A program made the position numbers and the translations under genes. Under the pieces are notes generated by a model. That model had not been told where the DNA came from. It ran no database searches and saw nothing but the letters and a program-made list of their open reading frames with translations. Below, piece after piece: positions 1 to 64,000 of a DNA stretch of 64,000 nt. This stretch comes from Warburgia ugandensis (Eukaryota; Streptophyta; Magnoliopsida; Canellales; Canellaceae), in contig CP141136.1 of assembly GCA_035236585.1 (NCBI GenBank), forward strand, positions 55,321,136 to 55,385,135, in the 5' to 3' direction. How positions within the stretch are numbered: position 1 is the stretch's first letter; every line of letters starts with the position of its first letter.

Positions 1-1395
1 CGTCAGGCTCTAACTCATTGTCCCTGCTTTTGCTGATTGACCTTGAAGTTGTACTTATTTTATCTTCTCTTATTTTAGACTCATTCACAACATGCATGAT
101 CAAAAGAATTTGCCCCTTCCACATTTGTAGTATGAATATCTTAATGATGATGGGAGTGGATTTGCTATCAGTGTTTTTCTCGCTCAACTTTGCTCATTGA
201 ATCAAATATAGCTTTGATGAATAACTAATTGATTTCTTTTCTTTCAGTCATTCTTTTCCCCTCTCTAGGTAATCAGTAATCACTGTTCCATGATGGATTC
301 AAACTCTGGTGCTTCTTCTGGAATGCAGTCCTTCTTAGTCAACATCTATCCTAAGTTGGAAATGAAGGCAACTAATGACGTCCAACCACTGCAAGACATT
401 ATAGTTGTGTGTCTGACTTCTTCTGATGATTATGTAGAAGCTCAATACATTACTTGCACCGAACTAATGCAATCCTTCAATTAACATTGATAATATTGGT
501 GGTAATGCTCTATTGGATTAAAATTCTTGCTCTATACAGGTTAATGGATTCTTGACTATCTGGAACATTCTGTAAATCAGAAACACATTGGATTAAAAAC
601 ATGGCAAGATAGTGTTTCTGTTAGTACTTTGATTATAACCATTTCATGATGGAATTAGTACCCAACTGTTTCTGTTATAACATGATACTGATATCGATTG
701 TTATCCCACCACTCTAAGGGTGTAACACACCATGGTTGTTGGAAAGCTAAGGATGGCACTATCTTTCACTTATGCTATAAATTGCTTCAATGAGGTGACA
801 TGCAAGCAAATCTAACAATTGGACTTATAATAATGTATAAGATTTATGTTAGAACTCTTGGCATAGTTTGATAATGATAAGGTTCTGCATTTGATTTAAA
901 CTTTCCGTCTTGTCTTTTAGGATGACTTGTTTAGTATATGCACAATCAAGGATTGGGATTTGATGTTCTGTAAGTGAAAATGATCAATGTTTTGCTGTGC
1001 CTGAGATCAGTGAAAATGTTATTCAAAATCCGATTTCTTTTGTCACAATTGGTTACTGTTAGATGCTGATTCTTGCAATTATACAGCTATGCCATTACCT
1101 TTTGTGTCTAACTTATAACCTTTTGCCTGCAGTCCTGTCAAAGTTTTCATTTTCAATATGGGTATCTTGAATTAATGGGTTTTAGTAATCCTACAATTTT
1201 CTCAGATGTAGTATGTTGGAAAATAAGTAAAACAGTTGAACTGAGGTGCCCTGATTATATCACTAGGTCTTCTTTGAAACCACAAAAACTTGATTTGGGT
1301 GCTACTCCATTAATTAGATCAAAGCTTTCAGCTCTTTGCTTTGATTGTTGTCGTCGCCAATTATGTTTCTGAATGTTGTTCACTCTTGTTTGCAG
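1..1395. other. AT-rich stretch, no gene recognised
   Basis: No conserved coding segment is recognised here. A short open frame at 290-484 (+) reads through without low-complexity sequence, but it matches no family I know and has no clear splice sites. If the candidate terminal exon at 1396-1508 is real, this stretch is probably intron of the same upstream gene. Confidence 0.4.
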
Positions 1396-1508
1396 GTGAT
1401 CATCTGGAGGACGTTAAAGCAAGGCTAGAGTTTTGGGCCCAAGCTATGGCATGTACTGTGAGACTGTGGAGCTACCTGCAAAGCATATCCCTTGTGCTTT
1501 GTCTCTAA
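1396..1508 (+). CDS. Candidate terminal exon of an unidentified upstream gene
   Basis: A typical acceptor (TTTGCAG) precedes 1396. The frame starting at 1398 reads DHLEDVKARLEFWAQAMACT, continues with VRLWSYLQ and ends at a TAA at 1506-1508. The charged, amphipathic helix-like start and the position after a pyrimidine-rich acceptor look like the last exon of a real protein, and the AT-rich sequence after it would be its 3' UTR. I do not recognise the family and give no function. The upstream exons would lie left of the window or in the preceding 1.4 kb. A chance open frame of 37 codons remains possible. Confidence 0.3.
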
Positions 1509-2945
1509 ACATGGATGATCTAATTATTTATTTTGTATCTTAGAAAATAGATGGTCTTATTTTTTACCAAAAGAGGCATAAGCCTAAAGCATCCAAGGGG
1601 AATGAAATTTGATCTGTAGCCCTATCTAAGCCATTTGAACATGATGAATAGCTTAGATATACAAAATACTGCATCGTGAGTGAACGAAGACAGAATAATT
1701 CTTAGGACGCTTATGACTTGTTAGCGTTTTTGGTGAGTTCATAGGATCCCATATTTACCTCTGAAGAATTTCGTGCATTTAGATGTGCTAGAGAGGCCTG
1801 CCTGTAGATGATAGCAACCATGTATCAAGATAGGAGTTCTGTGGATGAGTTATGCATTAAATATAATCATTGTAAGACTACTTTGTGGCCTTAAATGGAT
1901 GGCTAAAGATGTTAAAAGATCATGTTCATAAATTCAGCTAGGCTTTTACAAATCATAGGATTAGGATTTTCTACTGCTGGGTTTTGTCCTTTCCGTTTTT
2001 TTTTTTTTTTTTTCTCTCCCCTTGCTTATTGGATAATGTTAGCACTAGAAGGGGGCAAAGAACACTACCTGCAACCCAACTATTCTAAGTGGAAGGTATG
2101 ACTTGAAGAAAATCTATAGTTTTTTCCAATGAAACTAATTGTTGTTTGATGAAACTATATACTTCGCTTTAAAGGTTCCATACTTTGAGGGTCATTGCTA
2201 CCTAATTGGTTGATGTATTGATTTTTATTAAAAAAAATAAAATATTTTTCTTTACGTATTTCAGATATCATTAAAATATCACGAAAGATATCACTAGAAA
2301 TATCGCAGAACAAATGTCACATATCTCAGATATCACACAAGATATGACATATATCTTAGATATCGCAAAAGATATTATCGGAGGTATTGTAGGAGATGGG
2401 CCAATAGAAACGCCAAACATATGCCATTAAATAAACCCTCCCATAATTTTTTGCTATACAGAAGAATAAGTGCACTAGTAAAGAAAGAAAAGCTGCCCTT
2501 GAAGATATTTCCTGCTAAACTGGATCTTCTGTCCTTAACCCTCTTTCCCTTTTTGACTCAATAGCACACCACCACACGCTAAATGGGGCTCTTTATCATG
2601 TTATTGTAAAAGGCTGCTAATGGTAACCTGGATGAGTGAAATTTCAAGAAGTGATATTGGGAAATGCAAAAGTTCACTGCAGTTTCCAAATTCATCCAAG
2701 AAGGATTGTACATTGTCATGAAACTATATAGCATTTCAATTCAAGAACCCCACACAAAACGTACGAGGGGGGCAGAATTAGATCCTAAGCTGTGCGCTCA
2801 TAGTAACCTGAAATTTAATCCTTTAGGACGAATCCTTTTGATCTTAAAACTAAAAACAATCCATGGGTCAGAATTGGATTCTCACCTAGCAGGGGTGTGT
2901 TGAATGTTCACCCATTTTTCCTTGGATGCTTGACTTGAATTCTCC
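1509..2945. other. Intergenic or 3' UTR sequence without a recognised gene
   Basis: AT-rich sequence with a poly-T run near 1999-2018 and a stretch rich in the word ATATC at about 2260-2400. The only open frame of note (2664-2903) has no recognisable domain. Confidence 0.4.
2262..2400. repeat. Degenerate GATATC/ATATCG-rich tract
   Basis: The words AGATATC, AAATATC and GATATCG recur roughly every 10-20 bases across this tract, well above what the surrounding sequence shows. It looks like a decayed short-period repeat. Its origin is unknown. Confidence 0.4.
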
Positions 2946-2962
2946 CACATTTTCACTTTGGC

Positions 2963-3143
2963 GCGAAGGGCAGCCCCAATGCACGAAGCTCTCACCTATG
3001 TGAGGTTCGGGGAAGGGGCGGACCACAAGGGTCTATAGTAGGCAGTCTTACCTCGCATTTTGTAAGAGGCTGATTCCATGCCTTGAACCTATGACCTCAA
3101 GGTCACATGCAACAACTTTTACCGTTGCGCCAAAGCTCTCCTT
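2963..3143 (-). mobile_element. Au-like SINE, copy A
   Basis: A non-autonomous tRNA-derived retroposon, read on the minus strand. The head carries the pol III box B region (AGGTCATAGGTTCAAGG) followed by the diagnostic blocks CAGCCTCTTACAAAATGC, TGTGGTCCGCCCCTTCCCCG and a GGGCTGCCC end. It is flanked by a perfect 17-bp target-site duplication, CACATTTTCACTTTGGC, at 2946-2962 and 3144-3160, so both ends of the insertion are defined. The family call rests on recognition of the Au SINE consensus. Confidence 0.85.
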
Positions 3144-3595
3144 CACATTTTCACTTTGGCACATGCACTATAAACATAACAGCAGTGTGACAATAATTCT
3201 ATATAATTAGGTTTTAGGATCTGTTTCTCACTTAATAAGAAGATTCCAAGTGCACAAACCCCAACTGTAGATGATTCTGATGCTCTGAATCTCCATTTTA
3301 ACAATCTTAACTTTAACCAATTTAACATCAACAACTACAGAAGTTAGTGGTTGAAAGGTTAAGATTGTTCTACGCTAGTGGATTCTACTATATGAACTTT
3401 CCTAGTTCCTACACTTGTGCGGTAGTGGCCATCTGATCCATCGCATCATATTTTATGCATCTGCACGTTGAAAATGGCATGGCAAAGGGAAAGAATCTGC
3501 CCCAGTATCGATCGCATCTTCCTCTGTTGATGAGTCTCATCTGATTGCTCCAGCATCACGGCTCTTGTGACTCTGGTTGCTATCTTCTTGACCAC

Positions 3596-3752
3596 ATGGA
3601 CGGTAGTGGAAGCCCACCGTGGGGTACTGTTCTCCGGGGCCCCACCTCCAGAAGTGTATGGATTTGAAGAGAGACACGGCCTTTCTTCTCCTCTTCTTCT
3701 CTCTGCTTCAGAGCTGCTTCTACTAGGTGATGGGCGTGCACATCCTCCACTC
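3596..3752 (+). other. Candidate 5' exon of PTST1 (leader, possible ATG at 3730)
   Basis: This stretch is clearly richer in G+C than its surroundings and ends at a consensus donor (CACTC|GTAAGT at 3753) followed by a CT-rich tract, as in many plant first exons. An ATG at 3730 reads MGVHILH and ends in phase 2 at the donor. That phase does not connect to the candidate exon at 8826 without a stop, so either another small exon is missing or this is untranslated leader. No coding start is claimed. Transcript data would decide. Confidence 0.3.
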
Positions 3753-3757
3753 GTAAG

Positions 3758-3782
3758 TCTCTCTCTCTCTCTCTCTCTCTCT
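3758..3782. repeat. (TC)n microsatellite
   Basis: About twelve TC units directly after the consensus donor GTAAGT of the candidate first exon. CT tracts near transcription starts and first introns are common in plants. Confidence 0.9.
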
Positions 3783-4080
3783 GGGATTTGTTATTTTCTT
3801 TCCTTATTGATTCTGCCATGATTCATTGCTGAAGCGCAAGTGTTTGATTGCGAGCCGAATACCTTACAGAACACTAATTGCCAGGCCGAATACCGTACAG
3901 TAATATGCACCAACTTGTCTTCCATGTTTCTTTGTACTCTATAATTACACAAGATTGACAGTTATTTCATACCAATTTATTCTTCCAGCCGAATTTGAAC
4001 TTCAGATTTCCTATTATGTTAGTATTATACTAAATGAGTGTTGGCTACCCATGACCACTATGGCGTTAAAATAAATAGTG

Positions 4081-4470
4081 AAATTACTGCTTCAGTATCA
4101 CATTGAGTATTCACTCAAATAATTTTCTGAGTGCTACTTGAAAGGGGCATTACTACATGTTGCAAACTAGATTAAGTCAGCTGTCTCACTTTCACCAGGG
4201 TTTTCTAGTGAAGTTGTAGACCAGTAGTGGTGAAGAGCAAAGTTGAAAATGTTAGTATTAGACAGTGAACCATCAAGTTGTAGATGAGTGCAATTACTAA
4301 TTCGAGTACCCACTGAAAATTTTCTCAATTTTACTTGAAAGGCAGCATTAGTACATGTTTCAGACTACGTTTAAGGTACCTGTTTCACTTTCAACAGTGT
4401 CTTTTCATAAAGTTGTAGACCAGTTGTGGTGAAGAGCGAAGTCAGCATCAGATAGTGAATCCACCAAAGG
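4081..4470. repeat. Diverged ~210-bp tandem duplication
   Basis: Sequence from 4081 repeats from about 4291. Landmarks shared in order are ATTACT, TACTTGAAAG, GCATTA.TACATGTT, CAC TTTCA, GTTGTAGACCAGT and GTGGTGAAGAGC. Many substitutions and small indels separate the copies, so the duplication is old. No coding content is seen. Confidence 0.75.
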
Positions 4471-5242
4471 TCAACTGGTACTCATAATTCTGTTGGCTGC
4501 ATTGCCAAGACACCTGTGATGGAGTAATACAGTTCTTGTAGTCCCACTGTGAAAGCTACATTCGGTATTTTGCCACATTTTTATGTTACCTTTACTTTTT
4601 ACAATTGTCGGAATATTTACTCAACTGGAAAGTTTGACTGATAAATTGAGCATGGTTTATTAGAAAATAGCAGATGATTAATTGGAAATGGAAATTAAAA
4701 TTGAAATGAAGAAATTGGAATTCCTGTATACCATAGTATAGTTCAAACTGGGTAAGTATGTTCCTCTTTTAAAATGCCCTTTGTCATGAGAATTGTTAGT
4801 TCCAGATGGACATCAAAGCATTCAGGCCAATTTTCAGCCCACGTTCCAGGCAGCAGCAAATCTGACCTAGTCATACATGGCACACCTTATGAAAAAGCTT
4901 AATTTGGCATCCTTGGATCTTTTAGAACAAATCAGGTGCCAAAATCAAGGATTGGCAAGAGATACAGCCATCTAACCAAGACTAGCAACAACTGGAGAAG
5001 CCATTAAGGGTGTTACCAGAACTGCTGTGTTCCCACTCACTGGTGGGAAACCAACAGCTGTTTCCAGCCATTCCCATGTCAGCTTCCGCTTCTCATCAGC
5101 TGCCTTTAGCTTGGCCTTGTCTTCCTCAAACTTCTTCTGGCAAGTCTGGAAAATTTTCTCATCCATCTAGCTAATTATAAATAAAGAAATGAGAATAATG
5201 AGTAAAATAAAGAAAAATAAAGAAATAATGTATAACTTACAT

Positions 5243-5285
5243 CATCATCATCATCATCAAGACCTTATCCCAATTAGCGGTCAGC
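5243..5285 (-). mobile_element. Minimal 3'-end insertion of an RTE LINE (43 bp)
   Basis: On the minus strand this reads the end of the plant RTE LINE: ATTGGGATAAGGTCTTGATG followed by a short run of GATGAT units. It is flanked by a perfect 16-bp target-site duplication, AATGTATAACTTACAT, at 5227-5242 and 5286-5301. Only the last ~40 bases were copied, which is extreme 5' truncation as expected from target-primed reverse transcription. The same tail ends the longer LINE at 11.37 kb. Confidence 0.85.
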
Positions 5286-5817
5286 AATGTATAACTTACA
5301 TATTTATGTAATAAATATAGAGCAATGTCTACTAGATATATAAATCTCCACCAAATGGTAAAATCTGTGTAATTAAGAATCAAATATCTTATAATCTTGT
5401 AAAAAGGCTTTTCACATACGACGATCCATGTATATTCTCTTTCTATCATGAAGCTTCAAAGAAAAATTAGACGAATTCATGGTTTTCTTGAATTGAACAA
5501 TCCTGAAATTTTGTGAATCTCTTGTAGTTACTGATTCGTGCCTGAAAATTTACTTTCTGTCCTTGGTGACTAAGGACATAAATCAAGCAAATCAGTTTTG
5601 GAGTGGAAGGACAGTAACATATCAGGTTTTGGTTGTTCAGGGTAACACCAAACAAAACATACTCCTTATTAAGCATATGCTTGCCAATACAGCTCGTGCC
5701 AACTGTCAAGCCCACACTTTTAGCAAACAGGCTTTATTCACTGATACATGACTGATACACCGGGGATTGTTTGTAAGTCCTGATATAAGGGGGTCAAGTG
5801 ACATGCCTGACCATTCT

Positions 5818-6004
5818 AATAAAGGGTAGCCCCGGTGCACGAAGCTCCCGCCTATGCGAGGTCCGGGGAAGGGGTGGGCCACAATGGCCTAAAGTAGGCA
5901 GCCTTACCTTGCATTTTTGCAAGAGGCTGATTCCACGCCTTGAACCACCCGTGACCTTAAGGTCACATGATGACAACTTTTACCGTTGTGCCAAGGCTCC
6001 CCTT
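5818..6004 (-). mobile_element. Au-like SINE, copy B (full length)
   Basis: Minus-strand SINE with all family blocks: GGGGAGCCTTGGCACAACGG at the head, box B AAGGTCACGGGTGGTTCAAG, CAGCCTCTTGCAAAAATGCA in the middle and GCACCGGGGCTACCCTTT at the end. A perfect 16-bp target-site duplication, CATGCCTGACCATTCT, lies at 5802-5817 and 6005-6020. Its good state suggests a fairly recent insertion. Confidence 0.92.
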
Positions 6005-6020
6005 CATGCCTGACCATTCT

Positions 6021-7097
6021 GATATATTGGTTAATTTGCACCATATTTAGAGACAAGATGACCACGAGTTATCTTATGCACCTCTTTGGAAAGTTTCTTA
6101 GCCAATAACTTGCCCACAACATCTGTTTTGTCAGAATGTTCACTCTCAAACAATGCAGTGAGGCCCACAACAAGGATTATGCAAATGGTATTCATTAGTC
6201 ATCTGAATTGGGACGTAGATTTCTCAATGGCAACACTATCTTCTTAGATGAGTTCTTGAGTAACAAGTCTCTCTTTGAAACATTTGAGTTATCTAGTTTA
6301 CCTACCTGAATTTGACCTTCTTATCACCTTTGCCTTCGTGTGGCTTTTTCAAAGTGTTGTTCCTAAGTGTGATTTTATTGAAGAGCTTGAAGTTCCATGG
6401 ACATATAATCATGCATATTGTAGCAGGTATAGTTTATTGATGAAATTGTGATTCTTTCTATTAACAACAGAACAGTGAAGTGCTCTTTTTTGTTTTTTAT
6501 ATTCCAATCAAAAGCTTTATTTTGCAAGGGTTTAATCCTTTACCTGTCAATGCTCTGTGGAACAATATACACTTTTATGATTTGTATCCAAAAGTAAATT
6601 CAAATTTGAATAAACAAATTGATTGCAAAGCTAAATTTTTCTTTGATTTGGATAAAAAATTCTAATTTAATCAGTAAAGGATCCACAGATTAAGTTACAA
6701 AATTTTATTTCTACCTGTAAGTAGGTCTTCAACTTCTTTTAAAGGGAGACTGAAGCTAAGTAGCTATCATTTTAGAAATGTTGAGTTTTCAGAGCAGAAC
6801 TATGAGAACTTTGATTATTCAGATGCAACGATTAGAATGAAATCACATTTATAACCTCCACCAGTATCTGAACTCATCTGAGAGCTAAATTTGCCCATAA
6901 TTTCTTGTCTCTTGCTGTCGGTTCTACTCAAGTTAACCTTTAGTAAAAGGAAATACTTTTGTACAGTTCAAACAATCATTTAAAGGGGGTGTATAACTTC
7001 AAATTTGAATGGAAGCTCTTCATATTTGTCAAATAGTTCATTTTCTTGTAAAATGTTGAATTTGTCTAGTGGGTGTCTTCTTTTGTTTGTTCTTTTA
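6021..7097. other. AT-rich sequence, nothing recognised
   Basis: No conserved open frame, structural RNA or transposon end is recognised. If transcription of PTST1 starts near 3.6 kb this is part of its first intron. Confidence 0.4.
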
Positions 7098-7182
7098 AAT
7101 TTAAGTACACCCATGAGCGGCCTTGAACCAATGACCTATTACTACAGAAGCTCCTTCTCATGCCACTAGGCTAAAAGCCCAT
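7098..7182 (-). mobile_element. tRNA-derived SINE fragment
   Basis: Read on the minus strand, a box A-like stretch (TAGCCTAGTGGCA) and a box B-like stretch (GGTCATTGGTTCAAGGCC) lie about 35 bases apart, as in tRNA-derived SINE heads. It differs from the Au copies. No target duplication was found. The B-box match does not form a tRNA cloverleaf, so it is not a tRNA gene. Confidence 0.45.
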
Positions 7183-7941
7183 TCCTGGTTCTGGAAGGTG
7201 CCATCTTTACGGCAACATTTTGAATTTCTTCTGCTTCAAACAATGGGAGTTCCAAATTTTAGATTCGGACTTAAAAGTGATATCTGGTGGCTGACTGATC
7301 TGATCGTAGTTGTGTTGTTTTAAAACCTTCCGCAAATATCATGGATATCTAATGGCGAATTTCTTCAAAGGCAACAAAGGAGAAACATTTAAATCCTATC
7401 TAACTGTTGAATACTCTGTTTGTTCTGTACTGTAGCTTTTCTGCTGATGAATCGGGGCATCCAAGTAATCCTGTAAACTCCAATGTCCTCTGCTTTACCT
7501 TAAGTTTGTTAAGAGGATTGGACTTGATGGGTAGGAGTAGCAGTGTGTAAAATCATTTTCAGCTGCTATAATATTTTTCTGTGGTGTATGGAAGCAAATT
7601 CTTTGATGCACTGTTGCTTTATAAGTTAAGAGTTCCTTCAAAGTCAGGATGAATATTCCTCGAGTTGGATCAGTGGTTTATTGTCATATAGAATGTTGGG
7701 GAAAATATTCAAAGGTAAAAGGTTCAGAAAGTATATATTAATTTGGGTCCTTTCTGATGGCAGCATGATGCTTCAGTGACATAATTTTTTACCAGCTCTG
7801 GTTGCAAAAACACTGTATATAATGGCTAATCAGGTATTTAAGTATTAGCTTAACCCTTGGCAAGCTGAAAACCATTAAGAGGCTAAAAATCTGCTCTGGC
7901 AGGCCTACAAAATCCTTGAGGATCTGAAATTATTGCTTATC

Positions 7942-8641
7942 TTGTGCTAAAGGTACTAGAAAGAGTACTGAGACAGGTTCTACTCTTCAGGTAGAGATAC
8001 AAAGAGTAAAGTTTAGACCGACATTGCTCTCACCAGCTCAGAACTTCAAAAGCTTCAAGTCTTTTGTGCTAAATGGACTCAATGTAGAATATCCATGAGA
8101 TTCAGGATGTAACATATTGGCCATTTATGAGCTAATACATATTGCTACAAATGATAATTGTAAAGTGTAGCCATCCTTTTGATTTAAGTAGGTGCCAACT
8201 TTTGCATACAAACTCAAAATGCTTTATATATGGTATTAGCTGATTTTTAAACCATAAGCACCATGTTTCTTTTATTGTCTGAACTGGAAATTTGTGCTAA
8301 AGGTACTAGAAAGAGTATTGAGACAGGTTCTGCTCTTCAGGTAGAGAGACAAAGAGTAAAGTTTAGACCCACATTGCTCTCACCAGCTCAGAACTTCAAA
8401 AGCTTCAAATCTTTTGTGCTAAATGGACTCAATGTAGAATATCCATGAGATTCAGGATGTAACATATTGGCCATTTATGAGCTAATACATATTGCTACAA
8501 ATGATGATTGGAAAGTGTAGCCATCCTTTTGATTTAAGTAGGTGCCAACTTTTGCATACAAACTTAAAATGCTTTATATATGGTATTAACTGATTTTTAA
8601 ACCATAAGCACCATGCTTCTTTTATTGTCTGAACTGGAAAT
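7942..8641. repeat. Recent 350-bp tandem duplication
   Basis: Two head-to-tail copies, 7942-8291 and 8292-8641, differ at only about a dozen positions. Each holds an open frame of about 50 codons reading QRVKFRPTLLSPAQ and ending LNGLNVEYP before a TGA (stops at about 8097 and 8448). The frame looks protein-like but is not recognised, and the differences between copies include both silent and replacement changes. The duplication lies between the candidate first exon and the coding exons of PTST1, so it is probably intronic. Confidence 0.9.
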
Positions 8642-8825
8642 TTTTGCTTGAGCATATCTGTTGGTTGTTTGGTTTTCTAATCGGCTACCCGGACCACTAC
8701 TTATTACAAATATGTTCTGTGGATGATTGATATGTTTACTTGGAAACAAAATGGAAGACATTCCATGATGTGACTAAATAATTTGAGGATTTTAACTTAG
8801 TTTTCTGTGTATTTTCATTCAATAG

Positions 8826-8880
8826 TAGGAGATCTTGACAGCAAAGGAAGAATTTATCACTTCTGGGAGCATGATGGCAG
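8826..8880 (+). CDS. PTST1: Candidate upstream coding exon of PTST1
   Basis: An acceptor-like TTTTCATTCAATAG precedes 8826, and GGCAG|GTGCTG at 8880/8881 can serve as donor. The frame reads GDLDSKGRIYHFWEHDG and would join to an acceptor at 9302 (GTGCAG|ATG) in phase, completing an arginine codon and continuing [20 protein letters not shown]. An alternative donor at 8890 (TGCCAG|GTAAAC) is stronger but would shift the frame. Because 9295 also offers an ATG directly in frame, this exon is optional. No upstream exon supplying the matching phase was found. Confidence 0.35.
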
Positions 8881-9294
8881 GTGCTGCCAGGTAAACTTCA
8901 CTTTTCCAATGTATTTTATTTGTAAAATATCTAGTATTCGTTCATCTATATATTTTCATATCACAGTAGCGATGGTTTACTTTGATCCTTCACTTATATT
9001 AATTTCAGACTGCATGCATTGTTTCTGTAATGTACCCTGGATATTATTTATATTTTACATTTGATGGTTGCTAAGTGCAGTTGTATGAAGTGTACAAAGG
9101 ACAATATTTCACAAAATTAATTTTTCCCTTTTGAATGGTGAGAGGACATGAAACTACACTTTCTTGTTTTCGGATGGAGCATTACCAACTTAAATCTCCG
9201 TTAAATATATAGTTGGTGCATTTTGGAGTCTTTTAGTCATTCTTTTGTTCTGTTCCTTTCAGCTATCTCTTGCCAATTCTTGAACACTTAAACT

Positions 9295-9660
9295 ATGTGC
9301 AGATGTTCTTTTGAAAAATCCAGTCCACAAGTTCACTGGAACTCAGGGAAGCAGGAATTGGATCATTTACAGTATATATCAAATGTGCCATTCAGTAATA
9401 TAGGGATGTTGCATCAAAGGTTAGCTCTTGTGTGCTGCGCTTCTACGAGGCTCATGCCAATCTATCAGTTTTCAAGTATGAAACGTCCTTTATATAAAGT
9501 TGTCTCGAGACATTCATCTCGGAGAACCTTTTCAATGTCCATTAACTTGGAGGATGAAGCTTCCTTAGCACCAGAACAAAATAACTTGGATGCTAATGAT
9601 GAGCTTGTTCAGGAAGAATCATCTGAAGAGATCCTCTCGCAACAGTTGGATGCTGATCAG
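9295..9660 (+). CDS. PTST1: PTST1 exon with N-terminal region
   Basis: Encodes residues 1-122 in the model starting at 9295. It ends LSQQLDADQ at a CAG|GTAGAC donor in phase 0. The middle is rich in Ser and Arg with few acids ([19 protein letters not shown]), then becomes acidic ([20 protein letters not shown]), which fits a transit peptide followed by the start of the mature protein. A polypyrimidine tract with acceptor TTCCTTTCAG at 9253-9262 could make 9263-9294 untranslated leader. Confidence 0.75.
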
Positions 9661-12600
9661 GTAGACCTTCATGAGAACATATTATATTCTAAAAGTCCTC
9701 GTTTTAATTCCATCCTGCTTAAAGAGATAGCAGCGTAACGTTGTAGCGAATAGGCATTCATAAATTTAGTGCCAGACATGGTGTAGTCAATAAATCTATC
9801 TCATATATTCTCTGTGGTACATTAATACCTAATCTTCATTTCATTAAGAAAATACTGGAGCTGATCACCTGATTTTTCAAAAGATGTTATCCTAAATATG
9901 TTTCTTTAACTTATGCAGCCCCATCTGATCATATCTTGTAACACAAGTAGATAATCATAAACTACCTAGAAAACCAGACATCACCTCAAAATAAAACCAG
10001 ATCAATCCACGTCACTGATGCAAAACCATAGGTGTGGACAAACTGTAATCATCAGAGCTTCTTGAAACAGTAATTGGCTTCTCTATTGCAACTTTCATTT
10101 GACTCCTGAAAACCCAAGAGGCTGTTCCATGTAGATCCTGTTAAACATAGTTGACAAAAGCAATCTGCATGTCAAGTTGCCACACAGGCCAACCTGTATT
10201 GGCAGCATGGACAAACTTCACTTTTGCAACAAGGAAGTGTGAGATTACCCATGGACGAATAAGTCTAATCTTTAAATATCTTTTTTAAAAGGTATTTAGA
10301 CAGTGAAGACCTGAGTAAACAAGTGGAATGTTCTTTTATTGGTAAATCAATTGTCAGTCTTCTACCAGGTGTTATTATAAGTGAGAGCATTCATCTTCTC
10401 ATAATAGCTCACAGTCACCCAAATCAAAAAGAGCTTTTTGAAAACAATTGGGTAAGGTAGCCAAAGAAAAAGGTAAACCAAAGGCTAACTGGAGGAAGGT
10501 AAGTCATCGTTGAAAGAAAATGTGCAATGAGATTTCATGCACGTTCCCTTTTCGATGTAGAGGTTGATTGGTTAGCATCCAAATCCTGAATATATTAATC
10601 CCTTGCTTTTTTGTGTTTTTGGACCTGGAAAGGCTGCTTCTAAGGGACACTAGTTGGAGAAGCGAAAATGACTTTGCTGGAGACACGTGAAGGAGGTAAA
10701 GAAGTAACATAGGGAACTGGAACAAGAACAAAAGAAGCTGGAAATGTTGCTGGGTGAGAGTTACAAGAACTGTGAGACAGGTTTTCTATGTCAATTTACA
10801 AGTAGATCCACAATGGAGCAGTGTTTAACATGGATACTAGTGGCATTGAACACTACTAGGTTTGAAATTTCTTATGCCACAATTTGATGGGTGCAATATA
10901 ATACTCAACATGTACGTGACCTCATATTATCTATGCTATTAACCTAGTGAACTAGTTTTGCATGATCCTAGACAGAACATTATAAGAGGCTAAGGAATTG
11001 TGACATCTCTAAAATGGAGTCTTATCATATATTGTTCTAGCCTACTCAGAGAAATACAAATATCTACAGTAATGGGGACTAGGAAGGTGATCTGGATATA
11101 GACAATTTAAGAATGGGTTCCTTTTGGTTTGGTATCCTGAAGCAGCATGAGGCAATGTACAATGGTTCAACCAAGTTCAAAGGCCACTGAACTGTTGTAG
11201 TTTAGACATTCACTATAAGAGGTCAGTCAGAATCTTAGTTGCCAAAGCGAAAAATGAAGCGAAAGCAGGAAATGAAAGCAGTGAATGACAAAGTTGAGTT
11301 GGGGAAATGCAAAACAAGAAAAGAAATGCAGATAATTACAAAATTTAGAAAAACCTATTAAGTAATATCATCATCATCAAGACCTTATCCCGATTAGGGG
11401 TGGGCCACAGGAATCTTATTCCTCCATTTGTCTCTATTAAGTACCATGGCTTCATTTAGTCCCAAAGTTTTTAAATCTTTTCTCACTATTTCTATTCACG
11501 TTCTTTTGGGCCTTCCCCTTGCCCTTTTAGAACCTTCTACTTGCATTGCCTCACTCCTAACTGGTGCCGTTTTTGGTCTCCTTTGGACATGTTCAAACCA
11601 TCCAAGTCTAATCTCCCTCATTATGTTACCTATTGGTGCTATCCTTAAGTTTCCTCTAATATTTTCATTCCTAATTCTATCCTTTCTTGTCTTGCCACTC
11701 ATCTATCTCAATATCCTCATTTCCGCGACGTCATCCTATGAACATGATGTTCGTTAACTACCCAACACGCTGATCCATAGAGCATGACTGGCCTTGTGGC
11801 CATCCTATAGAGTTTTCCTTTTAGTTTGAGTGGCACTCACTGATCACACAAAAATTCCAGATGCACATCTCCATTTGTTCCACCCCGCTTGGATTCTCTG
11901 CGTAACCTCTCTCTCAATCCCGAATCATTGATCCTAAGTATCAAAATTGGTCTTTTACAGAGACTTCTTGGTTATCAATGTTAACTGGTGTTCCACTCCT
12001 ACTTCTTTCCTTGCTAAAATTGCATTTCATATATTCTGTCTTAGTTCGACTGATTTTAAATCCTTTAGATTCTAATGCTTTTCTCCATAACTCTAGCTTT
12101 GTGTTTATGCCCTCTCTTGTCTCATCAAGTAAGACTATATTATTTGCAAATAGCATGCACCATGGAATCTCCTCGTGCAGATATTTTGTTAACTCATCTA
12201 TAACCAACATGAAAAGGTATGGGCTCAATGCTGATCCTTGGTGCAATCCTACAGTAGCAGAAAAATCATTGGTCTCGCCACTAGTGGTCTTAACATTTGT
12301 TACTGCTCCCTCGTACATATCTTTTATTATGTCTATATACCCCCATGAAACCTCTTTCTCACCCAACACCCTCTATATTAACTCTCTAGGGACTTTATCA
12401 TAAGCTTTCTCTAAGTCGATAAAGACCATGTGGAGGTCTTTCCTCCTCTCCCTATATTTCTCTATCAATTGCCTTAGTAAGAAAATAGCTTCCATGGTAG
12501 ACTTCTCAGGCATGAAACCAAACTGGTTCTCTGATATACTTGTCTCATGCCATAGCCTCTTCTCAATCACTCTTTCAAAAAGTTTCATAGTGTGGTTCAT

Positions 12601-15600
12601 AAGTTTGATCCATCGATAATTAGTGCAGCTCGTATTTCTCCTTTATTCTTATAAATTGGTACAATAGAGCTTTTCCTCCATTCATCAGGCATTTCCTTTG
12701 ATTTTATATTCTTGTTAAACAACTTGGTCAACCAAACTACCCCAGTGTCTCCCATATGCTTCCAAAACTCTATTAGTATACCATCATACCCTATGGCCTT
12801 TCCTGATTTCATCTTTTTCAAGGCCTCTTTCACTTGAGATATTCTAATTTTACGTTCATATCTATAATGTCCAATGTTATTTAAGTTTATAGTATTTTCA
12901 ATCCCTATATTCTCAAAGCTGTTGTCATTTTATAATTTTTAAAAGTAAGTTTCCCACCTTTGTTTGATCTCGTCATCTTTGACTAGTACCCATTGATCAT
13001 CACTTCTAATGCACCTAACTTGATCTAAGTCCTTAACCTTCTGTTTTCAATATCTTTCTCACCTTATCTTGTTCCTAGTCTATTATAGAGGTCATCATAT
13101 GCCTTAAGTTTAGCCTCACTTACTATTCTCTTAGCAACCTTTTTAGAATTCATATACTGTTCAAAGTTTTTATTATTTCTAATCTCTTGCCATGCTTTAA
13201 AATACATTCGTGTTTCTTTGATAACTTTTTGCACTATTTCACTCCACCACCATGTTTCCTTTACTAATTGCCTTTTACCTTTAAATACTCCTAATATTCT
13301 TTTGCCACTTTCTTAATGGACTCAGCCATATTAATCCACATGGTGTTTACATCTATTTCATAGTTCCAGTTTCCTTTCTACCATCAACTTATTTTTGAAT
13401 GGGGTTATTTTCTTTCCTTTTAAGTTTCACCACTTAGTTTTTGGATACCTATTAAGTTCATTTCCTTTCTTTCATCTTTTAATATAGATATCCATAACCA
13501 TTAGCCTATGTTGTGAGGTTAAACTCTCACCAGGTATCACCTTACAATCCTTACACATTGATCTTTTAATATTCTTAAGTAGAAAAAAGTCTATTTGGCT
13601 TTTATGAAGTTCACTTTTAAAGGTTATTAAGTGTTCGTCCCTCCTCTTAAAGAGTGTATTTGCAATGGCCAGGTTATATGACAAAGCAAAATCAAGGATA
13701 GTTTCTCCCATCTCATTTCATTTTCTTATACCATACCCTCTATGTATCCTATCATATCTTTCCTTTTCTTTTCCTACATGGCCATTTAAGTTTGCTCCTA
13801 TAAATATCCCCTCAGTGTTGGGATTTTCTTGCATGACTCCCTCCATATCTTTCCAAAACTGTCTCTTAGTTATGTCTTCTAACCCTACTTGTGGTGCATA
13901 TGCACTTATAACATTTATGATATGCTCTCCTAGAACAAGTTTTATTATTATATTTTATCACTGATTTTTTTAACGTCCACAACTTTATCCTTTAATTCTT
14001 TATTCACTATTATTCCTACGTCATTTCTGTTATTATCCTTTCGTATGTACTAGAGTTTATACCCATTGATTTCTCTGGTTTTAGCCCCTTTTCACTTGGT
14101 TTCTTGGATACAAGCTATGTTGACTCTCCTATGTTTCATCGTGTCTACTAACTCCAAAATCTTACCTGTCAATGTCTCTATATTCCATGTGGCGATACAA
14201 ATCTTATGCTCTTGAGATATCCTATTTACCCGCACACTTCTTGACCTCAATGGCATGAACCCATGTCCACTCTTCACTGCACCTACGTTCTAATGCAGTG
14301 CATCGCTTCCGAGGGGACGCTCTAGCGCGTCGCTTCTGATGCATAAATTTATTAGACGCACAATATAACAAAGGTTGGGATAAGGTCTTGATGTCTCTTA
14401 TAAGCTGGAAAAGTATTGGGGTAAGGTGTTTTGCCGATTTTGTGGAAACGATTTGATTCTGGTTTTCAAAACACAAATTGGGGAGCTTCTCCAGTTGTTG
14501 GAGCTTTTCCAGTAACTAAGGTCAGAATCATTCTTTTTTCTCTTTCTATATTTTGATATTGATGTGCCATCTTATTTCCAATCACTTTGCATTCTATTAG
14601 GAACCACTTTGGTACTTTGCTTATAGTCAAAGTGGGGGGATTGCGCTTGAATTGAAGTAGCACCTTTTGAATATGAGTAGGCTCCTAGGTGGCGTGTTTG
14701 TGGAGCCAAACTGAAGGAAGAGCAAAAAAATGGAGGGTGGGGTGCTTGTGGGACGAGGCCACCCGGCCTCGAATAGGAGGGGGGTTTTGAGCTGGATCCC
14801 CCTTGCTTGCAGAAATGAATGGATCAGAAGAGGGGCTGGGAACTATTTCCGGCCAGGGCGGGGTAGCACCTAGTATGGTCATCACCAATCGAGTTTAGGC
14901 AATGAAGCTTACGCCTATTTACATTGGTTCATCCTACTATGCCCTAGGCCTTTTGCTCTTCTAATGCAAAAGGGGGCCGACCATTCGTCAAGGCCCAGGA
15001 ATCTGCTGGACATCTCAGTGGCAGGATTGGATACCCACATCCGATTGAAGTTCCATTTTAGTGCCCCCCTAACATAAAGGAGAGCTGTTTCTAGGTGGGT
15101 CGCTTTGCGAAAGACATTACTTAGGATCAGTGGGTCACACACTAAAACTGATTGCCACTTTGTTCTCAGAAATGAAGCTTGTAATATTATATATTGCTTT
15201 ATAACAAGTCGACATGCCGTTATCATATGAATGAAATATTTACCAGAGGATGGTTGTTGATGGCTATTGTCAAGTAGCGTAGCAAGCTAATAATTATTGA
15301 ACAAACTTGTGAACTCTAGTAATTTTAAAGCTATTCATGCACTTGCTGGTTTTTCCTGAAGTTTATTTTTACCTGTTTTGCATTCCACATGCACATGTGT
15401 GTTATGAGTCATACTCTCTATTTTTTTATCATTTCTAGGTTTTATAGATCCAAGAGCATTGTTTAAACACTCACCATAGAATATTTTTTCTGAGCAATTG
15501 TATCATCAAGAAGAAAAGTAAAAAAGAGCCTGGCTGTCCACCAGAAAGGAAAAAAAGAAAAAGAAAAAAAGAAGTGAACAGGAAAAGCACAACAAAAAGC

Positions 15601-18600
15601 TGCCCGAAAACAATCACAAAAAGAAAAGCGACAAGAAAAATACAATCAAGCATCTCATGCCAAACCAGGGAGCATAAAGTACTAGTATCTCAATGCCAAA
15701 CCATAAAGCATAAAATACTCCAAAATTTGCAAGTGCATATGCCATTGAATCTAGAAGGGGAGCCTTGGCACAACGGTAGGGTTGTCACCGTGTGACTTGG
15801 AGGTCACGGGTTCGAGGCACGAAAACAGCCTCTTGCAAAAATGCAAAGTAAGGCTGCATGCTATAGACCCTTTGTGGTCCACCCCTTCCTTGGACCCTAC
15901 ATACACAGGAGCTTCATGCACCGGGCTGCCCTTTTTATGCCCCTGAATATCTTTCCCAGTGTATTTAGCTGGTGCAGTATCAGCAGATCTAGATAAGATG
16001 TTTTCATTTCTCTGAAGAATTACTTAATCTTCAAGACTAGTAGCAAATTTTGAAGGTTATGATTTCAGAGTATCTGAGATTCTCAGAAACTATAGGAGTC
16101 TTGTCTTATTTGAGGGTAACATATATTTGAAGTGTTATGCTAACTTTTTTTGGCAGAAATTCTTTCTGAGGTTGAGAAGTGTTCCTGTTGTTGAGCAAAA
16201 TTGAGTCCTGGTTGAACCTTATGTCTTTCGCCCAGGAATCTTGTTTTGTCTGTCAACTTCTACCCTATTACCCAAGTGGCCTTACATGAATTACGCTTCT
16301 TATATTATTATTGACATAATTTTTTGTGGGCAATTGACTGTTGTTATTCTACTTAATTATCTGTGCTGTTTGACATATAAGTCTTCATCACTTTCCAGCT
16401 TAAGGTCTTGCTCACTGATTCTGAAAGGAAAAGGCTTATCAGGAAATTGAGTGAAGCCAATCAGTACAATCGCTTCCTCAAACGACAGGTTTGTAGACTT
16501 AAATTTTCCTATAAAATATTTCTAGTACAGAACTTATATAGCTATAATTTTAGGATTGACTAACTGATATCAGATAACAGTGGTTGATAATTGGGGAAGA
16601 TTTCAAAATTATTTTGTTCTTTGGAGGCTGCTATGTGTGCATAAAGATTTGTTTGGAATTGACATGATCTCTCACTTCTTTGTTTCAAAGAAGTTCTTGG
16701 TTTATTTATTGGAAGTTTGTTGATGTATCCCCCTTAGAGTATCAATAACTCCTATCTAGGAGAATGTAAGTGGCTCACGTTAACCCAATCAGATGTGGGA
16801 ATGTCTGGAGATTTTGGTGGTTTTACTTCTAAAAAAGGAGGAACGATGCTTAGAGTGAGAAAATTCAAAACTTCTAAGATAATTTAAGCCTTGACTTACC
16901 TATATAGCATAGTTTTTGGTTGCTTTGTTCACTCTCTATGTGCGTGTGTGTGGTGTGGGGGGTGCGTGGGTAGGTTTTGAAGGTTGGGTGCAAGACCAAC
17001 TGTCTGTTAAATATAGGATATAACAGATGTCTCTCACTGGTATATACTAGTACATGTTTTCTCATCCTATACCTTTCGAAACCTTTAAAGGCAAAAGAAT
17101 AATGTACAGGTACATACATTCATGTATATTTGTATATATGCAAGTGAGGTTAATTTGCCTGGAAGCTTTAAGGGTTACCTTTTCAGTGGTCATTTTGATG
17201 CTTACTGGGTTAACTTTTTCAATTTTGACTGTGGGTTATAATGTCCTGAATGAAAAGGTTATGGGACGGAGATGATCCCATTTAGTCTTTTGTACCCAAA
17301 AAATGTTCTTTTTCTCTTCCTTTTGTACTATTGTTGTGATTATATTGTGCTAAATGGAAATATTAAATTCTGGGATGGAGAGAATCTGCTTAGATTTATA
17401 GACTGAAAGAATTTGTTCTTTTTCTTTTTTTTCCTATCTTCCTCTTCTTCTGATGTGACCTTGAGGTCACGGGTTCAAGGCGTGGAATCAGCCTCTTGCA
17501 AAAATGCAAGGTAAGGCTGCCTACTTTAGGCCATTGTGGCCCGCCCCTTCCCCGGACCCCGCATAGGCGGGAGCTTTGTGCACTGGGGCTGCCCTTTTTC
17601 CTCTTCTTCTGATGTCAGTACATTCTCTCAGGTTTTTCTATCTCCATTCATATTATTATGATCTAACTCCTGATTGATTCTATACGTTGAAAAAAACCAT
17701 TCCAGGTATTATAAGACAGTATAACTAAAATCATCATTAGGCTATGCAGATCAAGGCTCATTTTGGACTAAGATGAACCACACTTAAACTAGGATAATCT
17801 GTGCAAAATGTGGTGGATTCATTTTAACATTTTGGCTTATTGTGGACTATTCAAGCTAAAACAGGCTACGCCTGGCATAAGATGAGCACCATCTGAACTG
17901 GGATCCTGTATACAAGATGTGGAGGTTTCCTTTAAGAAAATAGACCAAGCCAGTCTTATTGTATTCAATAGAATGGAGATGCTTTTGATGGTTCTTTGTA
18001 CGAAATCTTTTCACCTTTCATATCTAGAGATGGTTTGAAAGATAGTTAATGGAAGATGCTTTTGATGGTTCTTTGTGCAAAAATCTTTTCATCTTTCATA
18101 TCTATAGATGGTTTGAAAGAAAATTAATGGAACTCCTCTGCAAAGTTGGAAACTAAACCCAAATAAAAATTCTCTTGAGAATGGAGTAAACTTTTGGAAA
18201 CACCTGGGACTTATGGGAAACTTACGAGAAAGACTGGGGAAACTTGTAGGAAATGCTAGGGATATTTATGTGAAACACATGGGAGATGCTTTTCTGTCTT
18301 ACGTCCCATTTTTTCTAGCATTATTATATAGATGTTTCCCTATCATTTCTGAAAATTTTCTTATGAGCTCTCCTTGGTGTTGCTTAGAAAATTTCTTACC
18401 CTTTCACATGTCCTTTTTCTCAAATGTTTTCCTTTTTCATTCGAGAGTGTAGTGCAGTGGTGCAAGAGTGAGTCTTAATCTTGAAGGTCATGAGTTCAGA
18501 ACTCCTCAAGGATGCATGTGTCCACCGTGTTAAAAAAATTAAAAAATTAAAAATTAAAAAAATAGTTCTGCTTCCCAACTTCGTTTCCCAACCTGGTAAC

Positions 18601-21600
18601 TGTAGTTTGTATTTGAGCTAATGCTATTTCAATTTTTAATCTTGTTATCTACAGTGGCAAATAACGGAGGATGCTTTGGTTAACTACAAAAGTGAACTTG
18701 CAGTCATTGAGCACGAACTTCAGGTCATTTCCTATTCATATTCCTTTCTGCCTAGCTTGTGTTATTGATGTTACACAATGTGCTTTGCTGGTGAAATGAC
18801 ACATCAAATTTTCCAAGTACATGTTTAATGCATACGATGGTACACATGGTAAGCTGGATGAGAACTTCTTTTAAATTCCATTGCAAAAAGAGAGCTAGTA
18901 TAGTATGTTTTTCATTTTTTAGAATCTTTGTGATACAACACACTAGATCTTCTTCAGAGAAATAATCATTGAATATGCAGTTTGTGTAACAATCAACTAT
19001 GCAAACTTGTGAATCAAGATATTTACAAGGAAGATGGTAAAACACTTGAGATGGAATCTAAGAAGATTTATATGACACATTTTGGTTCATGGGGAAAGGT
19101 CTTGAACCTTTTAACCCTTTACTGTAATTGTAAATCAAGATTGAAATATGGCTTATAAATACCTCTTTTCTTGCCACCTTATATTTTCTTTTCTGCAACA
19201 GTTAGATCCAATAAGCCAGCCAGAAAATAATCACAAAACAAGATATAAGCAGCTTACTGCTAGTCTGACCTTGCTTGCCCATTCATTTCAGCTATTTGCA
19301 TAATTGAGCTAGCTGTGTTGGGCTCTAAGTAATGTGATGTTGCTACGTCTGGTGTTCTGTAATTGCATTTTTATGAGTTATATTATCTGGAAAGAAAAAT
19401 AACTTTTTCTCTAAACAACATCTGTATATGCTGTGGTATGACTCTGCTGAACTATCTGCTTGCACTGCAACTTGGGCTCCTCATTCTGGCATGGATTAAC
19501 TATTTACCCTTCAAAGAATAAAACCTATAACTTGACTGATGAACTGTCTTCTTTATGTGAAATTTGACAACTTCGTTAGCACAGGACGAAAGTTCCAGGT
19601 TCTGGAAAAAGAGCTTTTCAAGAAAACTACTGCTTTGACCATCTCATTCCAGAAAAAATTATCATTGCAAACTTTAACATGAAATGTATGCAATGACTCA
19701 AAGCTAACTTTTCCGCATCGGTTTGACTCTTGCTCCTGATTAATGAATCTATGATATTGGATGTAGGTTAGTTCATGTTCCTAAACGAATTTGAGTCTTT
19801 CTAGTAACTGTCTTTTCAGCTTAGTAATGTCTGAAGTCCATTCCAATTGTGTGAGATGTCATAAAAACCTGATTAATCATTTCTCACAGATGTATCAAAC
19901 ATTGTTTCTTACTCCAATTGGCTGCTTGATTAACTGCAGACTGGTTTATTATATTTTTCATCTTACAAAGATATTCATGAGCAGTACAAATTTCAGTGTT
20001 AAGGTGAAGGCTGTGTGTGTAAAGACTTCTGAGATTCCTCTAGACTTTCTAAAGCTGACTAACAGAGCTGATATCAAGTATGAGCAAAGGCCTTCTACCA
20101 AAGTGCCACAAAAAAGGACCTCTCTTGTGCTAGTTCCCAGAGTCGAGACGTTCATAAGTTTTTGAAAACAGAGGAAAGAAAAAATACACTTTATTGACTG
20201 ATACAATACCTATTATAGCAAAAAATACAACCTAAATCCAGATCTTAGAATCTGTAAAATCATAGCAAAAATGAGGAAATAAAATCCAGATCGTAGAATC
20301 TGTGAAATTGCAACAAATCAGGAAACAAAATCCAAATCTTAGAATCTGGTAAAATCACAAGAAATCAAGAAATAAATCAGCTAAAAAAAAGAAAATAACA
20401 CCCCTAAACTAACTCCTATAAACCCAGAATACAATATGATAATAAATAAATTGATTTGCTGTCAATACTCCCTTCAAGCTGGTAAATAGTTGTTAGTTAT
20501 CCCCAGCTTATCAACAAGCACTTCAAAACTAGGTCTAGGCAGCCATTTCGTTAGCACATCTGCTACTTGCTGTTTCGTAGGCACATAGCTCATGCATATT
20601 ACTCCATCTTCTATATTCTCCTTGATAAAGTGCCTATCTACTCCCATGTGCTTTGTTCGATCATGATGAATTGGATTATAAGCAATACTGATTGCGGCTT
20701 TATTGTCACAATATAACTTCATAGGATACACACTAGGTAATTTTAATTCTTCAAGTAACCTCTATAACCAGATTAGCTCACAAGTTCCCTATGCAAGAGC
20801 TCTAAATTTTGCCTCTGCGCTGCGACGGGCAACAACTTACCGTTTCTCGCTTCTCCAAGTAACCAAGTCCCCGCCAAACCTTTGTACAATAACTGGATGT
20901 GGATCTCATATCCTCAATTGAACCTGCACAATCTGCATTTGGTAATGCCTCCACATTTCTAAGCTCATTTTTCTCAAAGAAAAAGCCTTTACCAAGTGTA
21001 GTTTTTAAATACATCAAGATTCAGTAAACACATTAAGGTGTTCCTCAGATGGAGAGTACATATACTGGCTCACTACACTAACTGCAAATGCAATGTCTGG
21101 TCTTGTGTGAGACAAATATGTTAATTATATTACCAGTCGTTGATATCTCCCCTTATCTACTGTACTTCCATCCTTTTATTCTTCCAAACTCATGTTTGGA
21201 TATATGGGTATTCCGGTAGGCTTGCAGCCGAGCATTCATGTTTCTTTCATCAAATATAATGTCTTTTTCTTTTGGGTGATAAGAATACCTCTCTTGCTTC
21301 TTGTCACTTCCATTCCTAGAAAATATTTGAGTTGCCGGAGGTCTTTGATTTCAAATTCACTTCTAAGAATTCCCTTTAACTGCTCCATTTCTTCTATATC
21401 ATTTCCGATTAATATAAGTCATCTACATACATGGTCATGATAGTCTTTTTTCCATCCTGTGAGTGTTTGAAAAAAGGAGTGTGATTTGTTTGTCTTTGAT
21501 TGTATTCGTGCCTCTTTAGTCTTTGCAAAACGATCAAACCAAGGCCTCAACGATTGTTTTAAGCCATAGAGTGACTTCTTGAACTTACACACTCTCCTAT

Positions 21601-24600
21601 CACCATTTGCTTTTCCAAAACTAAGAGGCAGATCCATGTATACTTCCTTATCAAGCCCTCCATTGAGAAATCATTCTTGACATCCATCTGATGTAGTGCC
21701 CAGTCAAGATTGGCCGCTAGCTATTGTAACACCTTTATAGTATTTAACTTTGCAACTGGAGCACACGTTTCTATGTAATCCACCCAAAAAGTCTGAGTGA
21801 ATCCTTTTACAGTTAGATGAGCCTTGTGTCTTTCTATTGCACCATATGACTTAGACTTCATCATATGACTTAGACTTTATGGGAAACACCCATTTGCATC
21901 CTATAGAAATCTTCCCTTTGGGTAGCTCTACCATGTCCCAAGTTTCATTCTTTTATAAGGCTCTCATTTCTTCAAGTACCACGGCCTTTTATTTTGGACG
22001 TGTAAGAGCTTCTTGAATATTGTTTAGAACATCATTGTTTTCAACCCTTTTTGTCAAAGCTCGGAATGCTGGTTACAATCGGCTGTAAGTAGTTGAACAT
22101 GAGATACTGTGTGCATGCTCTTACACCCTTTCTGAGAGCCATTGGAATCTCCAGGTCATTAGGCTGAGTGTCCACTGTTGGCAAGTTCAAAGTATCGACA
22201 TTATCAACAATTTCAGTTTCAAATTGTGTATTTACTTGCAGATTGGACTCTTGGCAACACGACTGATGCGTGAAAGCTTATAATTCTTGAGACTTTTTGT
22301 TTCTTCATGAATAAACATGAAGCTCTGTTTTTTTTTGTTGACTAAGTCTATGTGAATCTCCCCCTGTTTCCAAGTTAATTTCTATTGATGACATAATTGG
22401 AGGATTTGTATTTGGTGCTGTCTCTGGTAAGGTGGGAACTATAGGAAGAGAAATAGAACAATCCTAAAGCCTCTCTTCACCTAATGTCTCCCCCCGAAGA
22501 GTGGGATTTGGGTATAAAGGTTGATCTTCAAAAAAAGAGACATCTAGGGAAACAGACATTTTTTTAGTGGTTGGACAGTAGCATTTATACCTGTTCTAAT
22601 TTGGAGACTACTAACAAAGTTGCATTTTATGGCTCTAGGATCTAATTTATCACAATTTGAACTGGTATTGTGAACAAATGAACTGCAACCAGACTTTGGG
22701 GACAAGGAAGTGAACAACCATGTTTGGGGTTAGGACTCAAATAAGATACTCAAAAAGTGTTTTGGATTGAAGAAGTCTAGACATAAGTCCATTTATCAAG
22801 CAAGATGCTGTTAGAATAGCCTTATCCCAAAACTGTATAGAAACATGGGCAGTGAACATAATGGCACAAGCTACTACCAACAAATGGTGATTTTTATGTT
22901 CAGCAATACCATTTTGTTGAGGGGTTTTGATGCAAGAACTTTGATGGAAAATCTCATTTTCTTTAAGGTAGTTGCCTGGGAATGAATTGAAATATTCCCG
23001 ACTATTATCAGTTTGAATAATTTGGATTGGGGTATGAAATTGGGTTGGAAAATGGACACGGCATCGGATTTTTCTTTTAGAAGGTAAACCTGACGTGCTT
23101 ATGAGTAATCATCAATAAAAGTGATGAACCTTCTAGTTCCCAAAATATTATTTACCCTTGAAGGACCCCAAATATCACTATGAATCAATGAAAAAGGTTA
23201 GATGGACTTGTATGGCTGACTTGGACAAGGAATAAGCATGTGCTTGGCAAATATACAAGTTTCACAACAAAAGGAACCAGCATCTTAGTTCTTAAACAGA
23301 GAGGGAAGCAAGTTTTTCAGACAGAAAATTAGGACTTATCCTATTATGCCATAACATAATTTTACTAGAAACAGAAACAAATTCACTACTTAAAATCAGT
23401 GTTTATTCACTTGTTGATTATCCTTAAGGTAGTATAGGCCTTCACTGGCCTTAGTATTGCTATTCATCCTCCCTAAAAGTAAATCTTGAAACTTACAATA
23501 AGATGGATAGAACTTAGTCACACAATTCAAATCTTTTGTTAATTTACTAATAGATCCTAGATTACATGTTAAATTTGAAACATGAAGTACAGAGTTTAGT
23601 GCCGTATTAGAAAATTGAGTAGATCCTTTTCCAGCAACAGTTGATAGAAATCCATCAGCAACACAAGTCTTGAAATTTCCAAGGCATCAGGCATATGTAG
23701 AAAAACACTTATGCCATCTGGTCATATGATCAGAAGTCCCTGAATCTATGATCCAAGGGCCCTCAAACTTAGATTTTGCATTCAGGGCAGAGAGATAATT
23801 ATCTTTCTGCACTATAACAATTGGGAACTGAAGCAGATACATTCGGCTGGGATGCTTAGGATTGAGTAAGAAGGGCTTGTAGTTGTTCAAGCTGTTCTCT
23901 GCTAAAAACTAATTGAGACCATTCCAGAAAATTTGCTCCTTCGAGTTTGTGCTGGGCTTATTTGAAGGGAATGAGTATCACTCACTGCAAGAGCCATAGA
24001 TGATGTCATTTTTTAAGATGATTCAGATGATACCTCTGAAGCACCCACTTGGGTCGCATCAACCATGGCCATTTTTGGCCACTAAAATTAGTGATTAGAG
24101 AAAGATGACTCTGATACCATGAAAACAGAGAAAAAAGAAAAATTCACTGATAATATTTTATTCAATGACATAGCACTTATTATATATAGGAAATACAACC
24201 TAAATCCAGATATTAGAATCTAGTAAAACCATAGTAAATCAGGAAACAAAATTCATATTTTAGAATCTGGTAAAATTACAACAAATCAGGAAACAAAATC
24301 CAGATCTTAGAATCTGGTAAAATCACAAGCAGTCAGGAAACAAATCATCTAAAAAAAATGAAAATAACATCCCTAAACTAACTCCTATAAACACAGAACA
24401 CGATCTGATAACTTTGAAATGATTTTGCATTGATGTCATTCTTTTACTACCTTGTAGTAGCTTAACTGTGAATGGACAACTGAAAATCCAGTCTTGATGT
24501 TTCTAACCCAAGGTTTCTCACAAGCAGGTTTTGATTGGACTGGCACAAGAACTAAGTCATTCTGGCAACCAGAAAAGCTCAAGAAAGATTAATGGGAAAT

Positions 24601-25281
24601 ACATTCCATCATACCTTCTTTCCAAATTAGAAGGTACCTCTAGAACCTTGTGGTGAATAGGGTCTGACCTGACCATTTCCTCCTACATTTGCTAGAATAT
24701 GTATATATGTACAGTTACATCCTTGCCCGAAGTTTTTCAGCACATCATGATCTCTGCTTTTATCTCTCTCTCTCTTGCAGCATTCCATGGGAAACTGAAG
24801 GAACAGATAAAGGATGTGGAAACTGTAAAAGTAAAGGAAATTGACTTGTTCTGGTATGGCATGGCTGAGGTGAGGACAAAATATCTTTAATGAGGTAAAA
24901 ATTCCTGTTGGTATCTCACTCTAGGAACGTGTAAGTGAGATGAGAACTCCCTCAAACACCTACTTTATTGTTGCACTCAATTCTTTGCCGCTTCCTATTA
25001 CTGTGATATCATGCTTGATAATTTTCTAGAGGATCTGAAATACAATAATATTTCTTGCTCATCAGACTGTGCAAGTAATGGGCTCTTTTGATGGGTGGAG
25101 TCAAGGAGAGCATCTGTCACCAGAATATGCAGGTGATTTCAACAAATTCTCGACAACTCTGAAGCTTAGACCTGGACGATACGAGATCAAGTTCTTGGTG
25201 GATGGACAATGGCAGTTATCACCGGAACTCCCCTACACAGGTGAAGGTATGACGCAAAACAATTTGTTAATTGTTGAATAA
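9295..25281 (+). CDS. PTST1: PTST1, Protein Targeting to Starch (CBM48 and coiled-coil protein), split gene
   Basis: Exons 9295-9660, 16399-16488, 18655-18723, 24528-24633, 24781-24869 and 25066-25281 join in frame (936 nt, 311 residues). All introns are GT-AG, and phases match at every junction. Residues 1-122 are a weakly conserved N-terminal region expected to hold a plastid transit peptide. Residues 123-235 are charged and helical, with [14 protein letters not shown] and [18 protein letters not shown], the coiled-coil part of the family. Residues about 233-311 are the CBM48 domain with [11 protein letters not shown] and [13 protein letters not shown]; the tryptophans are the expected glucan-contact residues. 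In Arabidopsis PTST1 binds granule-bound starch synthase and carries it to starch granules for amylose synthesis. The ATG at 9295 is preceded by an in-frame TAA at 9289. The true start may be further upstream. Confidence 0.9.
9739..11364. other. Intron sequence of PTST1 upstream of the LINE
   Basis: Part of the 6.7-kb intron 9661-16398. No open frame with a recognised domain and no transposon ends were found in this part. Confidence 0.5.
11496..11702 (-). pseudogene. LINE ORF C-terminal segment
   Basis: Reads [20 protein letters not shown] then [10 protein letters not shown] and [12 protein letters not shown]. The [17 protein letters not shown] ending is the usual C-terminus of plant RTE polyproteins. 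It is out of frame with the reverse-transcriptase segment. Confidence 0.8.
11941..12833 (-). pseudogene. LINE reverse transcriptase, fragmented, catalytic aspartates lost
   Basis: Three minus-strand frames follow in order: [17 protein letters not shown] (12833-12597), [20 protein letters not shown] with [17 protein letters not shown] (12600-12373), and [20 protein letters not shown] followed by [14 protein letters not shown] (12369-11941). The first catalytic Asp (FIDLEKAYD) is kept, but the FADD box is FANN at 12139-12147: both metal-binding aspartates are changed to asparagine by G-to-A changes. Confidence 0.88.
13472..14277 (-). pseudogene. LINE endonuclease domain, fragmented
   Basis: The frame from 14277 reads [20 protein letters not shown] and NIACIQETK, the start of an exonuclease-endonuclease-phosphatase fold with the Asn of WN and the catalytic Glu of QETK. 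The frame from 13711 reads [10 protein letters not shown] and later QHRLMVMDI, the later Asp and His blocks of the fold. In between, stops and frameshifts interrupt the frame. In life the domain nicks the target DNA to prime reverse transcription. Confidence 0.8.
14376..14396 (+). repeat. RTE 3'-tail-like sequence in opposite orientation
   Basis: TTGGGATAAGGTCTTGATGT on the + strand matches the RTE LINE tail, but points away from the LINE whose 5' end lies just to the left. Probably a second truncated insertion. No target duplication was seen. Confidence 0.45.
14690..15190. other. GC-rich insert in the intron, possibly organelle-derived
   Basis: Base composition changes sharply: this half kilobase is rich in G and C (for example GGGCCGACC, CCGGCCAGGGCGGGG), whereas the flanks are AT-rich. 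Two minus-strand open frames (14685-14888 and 14915-15226) run through it without low-complexity sequence. Texture and composition recall plant mitochondrial DNA, but I cannot name a gene. A decayed transposon is the alternative. Confidence 0.3.
15751..15936 (+). mobile_element. Au-like SINE, copy C (full length)
   Basis: Starts AGAAGGGGAGCCTTGGCACA and carries box A/box B sequences including GGTCACGGGTTCGAGGC, then CAGCCTCTTGCAAAAATGCA, TGTGGTCCACCCCTTCC and the end CACCGGGCTGCCCTTTTT. An imperfect 12-bp target duplication, ATGCCATTGAAT at 15739-15750 and ATGCCCCTGAAT at 15937-15948, bounds it. Sense orientation in the PTST1 intron. Confidence 0.9.
16399..16488 (+). CDS. PTST1: PTST1 exon, start of coiled coil
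   Basis: Exactly 30 codons between TTTCCAG and CAG|GTTTGT, phase 0 on both sides. Reads [20 protein letters not shown] then [10 protein letters not shown], a strongly conserved block of PTST1 proteins. Confidence 0.92.
17457..17598 (+). mobile_element. Au-like SINE, copy D (5'-truncated)
   Basis: Starts at the box B block GACCTTGAGGTCACGGGTTC, so about 45 bases of the head are missing. The rest is very close to consensus and ends GGGGCTGCCCTTTT. A perfect 17-bp target duplication, TCCTCTTCTTCTGATGT, lies at 17440-17456 and 17599-17615, so truncation happened at insertion. Confidence 0.92.
17978..18131. repeat. 77-bp tandem duplication
   Basis: GATGCTTTTGATGGTTCTTT begins at 17978 and again at 18055. 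The copies agree closely, through CTTTCATATCTA.AGATGG and TTTGAAAGA. Non-coding, in an intron of PTST1. Confidence 0.9.
18446..18550 (+). mobile_element. tRNA-derived SINE-like fragment
   Basis: A box A-like TAGTGCAGTGGTGCAAGAG and box B-like AGGTCATGAGTTCAGAAC lie about 35 bases apart, followed by an A/T-rich tail (TTAAAAAAATTAAAAAATT). Different from Au. No target duplication found. Not a tRNA gene, because no cloverleaf arms pair. Confidence 0.45.
18655..18723 (+). CDS. PTST1: PTST1 exon, coiled coil
   Basis: Exactly 23 codons between CTACAG and CAG|GTCATT, phase 0. Reads [20 protein letters not shown] then ELQ and continues the helical region. Confidence 0.9.
18724..20162. other. Intron sequence of PTST1 upstream of the copia element
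   Basis: Part of intron 18724-24527. AT-rich; no conserved frame or element end recognised. Confidence 0.5.
20163..20467 (-). repeat. 3' LTR of the copia element
   Basis: Matches 24120-24439, sharing TGAAAACAGAG, ATACAACCTAAATCCAGAT, TCTGGTAAAATCACAAG and CCTAAACTAACTCCTATAAA. Noticeable divergence between the two LTRs shows an old insertion. The inner end meets the polypurine tract at 20468-20477. Confidence 0.88.
20474..20731 (-). pseudogene. copia RNase H segment (end of pol)
   Basis: Reads [20 protein letters not shown] then [15 protein letters not shown] and ADVLTKWLP, the C-terminal RNase H of copia pol with its conserved CDN, DRTKH and LTK blocks. It ends just before the polypurine tract. 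Confidence 0.92.
21405..21637 (-). pseudogene. copia reverse transcriptase segment
   Basis: Reads [20 protein letters not shown], the well-known copia block, and in a shifted frame MTMYVDDLY with the catalytic YVDD at 21418-21429. The catalytic box is intact, but the reading frame around it is broken. Confidence 0.9.
22874..23059 (-). pseudogene. copia integrase segment
   Basis: The minus-strand frames here carry decayed integrase core sequence; a shifted frame gives words such as [11 protein letters not shown], the Q-Q-N-G block close to the catalytic Glu. Frameshifts separate it from the protease part. Confidence 0.65.
23687..23890 (-). pseudogene. copia protease segment
   Basis: Reads [20 protein letters not shown] is the aspartic-protease active site (about 23738-23746) in the usual copia setting WIIDSGAxxHM. 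The frame is open only briefly, and the flanking gag zinc knuckle was not found. Confidence 0.85.
24107..24119 (-). promoter_or_regulatory. tRNA-iMet primer-binding site of the copia element
   Basis: Minus strand reads TGGTATCAGAGTC directly next to the LTR. This is complementary to the 3' end of initiator tRNA-Met, the usual primer of plant copia elements. Confidence 0.92.
24120..24439 (-). repeat. 5' LTR of the copia element
   Basis: The partner of 20163-20467. The inner end is exact, with the LTR ending CTGTTTTCA on the minus strand directly before the primer-binding site. The outer end is set by alignment and may be off by a few tens of bases. Confidence 0.87.
24528..24633 (+). CDS. PTST1: PTST1 exon, coiled-coil end
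   Basis: Between ACAAGCAG and GAAG|GTACCT. Reads [13 protein letters not shown] then [20 protein letters not shown], with the family block SRKINGKYI. It ends in phase 1. It lies just downstream of the intronic copia element. Confidence 0.92.
24781..24869 (+). CDS. PTST1: PTST1 exon joining coiled coil and CBM48
   Basis: Preceded by a clear pyrimidine tract (CTCTCTCTCTCTTGCAG), ends GAG|GTGAGG in phase 0. Reads [20 protein letters not shown] then DLFWYGMAE, the start of the CBM48 fold. Confidence 0.93.
25066..25281 (+). CDS. PTST1: PTST1 last exon, CBM48 core
   Basis: Preceded by CTCATCAG. It encodes 71 residues and ends at TAA 25279-25281. Reads [20 protein letters not shown] and later [20 protein letters not shown], the carbohydrate-binding module shared with the AMPK beta family, and ends [11 protein letters not shown]. 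Confidence 0.97.
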   Translation, partial: TVQVMGSFDGWSQGEHLSPEYAGDFNKFSTTLKLRPGRYEIKFLVDGQWQLSPELPYTGEGMTQNNLLIVE

Positions 25282-25730
25282 ACTTCAACCTTGTATATTA
25301 TGTTCTACTTTTGTTGACAAACTAGATTATTATTGAAGCAGCAGGAAGAGTTTGCTAATGTTAAGAGGCATCAAAGAAGAGCTCTATGTAACCTCACCTA
25401 TTATAAACTCTTATAACATGTGCTAAGCAATTTCTGTCTTGCAATGCATAACATGATAGAAGTAAACGGTGGCTGATGGCTTGCCTGTGTCAGACCTTTA
25501 GCAGCTCGGCGTTACCAAGTAACTACCAATCAAAGAAGCCTCAGTGGATCTGTCGCCAAGCTAAGAAGTGATCAATCTTACAATCCCAACTGTTTGGGCA
25601 CGTAATGTCCATCCATTGGGCAACTGGCGCATCATTTGTCTGGCACAATGTGGCCCGTTAAGGAGTCCATGTCCATTTCTATTGGCCTTTTTGGTAAAGG
25701 GTTCAATATCTAGGATATAAATTTTAAGTT
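25282..25730 (+). other. PTST1 3' UTR and downstream sequence
   Basis: AT-rich sequence after the PTST1 stop, expected to hold its 3' UTR. No exact polyadenylation site can be set by eye. Confidence 0.4.
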
Positions 25731-25893
25731 CTAGAAGGGAGCTTGGCATAACGATAGAGTTGTTATCATGGGCTTGAGGTGTGAAAACAGCCTCTTACAA
25801 AAATGCAAGTTAAGGCTGCGTACTATAGAACTGTTGTGATCCACCCCTTCTCTTGACCCTTGCATGCATGAAAGCTTCGTGCACCGATCTGCA
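25731..25893 (+). mobile_element. Au-like SINE, copy E (diverged)
   Basis: Starts CTAGAAGGGAGCTTGGCATA, lacks part of the box B region, and keeps CAGCCTCTTACAAAAATGCA, TGTGATCCACCCCTTC and an end GTGCACCGATCTGC. More mutated than the other copies. No clear target duplication. Confidence 0.8.
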
Positions 25894-25960
25894 CATAATT
25901 AAAACTGGAAACCTTCCAGCAGATTACAAGTGCAGCTAAAAACTGATCTGATTTTAGTAA

Positions 25961-27269
25961 GGATCTTTTCCAAAAATGCCATTAAGTTATTTGCAAAAAA
26001 GTCTAACAATTTTTGAGTTTTGCAAATTTGTTGTTAAGTTTTGGTGAGCTATGCAAAATTGCCATTCTTTTAGTTTTCTATCTTCCTTTCTTGTTATTTT
26101 TTTAATGAATTTTTTATATTACCCTTCTTTAACAGGCATTCTATCTCGTAGACGTAGATATGATTAAGTTACCGACTTTGGCCATTGAGTTCAATGACTT
26201 TCTAATAGAAACTTGGCATATAACACAATTCAATAATATGGAATCTAATGGTAAAGTAAGATTAAAAAAAAACAAAAAAAAAACCAACATTTAGATATTT
26301 AATCGCAAATATACCACGTTCATCAACTTGCACACAGTATCTGCCGCCTCATAGATATAGATGTGATTAAGTTGAGGATTCTGGGTGTGATTTCTTGCTT
26401 CATTAATAAAAATAAAAATAAAATCTCCGAAATTAATCTTGATCGATAAAATACATTGGAAAGAAGAAGACCCAAGTTTTAGGTTTCTAAATTTCATTTA
26501 TAAAGGCATCGACCAAAAAGCTTAAAGTCTGCTACTTATTGTTGTTTGTGTCAACAACAACAACACTTTGCTTATGTTTTAAACTTGAATTTTTCTTTAA
26601 TTATTGTGTCTTTGATTTATCCAAAGCATTGATTATGCTATAATTTGTGTTAATAACAGTTTTATATTATTTTTGAGGAGAAATCGAAGTTGGTAAACAT
26701 AGTATGTTTGCAATTGAATATGTCACTATTGGTTTGCTTTTTTTTCTTTTCTTTTTTATAAATATAATCATACCATTAGATTTCTTATTATCAAATTGTA
26801 TTATGTACTAAATTTCGTTGATACTTTCCATTAGAAAGTTATTAAACTTAATTGTCAAAATTCTAAACTTAATCACATTGCTTCTATGAGGTTGTAGGTA
26901 TTGTGCACAGGTTGATGAACATGATATATTTGCAATTAAATATCACACTATTGATAAAAAATAATAATTTAGATCTAACTTTACCATTAGATTTCTTATT
27001 ATCGAATTGTATTAGATACCAAGTTTCATTGAAATTTTTTTATCTTAATGGCCAAATTGGGAACTTAATCACATATGCATTTGTGAGGTAGCAGCTTTAT
27101 TAGAGAAGGGTAATATCTAAATTTTGTAAAAAATAATAAGGATGATGGAAATTTAAAATGAAAATTTTGCAAAGCTCACCTAAACTTAATGACAAATTTG
27201 TAAAACTTTAGACAATGTTGGACTATTTTACAAATATGCCAAAACTTAATGATATTTTTGAAAAAACCC
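25961..27269. mobile_element. MULE-like element with long terminal inverted repeats, copy 1
   Basis: About 1.3 kb. The left end GGATCTTTTCCAAAAATGCC and the reversed right end GGGTTTTTTCAAAAATATCA are inverted repeats extending some 150-180 bases inwards with gaps. A perfect 9-bp target duplication, TTTTAGTAA, lies at 25952-25960 and 27270-27278, the length typical of Mutator-like elements. The interior holds further inverted copies of a block with words such as CCATTAGATTTCTTATTATC, but no transposase. It is non-autonomous. Confidence 0.82.
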
Positions 27270-27278
27270 TTTTAGTAA

Positions 27279-28139
27279 CAGAAGAAAACATGCTCAATGT
27301 TATTTGATTGGATAGTTGCCTCAGCTCCTTGTTTTTTGAAGATACTCTCCGCTTCAATTGGTCTTTTTTCATAAAAAGTAAACATGAGATAACAAATCAA
27401 GTGTTTTAATAAGATTTCGAATAGCTGTCCTGAAGGAAATATAATATCTGCTTCCTTTTCATTTTTATTTTTCCCACTGTAAAGTATTCTTATTTGCAAT
27501 GAAACAACCGTTATCCGAGTATGGAACGAACTTTAGGTGGTAATGGATATCGGTTGCTTTAATTGGATTAGAGACCGAACATGAATAGTGGTCAGTTATT
27601 TCATAGACTGTGCATTCTCCAAGGAAAGATATGGACGGCTAGAAATAGAAGTGGCTCCCACTTGTTCATGATCGGACATCGTTTATTTTCTAGACTAATT
27701 CTAAGCTTTCGCTGTTGATCGGCACCTCTAGTGACAAGGTTGCATTGATCAGGTCTATTCATTCAAATTTTCCAACCTGGATGACTGCTAGTACAAAAAC
27801 AGTGCGGATTTGATGGGTCTGGAATCCCAAGAGAATGACATTCGATCACAGGACATGAATGGTCAGAAACACTATTTAAAGAACGGTCCATAATTTGAAA
27901 AGCCTTCTATGCTCATGGGTGCGTGCATGTATCATTCAAAAAGAGAAGTAAAAAATCACAGTTTTAAGGAATTAGAATCATCCAATCACCATACCAGATA
28001 AACGTATAAGATTAAACAAGTAGGCACCATTCATGCATCTGTCCGCTCACTTTCTTAAGAGGAGAATGCGCTCATCCATCGTGATATTCTGGAGATATAC
28101 TATTTTGTGGGTGAACTGGATTCACAATATATATCTTAC
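27279..28139. other. Intergenic sequence, nothing recognised
   Basis: AT-rich sequence with no conserved frame and no transposon ends that I can support. Confidence 0.4.
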
Positions 28140-28157
28140 AGGTGAATAATTAGAGAA

Positions 28158-28374
28158 AAAGAGACTAAAAGTTGTCGTCACGTGACCTTGAGGTCATGGG
28201 TTCAAGGCATGAAATCAGCCTCTAGCAAAATGCAAGGTAAGGCTGCCTTCTATAGGCCCTTGTGGTTTGCCCATTCCCTAAACTCTGCATAGGCGGGAGC
28301 TTTGTGCACCGGGGCTGCCCTTTTGGCCAACCCCTAATTGGGATAAGGTTTTGATGATGATGATGATGATGATA
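28158..28374 (+). mobile_element. Au-like SINE with RTE LINE tail, copy F
   Basis: The SINE body (box B GACCTTGAGGTCATGGGTTC, CAGCCTCTAGCAAAATGCAA, CACCGGGGCTGCCCTTTT) continues directly into CCCCTAATTGGGATAAGG and TTTTGATGATGATGATG, which is the 3' end of the RTE LINE of this window. An 18-bp target duplication with one mismatch, AGGTGAATAATTAGAGAA at 28140-28157 and 28375-28392, encloses body plus tail, so both moved as one unit. The first ~45 bases of the head are missing. Confidence 0.9.
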
Positions 28375-28611
28375 AGGTGAATGATTAGAGAATTGGTATT
28401 TTACAAAATTAAAATATTTATTTAGAAGGTTAGTCATGCAGAGACGCATTGAATGAAGTATAACTGAGAAAAAAAGATTAGACTAAAGAAGGCCTACCTA
28501 ATGATCCTGTCTTTTTCTACAGGTTTTAATTACTGATCAGGTTGATTATCTTTTCATCTTTAAGATGCTTTGGATTTCTCTTCTTCTTCTTCTTTTTTTT
28601 AATATTTTGGT

Positions 28612-28700
28612 GTGCAATGGCACAAAGAGTCTCTCAATTTGGTGACTAGAGTTCGAGATTGTGCATGGGTGAGTGTGTTTGACTCTGAAAAAAAGAAAAA
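28612..28700 (+). mobile_element. tRNA-derived SINE-like fragment
   Basis: GTGCAATGGCACAAAGAG resembles a box A region, and CTAGAGTTCGAGATTGTGC a box B, followed by an A/G-rich tail. Resembles the fragment at 18446. No target duplication found. Confidence 0.4.
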
Positions 28701-29132
28701 GAAAAGAAAAAGAAAAAAGAAGAGTCTTGTAAGTGTGGATGCTTTGATATTGTAAACTCCCATACATAGTGATGATTTTTCTTAGATCTAAGCCATCCAT
28801 CATCTTAGTAATTGCTGAGATAGGTTATAGATCAAATTTCATGTCCTTTGGATTCTATTAGCTTATATTTGTTTAAATTGAAGATCAAAACAATCATTTT
28901 TTATGAAGATCCAAAACAAGCAGTTTAGATAATTCACATGCATTGATTTCCATGGGTTCTCTAATTTCTACACCCCCAACAAGCAAACATGATGTATGGC
29001 TTAGATCTTCCAAAACTAGACTCTCTACACTATTTTACGGAAACTCCAACAAAAAATAAAATAAAATAAAATGGTGTTGTTTGTGTGAACGATGTTAATT
29101 GGTTACCCTCTTTTTTTTATTCTTTTTGTTTT

Positions 29133-30215
29133 GGGTTTTTTGCAAAAGTGTCATTATATTTTAGCATTTTTACAAAAAGTCTAACATTTTTTGAGTTTTG
29201 CATATTTTTCATTAAGTTTTCGTGAGCTTTGCCAAATTGTTATTTTGTTAGTTTTCCATCATTCTTTCCTATTAGTTTGTTCAAATTTTCAATATTACTT
29301 CTCTATTTCTCTATTAATATGGTCTAACAGACATGTTATTACGCGTGATTTCTACTTCTTTAATCAATGGAAATCTTTGAAATTAATCTTACTAGATAGA
29401 GGATATTGAGAAGAAAAAGAAGACTGAGTATTAGATTTTCAATTTTCATCCAAAAAGGCATCGAACAAAGAGCTTAAAGTTTGCTACTTGTCACTGCTTG
29501 CATGAACAATACCATTATTTGGCTTATATTGTACACTTAAATTTTTCTTTAATTTGTTGTATTTTTAATTGATCCAAAGCATTGATTATGTTATAACTTG
29601 TATCATAAAGATTTTTTATATCAGTTCTTCATTGAGAAATTGAAGTTTAAATTGTTGAATTTTATTGAAAAAGCTTAACTGACATGTTACATGGGTTGGT
29701 GAAGATGGTATGTTTGCGATTGAATATCTCAGTATTGGTTGCGTTTTTCTTGAAATCTAACCATACCATTAGATTCCTTGCTATCAAATTGTATTAGATA
29801 CCAAGTTTCACTGAAAATTTCCTTTGAAAAATCATTAAACTTAGTAGCCAAAGTCGGCAACTTAATCACGTTTGTATCATTGATATTTGCTATTGAATAT
29901 CTCAGTATTGGTTAGTTTTTCTTGAAAGGATTGTATCAGACACCAAGTTTCACTAGAAAATTCCTTCAAAAAATCATTAAACTTAGTGGCCAAAGTTGGC
30001 AACTTAATCATGTATGTATTTGTGAGGTAACAGGTAGATCGTATTAAAAGATAAAAATAGAGAAAGGTAATATTGAAATTTTGAAAAAACTAACAGGAAA
30101 GGACGATGAAAACTAATATAATAGTAATTTTGTAAAGTTCAAGAAAACTTAATGGAAAATTTTCAAAAAATGCCAAAATGTAATAGCATTTTTGGAAAAA
30201 AAAAAAAAAAAAACC
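29133..30215. mobile_element. MULE-like element, copy 2
   Basis: Related to the element at 25961-27269. Left end GGGTTTTTTGCAAAAGTGTC, right end reversed GGTTTTTTTTT..CCAAAAATGCTATTAC, with inverted repeats running inwards for about 180 bases. Shared inner words include GAGTTTTGCATATTT, TTAAGTTTTCGTGAGCTTTG and CATACCATTAGATTCC. The target duplication is not clean because the flanks are T-rich. No transposase. Confidence 0.75.
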
Positions 30216-31082
30216 TTTTTCATTTTTCCTTTCTGAATGATGAATAGAGCTTACATTAAAAGCAAAAGAGATTTACAAAAGCAAACTGTGGCAGGGAAAA
30301 CTACCCATTAAATAAAAGAAAGGCAACAAGACAAGGAGAGTTCCTTTCTTTCATTGTTTCTCTGAATTCTCTATTCAGTCCTTGGAAGTATTTATTTCTT
30401 AGTACAGCTGATAAGCTCCAAGACAAGCCCACATGTACCACGTAGAGCACCTACCCCAATCTGGCCGAACTTTTGGTAGGGATTGTTCAAAGAGTTCTAC
30501 CCCCCACCAGTTTATGAGTCAAAGCCTACTTATAGAATAGTTTCACTTTGTCATGTGGGACTAAATATAATCTATGTTAAGGTTTTCTCCAAGCCCTTTT
30601 CCATTGTAGATGTTGTCCCACATGTGGTCAGCAAAAGCATATTCCCAAAGAAATTTTACTTTCTAGCTAGAGACAAGGAAGAGGGAGGCGTTACCACATG
30701 AAGGTTGGGAGAGTCTCTCAGTTTGTAGGATCACTACATTCATGCATCCACATGAAACAAATTATTTTTGGCTTTTCTCACCAGAAAACCAAACCTTGAC
30801 CTCACAACCAAAACATCTTCGTTGGGAGCAGAATCATGGACCAAATTTTTTGGCTAAGACCCACAATGTATCTCCTGCAAACAGCAAACTTTTGTGAAAC
30901 TAGATTCTCAGACCATTATCACGGGGTCTCAATTTCACCTGTGCTAAACATGCTTCGACTGCTAAAAGCAGAAAACTAAAATGAGGGGCTGCGAGATACT
31001 AGGCCTTAGAAAGAGGCACCAAATAAGTCTTTGGTGGGAACCGTCTTGACTAATGAAACACCTTTAAAACATTTTCTAAAGC
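30216..31082. other. Intergenic sequence, nothing recognised
   Basis: A mildly GC-richer patch at about 30.4-30.7 kb contains an open frame (30483-30701), but no known domain. No element ends seen. Confidence 0.4.
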
Positions 31083-31101
31083 AAAACCATACTGTTCTAC
31101 T

Positions 31102-31284
31102 CAAAAGGGCAGCCTTGGTGCACCAAGCTCCAGGGTATGCAGGGTCCGGAGAAGGGGTGGACCACAAGGGTTAATAGTACGCAGCCATACCTAGTATTTT
31201 GCGATAGGCTGTTTCCACGAGTTGAACCCGTGACCTCAAGGTCACACGATGACTACTCTACTGTTATGCCAAGGCTCCCCTTCT
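31102..31284 (-). mobile_element. Au-like SINE, copy G (full length)
   Basis: Minus strand: GGGGAGCCTTGGCATAACAG head, box B GGTCACGGGTTCAACTCG, TGTGGTCCACCCCTTCTCC and an end GCACCAAGGCTGCCCTTTT. A 19-bp target duplication with two mismatches lies at 31083-31101 and 31285-31303 (AAAACC..A.TGTTCTACT). Confidence 0.88.
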
Positions 31285-31303
31285 AAAACCTTAGTGTTCT
31301 ACT

Positions 31304-33153
31304 GAAACTTTGAAATCCAAACTTGCATATTACAAGATTCCCATCATAATCTAAATTGAGAACCCGAAATGTCGTAATTTTCTAATTGATCAGATCATAC
31401 TTTCAGTTAATCAAGGTGACTCTCATCATATTTAGGAGATTATCAACATTTACGATGAGGCACTATTCTGTAAATTTGGATCAATCTTAAGAGAAAAAAA
31501 CACCCGGAAATTGAAGTGGTTAGCACTATCTTGATCGGCATTACATTCCATAGGCACAAAACACCAAGAAAAGAGTATGGTTAGAGATATAAAATAAGAT
31601 AAAATGAAATGAGAAAAGCACATGTTGTTCGTAAACCAAATTTAAGTTTTCAACTCAGTCTTGTCGTGTTAAAATAGTCTAAAGAGTAGGAATAATTAAG
31701 AAAGATTACTTGAAACGTTGAAATTAGATGGCATGCACCTACCTAATTTGAACATGAAGCCTCCTTATTGGACATAATTTGTTTGACTAATTTATTTACA
31801 TATCCTTGGGACGCATCCCTCAACCTCTATCCTTGCCAAACAAATTTTTAGGACACTCCTGCAACGTGCAAGCACCCTACATCCCATGAAAGATGCCATA
31901 CACTACTTTGAATTCGTAATTAAATTACATGAGAGGCAACTCAGCTTAACCACTGAACTATATTGGCTTATGTGCGTGTACTTGTATTTCATTAGTTGTC
32001 TTTCAGGGACGAACCTATAGGTTGAATTCTTTTCACAGCCTATATATTCCCTTTGAGCTTTTTATTGTACCTTGCGCGCCCAAACCCACACCCCCCCCCC
32101 CCCCCCCTTTTTTACATGTTACCGGTTTATTAGCTAATTCACATGTTTTTTTCAAAGGAGGAAAGGTAAAAAAGCGAAGCAAAAACTGTAAAGACCTCCC
32201 TTGAACTGCCGTTTCCCTTTTCTTATCCATTTCGGCAAACTTGCTTCCTCTGGGGTCATTTTGAGCTCTAAACCAGTCTTGCTATATGCTTAATTTAAAC
32301 TCATTTCTATCTACAATTTTCGTTTTGTAGCTATGGGATTAATAACATTGTGCGATCTGTTAGTCAAAAACTAGTAGTTAGGATCTTCCAAATGCATTGA
32401 TTTCTTATGGGTCACCTAATTTCTATTCAACGTACATAATGAACGGCTCAGATCTTCCAAAAAATACTTCGAAGCTAGTGTCTATTTCTTAGAATGCTTA
32501 TCAGACTCAAATATAAAATAGCACACATGGACATGCCTTTTTCCTTTCACTTGATCAATACATAAAGTAATAAATAATTAGAAAATGGATAGAAATGACC
32601 ATAGCAAATGCACAGGACTCTCACTTTGAAATTAAATTCATATTTTCGAGAGCTTCATACTTTATAATTCACATCTTAACCGACTTCTACATATAGATCT
32701 GATTCAAGTAATGGGTTAGAAAGACACCTTGAACTTTAGTGCTTTCAACGAAGTGGCTAACCTACCATGCAAACAAAATCCAAAATTTTGATAAAAGAAG
32801 ATATTGACGCTAACTTCACCATCGCAGTCAATACAAGTAATCTGGCCTACCTGAAATGAACTGCTCTCTTCAGCGAAATGAATCATCGGTCTTTGTGTGT
32901 ATTTACACAGAAAAAATTCTTCAATCTCTAGTTAATTTTCTTATATTTTCGACTAGTTACTGGCACATTTTTTACCCCCCCAATAATCTTAAGGCAATAT
33001 TTCCATCTTTCATTTTAATATAGGGATCTAAATGGTCAATATTTAGAAACCCTTTCCACTTTTTCGAAATCATATGCCTTCTAGTCACCTTGGTAGGTCA
33101 GAAGATAGGTGGTCTTGATGCAAAGCTCAAGTAAATCTCTCTTATGGTGAAGC

Positions 33154-33156
<3 letters not shown>
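31304..33156. other. Intergenic sequence with a poly-C run, no gene
   Basis: AT-rich. A run of 17 C at 32091-32107 creates false open frames on both strands (Pro- or Gly-rich). Nothing else recognised. Confidence 0.45.
32091..32107. repeat. Poly-C homopolymer (17 bases)
   Basis: Uninterrupted C run followed by T. Its length is likely to vary or be misread. Confidence 0.9.

Positions 33157-33215
<59 letters not shown>
33157..33215. repeat. (GA)n microsatellite
   Basis: About 29 perfect GA units ending exactly where a truncated SINE begins. Confidence 0.97.
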
Positions 33216-33217
<2 letters not shown>

Positions 33218-33340
33218 GTCGTCATATGACCTTTATGTCAGGGATTCAAAGCATGGAACACAGTCTCTTGCAAAATGTAAGATAAGGATGCGTATTATTG
33301 ATCCTTGTGGTTCGTCCCTTCTTCAAACGCCATCCAAATA
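33216..33340 (+). mobile_element. Au-like SINE, copy H (5'-truncated, diverged)
   Basis: Starts TTGTCGTCATATGACCTTTA, keeps CAGTCTCTTGCAAAATGTAA and CCTTGTGGTTCGTCCCTTC, and ends before the GGGCTGCCC block. It abuts the GA repeat. Confidence 0.75.
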
Positions 33341-34153
33341 GATAAATAATTAATACTTTACATAAGACATCTTCTCATTGTACAAAGGCCCTTTAAAATT
33401 GAAATGGTTAACTTCCGATCATTTTGCGAGTAAAAATTAAAGAAGAAAAGAAAAACCCTATAATTTCTATAAACAAATAAAATATGGTTCCAGTTGACTA
33501 ATCTCTTTACTTAATTATGCTCTAAAACTAAGGTGTCAAAACTCAAAATGCAAACACACTGCCGATTTGCCCAAAAGAGTTACTGCAGTTGACAATGCCA
33601 TTTATCGTGGATAATGTGGCAAGAGTTTTTTTAATTATATATTTTAAAATGAGAAAAATCTAAAACTCGGCAAAAAATGCCTAATTATTCATTAAAATTG
33701 GTAACTAGAATTAAAATTTCTAGAAAAAAAGAATATTTTTGATTACTTGTCTATTCCTTTTCAGACTTACGAGTTCTATTTTGAATCAATAAAAAAAGAA
33801 AAGAAAAGAAAAGAAGAAGAAAAAGAAAAAGAAAAAGAAAAAGAAGAAAATTTCTATCGTTTGAACTAGCCCAAACCACTTTAACTCGATGGCTTTTTGC
33901 TTTGGTGCGGTGCATTTGGATACCATGCCTAAAACAGTCCGAAAATGAAACACCAAATACAAGCAACTTCACTTCGGGTAAATCGGATTTAATTATTCCG
34001 TCCATTTTGTAAATCACATAGCAACCAACTTAAGCATATGGCTCTTATTCAAATGGTTGGTGGGAAAAGGAGATCCACTTTATCCCTCTCCCCCCTTATC
34101 GGGGCACAATTTCCGTGCATGCCAACAATGTGCCGGGAAAAGATGGGAAGAAA
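33341..34153. other. Intergenic sequence, nothing recognised
   Basis: AT-rich, with an A/G-rich tract near 33790-33850 (GAAAAAGAAAAAGAAAAAG) that makes false open frames. Confidence 0.4.
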
Positions 34154-34313
34154 AAAGGTAGCCTTCGGTCCACGAAGCTCTCGTGTGTGCAGAGTTTAGA
34201 GAAAGGGTAGACCATAGAATTAATAGTACGTAACTTTGCATTTTGTCTGTTTCTAAGCTTTGAACTTGTGACCTCAAAGTCATACAACTCTACAATTTTG
34301 CCAAAGCTCTCTA
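34154..34313 (-). mobile_element. Au-like SINE, copy I (diverged)
   Basis: Minus strand: AGAGAGCTTTGGCAAAATTG head, box B TTGAGGTCACAAGTTCAAAG, then a shortened centre and an end GACCGAAGGCTACCTTTTTT. Several internal deletions. Confidence 0.75.
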
Positions 34314-34838
34314 AAGATACAAATGGAAGAGTAAGAATAAAAAACTAAGAAAAAGGAGATGTAGATGCTGATGGCCCCGTCATCGACCGCATAAATTTAG
34401 AGGGCTCAACTGATAATGGCTAACCTTGGTACAACATAATCGTACAACTGAACAGTCTTATTCAACCAAACAAATCATATTATATCTATCTAAATTTACC
34501 GACCCGACTTGATATTTTATTACCAATGTTTTGGAACTTTTTTCTCCACCGTCAATCTAACACCCAAGAATCCTATCTAATAAATGAGGAATCCAGCAAA
34601 CTACTAGAATGGCTTCAAAAGTTATCACGGGGGAATAACAATGTCTTTTTTTGCATTTTCTATTTAGGTTTACGAGACAGCTGTGCCACTGCTCAACCTG
34701 GCCAAACTTACTAAGAATAATCCTCTAATACTTGGGCAAAATCACAACCATCCACAAATAATCCACGGTAGCGTAGTACGTATCTCCATCCCTTATAGCT
34801 GCCATTGGATGACTGCCCTTGCATGCGGAGGATGCAAA

Positions 34839-35033
34839 ATCCTACCTTGACACAATGGTAGAGTTGTCGTCATGTGACCTTGAGATCACAGGTTGGAGGT
34901 GTCAAAATAGCCGCTTGCAAAAGAAAAAAAAAAAAAAAAACAAGATAAGATTGCATACTATAGATCCTTGTGTCAACTCCTTTCTCGAATCCTGCATATG
35001 TAGGAGCTTGGTGCACTAGGTTTTCCTTTTTTA
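34839..35033 (+). mobile_element. Au-like SINE, copy J (with internal A-run)
   Basis: CCTACCTTGACACAATGGTA head, box B GACCTTGAGATCACAGGTTG, then GCCGCTTGCAAAAG, an expanded run of A at 34926-34941, and TATAGATCCTTGTG, ending GGTGCACTAGGTTTTCCTTT. Confidence 0.8.
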
Positions 35034-36129
35034 GCTACACTACCTTAAGCCCTTGGGAGAACTCCACTCCCTATTAACTCTTATTTTTAGAAGATCTAAG
35101 CTGTTTGTCATGGAGTCGCAATTTCACCTATGATAAACTCGTGCGGCACTTATAACTACTCCTTTACGGAACACAAGTCAGCTTTTAACTCCCCTCTCTC
35201 ACATGCTAAGGCTATAGTCACTCACCCACAAAAGTTATGTGAGAACTTAGCAAGGAACATCCTAAATTACCCTCCAATGAATTGAGTTTAACTGAGTTGA
35301 GCTAATTACAAATGAGTAGCTAATCCCTATTTATAGTTGCTCTCCTTTATCTACCTCCTCAATAGATGATTAGGATTATTACACGTGTCAATGCATTAAT
35401 GATCCATATTATATTCTAAAACCATCTTACTCTTTCTAAAATACTCTGCTATTCTCCTAGAGTATACTAGAATCTACTGCATAAGATCTAGATATTGACA
35501 ATGATTTCTCCAAAAACCAGGCCTTCTAGAATCACGCCTTGTTCGATAGATCCATGAACATAGGCCTAAGTCTCTTAAGCCATATCACAAGCTAATGAAG
35601 CTTATTGGCCTTGGTCATGAGCCTTACAATACAAGTTCCTAACATATTGCTCATGTTTAGAGTCACGAAATTTAGATAACCCACAAGAAGTCAATGAGAT
35701 TTTTTTTTTTTTTAAGCCAATGATTTTAGATGAGTCAACCACTTGCTTTGTTGGCTTGAAATTTTCAAGAAAAATGAATCATCGTGATTTTCAGCTGAAA
35801 GAAATATAAGTAAAAAATATCCAATGGACATGAAATCTTATATTTATATTTAAGCTATCTAAGCCAGTCCTAGCATATCTATGCCATTCTAAGCGTAGTA
35901 GACGGCTTAGATATATGAAAAATTATCATCATATATGAAAAATATATATAACACACTAAGACTATGGGCGATGGACCCTCAATGGTCCGACCGGGCTGCC
36001 CTTTAATTTTAATTTTTATGAGAAAATTGTGGGGTAAAACCGGACGGACGGGACGGAACGAGGAGGCGTATTTCATTCAAACCGATATTCGGAATGGCCG
36101 TCGTTGTCTAATCATAAAATAATAAGCGG
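35034..36129. other. Intergenic sequence upstream of the DUF7054 gene
   Basis: No gene recognised. A 17-base remnant of a SINE end (CCGGGCTGCCCTTTA) lies at about 35990-36004. The last few hundred bases should hold the promoter of the gene at 36524. Confidence 0.4.
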
Positions 36130-36523
36130 GAGGCGATGAGGAGGTAGAAAACGTAAAGCAAGAGGAAAGGAAAGCGAACCCTAAAGAGGAAAGGCAGAAG
36201 AAGAAGAAAAAGCAGCCGAATAGCAGCAGCGCCAATTTCCCTTCTCCAATTCTCTCTCGTTGTGAATGGTGGAAACCGTCCGCATTTTCATGCTTCTGCC
36301 CTCCTCGGTTCTTCCACCGAGGGCAGGATTTCCCGACGCGCAGTTTCCTTCCTTCTCCGTTCTTCTCTCCGCCGCTGCTGCCGCCGCCGCTTCCTTTGGA
36401 TCTCGCTCTCAGGGCTGGTACTACCGCTGCCTTGGACTCGATCCGTGACGAAACCTATTTGCCTTCTCTTTTTCCTTTTCTGAACAGAAATAACAAAGAA
36501 TTCATCGATTGGATCGATCGAAG
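36130..36523 (+). promoter_or_regulatory. Probable 5' leader of the DUF7054 gene
   Basis: Composition switches from AT-rich to purine-rich and then CT-rich with GCCGCTGCTGCC-like triplets, typical of plant 5' leaders. The transcription start cannot be fixed by eye. An upstream ATG at 36266 opens a 60-codon frame to 36448, ending 75 bases before the main ATG. Confidence 0.5.
36266..36448 (+). other. Upstream ORF in the DUF7054 leader
   Basis: ATG at 36266, 60 codons (MVETVRIFMLLPSSVLPPRA at the start), TGA at 36446-36448. Unrecognised peptide. If it is in the mRNA it would probably lower translation of the main frame. A spliced leader intron could remove it. Confidence 0.4.
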
Positions 36524-37026
36524 ATGTCGATCTTGTTACAGAAGCAGAGGAAGAATCATAATCAGTCCCGGAAAGGCGCTCGCTTTCTCATCACCGTCAG
36601 CGTTCTTGGCAGCGCAGGTCCTCTGAGATTTCTTGTTAATGAGGAGGAGCTCGTTGCTGCCGTGATCGAGACTGCGTTGAGATGTTATGCCAGGGAAGGC
36701 AGATTGCCTGTTCTTGGATCCGATCTCAATAATTTCCTTCTATACTGCGCAAACGCCGGATCTGACGGTAATTTATTCGTCTTCTGTTTGATTTATCTCT
36801 CGGTTTTCTTATGGCAATTTGATTTGCAGCTCTAAATCCTTGGGAAGCAATTGGATCTCGCGGAGGAAGGAATTTTGTCTTGTGCAAGAAACAACGCCAG
36901 ATTCAGATGAGGAGTGATGATGGAGGGAGATCGACGGCGACCACGACGGAGCTTGGAAGGAAAGCGAGTGGGAGTTGGAAGGCGTGGCTAAATAAATCCC
37001 TTAGTTTCAAGATCTCTTCTCACTGA
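36524..37026 (+). CDS. DUF7054-family protein (At4g22758-like), two exons
   Basis: Exons 36524-36767 and 36830-37026 give 146 residues. The donor is GACG|GTAATT and the acceptor GATTTGCAG; the junction completes an Ala codon, and the 62-base intron is short. After a basic start (MSILLQKQRKNHNQSRKGAR) comes the family domain, about residues 22-105: FLITVSVLGSAGPLRFLVNE, then AREGRLPVLGSDLNNFLLYC, NAGSDALNPWEAIGSRGGRN and FVLCKKQ. The tail is Ser/Gly-rich and ends SWKAWLNKSLSFKISSH. The domain has a ubiquitin-like flavour in its LLISVxVLGSxGP..V opening, but no function is established and none is claimed. The ATG at 36524 is preceded in frame by no other ATG. Confidence 0.92.
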
Positions 37027-39829
37027 TGAATTGATGATAATCATGTCAATCAATCAAGAAAACATAATATTGGTGGTTAGTTTTGCTTCTTTTATATATC
37101 TATCTTTTCTCGGCAGCGGCATTCTGAGAAGATAGTTGATTATGTCTTCGAGAAAGAATAATTTATGGCTTTTTCTTCGCTTATATATCAACTTACGTGT
37201 TATTGGTTGATATTCTAGTATTGACTGTTGTTTGATTGTTACATTGTGAGGATGCTCTCGAACTGGAGATTGCTTTACCAGATTGGCTTGAATTTTCTCC
37301 ACCTGATTATCATTTGAATTCTGAATAAAAGCAAGATTATATAGAATAAATTTTCATGTCTGGTCTGTTTTTGTTAGAGAGAAGAATCTTGCAATATCTT
37401 ATTTTCCTTTCACTGTACATTTTGATGATTTCTCCTATGTGAAGATACTTAAAAATGTAGATAATCATATGGTAGATGTATATATTCTTTTGGAACAGGA
37501 CTCATGCACACTGTTTTGAAGTCAGCATGTTTATGCTAGATTACCAACTTTTTCAGCTTGAGTTCACTCCAAGAGTTTCGAAAATTATGGCTCTCGAATT
37601 ATATTGACAGAGGATGGATCGTGCAAGTCTAAGAGTTTCAGTAATTATGGCCCTCCAATTACATTGACAGACGATGGATCGTGCAAGTCGAGGGCATCCA
37701 TATCACTTCCCTAATAAATTGTGTGATAGTCTCAAGTCTCAACTCCTGTGGAGTGCACAGCTAAACCCCTAAGTAAACTTTGTGCATGCGTCTAATTCAA
37801 TTCTTAGTTCGGATTTTCTACTGTAACAACGCTCGAGCTCCATAGACTTTCCAGGACTGTCTTTGTTGACTGTTCCTCCACTTTAAGTAAAGTCGTCTCA
37901 GTTACTTCTTTTATTGAGGTGCAAACACTCCCAAAAGATTTATCGACCATAAGTCTGAGATGCTAGATAAGATAGAACACTCAGAAGCTTCTTAAGGAGC
38001 TTAGATGTTGTGGAAATCAAGCCAACTGCATAAAAGTTACCTCTATTTCTACAGCTTGTAAATGATCTGCGTGCCTGTTGCTAGACTGTAATCTCAGCTA
38101 CCACCTAAATGCTGAATACAAGTACCAGAAACCTAAAGTTATTCCCAACATAGATTTGTCGTAGAATGGGTAATCAAGGTAAGGAGGAGCCACCTCATGG
38201 CATGCATTGTTGATCTTGGAAAATAATTGGGCGAAGAGAGATGATCAATTCTTCCGTGCTTCTTTTCCTTGATAAGTGACTGTGTCTCCATCGATGCAGG
38301 AGGTCAAAACTTGGAAACAATGTTAAGACCACTTGATGCATTTCAGGGAGCATCACAGGCCCCCCCGCATGGTCAGGATACCTTTGCTGGATGAGTTAGT
38401 TTCTTATAACCTAGAGAGATTCTGTTCTTTTAAGATATATCTGGCTGAGAAGTTGTGTAGAAATTCAGTTTTTTAGTACTGAGATGAATGAATCTCTCAA
38501 AAATTTATTTCAGCTATTGGATATTCATCAAAAGTACATGCCTTGGTAAAACAGTTGGCTCACCAAGAGTGTTGACTTAACAAGGGTGCATGTGATACGG
38601 TGTGAAGAGTGAGGAACCACGCACATGCCTTTCTCTTGTTGCTTAGCGCAAATGTAAGGATGAGCATCAGAATGAGGCATATGCTGATTATTGAGATGAA
38701 TCATGCATGCATGTTTTTCCCTATGCTTACCCATAAGCCCAGTAGGCTAGCGGATTAATAAGGTCTGGTACGTGCTTTTTTCTGGACGAATTTGGGCACG
38801 TTCGAGGCCAAAATTAGGAATTAGTTCTGCCCCGCTTCTATCTTTATCTGTTTGTAAGTTGGTGCGCCTCTTCTTTATAGAATGAGTCCACATGTTTGTC
38901 GCGTCCTAAAGCTTTTGTTGCAGGTCGTTATTGCTGTATGTCTCCTTTGTCACCCCAAATGCATCATCTTGAATGTTCACTAACTGTTGGTGAATCAGAA
39001 AATTGGAACTAGTGGGAGGTTTGCTTCTTCCGAAATAGATGTGGTCTGATTGCAATTGCTAATGGGAACGTGCGTCGCTATTCTTATGGAGAAATTCATA
39101 TCTTTGTTTAATTCTTTCTGCTCTTCCATTTTAGGTACGTCTTCCTTTAATGTTGTGTTGCGTCTCTGATGAGCACTGACGGTTGCATTGAAAGGCTTTT
39201 TCTTCTTTGGAAATTTGTCTGGGTTTCTGTCCTATGGATAAGTCTATACTCTGTTCTTAGCTCTGTATTTGATGTGATTCGCATGACATGCTCGTTGATG
39301 ATGAGGTTTTTCAAGAGCTTTCATCCCGAAAGGTTTTTCTTGAACTGATAAGTCTTAAATTTGATAAAGGGCTATGTAGATAGATGAACAGGCCAACAAG
39401 CTCAAACTTGAATTCCATTTTAATTTATTTCTCTTATTTTTCTTCTTCTTTCCATCCCTTCTTTTGTTGCTGTGGACATTGACCAACATTTTAAAATCAT
39501 GTCAGGTGCAACCCGATGAAAAGAACCTAAAATACCTAGAAATTAGTAAATTACTTGCAAATTTGTTAATTTTTGGTAGATGTGCAAATTATGAAAGATA
39601 TCCTATGTAAATTTGGGACTTCTAGTTTTAGGATGTTTTCTTTTACCTAATGTCTGAAGTAAGATAAAGTTTTGGAGTTTTAGAGGTCTTAAGTGGTTTG
39701 GGTGTAACTGGCATTTTGAGACCTATTTAGATCTGTTAAGCCAGATGTTTGTACTTGTGAAATGAAATTGAATTAATTTCTTTGGGTATCCTAAGATTTA
39801 TTATGAAGAGTGTGGTTGACTATTCTCGC
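37027..39829. other. 3' UTR and intergenic sequence
   Basis: Starts with the 3' UTR of the DUF7054 gene (possible AATAAA at about 37324). Apart from the 60-bp duplication at 37571-37690, no gene or element is recognised. Confidence 0.4.
37571..37690. repeat. Exact-period 60-bp tandem duplication
   Basis: AAGAGTTTC begins at 37571 and 37631, and the copies run through ACATTGACAGA.GATGGATC and GTGCAAGTC with about eight differences. Confidence 0.9.
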
Positions 39830-40681
39830 ATACAAGGCTAAGTTCGTCGCGTCCAAACGTAGTGATGAGAACACAGATGTCAGATCAAACACGTGACTCA
39901 CATTGGCCAATATGTAGGAGACACATGGATATTAGTCTTATCCTATGACGATATAGAAAATAATTCGTGTATGAATAACGTACCACAGAAATTGGAAAAC
40001 TTAGAGATGATGGTCTCGGTAATAAGTTAACACAGCATCTATAAGACTTACGGACTCAAAAACTGAAAATGCAAATCCATTGTGCCCTTGTGCCCGGCCG
40101 GTGGTCAGTGAACATTACTGATTGGCTATGAGATTACACTCACAATGGATGATCTGACCCGTTCATCCTATTTTTGGCCCCCAAAACCCTAAAAACAAGA
40201 AAAACAGTAAAATTTAGTGAAGATCTGGACCATAGATCAAGCAGAAACTGAATGGACGGTCTAGACGCATTGTCCTGGTACGCCTAGGACACATCCGCCC
40301 AATGTGGAAAGTGGAACAGGCAAGTGTAGAGCGATTGTGCGCGCAGCACTATCGCACACGTTCAGCGTCACGCATGTGGGTTTTGGCAAGGATGTGATGT
40401 GCATCCTGGTGACTGGGATGCACCCACATGTGTCCTAGCGATTGAGACGTGTGTGCGTTGCAGACACTGTGCGTCCTGGGGACGTCATTTTTCGCATTCC
40501 TAGCTCGGATTTTGATCTAGACAGTTGGATCTTGATATGATTATATATAGTTAGATCAAAGACATAATAGATGATTTAGTGGAATTGATGGATAGATTTT
40601 ATGCATCTATTGAGGAAATTAATCTTGATCATCAGTCTGACTATGAACCTTAGAATTGACCAATTAGAGAATGATCGAACT
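39830..40681. other. GC-richer flank left of the satellite locus
   Basis: Composition rises (CGCATCCTGG-, GTGTGCGTTGCAGAC-type words) between about 40.2 and 40.5 kb. The texture recalls the LTR or leader of a Gypsy-type element, but no ends, primer site or coding part were found. Confidence 0.3.
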
Positions 40682-41453
40682 ATTAGATCAATATACAATC
40701 ATGGATATACACTTGAATTGTTAGATAAACATGGAAATTGAGCTGATTGTGATAATTAGGACTGAAATTAGTGATCTAATCATAGATTGAGGCTATAAAG
40801 AACGATCCAATGGTTGGATCACACCCCCCCAAACTTAACAAGATTAGAAAATTTAGCCCTCTAGTGATTAGGAGGCATTGATTTAGCCGATCACAACTTA
40901 GATTGATAATCAGAGCTAGCAGATGACCATTTGGATGAAAAATAAAAATAAAAATTGATATTAAGACATGGATTGACTTGACTAAGGGTAGATCGAATGA
41001 TCGAGGCTGTTGATATAAGATTAACTATCAGATCAGAGGATTTATCACATTGATTGATTCACACTTGGGATTTGATGATCACCAAGTAATATAGATGAAG
41101 AGTAAAATAGACAGTGGGGCACATTTAGAGTAGTGGATGACATAGTGTAGTACTGTGACCTGACAGGTACATCAGAGCGCGCAAGTTGAAGTAGCTACGT
41201 GCCTAATTGAATTCTTTGTGTATTGAGGTAAGTGATTACATTTAGTATTCCCTTGATTTCATAGATCATGATGTGTTCATTAAGACGATTTCATTTACAG
41301 TAGCAGATTGATGCATGGACACGTATGACAATCTTATGTTTTCTTAAGACTATCTTTAGCATGCATTGTTGATGTCTATATTATCCTTTTGTTTCACATA
41401 ATCTATGCCCTATTTTTTATACATGATTATTGATATATTAGAACACCTTATTA
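40682..41453 (+). repeat. Left copy of the ~0.75-kb direct repeat flanking the satellite
   Basis: Matches 62968-63723 in the same orientation. Shared words in order: AAACATGGAAATTGAGCTGA, CAACTTAGATTGATAATCA, AAGACATGGATTGACTTGAC, CACCAAGTAATATAGATGAA, GTGGGGCACATTTAGAGTAG and TAGAACACCTTATT. I estimate roughly nine in ten bases identical. There is one ~20-base deletion in the right copy near its start. No coding content. Confidence 0.93.
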
Positions 41454-44400
41454 AGGTTTTGAATTGAGATTTTGTTGAAAGTATTCTCATAATTAGATGC
41501 TATTAGAAAAATGAAATTCAACGACACAAATAACACTAAAAACGGAGTTTGAATGAAAAAGTTATGAGTACTTAAAGTTGAAAGGCATTTTAGTAATTAA
41601 AATAATTTAAAAAAGGATTCAAAATGCTGGGGTCGTTTTGATAACGACACCCTCCCTTCATCTCCGCTTCTGCAACATCTATGCTAAGAAAAATGGTAGG
41701 CGGTCGCGTCGCCCACCTCCGGTCACCGTTTGTAGCATTAGGAAATAATGTAATTATTCAAATTTTAAAGTCCTATTTGAAAGATTAGATTGAATAGTTG
41801 GATGAATATTTTATAAATTTTCAATTGAGAATTTGTTGAAAATATTCTTATAATTAGATTCTATTGAAAAAAAAAAAATCCAACGACACAAAGAACACTA
41901 AAATGAGAGTTTGAATAAAAAGTTATGACCATTTAAAGTTAAAGGGCATTTTGGTAATTAAAATATTCAAAAAAGGATTCAAAATGGAGAGGCTGTTTTG
42001 ATAATGACACCCTCGCTCCATCTTTGCGTCTGCACCATGTTTGGCAGAGAAAGATGGAAGGCAGTCATGCTGCCCACCTTTGGTCAATGTTTGCAGCATT
42101 GAAAAATAATGTAACTACCCAAATTTTAAAGTCATATTTGGAAGATTGGATTGAATAGGAAGATGAATATTTTCTAATCTAGATGAGAGAATTTGTTGAA
42201 AATATTCTCATAATTAGATTTTATTCAAAAAATAGAATACAACGACATAAAGAACTGTGAAAATAAAGTTTGGATGAAAAAGTTATGAACATTTGAAGTT
42301 GAAGGGTATTTTAGTAATTAAAAGATTAAAAAAAGGATTCAAAATGCAAGAGGCTATTTTGCTAATGATACCCTCCCTTCGTCTCCCTGTTTGTGCTAAG
42401 AAATATGGTAGGTGGTCACACTGTCCACCTCCGGTCACCATTTGCGGCGCTAGAAAAATAATATAACTACTCGAATTTAAAATCCTATTTGGAATATTGG
42501 ATTGAACAGGAGGATTAATGTTTTATAAATTTTGAATTGATAATTTATTAAAATATTCTCATAATTAGATTCTATTCGAAAAATAAAATCCAAGGACACA
42601 TAGAACATAGAAAACGGAGTTCGGATGAAAAAGTTATGAGCATTTGAAGTTGAAGGGCATTTTATTAATTGAAATATTTATAATAAAAAAAAGATTTGAA
42701 ACGCAAGTGTCCACTTTGATAATGACACCCACCCTTCGTCTGGGTAACTACACCAAGAAAGACGGTAAGCGGTTGCACCGCCCACCTCCGATCACCGTTT
42801 GCAGCATTAGAAAATAATGTAACTACCCAAATTTTAAAGTCCTATTTGGATGATTGTATTGAATAGAAAGATGAACATTTTATAAATTTTGAATTGAGAT
42901 TTTTTTGAAAATATTCTCATAATTAGATTCTATTAGAAAAATAAAATCTAACGATACAAAGAACACTGAGGACAAAGTACAGATGAAAAAGTTATGAATA
43001 TTTGAAGTTGAAGAGCATTTTGGTAATTAAAAGATTTAAAAAAAGGATTCGAAATGAAGGGGACTATTTTGATAACAACATCCTCCTTTCTTCCCTCTAT
43101 GTTCTAGAAAGACGGTAGGTGGTCGCGTTGTCCACCTTTGATCACTATTTGCGGCACCGAAAAATAATGTAACTACTTGAATTTTAAAGTCTTATTTGGA
43201 AGATGGGATTGAATAAGAGGATGATTGTTTTATAAATTTTGAATTGAGATTTTGTTGAAAATATTCTCACAGTTAGATTCTATTCAAAAAATGGAATCCA
43301 ATGACACAAAGAACACTGAAGATGGAGTTCATATGAAAAAGTTATGAGCATTTGAAGTTGAAGGGCATTTTGATAATTGAAAGATTAAAAAAAAAAAAGT
43401 ATTCAAAATGCAAGGGCTATTTTGATAATGATATCCTCCCTTTGCCTCTATGTCGAGAAAGACGGTAGGTGGTCGAGCCCCCCACCTTTGGTCAACGTTT
43501 TCAGTGCCGAAAAATAATGTAACTACTTGAATTTTAAAGTCTTATTTAGAAGATGGGATTAAACAGGAGAATGAATGTTTTATAAAATTTGAATTGAGGA
43601 TTTGTTGAAAATATTCTCATAAATAGAATCCAATGACACAAAGAATACTGAAAACAGAGTTCAAATGAAAAAGTTATGAGCATTACAAAGTAAAGTGCAT
43701 TTTTGTAATTAAAAGATTCAAAAAAAAAGATTCAAAACAAAGGAGCAATTTTGATGACAACACCCCCCTCTGTCTCTGCATCTACGTTGAGAAAGACATA
43801 AGCGGTCGCACTGCTCACCTCCTGTCACCTTTTGCTGTGCCAGGAAATAGTGGAACTACCCAAATTTTAAAGGCCTATTTGGAAGATTGGATTGAACATG
43901 AGGATGAATGTTTTATAAAATTTGAATTGAGAATTTGTTTTAAAAATTTTCATAATTAGATTCTATTTGAAACATGAAATCTAACGACACAAAGAACACA
44001 GAAAATGGATTTCGGATGAAAAAAGTTGTAAGCATTTGAAGTTGAAGGGCATTTTGGTAACTAAAAGATTAAAAACAAGGATTCAAAATGTAGGGGCCAT
44101 TTTGATGATGACACCCTTCCTCTGTCTCCTCATCTATGCCGAGAAAGATGGTAGGCGATTGTGCTGCCCACATCTGGTCACCATTTGTGGCGCCGAAAAA
44201 TAATGTAATTACCCAAATTTTAAAGGCTTATTTGAAAGATTAGATTCAACAAGAGGATGAATATTTTATAAATCTTGAATTGAGATTTTTTGAAAATATT
44301 CTCATAATTAGATTCTATTTGAAACATGAAATCCAACGACGCAAAGAACATTGAAAATAGAGTTCGGATAAAAAACTTATGACCATTTGAAGTTGAAGGG

Positions 44401-47313
44401 CATTTTTGTAATTAAAAGATTAAAAAAAATCACCATTTGTGGCGTTGTGAAATAATGTAACTACTCGAATTTTAAATTACTATTTAGAAGATTGGATTGA
44501 ACAGAAGGATGAATGTTTTATAAATTTTGAATTGAAAATTTGTTGAAAATATTCTCATAATTAGATTATATTTGAAAATGGAATCCAACGACACAAAGAA
44601 CACAAAAAACGGAGCTCAAATGAAAAAGTTATGAGCATTTGAAGTTGAAGGACATTTTGGTAATTAATATACTTAAAAAAGGATTCAAAATGCAGGAGGC
44701 CGCTTTGATAATAACACTTGCCCTTCGTCTTCGCATCTACACCTCATTTGCACCGCATCTGCGGTGAAAAAGATGTTAGGGGATTGCACCACCTACCTTT
44801 GGTTTCCGTTTGCAGTGTCAAGAAATAATGTAATTACTCACATTTTAAAGTCCTATTTGGAAGATTGGATTGAATAGTTGGATGAATATTTTATAAATTG
44901 AGAATTGAGAATTTGTTGAAAATATTCTCATAATTAGATTTTATTTAAAAAATAGAATCTAATGACACAAAGAACACTAAAAAATAATATAACTACTCAA
45001 AATTTAAAATCCTATTTGAAAGATTGAACTGAATAGAAGGATGAATATTTTATAAATTCAAAAGTGAGAATTTGTTGAAAATATTCTCATAATTTAATTT
45101 TATTCAAAAAATAGAATCCAACGACACAAAGAATGCTGAAAATGAAGTTTAGATGAAATAGTTATGCGCATTTGAAGTTGAAGGGCATTTTAGTAATTAA
45201 AATGTAGGGGGGTTGTTTTGATAATGACACCCTCCCTCCATCTCTCTCTCTACATCGAGAAGATGGTGGCGGTCACACTACCCACATCTAGTCACCATTT
45301 GCAATGTTAGAAAATAATGTATCCACTTGAATTTTAAAGTCCTATTTGGAAAATTGAATTGAATAGGAGCATTAATGTTTTGTAAATTGAGAATTGAGAA
45401 TTTGTTGAAAATATTCTCATAATTAGATTTTATTTAAAAAATAGAATCCAAAGACACAAAGAACACAGAAAACGAAATTTAGATGAAAAAGTTATGAGCA
45501 TTAGAAATTGAAAGGCATTTTGGTAATTAAAAGATTAAAAAATAATTCAAAATGAAGGGGCAATTTTGATAATGACACTTTCCCTCCGTCTCTGCGTTTG
45601 CATCGAGAAAGACGGTAGATAATCATGCCGCCCACCTCTGGTCATCGTTTATGGCACTGGGAAGTAATGTAACTACCCGAATGTTAAAGTTCTATTTGGA
45701 AGATTGGATTGAACAGGATGATGAATGTTTTTATAAATTTTGAATGGAGAACTTTTTGAAAATATTCTCATAATTAGATTCTATTCCAAAAATAAAATCC
45801 AACGAGATAAAGAATACTATAATCAGAGTTTGGATTAAAATTTTATGAGCGTTACAAATTGAAAGGTATTTTGGTAATTAAAATTAAAAAAAAAGATTTC
45901 AAAATGAATGGGCAATTTTGACAATGACACTCTTCGTCTCTGCATTTATGTCGAGAAAGAAGGTAGGCGATTGTGCCGCCCACGTCTTGTAACCATCTGC
46001 AGCGTTGAAAAATAATATAACTACCCAAATTTTAAAGTCCCATTTGAAATATTGGATTGAACTAGAGGATGAATGTTTTATAAATTTTGAATTGAGAATT
46101 TGTTTAAAATATTTTTATAATTAGATTCTATTAAAAAAATAGAATCCAATAACATAAAGAACACTAAAAATGGAGTTTAAAAGAAAAAGTTATGAGCATA
46201 AAAAATTGAAGGCAATTTGATAATTAAAAGATTAAAAAAAAGGAGGCAATTTTGATAATGACACTCACTCTCCCTTCGACTTTGTGTTTGCGTCGAGAAA
46301 GATGATAGGAGGTTGTGCTGCCCACCTCTTTTCATTGTTTGTAACACCGAAAAATAATGTAATTGCCCGAATTTTAAAGTCCTATTTGGAAGATTGGATT
46401 GAATAGGAGGATAAATGTTTTATAAATTTTGAATTGATAATTTGTTAAAAATATTCTCAGAATTAGATTCTATTTAAAAAATAAAATCTAACGACACAAA
46501 GAACATAGAAAACAGAGTTGGGATGAAAACGTTATGAGCATTTGAAGTTGAAGGGCATTTTGGTAATTAAAAGATTCAAAAAAGGATTCAAAATGCAAGG
46601 AGCTGTTTTGATAATGACACCCTCTCTCGTCTCCCTATTTGCATTGAGAAGGATGGCAAGCGGTTGTAGCACCCACCTTCGGTCACCATTTGTGGTGTTG
46701 AAAAATAATGTAACTACCAGAATTTTAAGGTTTTATTTGGAAGATTTGATTGAACAAGAGGATGAATGTTTTATAAATTTTGAATTGAGATTTTGTTAAA
46801 AATATTCTCATAATTAGATTTGATTTGAAAAATGGAATCCAACGATACAAAGAGCACTAAAAATGGAGTTTAGATGAAAAAGTTATGAGCATTTGAAGTT
46901 GAAGGGCATTTTTGTAATTTAAGACTAAAAAAAGGATTCAAAACGCAGGGGCAATTTTGATAACCACACCTTCCCTCTGTCTCTGCGTCCGCATTATGTC
47001 TGCACTGCATCTGTGCTGAGAAAGATGCTAGGCGGTCAAGCCACCCACCTTTGGTCACCGTTTGCGGCGTCAAAAAATAATGTAACTGCCCAAATTTTGA
47101 AGTCCTATTTAGAAGATTGGATTGAACAAAAGGATGAATGTTTTATATATTTTGGATTGAGAATTTGTTGAAAAAATTCTCATAATTAGTTTCGATAAGA
47201 AAAATGAAATTCAACGATGCAAAGAACATTGAAAATGTGATTTGGATGAAAATTTTATGAGCATTAGAAATTGAAGGAAATTTTTGTAATTAAAAGATTA
47301 AAAAAGGATTCAA

Positions 47314-47441
47314 CCTTGCTTGTAGTTTTCTTTTTTTCATCGAGATTGGGTTGGTGTTCAGTGTACATTACTGTATCGAAAAGAATGCACTAGATGGATG
47401 CCCGGGCATTGAGAAGGAAGGATGCTTTCAAAGGTGAAGCA
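47314..47441. other. Non-satellite insertion of ~128 bp inside one monomer
   Basis: The monomer runs to GGATTCAA, then unrelated sequence (CCTTGCTTGTAGTTTTC to AAAGGTGAAGCAA) follows, and the monomer resumes at GGACAATTTTGATAATGAC. About eight monomer bases are missing at the join. Origin unknown. Confidence 0.8.
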
Positions 47442-50400
47442 AGGACAATTTTGATAATGACACCCTCCCTTCGTCTCTGCGTTTGCGCCGAGAAAGATGG
47501 TAGGCGGTCGTGCCGCCCACCTCTTATCACCATTTGCGGTGTCGAAAAATAATGTAACTACTCAAATATGAAGTCCTATTTGGAAGATTGGATTGAATAG
47601 GAGGATAAATGTTTTATAAATTTTGAACTGAGAATTTGTTGAAAATTTCTCATAATTAGATTTCATTTGAAAAATAGAATCCAACAATACAAAGAACACA
47701 GAAAACGGAGTTCGAATGAAAAAGTTATGAGCATTTGAAATTAAAGGGCACTTTGGTAACTAAAAGTTTAAAAAATAGGATTCAAAATGCAAGGAGCTGT
47801 TTTGAATACGACACCCTCCCTCCATCTCCCTGTCTCCATCAAGAAAGATGGTAGGTGGTCGCGCTGCCAACCTCCGATCACCGTTTGTAACGCCAAAAAG
47901 TAATGTATCTACCTGAATGTTAAAATACACTTATAATTAGATTCTATTTGAAAAATGGAATATGATGACACAAACAACACTAAAAATGGAATTTGGATGA
48001 AAAAGACATGAGCATTTGAAGTTGAAGGGTATTTTGGTAATTAAAATATTTTAAATATGGATTCAAAATGTGGAATGTTGTTTTGATAATGACACCCTCC
48101 CTTCGTCTCCGTGTCTACATTGCGTTTGCATTGAGAAAGACGATAAGAGGTTGTGCCACCTACATCTGGTCATCATTTGTTGCACCAAAAAATAATGTAA
48201 CTATGCAAATTTTAAAGTCCTATTTAGAAGATTGGATTGAACATGAGGATGAATGTTTTATAAATTTTGAATTGAGAATTTGTTGAAAATATTCTTATAA
48301 TTAGATTATATTCAAAAATGAAATCTAACGACACAAATAACATTGAAAATGGAGTTCGAATGAAAATGTTATGGGCATTTGAAGTTGAAGGGCATATTGG
48401 TATTTAAAATATTAAGAAAAGGATTCAAAATGCAATGGCCGTTTTGATAGCGACACCCTTCCTCCATCTCCCCTTCTACACTGCATTTGTGTCTAGAAAG
48501 ATGGCAGGCGGTCCCACCACCTACCTCTGATCACTGTTTGCAATGCTAGGAAATAATGTAATTACTTAAAATTTAAAGTCCTATTTGGAAGATTGGATTG
48601 AACAGTTAGATGAATATTTTATAAAATTTGAATTGAGAATTTGTTGAAAATATTTTCATAATTAGATTTTATTCAAAAAATGGAATCCAATGACACAAAG
48701 AACACTGAAGATAGAGCTTAGATGAAAAAGTTATAAGCATTTGAAGTTGAATGATATTTTTGTAATTAAAATTTTTTTTTTAAAGAATTCAAAATGCAAG
48801 GGATGTTTTGATAATGACACCCTCTCCTTCTCTACATTTGCGTCACATATGCACCACGACAACACCGAGAAAGACGGGAGGTTGCACCACCCCCCTTCAG
48901 CCACTATTTGTGGCATCGAAAAATAATGTAACTACCTGAATTTTAAAGTCTTATTTGAAAGATTGGATTGAACAAAAGGATGAATGTTTTATAAATTTTG
49001 AATTGATATTTTGTTAAAAATATTCTCATAATTAGATTCTATTCGAAAAATGGAATCTAAAGATACAAAGAATACTGAAAACGGAGTTTGTATGAAAAAG
49101 TTATGAGCATTTGAAGTTGAAGAGCATTTTAGTAATTAAAAGATTAAAAAAGAAGAAGAAAGGATTCAAAATATAGGGGCAATTTTAATAACAACACCCT
49201 CCCTCCTTTGCGTCTACGTCGAGAAAGATGGTAGGCAGTTGCGTCGCCCACATTTAGTCACCATTTGCAACACTAGGAAATAATGTAATTATCTAAATTT
49301 TAAGTTCTTATTTAGAAAATTGGATTGAACAAGAAGATGAATGTTTTATAAATTTTGAATTGAGATTTTGTTGAAAATATTCTCATAGTTAGATTCTATT
49401 CAAAAAATGAAATCTAACGACACAAAGAAAACTGAAAATAGAGTTCGATGAAAAAGTTATGAGCATTTGAAGTTGAAGGGCATTTTTGTAATTAAAAGAT
49501 TTTTAAAAAAGTATCCAAAACACTAGGGGCAATTTTGATAATGACACCCTCACTTTGTTTGCGTCGCATCCGCACCGAGAAACACGATAGGTGATCTCAT
49601 GAACCACCTTTAATAAACGTTTGTGGCATCAAGAAATAATGTAACAGTACGAATTTTAAAGTCCTACTTAGAAGATTGAATTGAACTAGAGGATGAATGT
49701 TTTATAAATTTTGAATTGAGAATTTGTTGAAAATATTCTGATAATTAGATTCTATTTGAAAAATAGAATCCAACGACATAAAGAACATTGAAAATGGAGT
49801 TTGAATAAAAAAATTATGAGCATTAGAAATTGAAGGGTATTTTTGTAACTAAAAGACTACAAAAAAAGGATTCAAAATGCATAGGCAATTTTTATAGTGA
49901 CACCCTCCCTTCATCTCTGCGTTTGCATCAAGAAAGATGATAGGTGATTGCACCACCTACCTCTTGTTACTATTTGTGATGCCAAAAAATAATGTAACTA
50001 CTCGAATTTTAAAATCCTATTTGAAAGACTAGATTGAACAGGAGGATGAATGTTTTATAAATTTTGAAATTTGAATTTGTTGAAAATATTCTCATAATTA
50101 GATTATATTCAAAAAATGAAATCCAATGCACAAAGAATACAGAAAATGGAGTTTGGAGGAAAAATATATGAGCATTTGAAGTTGAAGGGCATTTTGGTAA
50201 CTAAAAGATTAAAAAAGATGATTCAACAAGCATTGGGCCATTTTAACAATGACACCCTCCCTTCGTCTCCTCATTTGCGACGAGAAAGATGGTAAACAGT
50301 TGCGCCGATCACCTCCGATCACCGTTTGCAACCCAAAAAATAATGTAACTATCTGAATTTTAAAGTCCTATTTAGAGGATTGTATTGAATAGGAGGATGA

Positions 50401-51369
50401 ATGTTTTATAAATTTTAAATTGATAATTTGTAGAAAATATTTTTATAATTAGATTCCATTTCTAGTGAAATAAAGAACACTAAAAAGGGACTTTGGATGA
50501 AATAGTTATGAGCATTTGAAGTTGAAGGGCATTTTGATAATTAAAAAAATTAAAAAATAGATTCAAAATGAAGGGGTTGTTTTGATAACGACACCCTCCC
50601 TCCGTCTTCACATATGCGCTGAGAAAGACGGTAGGAGGTCGCGCCACCCGCCTTCAATCACCATTTATTGTGCCAGGAAATAATGTAACTACCCAAATTT
50701 TAAAGTCCTATTTGGAAGATTGGATTGAATAGGAGGATGAATGCTTTATAAATTCTAAATTGAGAAATTGTTGAAAACATTCTCATTATTAGATTCTATT
50801 CGAAAATGGATTTCAATGACACAAAGAACACTGAAAATGAAATTCGAATAAAAAAGTTACAAGTATTTGAAGTTGAAGTGCATTTTGGTAATTAAAATAT
50901 AAAAAAAAAAAAAGGATTCAAAACGTATGGTCCATTTTGATAACAACACCTTCACTACATCTTTGTGTTTGCACTTCGTCTATGCCAAGAAAGGCAATAA
51001 GCAGTTGCGCCACCCACCTCCAATCACTGTCTACAGTGCTAGGAAATAATGTAATTATCCAAAATTTAAAGTCTTATTTGAAAGATTGGATTGAACAATT
51101 GGATGAATGTTTTATAAATTTTGAATTGAGAATTTGTTGAAAATATTCTCATAATTAGGCTCTATTCGAAAAATGGAATCCAACGGCATAAAGAATACTA
51201 AAATAGAGTCCGAATGAAAAAATTATAAGCATTTGAAGTTGAAGGGTATTTTTGTAATTAAAAGATTAAAAAAAAGGATTCAAAATGTAGGGGGTAGGTT
51301 TGATAACGATGCCCTCCCTCCGTTTATGTGTCTGCGCCACATCAACCGTATCTGCGGGGAGAAAGATGG

Positions 51370-51530
51370 TAGGCAATCGAGCTACCCATCTTGGGTCACT
51401 ACTTATGGCATCGAAAAATAATGAAACTACCTAAATTTTAAAGTCCTAGTAGGTAGTTGCGCCGCTCATCTCGAGTCACTACTTATGCCATTGAAAAATA
51501 ATGAAACTACCCCCAATTTTAAAGTCCTAT
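51370..51530. repeat. Partial duplication inside a satellite monomer
   Basis: The block TCACTACTTATG.CAT.GAAAAATAATGAAACTAC to AAAGTCCTA occurs twice, at about 51395 and 51474, an ~80-bp direct duplication limited to the GC-rich end of one monomer. Confidence 0.8.
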
Positions 51531-54500
51531 TTGGAATATTGAATTAAATAGGAGGATGAATATTTTATAAATTTAGAAGTGAGAATTTGTTGAAAATATT
51601 CTCATAATTAGATTCTAATAAAAAATGAAATCCAATGACATAAAGAACATTGAAAACGAAGTTTGGATGAAAAAGTTATGAGCATTTGAAGTTGACGAGC
51701 ATTTTAGTAATTAAAAGATTAAAAAAAGGATTCAAAATGCTGGCGGCTGTTTTGATAACGACTCCCTCCCTTCGTCTCCTTGTTTGCATTGAGAAAGACG
51801 GTAGGCAATCGCACCACTCATCTCTGGTCGCCATTTGCTGCGACGAAAAATAATGTACTTGCCTGAATTTTAATGTCCTATTTGAAAGATTGGATTGAAC
51901 AAAAGGATTAATGCTTTAAAAATTTTGAATTGAGAATTTGTAAAAAATATTCTCGTAATTAGATTTTGTTGGAAAAATAGAATCCAATGACACAAAGAAC
52001 ACAGAAAATGTTGCTCGAATGAAAAAGTTATAAACATTTGAAGTTGAAGGGCATTTTGATAATTAAAAGATTCAAAAAAGGATTCAAAATGCATGAGGCT
52101 ACTTTGTTAACGACACCCTCCCTTCGTCTCCGCGACTGTGCTAAGAAAGACGGTAGGTGGTCGCATCACCCACCTCCAGTCACTGTTTGCAGCACTGAGA
52201 AATAATGTAACTATTCCAATTTTGAAGTCCTATTTGGAAGATTGGACTGATCAGGAGGATGAATGTTTTATAAATTTTGAATTGAGATTTTGTTAAAAAT
52301 ATTCTCATAATTAGATTCTATTTAAAAAATAGAATCCAATTACATAGACCAATGAAAACGGAGTTCAGACGAAAAAGTTATGGGCATTTGAAATTGAAGG
52401 GCATTTTATTAATTAAAATATTTTAAAAAAGGATTCAAAACTCAGGGACTATTTTGATAAGGACATCCTCCTGTGTCTGCATCGTGTTTGCATCGAGAAA
52501 GATGATAGGTGATCGCATCACCCACCTTCGATCACTGTTTTCAACGTCGAGAAATAATGTAATTACCCAAATTTTAAAGTCCTATTTGGAAGATTGGATT
52601 GAACAATTGGATGAATGTTTTATAAATTTTGAATTGAGAATTTGTTGAAAATATTCTCATAATTAGATTTTATTCGAAAAATGGAATCTAATGGTACAAA
52701 GAACATTGAAAATAGAGTTCAAATGAAAAAGTTATGAGTATTTGAAGTTGAAGGGCATTTTAATAATTAAAATTTTAAAAAAAGATTCAAAATGCAGTGG
52801 ATCATTTTGATAGAGGCTCCCTCCCTCCATCTCCCTTCTACACTGTCTGCACCGCGTTTGCATGGAGAAAGATGGTAGGCAGTTGTGCACCCATCTTTGG
52901 TCACTGTTTGCGGAGTGAGAAAATAATGTAACTATCCAAAATTTTAAAGTCCTATTTGGATTATTGCAGTGAATAGGAGGATGAGTATTTTATAAATTTA
53001 GAGGTGAGAATTTGTTGAAAATATTCTTATAATTAGATTCTATTCAAAAAATAGAATCTAACGACATAAAGAAGATTGAAAACAAAGTTTTTTGAAAAAT
53101 TTATGAGCATTTGAAGTTGATGAGCATTTTAGTAATTGAAAGATTGAAAAAATGGATTCAAAATGCAGGGGCCGTTTTGATAATGACCCCTCCCTCCGTC
53201 TCCCTATTTTCGTTGAGAAAGATGGTAGGCGGTAGCATCGCCCACCTTCGGTTACCATTGCAGCGTTCAAAAATAATGTATCTACTTAGATTGAACAGGA
53301 AGAGGTTTTATAAATTTTGAATTGAGAATTTGTTGAAAATATTCTCATAATTAGATTCTATTTGAAAAATGGAATCCAACAATACAAAGAACACTGAAAA
53401 CGTAGGATGAAAAAGTTATGAGCATTTAAAGTTGAAGGGCATTTTGATTATTAAAAGATTAAAAAAAGGATTCAAAATGCAAGGGGCCGCTTGATAACAA
53501 TACCCTTCCTTTGTCTCCAAGACTGTGCAGAGAAAGACGGTAGGCAGTCACACTACTCACCTCCTATGATTGTTTGTAGTGTTGGAAAATATCTTATTTG
53601 GAAGTTTGGATTAAACAGGAGGATGAACATTTTATAAATTTTGAATTGAAATTTTATTGAAAATATTCTCATAATTAGATTTATTCAAAAAATAAAATCC
53701 AACAACATAAAGAAAACTGAAGATGTAGTTTGAATGAAAAGCTTATGAGCATTTTATGTTGAAGGGCATTTTTATAATTAAAAGATTCAAAATGCATGAG
53801 CTATTTTGATAACAACACCCTCCCTCCTCAACGTCTGCATCAAGAAAGACTGTAAGTGGTCACATTGCCCACCTTCCGTCACCGTTTACAACACCGAGAA
53901 ATAATATAACTACCCAAATTTTAAAGTCTTATTTGAAAGATTGGATTAAACAAGAGGATAAATGTTTTATAAATTTTGAATTAAGATTTTGTTGAAAACA
54001 TTCTCATAATTAGATTATATTTGAAAAATGGAATTGAATGACACAGAACAATGAAAACGGAGTTCGAATGAAAAAGTTATAAGCATTTGAAGTTAAAAGG
54101 CATTTTTGTATTTAAAAGATTAAAAAAAAGGAATCAAAATGCATGGGACAATTTTGATAATTCCACCCTCCCTCTGTCTTCGCGTCTATGTCTCGTTTGC
54201 AGTGTGTCTACACCAAGAAAGATGGTAGGCGGTTGTGCCGCCCACCTTCGGTCACTGTTTGTGGCACCTGAAAATAATGTAATTACCCAAATTTTAAAGT
54301 CTCATTTGGAAGATTGAATTAAGCTGGAGGATGAATGTTTTATAAATTTTGACTTGAGAAATTTTATGAAAATATCATCATAATTAGATTCTATTCGAAA
54401 ATAGAATCCAATGACGCAAAGAACACTTGAAGCAAATTTTAGATGAAAAAGTTATGAGCATTAGAAATTAAAGGGCATTCTTATAATTAAAAGATTTAAA

Positions 54501-56840
54501 GAAATGATTCAAAATGCAGGGGCAATTTTGATAATGATACCCTCTATCTCCACGTCTCCGCAAAAAAATTGGTAGGCAGTCGCGTTGCCCACCTCTTATC
54601 ACCGTTTATGGTGCCTGGAAATATTGTAACTACTCGAATTTTAAGGTCCTATTTGGAAGATTAGACTGAACAAGAGGATAAATGTTTTATAAATTTTGAA
54701 TTGAGAATTTGCTAAAAATATTCTCATAATTAGATTTTATTCGAAAAATGGAATCCAACGATACAAAGAATATAGAAAATAGAGTTAGGATGAAAAAGTT
54801 ATGAGCGTTTGAAGTTGAAGGGAATTTTAGTAATTGAAAGATTAGAAAAAAGGATTAAAAAAGAAAGACAGTAGGCAGTTGCATCGCCCACCTCCGATCA
54901 CCGCTTGTGGCAATAAAAAATAATGTAACTACCTGAATTTTAAAGTCTTATTTAAAAGATTGAACTGAACAGGAAGATGAATGTTTTATCAATTTTGAAT
55001 TGAGAATTTGTTGAAAATATTCTCATTATTATATTCTATCCAAAAATAGAATCCAACAACACAAAGAACACATAAAACAGACTTCTGATGAAAAATTTAT
55101 GAGCATTTGAAGTTGAAAGGCATTGAAGTAATTAAAATATTTTAAAAAAAGATTCAAAATGTAGGAGGCCATTTTGATAATGACACCCTCCCTCATCTTC
55201 TAGTCTGCATCGAGAAAGATAGTAGGCAGTGGAGCCGCCCACCTCTAATTACCGTTTGTGGCATCAAGAAATAATGTAAGTAGCCAAATTTTATAGTCCT
55301 ATTTGGAAGTCCAAATTGAACAGGTTGATGAATGTTTTATAAATTTTGAATTGAGAATTTGTTGAAAATAATATCATAATTAGATTCTATTTGAAAAATA
55401 GAATCCAAGGGCACAAAGAACACTAAAAACGGAGTTTGGATGAAAAAGTTATGAGCATTTGAAGTAGAAGGGCATTTTGGTAATTAAAATATTTAAAAAA
55501 TAGATTCAAAATGGTGGGGGCTGTTTTGATAATGACACACTCTCTCTGTTTGTGCTTTTATACTGTGTCTGTTCCGAGAAAGACGGTAGGAGGTCGGGCC
55601 ACCTAAGCCAGTCATCGTTTGTTGCATCGAAAAATAGTGTAAATATCTGAAATTTAAATTCATATTTGAAAGATTAGATTAAATGATGAATGTTTTATAA
55701 ATTCCTATGTAGTCACAGGCGCAACTAGTCGCTAGGCACAAAACGGCTCTAGCTTGCGACTCGGCTTCAGGTAGGCGCAAGCGACTAGTCGCACCCCTGG
55801 GTGCGCCTTGTTCCTAATGCACCCCCGATTCCAGGCGCAGGGTAAGTCACTTAAAACCCTACTTTTCGATTATTATTTTTTCATTCTTCTTCTTCCCCAT
55901 TCCATTGCTTCCTTTCTGAACAAGTGATCTTCCTTCCTTGTTTAAAGCCCATTTCAAGTATTTGAGATAAGATTGTGACTTTTATTTATTTCCTTCTTTT
56001 TTTTTTCTTTTTTCTTTTTTTTCTGTAACAATACAATAAAAACTAGTACCATTTTTTAATTTTTTTATGCATAATGCTTCATTTTTTCTTTGAAAACAAC
56101 AAATCCATACTCTAAAGCTAAAAATGATAACTGCATTTCATTCTTTCCATCTGTTTTCACTGATTTAGTGTATTATGTATTATATTTGTAGTTTTTTATA
56201 TTTTTTTTACCAAAAATGTAAAATACATTAGTAATTTGTATTTTTTAAAAACAAATATGCATATTTTCACCATTATAATGCTAAAAATGACTGACCCATG
56301 AGCTTCATGTACTCTTTTTGTTATTGTCTTTTTTTGTTGTTGTTATTTTTGACAAAAAACAGTGAAAAACAGTAAGGGTTTTATTTATTTATTTTTGTTT
56401 TGTAGCAAATGTGTAAATGCCACCATAGAAATGCTAAAAACAACTTATCAATAGAATCTTTTGATGTTTTTTCTTACTTTTTTTGTTTTTGTTTTTTCAC
56501 TAAAAACAGTAATTTTTTTAATTTAGTAATTTTTTTATAGTAAATGTGTAACATCACCATTATAATGCTGAAAGCAACTTATTCATGGACTGACTCCTTA
56601 GATGTTTTTTCTCCCAATTTTTTTGTTATTTGTCACTAAAAAATAGTTAAACATAGTAATTTTTTTGTTCCTAAGTTTTGTTTTGTTTCCATAACCTTCA
56701 TATTGTTCTATATTTCTTACTTTTGTATTGTTATTTATTTTATTTTGTTGTTCTATTTGTTTGCAGGGTTCCTCTTTTGATTGCTCGATTTTTTTTTATT
56801 CCCCTCTAATAGGTTCATATATTCCTATTGATACTACAAT

Positions 56841-57148
56841 ATGTCATCATCAAGGGGCTCCACCAATGCTTCTTCTAGGTCAATGGATCTAGAGTGGGAG
56901 TATGGAGAAGCACGGGATCCAAATGACAAAAATTTGGTATGGTGCAAGCTTTGTGGAAATAGATATAGTAGTGGGATATTCAAATTAAAGCAACATTTGA
57001 CAAGTGGCATAGGAATGCCAAAAAATGCTCTCTAGTCACTCCTGAGATATAAGAAAATTTTAGATTATAAGAATGAAACAAAGAAGAGGAAAGACTAGAG
57101 AGAGAATAACAAAGGAGATAAAATAGCTAGAAAATTTGTTTAGCTTGC

Positions 57149-57221
<73 letters not shown>

Positions 57222-59648
57222 GGTCGAGGTGTAGGAGATTGACAATACTAGGGTTGTTGGTCTTTTCCTTGGGGGTAAAAGGCGTAAGGTGCTCACGTAA
57301 CAAATAAAAGGGCATATTGATTATCTCTTTGCTCCCAACCCTAAGGCCCAGGGTAAAGGGAAGGCACTCATGTAACAAACGATAATGAATAGAGCATATA
57401 AGGAGTTTAGGACAAAAGCATGTTATTACATCACCTCTTAGTTCTATGAACATAGCATTACATTCAATGCTACTTGTAGTTGTCCAATCCAGACCATGTT
57501 AGAGGCAGTTGCACAACATGGTCCAGGTATATATCTTATATTTTTAATAATGAGTAGTCATATACTTGTTTTATCCTTTTACCTATCTTAGTATCGTACA
57601 TCATATAATCTTATGTGACTAAGGTTTTAAGGCACCCTCGTATCACGAGTTGAGGGTGAATCTTCTTCAAAAGCAAGTAGAGAAGACCAAAGTGTACATA
57701 GATCAACGTAGAGTTGATTGGAGTAGGTACATGTTTAGTGTCCTTTTTTGCATCCTTTTATTATTATATATTCCTTTCAAGTCTTAAAGTGAAACTAGCT
57801 ACTAACGATAAGAGTGCTCCATGGCTTTTATAGGTATAAATGCTCCATCATGTTAGATTGGTGGACCGACGACAAGGGTCGCACCCTTGTCAACTTTTTG
57901 GTGATTTGTCCAACTGGGATAGTTTTTTTTAAATCTCATGATGGGTTTGCGGATGTCAAGAGTGCAAACCTAATACTTCACATGCTAGAGAAGATGATCA
58001 ATGAAGCTGGAGAGAACAATGTACTTTAGGTAATTTTTTAATTTTATATCTATAAGCTTTTAAGTATTTTAAATTGTTTATAAGCATATAATGTAAGTTT
58101 ACCCTTTATAATTTAACTTTTTTTTTGTTTTTTTGTTTTTTTTCTATTTTAGGTTATAATTGATAATGCCTCCAACTGCATGGCTATGAGTTGAGAATTG
58201 ATGGTGAGGAGGCCACACCTATATTGGACCTTTTGTGTGCCTCACTGCATAGATTTGAAGTTAAATGACATAAGCATATTGGCAATTGTGAAGAAAATTG
58301 TGGTAGAAGCTAGGGTGATGAGAGTTTTTATATATAGCCACACACATGTCCTTCATCTTATGAGAAGATTTATAAAGAAAAAAGAATTGGTCAGACTTGT
58401 AGTGACGTGCTTCGCTACTAACTTCTTGAGCATAGAAAGCATTCACAACTTGAAGATAGAGTTGAGGGCAATATTCCATTGTTCAGGGTGGATGAACAGT
58501 AAATGGCCAAAAAGGCCTAAGAGTAAAAGAGCTGAAAAGATTGTATCGCACACCAACTTCTGAAACCACATCCTCTTTTGTTTGAAGATTATGGCTCCAC
58601 TCATAGAGGTTTTGAGGGTGGTGGACAGTGAGGAGAAGCTAGCAATGGGCTACATCTTTGAGGCTATAGCCAGGACAAAAGACAAGATTCAGTCCAATCT
58701 AGTAGGGGATGAGCACCAGGCCACTTATGTTTAGGGGATCATAAATAGTAGATGGAGTTCTCAGTAGGTTATATGATGGAGATGAGGCAGACATGGTGGT
58801 AGATTAGATATACATCTACAGACATGCTAAAAGCCTATTTGGCAATGACCTGACAATACGCAAAAGAAAACCCTAGCCCCTTGTAAGTATTTTATGTTAT
58901 TCTATATTTTAAGTTTTAACTTCTAATTTTTTTTTATTTTTCTAAATTTTAATTTTCTTCAACTTTTGTAGGTGAGTGGTGGATTACCTTTGGGGCTAAA
59001 GCCCCACATATTCAAACATTAGCCATTAGGGTTCTCTCCGAGATATGCAGTGCATCTCCTTGCGAGCGTAACCGGAATGCCTTTGAGAACGTAAGCTACT
59101 TAAATATTTAGATTTAGTAGTTATTAGTAATTTAGTATACATTCACTGTATTTTAAATTTATAAATACTTTTTGTTTTCATATCCATACTAAGAAGAGGA
59201 ATAGGCTACATGTTAAGACATTGAATGATCTAGTATACATTTAATGCAATTAGTGCCTTCGTCGTCGACATGAGGATCATTTGAAAATGCAAATGTATAC
59301 AGATCTTATTCTATTACGAGAGGTCGATGAAAGTGATGAGTGGATTGTTCAAGAGGATGCTGGAGATGATCTAGTGCATCAAGGTGATGACCTCACTTGG
59401 TTAGATGTTGAGCTTGCTGAAGGATCAAGTGAACATGATGCTCCATCTACTAGGCAATACCAGAGGTGAGGGAGGAGGCAAAGGGGGAGCCACATTTCTT
59501 AGTTTCAAGCTCATGCTCATCAAGAATTAGATTATGATGTTGGATAAGAGTAGGTCGATGATGAGGAGACTGAGGAGGATGTCTACATCTCTCAGGGAGA
59601 TGATTTTGATGATGATCTTGATCTTCATGATGAGGAAGAGGTGTAGGA
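56841..59648 (+). pseudogene. hAT transposase (BED, DUF659, hAT-C), decayed
   Basis: Segments in order: 56841-57035 BED zinc finger, DPNDKNLVWCKLCGNRYSSG with KLKQHL; 57440-57525, FYEHSITFNATCSCPIQTML then EAVAQHGPG; about 57635-57725, SYHELRVNLLQKQVEKTKVY; 57820-58029 DUF659, CSIMLDWWTDDKGRTLVNFL; about 58154-58560, VIIDNASNCMAMS, a stop, then RRPHLYWTFCVPHCIDLKLN; about 58975-59092, EWWITFGAKAPHIQTLAIRV then CSASPCERNRNAFEN, the hAT dimerisation region; and 59190-59640, KKRNRLHVKTLNDLVYI and an acidic tail. Stops (57033, about 58190, 59232) and lost frames make it inactive. Introns are likely between several segments. Confidence 0.88.
57148..57222. repeat. (ATG)n trinucleotide microsatellite
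   Basis: About 25 perfect ATG/GAT units inside the hAT transposase region, at a place where related transposases have an acidic run. In one frame it would encode poly-Asp, but in the frame continuing from the BED segment it gives stops. Confidence 0.97.
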
Positions 59649-60045
59649 AAATGACTCTTAAGTCTTAATAGTTAACTATAATATTTACTTTTCATTTATA
59701 AAACATTTGTTTGATTGTTTATTGTTTCTGGATTTACATGAAGATGATAGCAGATTGAGAGAGTAGTCCTTGCTACTCCCTGTTTGATTGTTTATTGTAT
59801 TTGTATGTTTCTCAACTTACTTCTTTGTGTATGATTGTCTGATTTAACCTTAAGTTGTTATTTTTGACAAGTATTTATTTATATCTTTATATCTGTATAT
59901 TTTATAATTTTTTGGGATTTTTTTTTCATTTTTAAAAATTTTTAAAACTCAATTTGCACCTTGACACCTAATCGTGCACTTAGTCCCTTTAGGCGCAAGT
60001 CACGCCCCTTGCGCCTAGGTGCGCCTTGCACCTGTGACTACGTAG

Positions 60046-62967
60046 ATAAATTATAAATTGAGAATTTGTTGAAAATATTCTCATAATTAGATTCTATTTG
60101 AAAATGGAATCCAATGACACAAAGAATACAGAAAATGGAGTTCGGATGAAAGAGTTATGACCATTTGAAGTTGAAGGGCATTTGGATAATTTAAATATTT
60201 AAAAAGAATTTAGAATGCAAGGGGCATTTTGATAATGATACCCTCCCACTGTCTTTGTGTGTGCACCGCATCTAAGCTGAGAAAGATGGTAGGTACTTGC
60301 ACCACCCACCTTTGGTCACCATTTGCAGAGCTAGGAAATAATGTAATTACCTAAAATTTAAAGTCCTATTTGGAAGATTGGAATGAACAATTGCATGAAT
60401 GTTTTATAAATTTTGAATTGATAATTTGTTGAAAATATTCTCATAATTAGATTCTATTCAAAAAATAGAATCCAATGATACAAAGAATACTAAAAACAGA
60501 GTTCGAATGAAAAAGTCATGACCATTTGAAGTTGAAGGGCATTTTGATAACCAAAAGATTAAAAAAGAGGATTCAAAATGTAAGGGGTCATTTTGATAAC
60601 TACACCCTCACTCCATCTTTGTGTCTTCACCATGTTTGCATGGAGAAAGATGGTAGGCGGTCACGACGCTCACCTCTAGTCATCGTTTGTGGGGTCAAAA
60701 AATTATGTAACTACCCAAATTTTAAAGATTGGATTAAATAGGATGATGAATATTTTATAAATTTAGAAGTTAGAATTTATTAAAAATATTCTCATAATTA
60801 GATTATATTAAAAAAAGGAATCCAACGATACAAAGAGCAGTGAAAACGAAGTTTAGATGAAAAAGTTATGAGCATTTGAAGTTGAAGGGCATTTTAATAA
60901 TTAAAAAAAAGAAAAAAAGAAAAAGAAAAAGAGATTCAAAATGCAAGGGGTGTTTTGATAATAATACCCTCCTCCCTCCATCTCCTTGTATGCATCGAGA
61001 AAGATGGTAGGTGATCGCACCGCCAACCTCTAGTCACCATTTGAGGCACTAGAAAATAATGTAACTAACTGAATTTTAAAGTCTTATTTGAAATATTGGA
61101 TTGAAAGGTGGATTAATGTTTTATAAATTTTAATTGAGAATTTTTTAAAAATATTCTAATAATTAGATTCTATTTGAAAAATGGAATCTAGCGACACAAA
61201 GAACACAGAAAATGGAGTTTGGATGAAAAAGTTAAGAGCAATTGAAGTTGAAGGGCATTTTGGTAATTAAAAGATAAAAAAGGATTCAAAACACGAGGGG
61301 CCACTTTGATAACAACACCATCCCTCTGTCTTCACAACTACACCGATAACGGTAGTAAGCGGTTGCACCCCCTACCTCCCGTCACTATTTGCAGTGCCAA
61401 AAAATAATGTAGCTATCTGAATTTTAAAGTCCTATTTGGAAGATTGGATTAAAGAAGAAGATGAATGTTTTATAAATTTTGAATTGAGATTTTGTTGAAA
61501 TTATTCTCATAATTAGATTCTATTTGAAAAATGAAATTCAGCAACACAAAGAACACTAAAAACATAGTTCGAATGAAAAAGTTACGAGCATTTGAAGTTG
61601 AAGGGTAATTTTATAATTAAAAGATTCTTTTTGAAAAATGGAATCCAATGACACAAAGAATAGTGAAAATAGAGTTTAGATGAAAAAGTTACGGGCATTA
61701 GAAATTAAAGGTCATTTTTGTATTTAAAAGATTAAAAAAAGGTTTTAAAACGCAAGGGCAATTTTGATAACGATACCCTCCCTCCATCTTAGCGTCTACA
61801 TCAAGAAAGATGGTAGGCAATTGCGCTGCCCCCCTCCTGTCATTGTTTGTGGGGCCGAAAAATAATATAACTTCCTGAATTTTAAAGTCATATTTGGAAG
61901 ATTGGATTGAACAGTAGAATGAATGTTTTATAAATTTTGAATTGAGAATTTGTTGAAAATATTCTCTTAATTAGATTTTATTCAAAAAATAAAATCCAAT
62001 ATCACAAAGAACATTGAAGACAGAGTTAGAATGAAAAGGATATGAGCATTTAAAGTTGAAGGATATTTTGGTAATTAAAATATTAAGAAAAGGATTCAAA
62101 ATGCAGAAGCTATTTTGATAATGACATGCTCCCTCATTCTAGGTGTCTGCTTCCCATTTGCATCGTGTCTATGCCAAGAAAAATTGTCGGCGGTGACGTC
62201 GCCCACCTTTGGTCACTGTTTGTGGCGTCGAAAAATAATGTAACTACCCAAATTTTAAAGTCTTATTTGGAAAATTGTATTGAATAGGAGAATGAATGTT
62301 TTATAAATTTTGAATTGAAAATTTGTTGAAAATATTCTCATAATTAGATTCTATTTGAAAAATGGAATCCAACATCACTAAAAACGGAGTTTGGATAAAA
62401 AAAAAGTTATAAGCATTTGAAGTTGAAGGGCATTTTGGTAATTAAAATATTAAAAAATGGATTCAAAATGTAGGGGGCTATTTTGATAACAACACCCTCC
62501 ATCTCCGCATCTACACTGTGTTTACGTCGAAAAAGACAGTAAGCAGTCGTGCCACCCACTTCCGATCACCATTTGTTGCTCTGAAAAAAAATTGTAATTG
62601 CTTGAATTTTAAAGTCTTATTTGGAATATTGGATTGAACAAAAGAATGAATATTTCATAAATTCTGAATATAGAATTTGTTGAAAATATTCTCATAATTA
62701 GATTCTATTCAAAAAATGGAATCTAACGACACAAAGACCATTGAAAATAGAGTTTGGATGAAAAAGTTATGAGCATTTGAAGTTCAAGGGCATTTTGGTA
62801 ATTAAATTTTAAAAAAAGGATTCAAAATGTAGGGGACTATTTTGATAACGACACCCACCCTCCGTCTCCACGTCTGCATTGTGTTTGAGTAGGGAAAGAC
62901 AGTAGGCGATCGTGCTGCCCACCCCTGGCCATCATTTGCAACACTGAAAATTAATGTAACTACTAGA
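60046..62967 (+). repeat. Satellite array, right part (about 9 monomers)
   Basis: The same ~350-bp monomer and orientation as the left part, resuming exactly after the hAT right end. TTATGA anchors lie near 60155, 60515, 60865, 61230, 61580, 61690 (a partial unit), 62040, 62405 and 62765. The last monomer breaks off at TAATGTAACTACTAGAATTG, where the right flank repeat begins. Confidence 0.96.
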
Positions 62968-63723
62968 ATTGTTAGATCAAAATCCAATCATAGATAAACA
63001 TGGAAATTGAGCTGATTGTGATAATTAGGACTGGAATTAGTTATCTAATCCTAAATTGAGGCTATAAAGAATGATCCAACGGTTGAATCTCCTCCAAACT
63101 TAACAAGATGAGAAAATTTAGCCTTCTAATGATTAGGAGACACCGATTTAGCCGATCACAACTTAGATTGATAATCAAAGCTAGTAGATGACCATTTAGA
63201 TGAAAGAAAGAAAAAAAAAAAAAAACTGATATTAAGACATGGATTGACTTGACAAAGGGTAGATCAAATGATCGAGGCCGTTGATCTAGGATAAACTACT
63301 AGATTAGAGGATTTATCACACTAATTGATTCATACTTGGGATTTGATGAACACCAAGTAATATAGATGAAGAGTAAAATGGATAGTGGGGCACATTTAGA
63401 GTAGTGGATGACATAGTATAGTACAATGACTTGATAGGTACATCAGAGTGCACAAGTTGAAGTGGCTACACACCTGATTGGATTCTCCACGCATTGAGGT
63501 AGGTGATTACATTTAGTATTTTCTTGATTTCTTGGATCATGATGTGTTCATTAAGGGTTTCATTTACAGTAGTAGATTAATGCATGGACACGTATGACAA
63601 TCTTATGTTTTCTTGAGACTATCATTAGCATGTGTTGTTGATGTCTATATTATCCTTTTGTTTCACATTATCTATGCCCTATTTTCGATACATGATTATT
63701 AATGTATTAGAACACCTTATTGA
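62968..63723 (+). repeat. Right copy of the ~0.75-kb direct repeat flanking the satellite
   Basis: Matches 40682-41453. It starts GTTAGATCAAAATCCAATCA and ends TTAGAACACCTTATT, exactly where the left copy passes into the first monomer. Beyond it the sequence is unique (GACTTAATCTTCCCAAG). Confidence 0.93.
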
Positions 63724-64000
63724 CTTAATCTTCCCAAGATTGATTATGTAGGGATTTTCGATACTTGATTTTGTGTTTTCATTGTTTTATGACAATTGTT
63801 TTTGCCTAATGGATGATATGCTAGGAGAGTATTAGGGTTGGCCACTTGCCTTATGAGTTTACAAATACTAGACATTGCCCTAATATTGGGCAACTGTATG
63901 TGGTTTGTAGTAATCATGGGCAGGCCACCCATGCACGTTTGATCAACTCTCATGCCTCAGCGAACACTACTAGTCTCCCATTTCGCTGTCGATGGTGAAT
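63724..64000. other. Right-hand unique flank
   Basis: Not found elsewhere in the window. No recognised gene. Probably the continuation of the original flank sequence that the satellite interrupts. Confidence 0.4.

Follow-up and report, generated by a model that had tools for sequence, protein, structure and literature searches.

Direct repeats enclose the body of LTR retrotransposons, including those with internal tandem repeats, and when staggered breaks or adjacent nicks open a plant chromosome, the sequence between the two nicks is duplicated and filler DNA can sit between the copies. Tandem duplications made in this way in plants are said to have been described by Schiml et al. in 2016 and by Vaughn and Bennetzen in 2014. 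Flanking direct repeats are also found around transposed genes in Arabidopsis, where they are reported often to match the orthologous target site (Woodhouse et al. 2010, PMC2869330). Circles of satellite DNA exist in plants (PMC2543021), and dispersed arrays of the Tribolium satellite TCAST reach tetramers in one paper and 10-mers in another (PMC3411249, PMC5844308).

The appearance of satellite arrays at new chromosomal places is an open question, and flanks that date the event separately from the inner repeats would show that whole blocks can move instead of growing on the spot. Here we analyse a 64-kb stretch of DNA (64,000 nucleotides, called the window below) in which a satellite array lies between two direct repeats, F1 and F2. 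Like the Arabidopsis transposed genes, for which repeats of up to 550 bp are reported, this locus is a block between direct repeats; unlike them, its cargo is a satellite array of ~17 kb and not a gene, and no donor or empty site is known (PMC2869330). TCAST in euchromatin, as far as these two sources describe it, is similar in that a satellite lies away from long arrays and dispersed copies show little homogenisation after insertion, but its multimers cluster on a tree, whereas the present locus has about 49 star-like units and long flanking direct repeats (PMC3411249, PMC5844308). Compared with the tandem duplications described at plant nicks and breaks, a 0.76-kb duplication with a 17-kb insert appears much larger. 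The features of the locus are as follows.

40677..41452, + strand: F1, the left flanking direct repeat (aligned to F2)
41447..41458, no strand: left join between F1 and satellite, with TTAT common to F and satellite
41457..55704, + strand: satellite array, first part, ~350-bp monomers (Tandem Repeats Finder, nhmmer model)
55697..55704, no strand: hAT target-site duplication, left copy, ATAAATTC (7/8 match to the right copy)
55705..60045, + strand: decayed hAT transposon interrupting the array (ends, target duplication, Pfam remnants)
60046..60053, no strand: hAT target-site duplication, right copy, ATAAATTA (7/8 match to the left copy)
60046..62965, + strand: satellite array, second part (nhmmer model, continuing to 62978)
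62961..62978, no strand: right join between satellite and F2, with an imperfect overlap around AATT
62966..63721, + strand: F2, the right flanking direct repeat (aligned to F1)

Structure of the array and its flanks

A sequence-only reading of this DNA had described a satellite bounded by direct repeats at their inner ends. Pairwise alignment agrees with this description: F1 and F2 are 90.0% identical over 750 gap-free columns (K2P 0.109, with the ends of the comparison, 40677-41452 and 62966-63721, placed by eye), and the array begins and ends at their inner edges. The flank coordinates given in that reading were correct to within about 5 bp. Besides four indels (20, 4, 6 and 2 bp), the two copies differ by 59 transitions and 16 transversions; by BLAST, with gaps counted, their identity is 88.7% over a 737-column alignment. 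The possibility that F2 is an assembly duplicate of F1, which the sequence-only reading had raised against itself, is contradicted by these 75 substitutions and four indels. Homology between the copies breaks off abruptly at their outer ends, and no third copy of F was found in the 64-kb window with nhmmer (E<=10). Exact patterns from F and from the satellite gave 0 matches each in viral contigs, a comparison that is uninformative for a plant.

The earlier observation that the flanks show neither TG..CA termini nor a target duplication also holds. F runs GAACTATTAG...ACACCTTATT, so that its ends are GA..TT, and no 4-, 5- or 6-mer is common to the two outer ends when 14 bases of each are compared (10 beyond F and 4 within it); taken as complete LTRs, F1 and F2 thus show neither TG..CA nor a target-site duplication of 4-6 bp. 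The initiator-Met primer motif (the only tRNA primer tried) is absent from the 80 bases after F1, the longest purine stretch in the 78 bases before F2 is a 9-base run, and the right end of F1 is adjoined by a normal satellite start. Pfam gave no match within F or next to it. Direct repeats enclose a body here as they do in LTR retrotransposons; F differs from these elements in that TG..CA, a target duplication, an initiator-Met primer site, a long purine tract and a Pfam match were not found. The claim that the flanks are not ordinary LTRs stands for intact LTRs on the first three of these grounds, within a procedure for LTR recognition that had no positive control (a Copia-type pair at ~20.2/24.2 kb was examined, and its ends were too unclear); F may still be the inner part of a longer LTR. 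F is AT-rich, and composition shifts near the left end of F1, from a GC content of 0.425 and a CpG o/e of 0.85 at 39841-40677 to 0.337 and 0.42 in F1.

At the left join, past CCTTATT, F1 enters the satellite while F2 reads on GACTTAATC. Of the short shared bases that the sequence-only reading had seen at both joins, TTAT on the left is there, while the overlap on the right is only imperfect, around AATT. The right-join motif, GAATTGTTAGAT, also occurs within F1 (about 40715), inside the 20 bp missing from F2.

Matches to the satellite model (350 positions) run from 41458, at model position 1, to 62978, at position 306. They comprise 55 plus-strand pieces arranged head-to-tail with a period of ~350, and 44 of these exceed 300 positions. 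The register is interrupted by seven breaks of 52-159 positions and one 106-bp insert. Without the hAT transposon the array measures ~17.2 kb, or 49 periods, and the model has no match elsewhere in the window (nhmmer, E<=10). Sequence-term and topic searches of the open-licence literature brought up no published account of this satellite. On the reverse strand there are 38 weaker matches to the model, all overlapping plus-strand units and all but one of them at or below 34.9 bits; the exception, one satellite unit at 52068-52342, reaches 78.7 bits against 34.9 for the next best. Inverted symmetry of the monomer consensus was considered and found no support, as 54 of 200 sequences from a first-order Markov model attained its score of 26; the one strong reverse match stands apart from this result.

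The body between the flanks is satellite array, as had been claimed, except for 4.34 kb that the earlier reading had missed and that belong to the hAT transposon. This insertion is bounded by a target duplication of 8 bp, and its terminal inverted repeats match at 18 of 20 positions. With stops read as X, its transposase is recognised in Pfam by DUF659 (E 2.3e-31, above the cut-off), and there is a remnant of the dimerisation region (Dimer_Tnp_hAT, E 0.0078, below the cut-off); the hAT-type transposase is thus represented by broken remnants only. A perfect (ATG)24 microsatellite lies inside the transposon at 57149-57221.

History and relative age of the array

Exchange between neighbouring units commonly maintains the uniformity of satellites. 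We computed divergence for the 44 near-full monomers, excluding the 11 of 55 pieces with 300 model positions or fewer. Their pairwise p-distances have a mean of 0.2125 and a standard deviation of 0.0210; when residues were permuted within columns (n=100), which amounts to removing shared ancestry, the standard deviation averaged 0.0205 and reached at most 0.0237. Adjacent monomers are as distant as any others (p-distance 0.2132, vs 0.2125 in shuffles, P 0.62), and a Mantel test gives a rho of -0.06 (P 0.22), so that homogenisation between neighbours is not seen among these 44. In the monomer tree, internal branches make up 6.9% of the length and support of 0.9 is reached by two of 41 internal nodes, and a little substructure within the tree is possible; likelihood mapping left 983 of 2000 quartets (49%) unresolved. 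Monomers differ from the consensus by 14.0% on average, and even the closest of the 946 pairs has a K2P of 0.18. These results show that the 44 monomers are statistically a star phylogeny and that the array is the fossil of one burst. A star-like array with no effect of neighbourhood implies that the monomers were copied from a near-uniform template in a short period and then decayed separately. The usual model for a burst of this kind would be rolling-circle copying.

Relative to the consensus, the satellite has lost C to T at a rate of 0.34 in CG, 0.30 in CHG and 16% in CHH contexts, which suggests that it was formerly DNA-methylated in all three. Given that this loss is heavy at CG and CHG sites, transitions are a poor clock for the array. 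Away from gaps, pairs of monomers differ by 0.063 transversions per site, vs 15/710 (0.021) for F1 and F2; at the array rate, the binomial probability of so few transversions in F is 1.2e-7. Among 5000 surrogate sets of two pairs of similar length, none was as low as F (taken one base shorter at each end), and a single one of the 946 monomer pairs does not exceed the upper confidence limit for F. The mutation regime of the array is unusual in its CG and CHG loss, yet the excess persists, at about twofold, when only A<->T exchanges are counted (0.044 in the array vs 9/439, or 0.021, in F; P 0.007).

Given equal rates, the array appears to have about two to three times the age of the sequence from which F1 and F2 descend, and the array and the flank duplication therefore probably did not arise together. 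Growth of the array in place, whether after the doubling of F or together with it, does not match a divergence that exceeds that of the flanks. Flanks could look younger than they are if rates differ, or if gene conversion between F1 and F2 was complete. We saw no evidence of patchy conversion, as the differences are spread evenly along F (bin test, chi-square P 0.13); this even spread argues against patchy conversion only, and not against complete conversion.

Origin of the flanked array

We tentatively favour an explanation in which a satellite block that was already old was inserted into F at a staggered break, with fill-in of single-stranded parts of 0.76 kb. The starting state would have been ordinary continuous sequence, running from the left side through F to the right. 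A chromosome break with nicks on opposite strands about 0.76 kb apart, followed by fill-in of both single-stranded parts, would have left one copy of F on each side. A satellite block of ~17 kb, made of roughly 49 units of 350 bp and old before it moved, would have been captured at the break and joined between the copies with the help of short base matches, TTAT at one join and an imperfect AATT at the other. Afterwards F1 and F2 would have diverged by 10%; the order of these events is one we infer from equal rates. The hAT transposon also inserted into the array, either before or after these steps.

Several observations support capture at a break, for which the repeat-flanked transposed genes of Arabidopsis, the satellite circles of plants and the tandem duplications at plant nicks or breaks are precedents. 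The locus has the order F, array, F. The homology of F stops at both joins, with short overlaps with the satellite; ends typical of an element, a target duplication and an initiator-Met primer site were not found; and the array predates the split of F1 and F2, given equal rates. A star-like array without a neighbour effect also fits a block that originated in one burst. On the other side, a 0.76-kb duplication with a 17-kb insert exceeds typical repair filler, and plant satellite circles, at hundreds to over 8,000 nucleotides, are smaller than 17 kb (PMC2543021).

All readings of this locus, including those that follow, rest on one locus within the 64-kb window, where no empty site was seen. 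Capture at a break is favoured on grounds of economy, since one event explains both joins, over a reading in which F1 and F2, as equally oriented members of one repeat family, have both been truncated; they would come either from two insertions or from one retroelement, as its 5' and 3' LTRs, after its inside and the inner ends of its LTRs were lost. This second reading, which we consider unlikely, needs several events, namely two copies or LTRs and a truncation at each edge of the array, and there is no further copy of F in 64 kb. It has attractions of its own: two copies cut on facing sides overlap exactly between the break points with no special mechanism, a possibility that the sequence-only reading had left aside, and F looks younger than the array, as a repeat that arrived later would. 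For the LTR form in particular, F is AT-rich and has no Pfam match in it or beside it, as would be the case for an LTR, and the sequence from the left side through F to the right presumably resembles, judging by eye, a Ty3/gypsy LTR from plants, which we counted in its favour. Neither an initiator-Met primer site nor a long run of purines was found beside the array, although truncated LTRs would lose them, and the different composition to the left of F1 argues weakly against one continuous LTR.

The sequence-only reading had suggested that flank and array were duplicated together as a large tandem unit. The simplest version of this idea is weakened, because there is a single array and, by transversions, its age appears to be some two to three times that of the split of F1 and F2. 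A modified form, in which a segment from F to a downstream array was duplicated in tandem and a deletion in the first copy then joined F to the array, would produce both joins by common events and fits the short shared bases, but it takes two events and predicts satellite beyond 64000, whereas the visible 279 bp to the right of F2 are free of satellite; we regard it as quite improbable. Insertion of a circle, another of the earlier suggestions, is marginally more improbable still: a circle bearing both F and the array would have integrated by homologous recombination at a lone genomic copy of F, giving the order F, array, F. Integration of circles has been proposed for the repeat-flanked transposed genes of Arabidopsis (PMC2869330), and recombination of a circle with a matching motif has been proposed for the spread of the Tribolium satellite (PMC3411249, PMC5844308); it would also leave the age of F1 and F2 free to differ from that of the array. 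It needs, however, an earlier neighbourhood of F and array, which would itself need explaining, and none is visible. An undescribed mobile element whose 0.76-kb termini are direct repeats and whose body is a satellite, also put forward earlier, would account for a body placed exactly between terminal direct repeats, but this proposal has gained no positive support and is very improbable: there is no target duplication, no recognisable end and no Pfam match in or beside F, the flanks and the body differ in apparent age, and the arrangement is known from one locus only.

If an old block was captured at a break, the locus could mean something broader, although we hold this to be doubtful: a fossil array of ~49 units, the product of one burst and decayed by then, would have been transplanted whole (~17 kb) into a break with a 0.76-kb target duplication, and long direct repeats at the flanks could then serve to recognise and date the landing sites of plant satellites.

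Other features of the window

No Rfam family (at gathering scores) and no tRNA was found in the 64-kb window. Judged by eye from its gene fragments and repeats, short dispersed ones among them, the window is presumably plant nuclear DNA. A piece of reverse transcriptase lies on the minus strand at 11944-12372, and a DUF7054 piece at 36494-36832. Direct repeats at 20223-20442 and 24191-24411, 87.9% identical and each containing three copies of a ~47-bp unit, enclose minus-strand Copia-like pieces; together they probably represent a decayed Copia element whose LTRs contain tandem repeats. The Copia-like pieces, near 20.5-23.7 kb, were recognised by eye, and the two that were tried had no Pfam match.

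A dispersed family of ~150-190 bp has six copies, at 2966-3145 (+), 5821-6006 (+), 15752-15936 (-), 17453-17598 (-), 28166-28324 (-) and 31103-31285 (+); on the opposite strand its sequence resembles, and may be, the plant Au SINE. At 7942-8648 there is a tandem duplication of ~350 bp, 96.9% identical, to which the satellite model has no match. Finally, diverged direct and inverted repeats (74-89%) are clustered at 25988-30019, which suggests nested or rearranged pieces of transposons.
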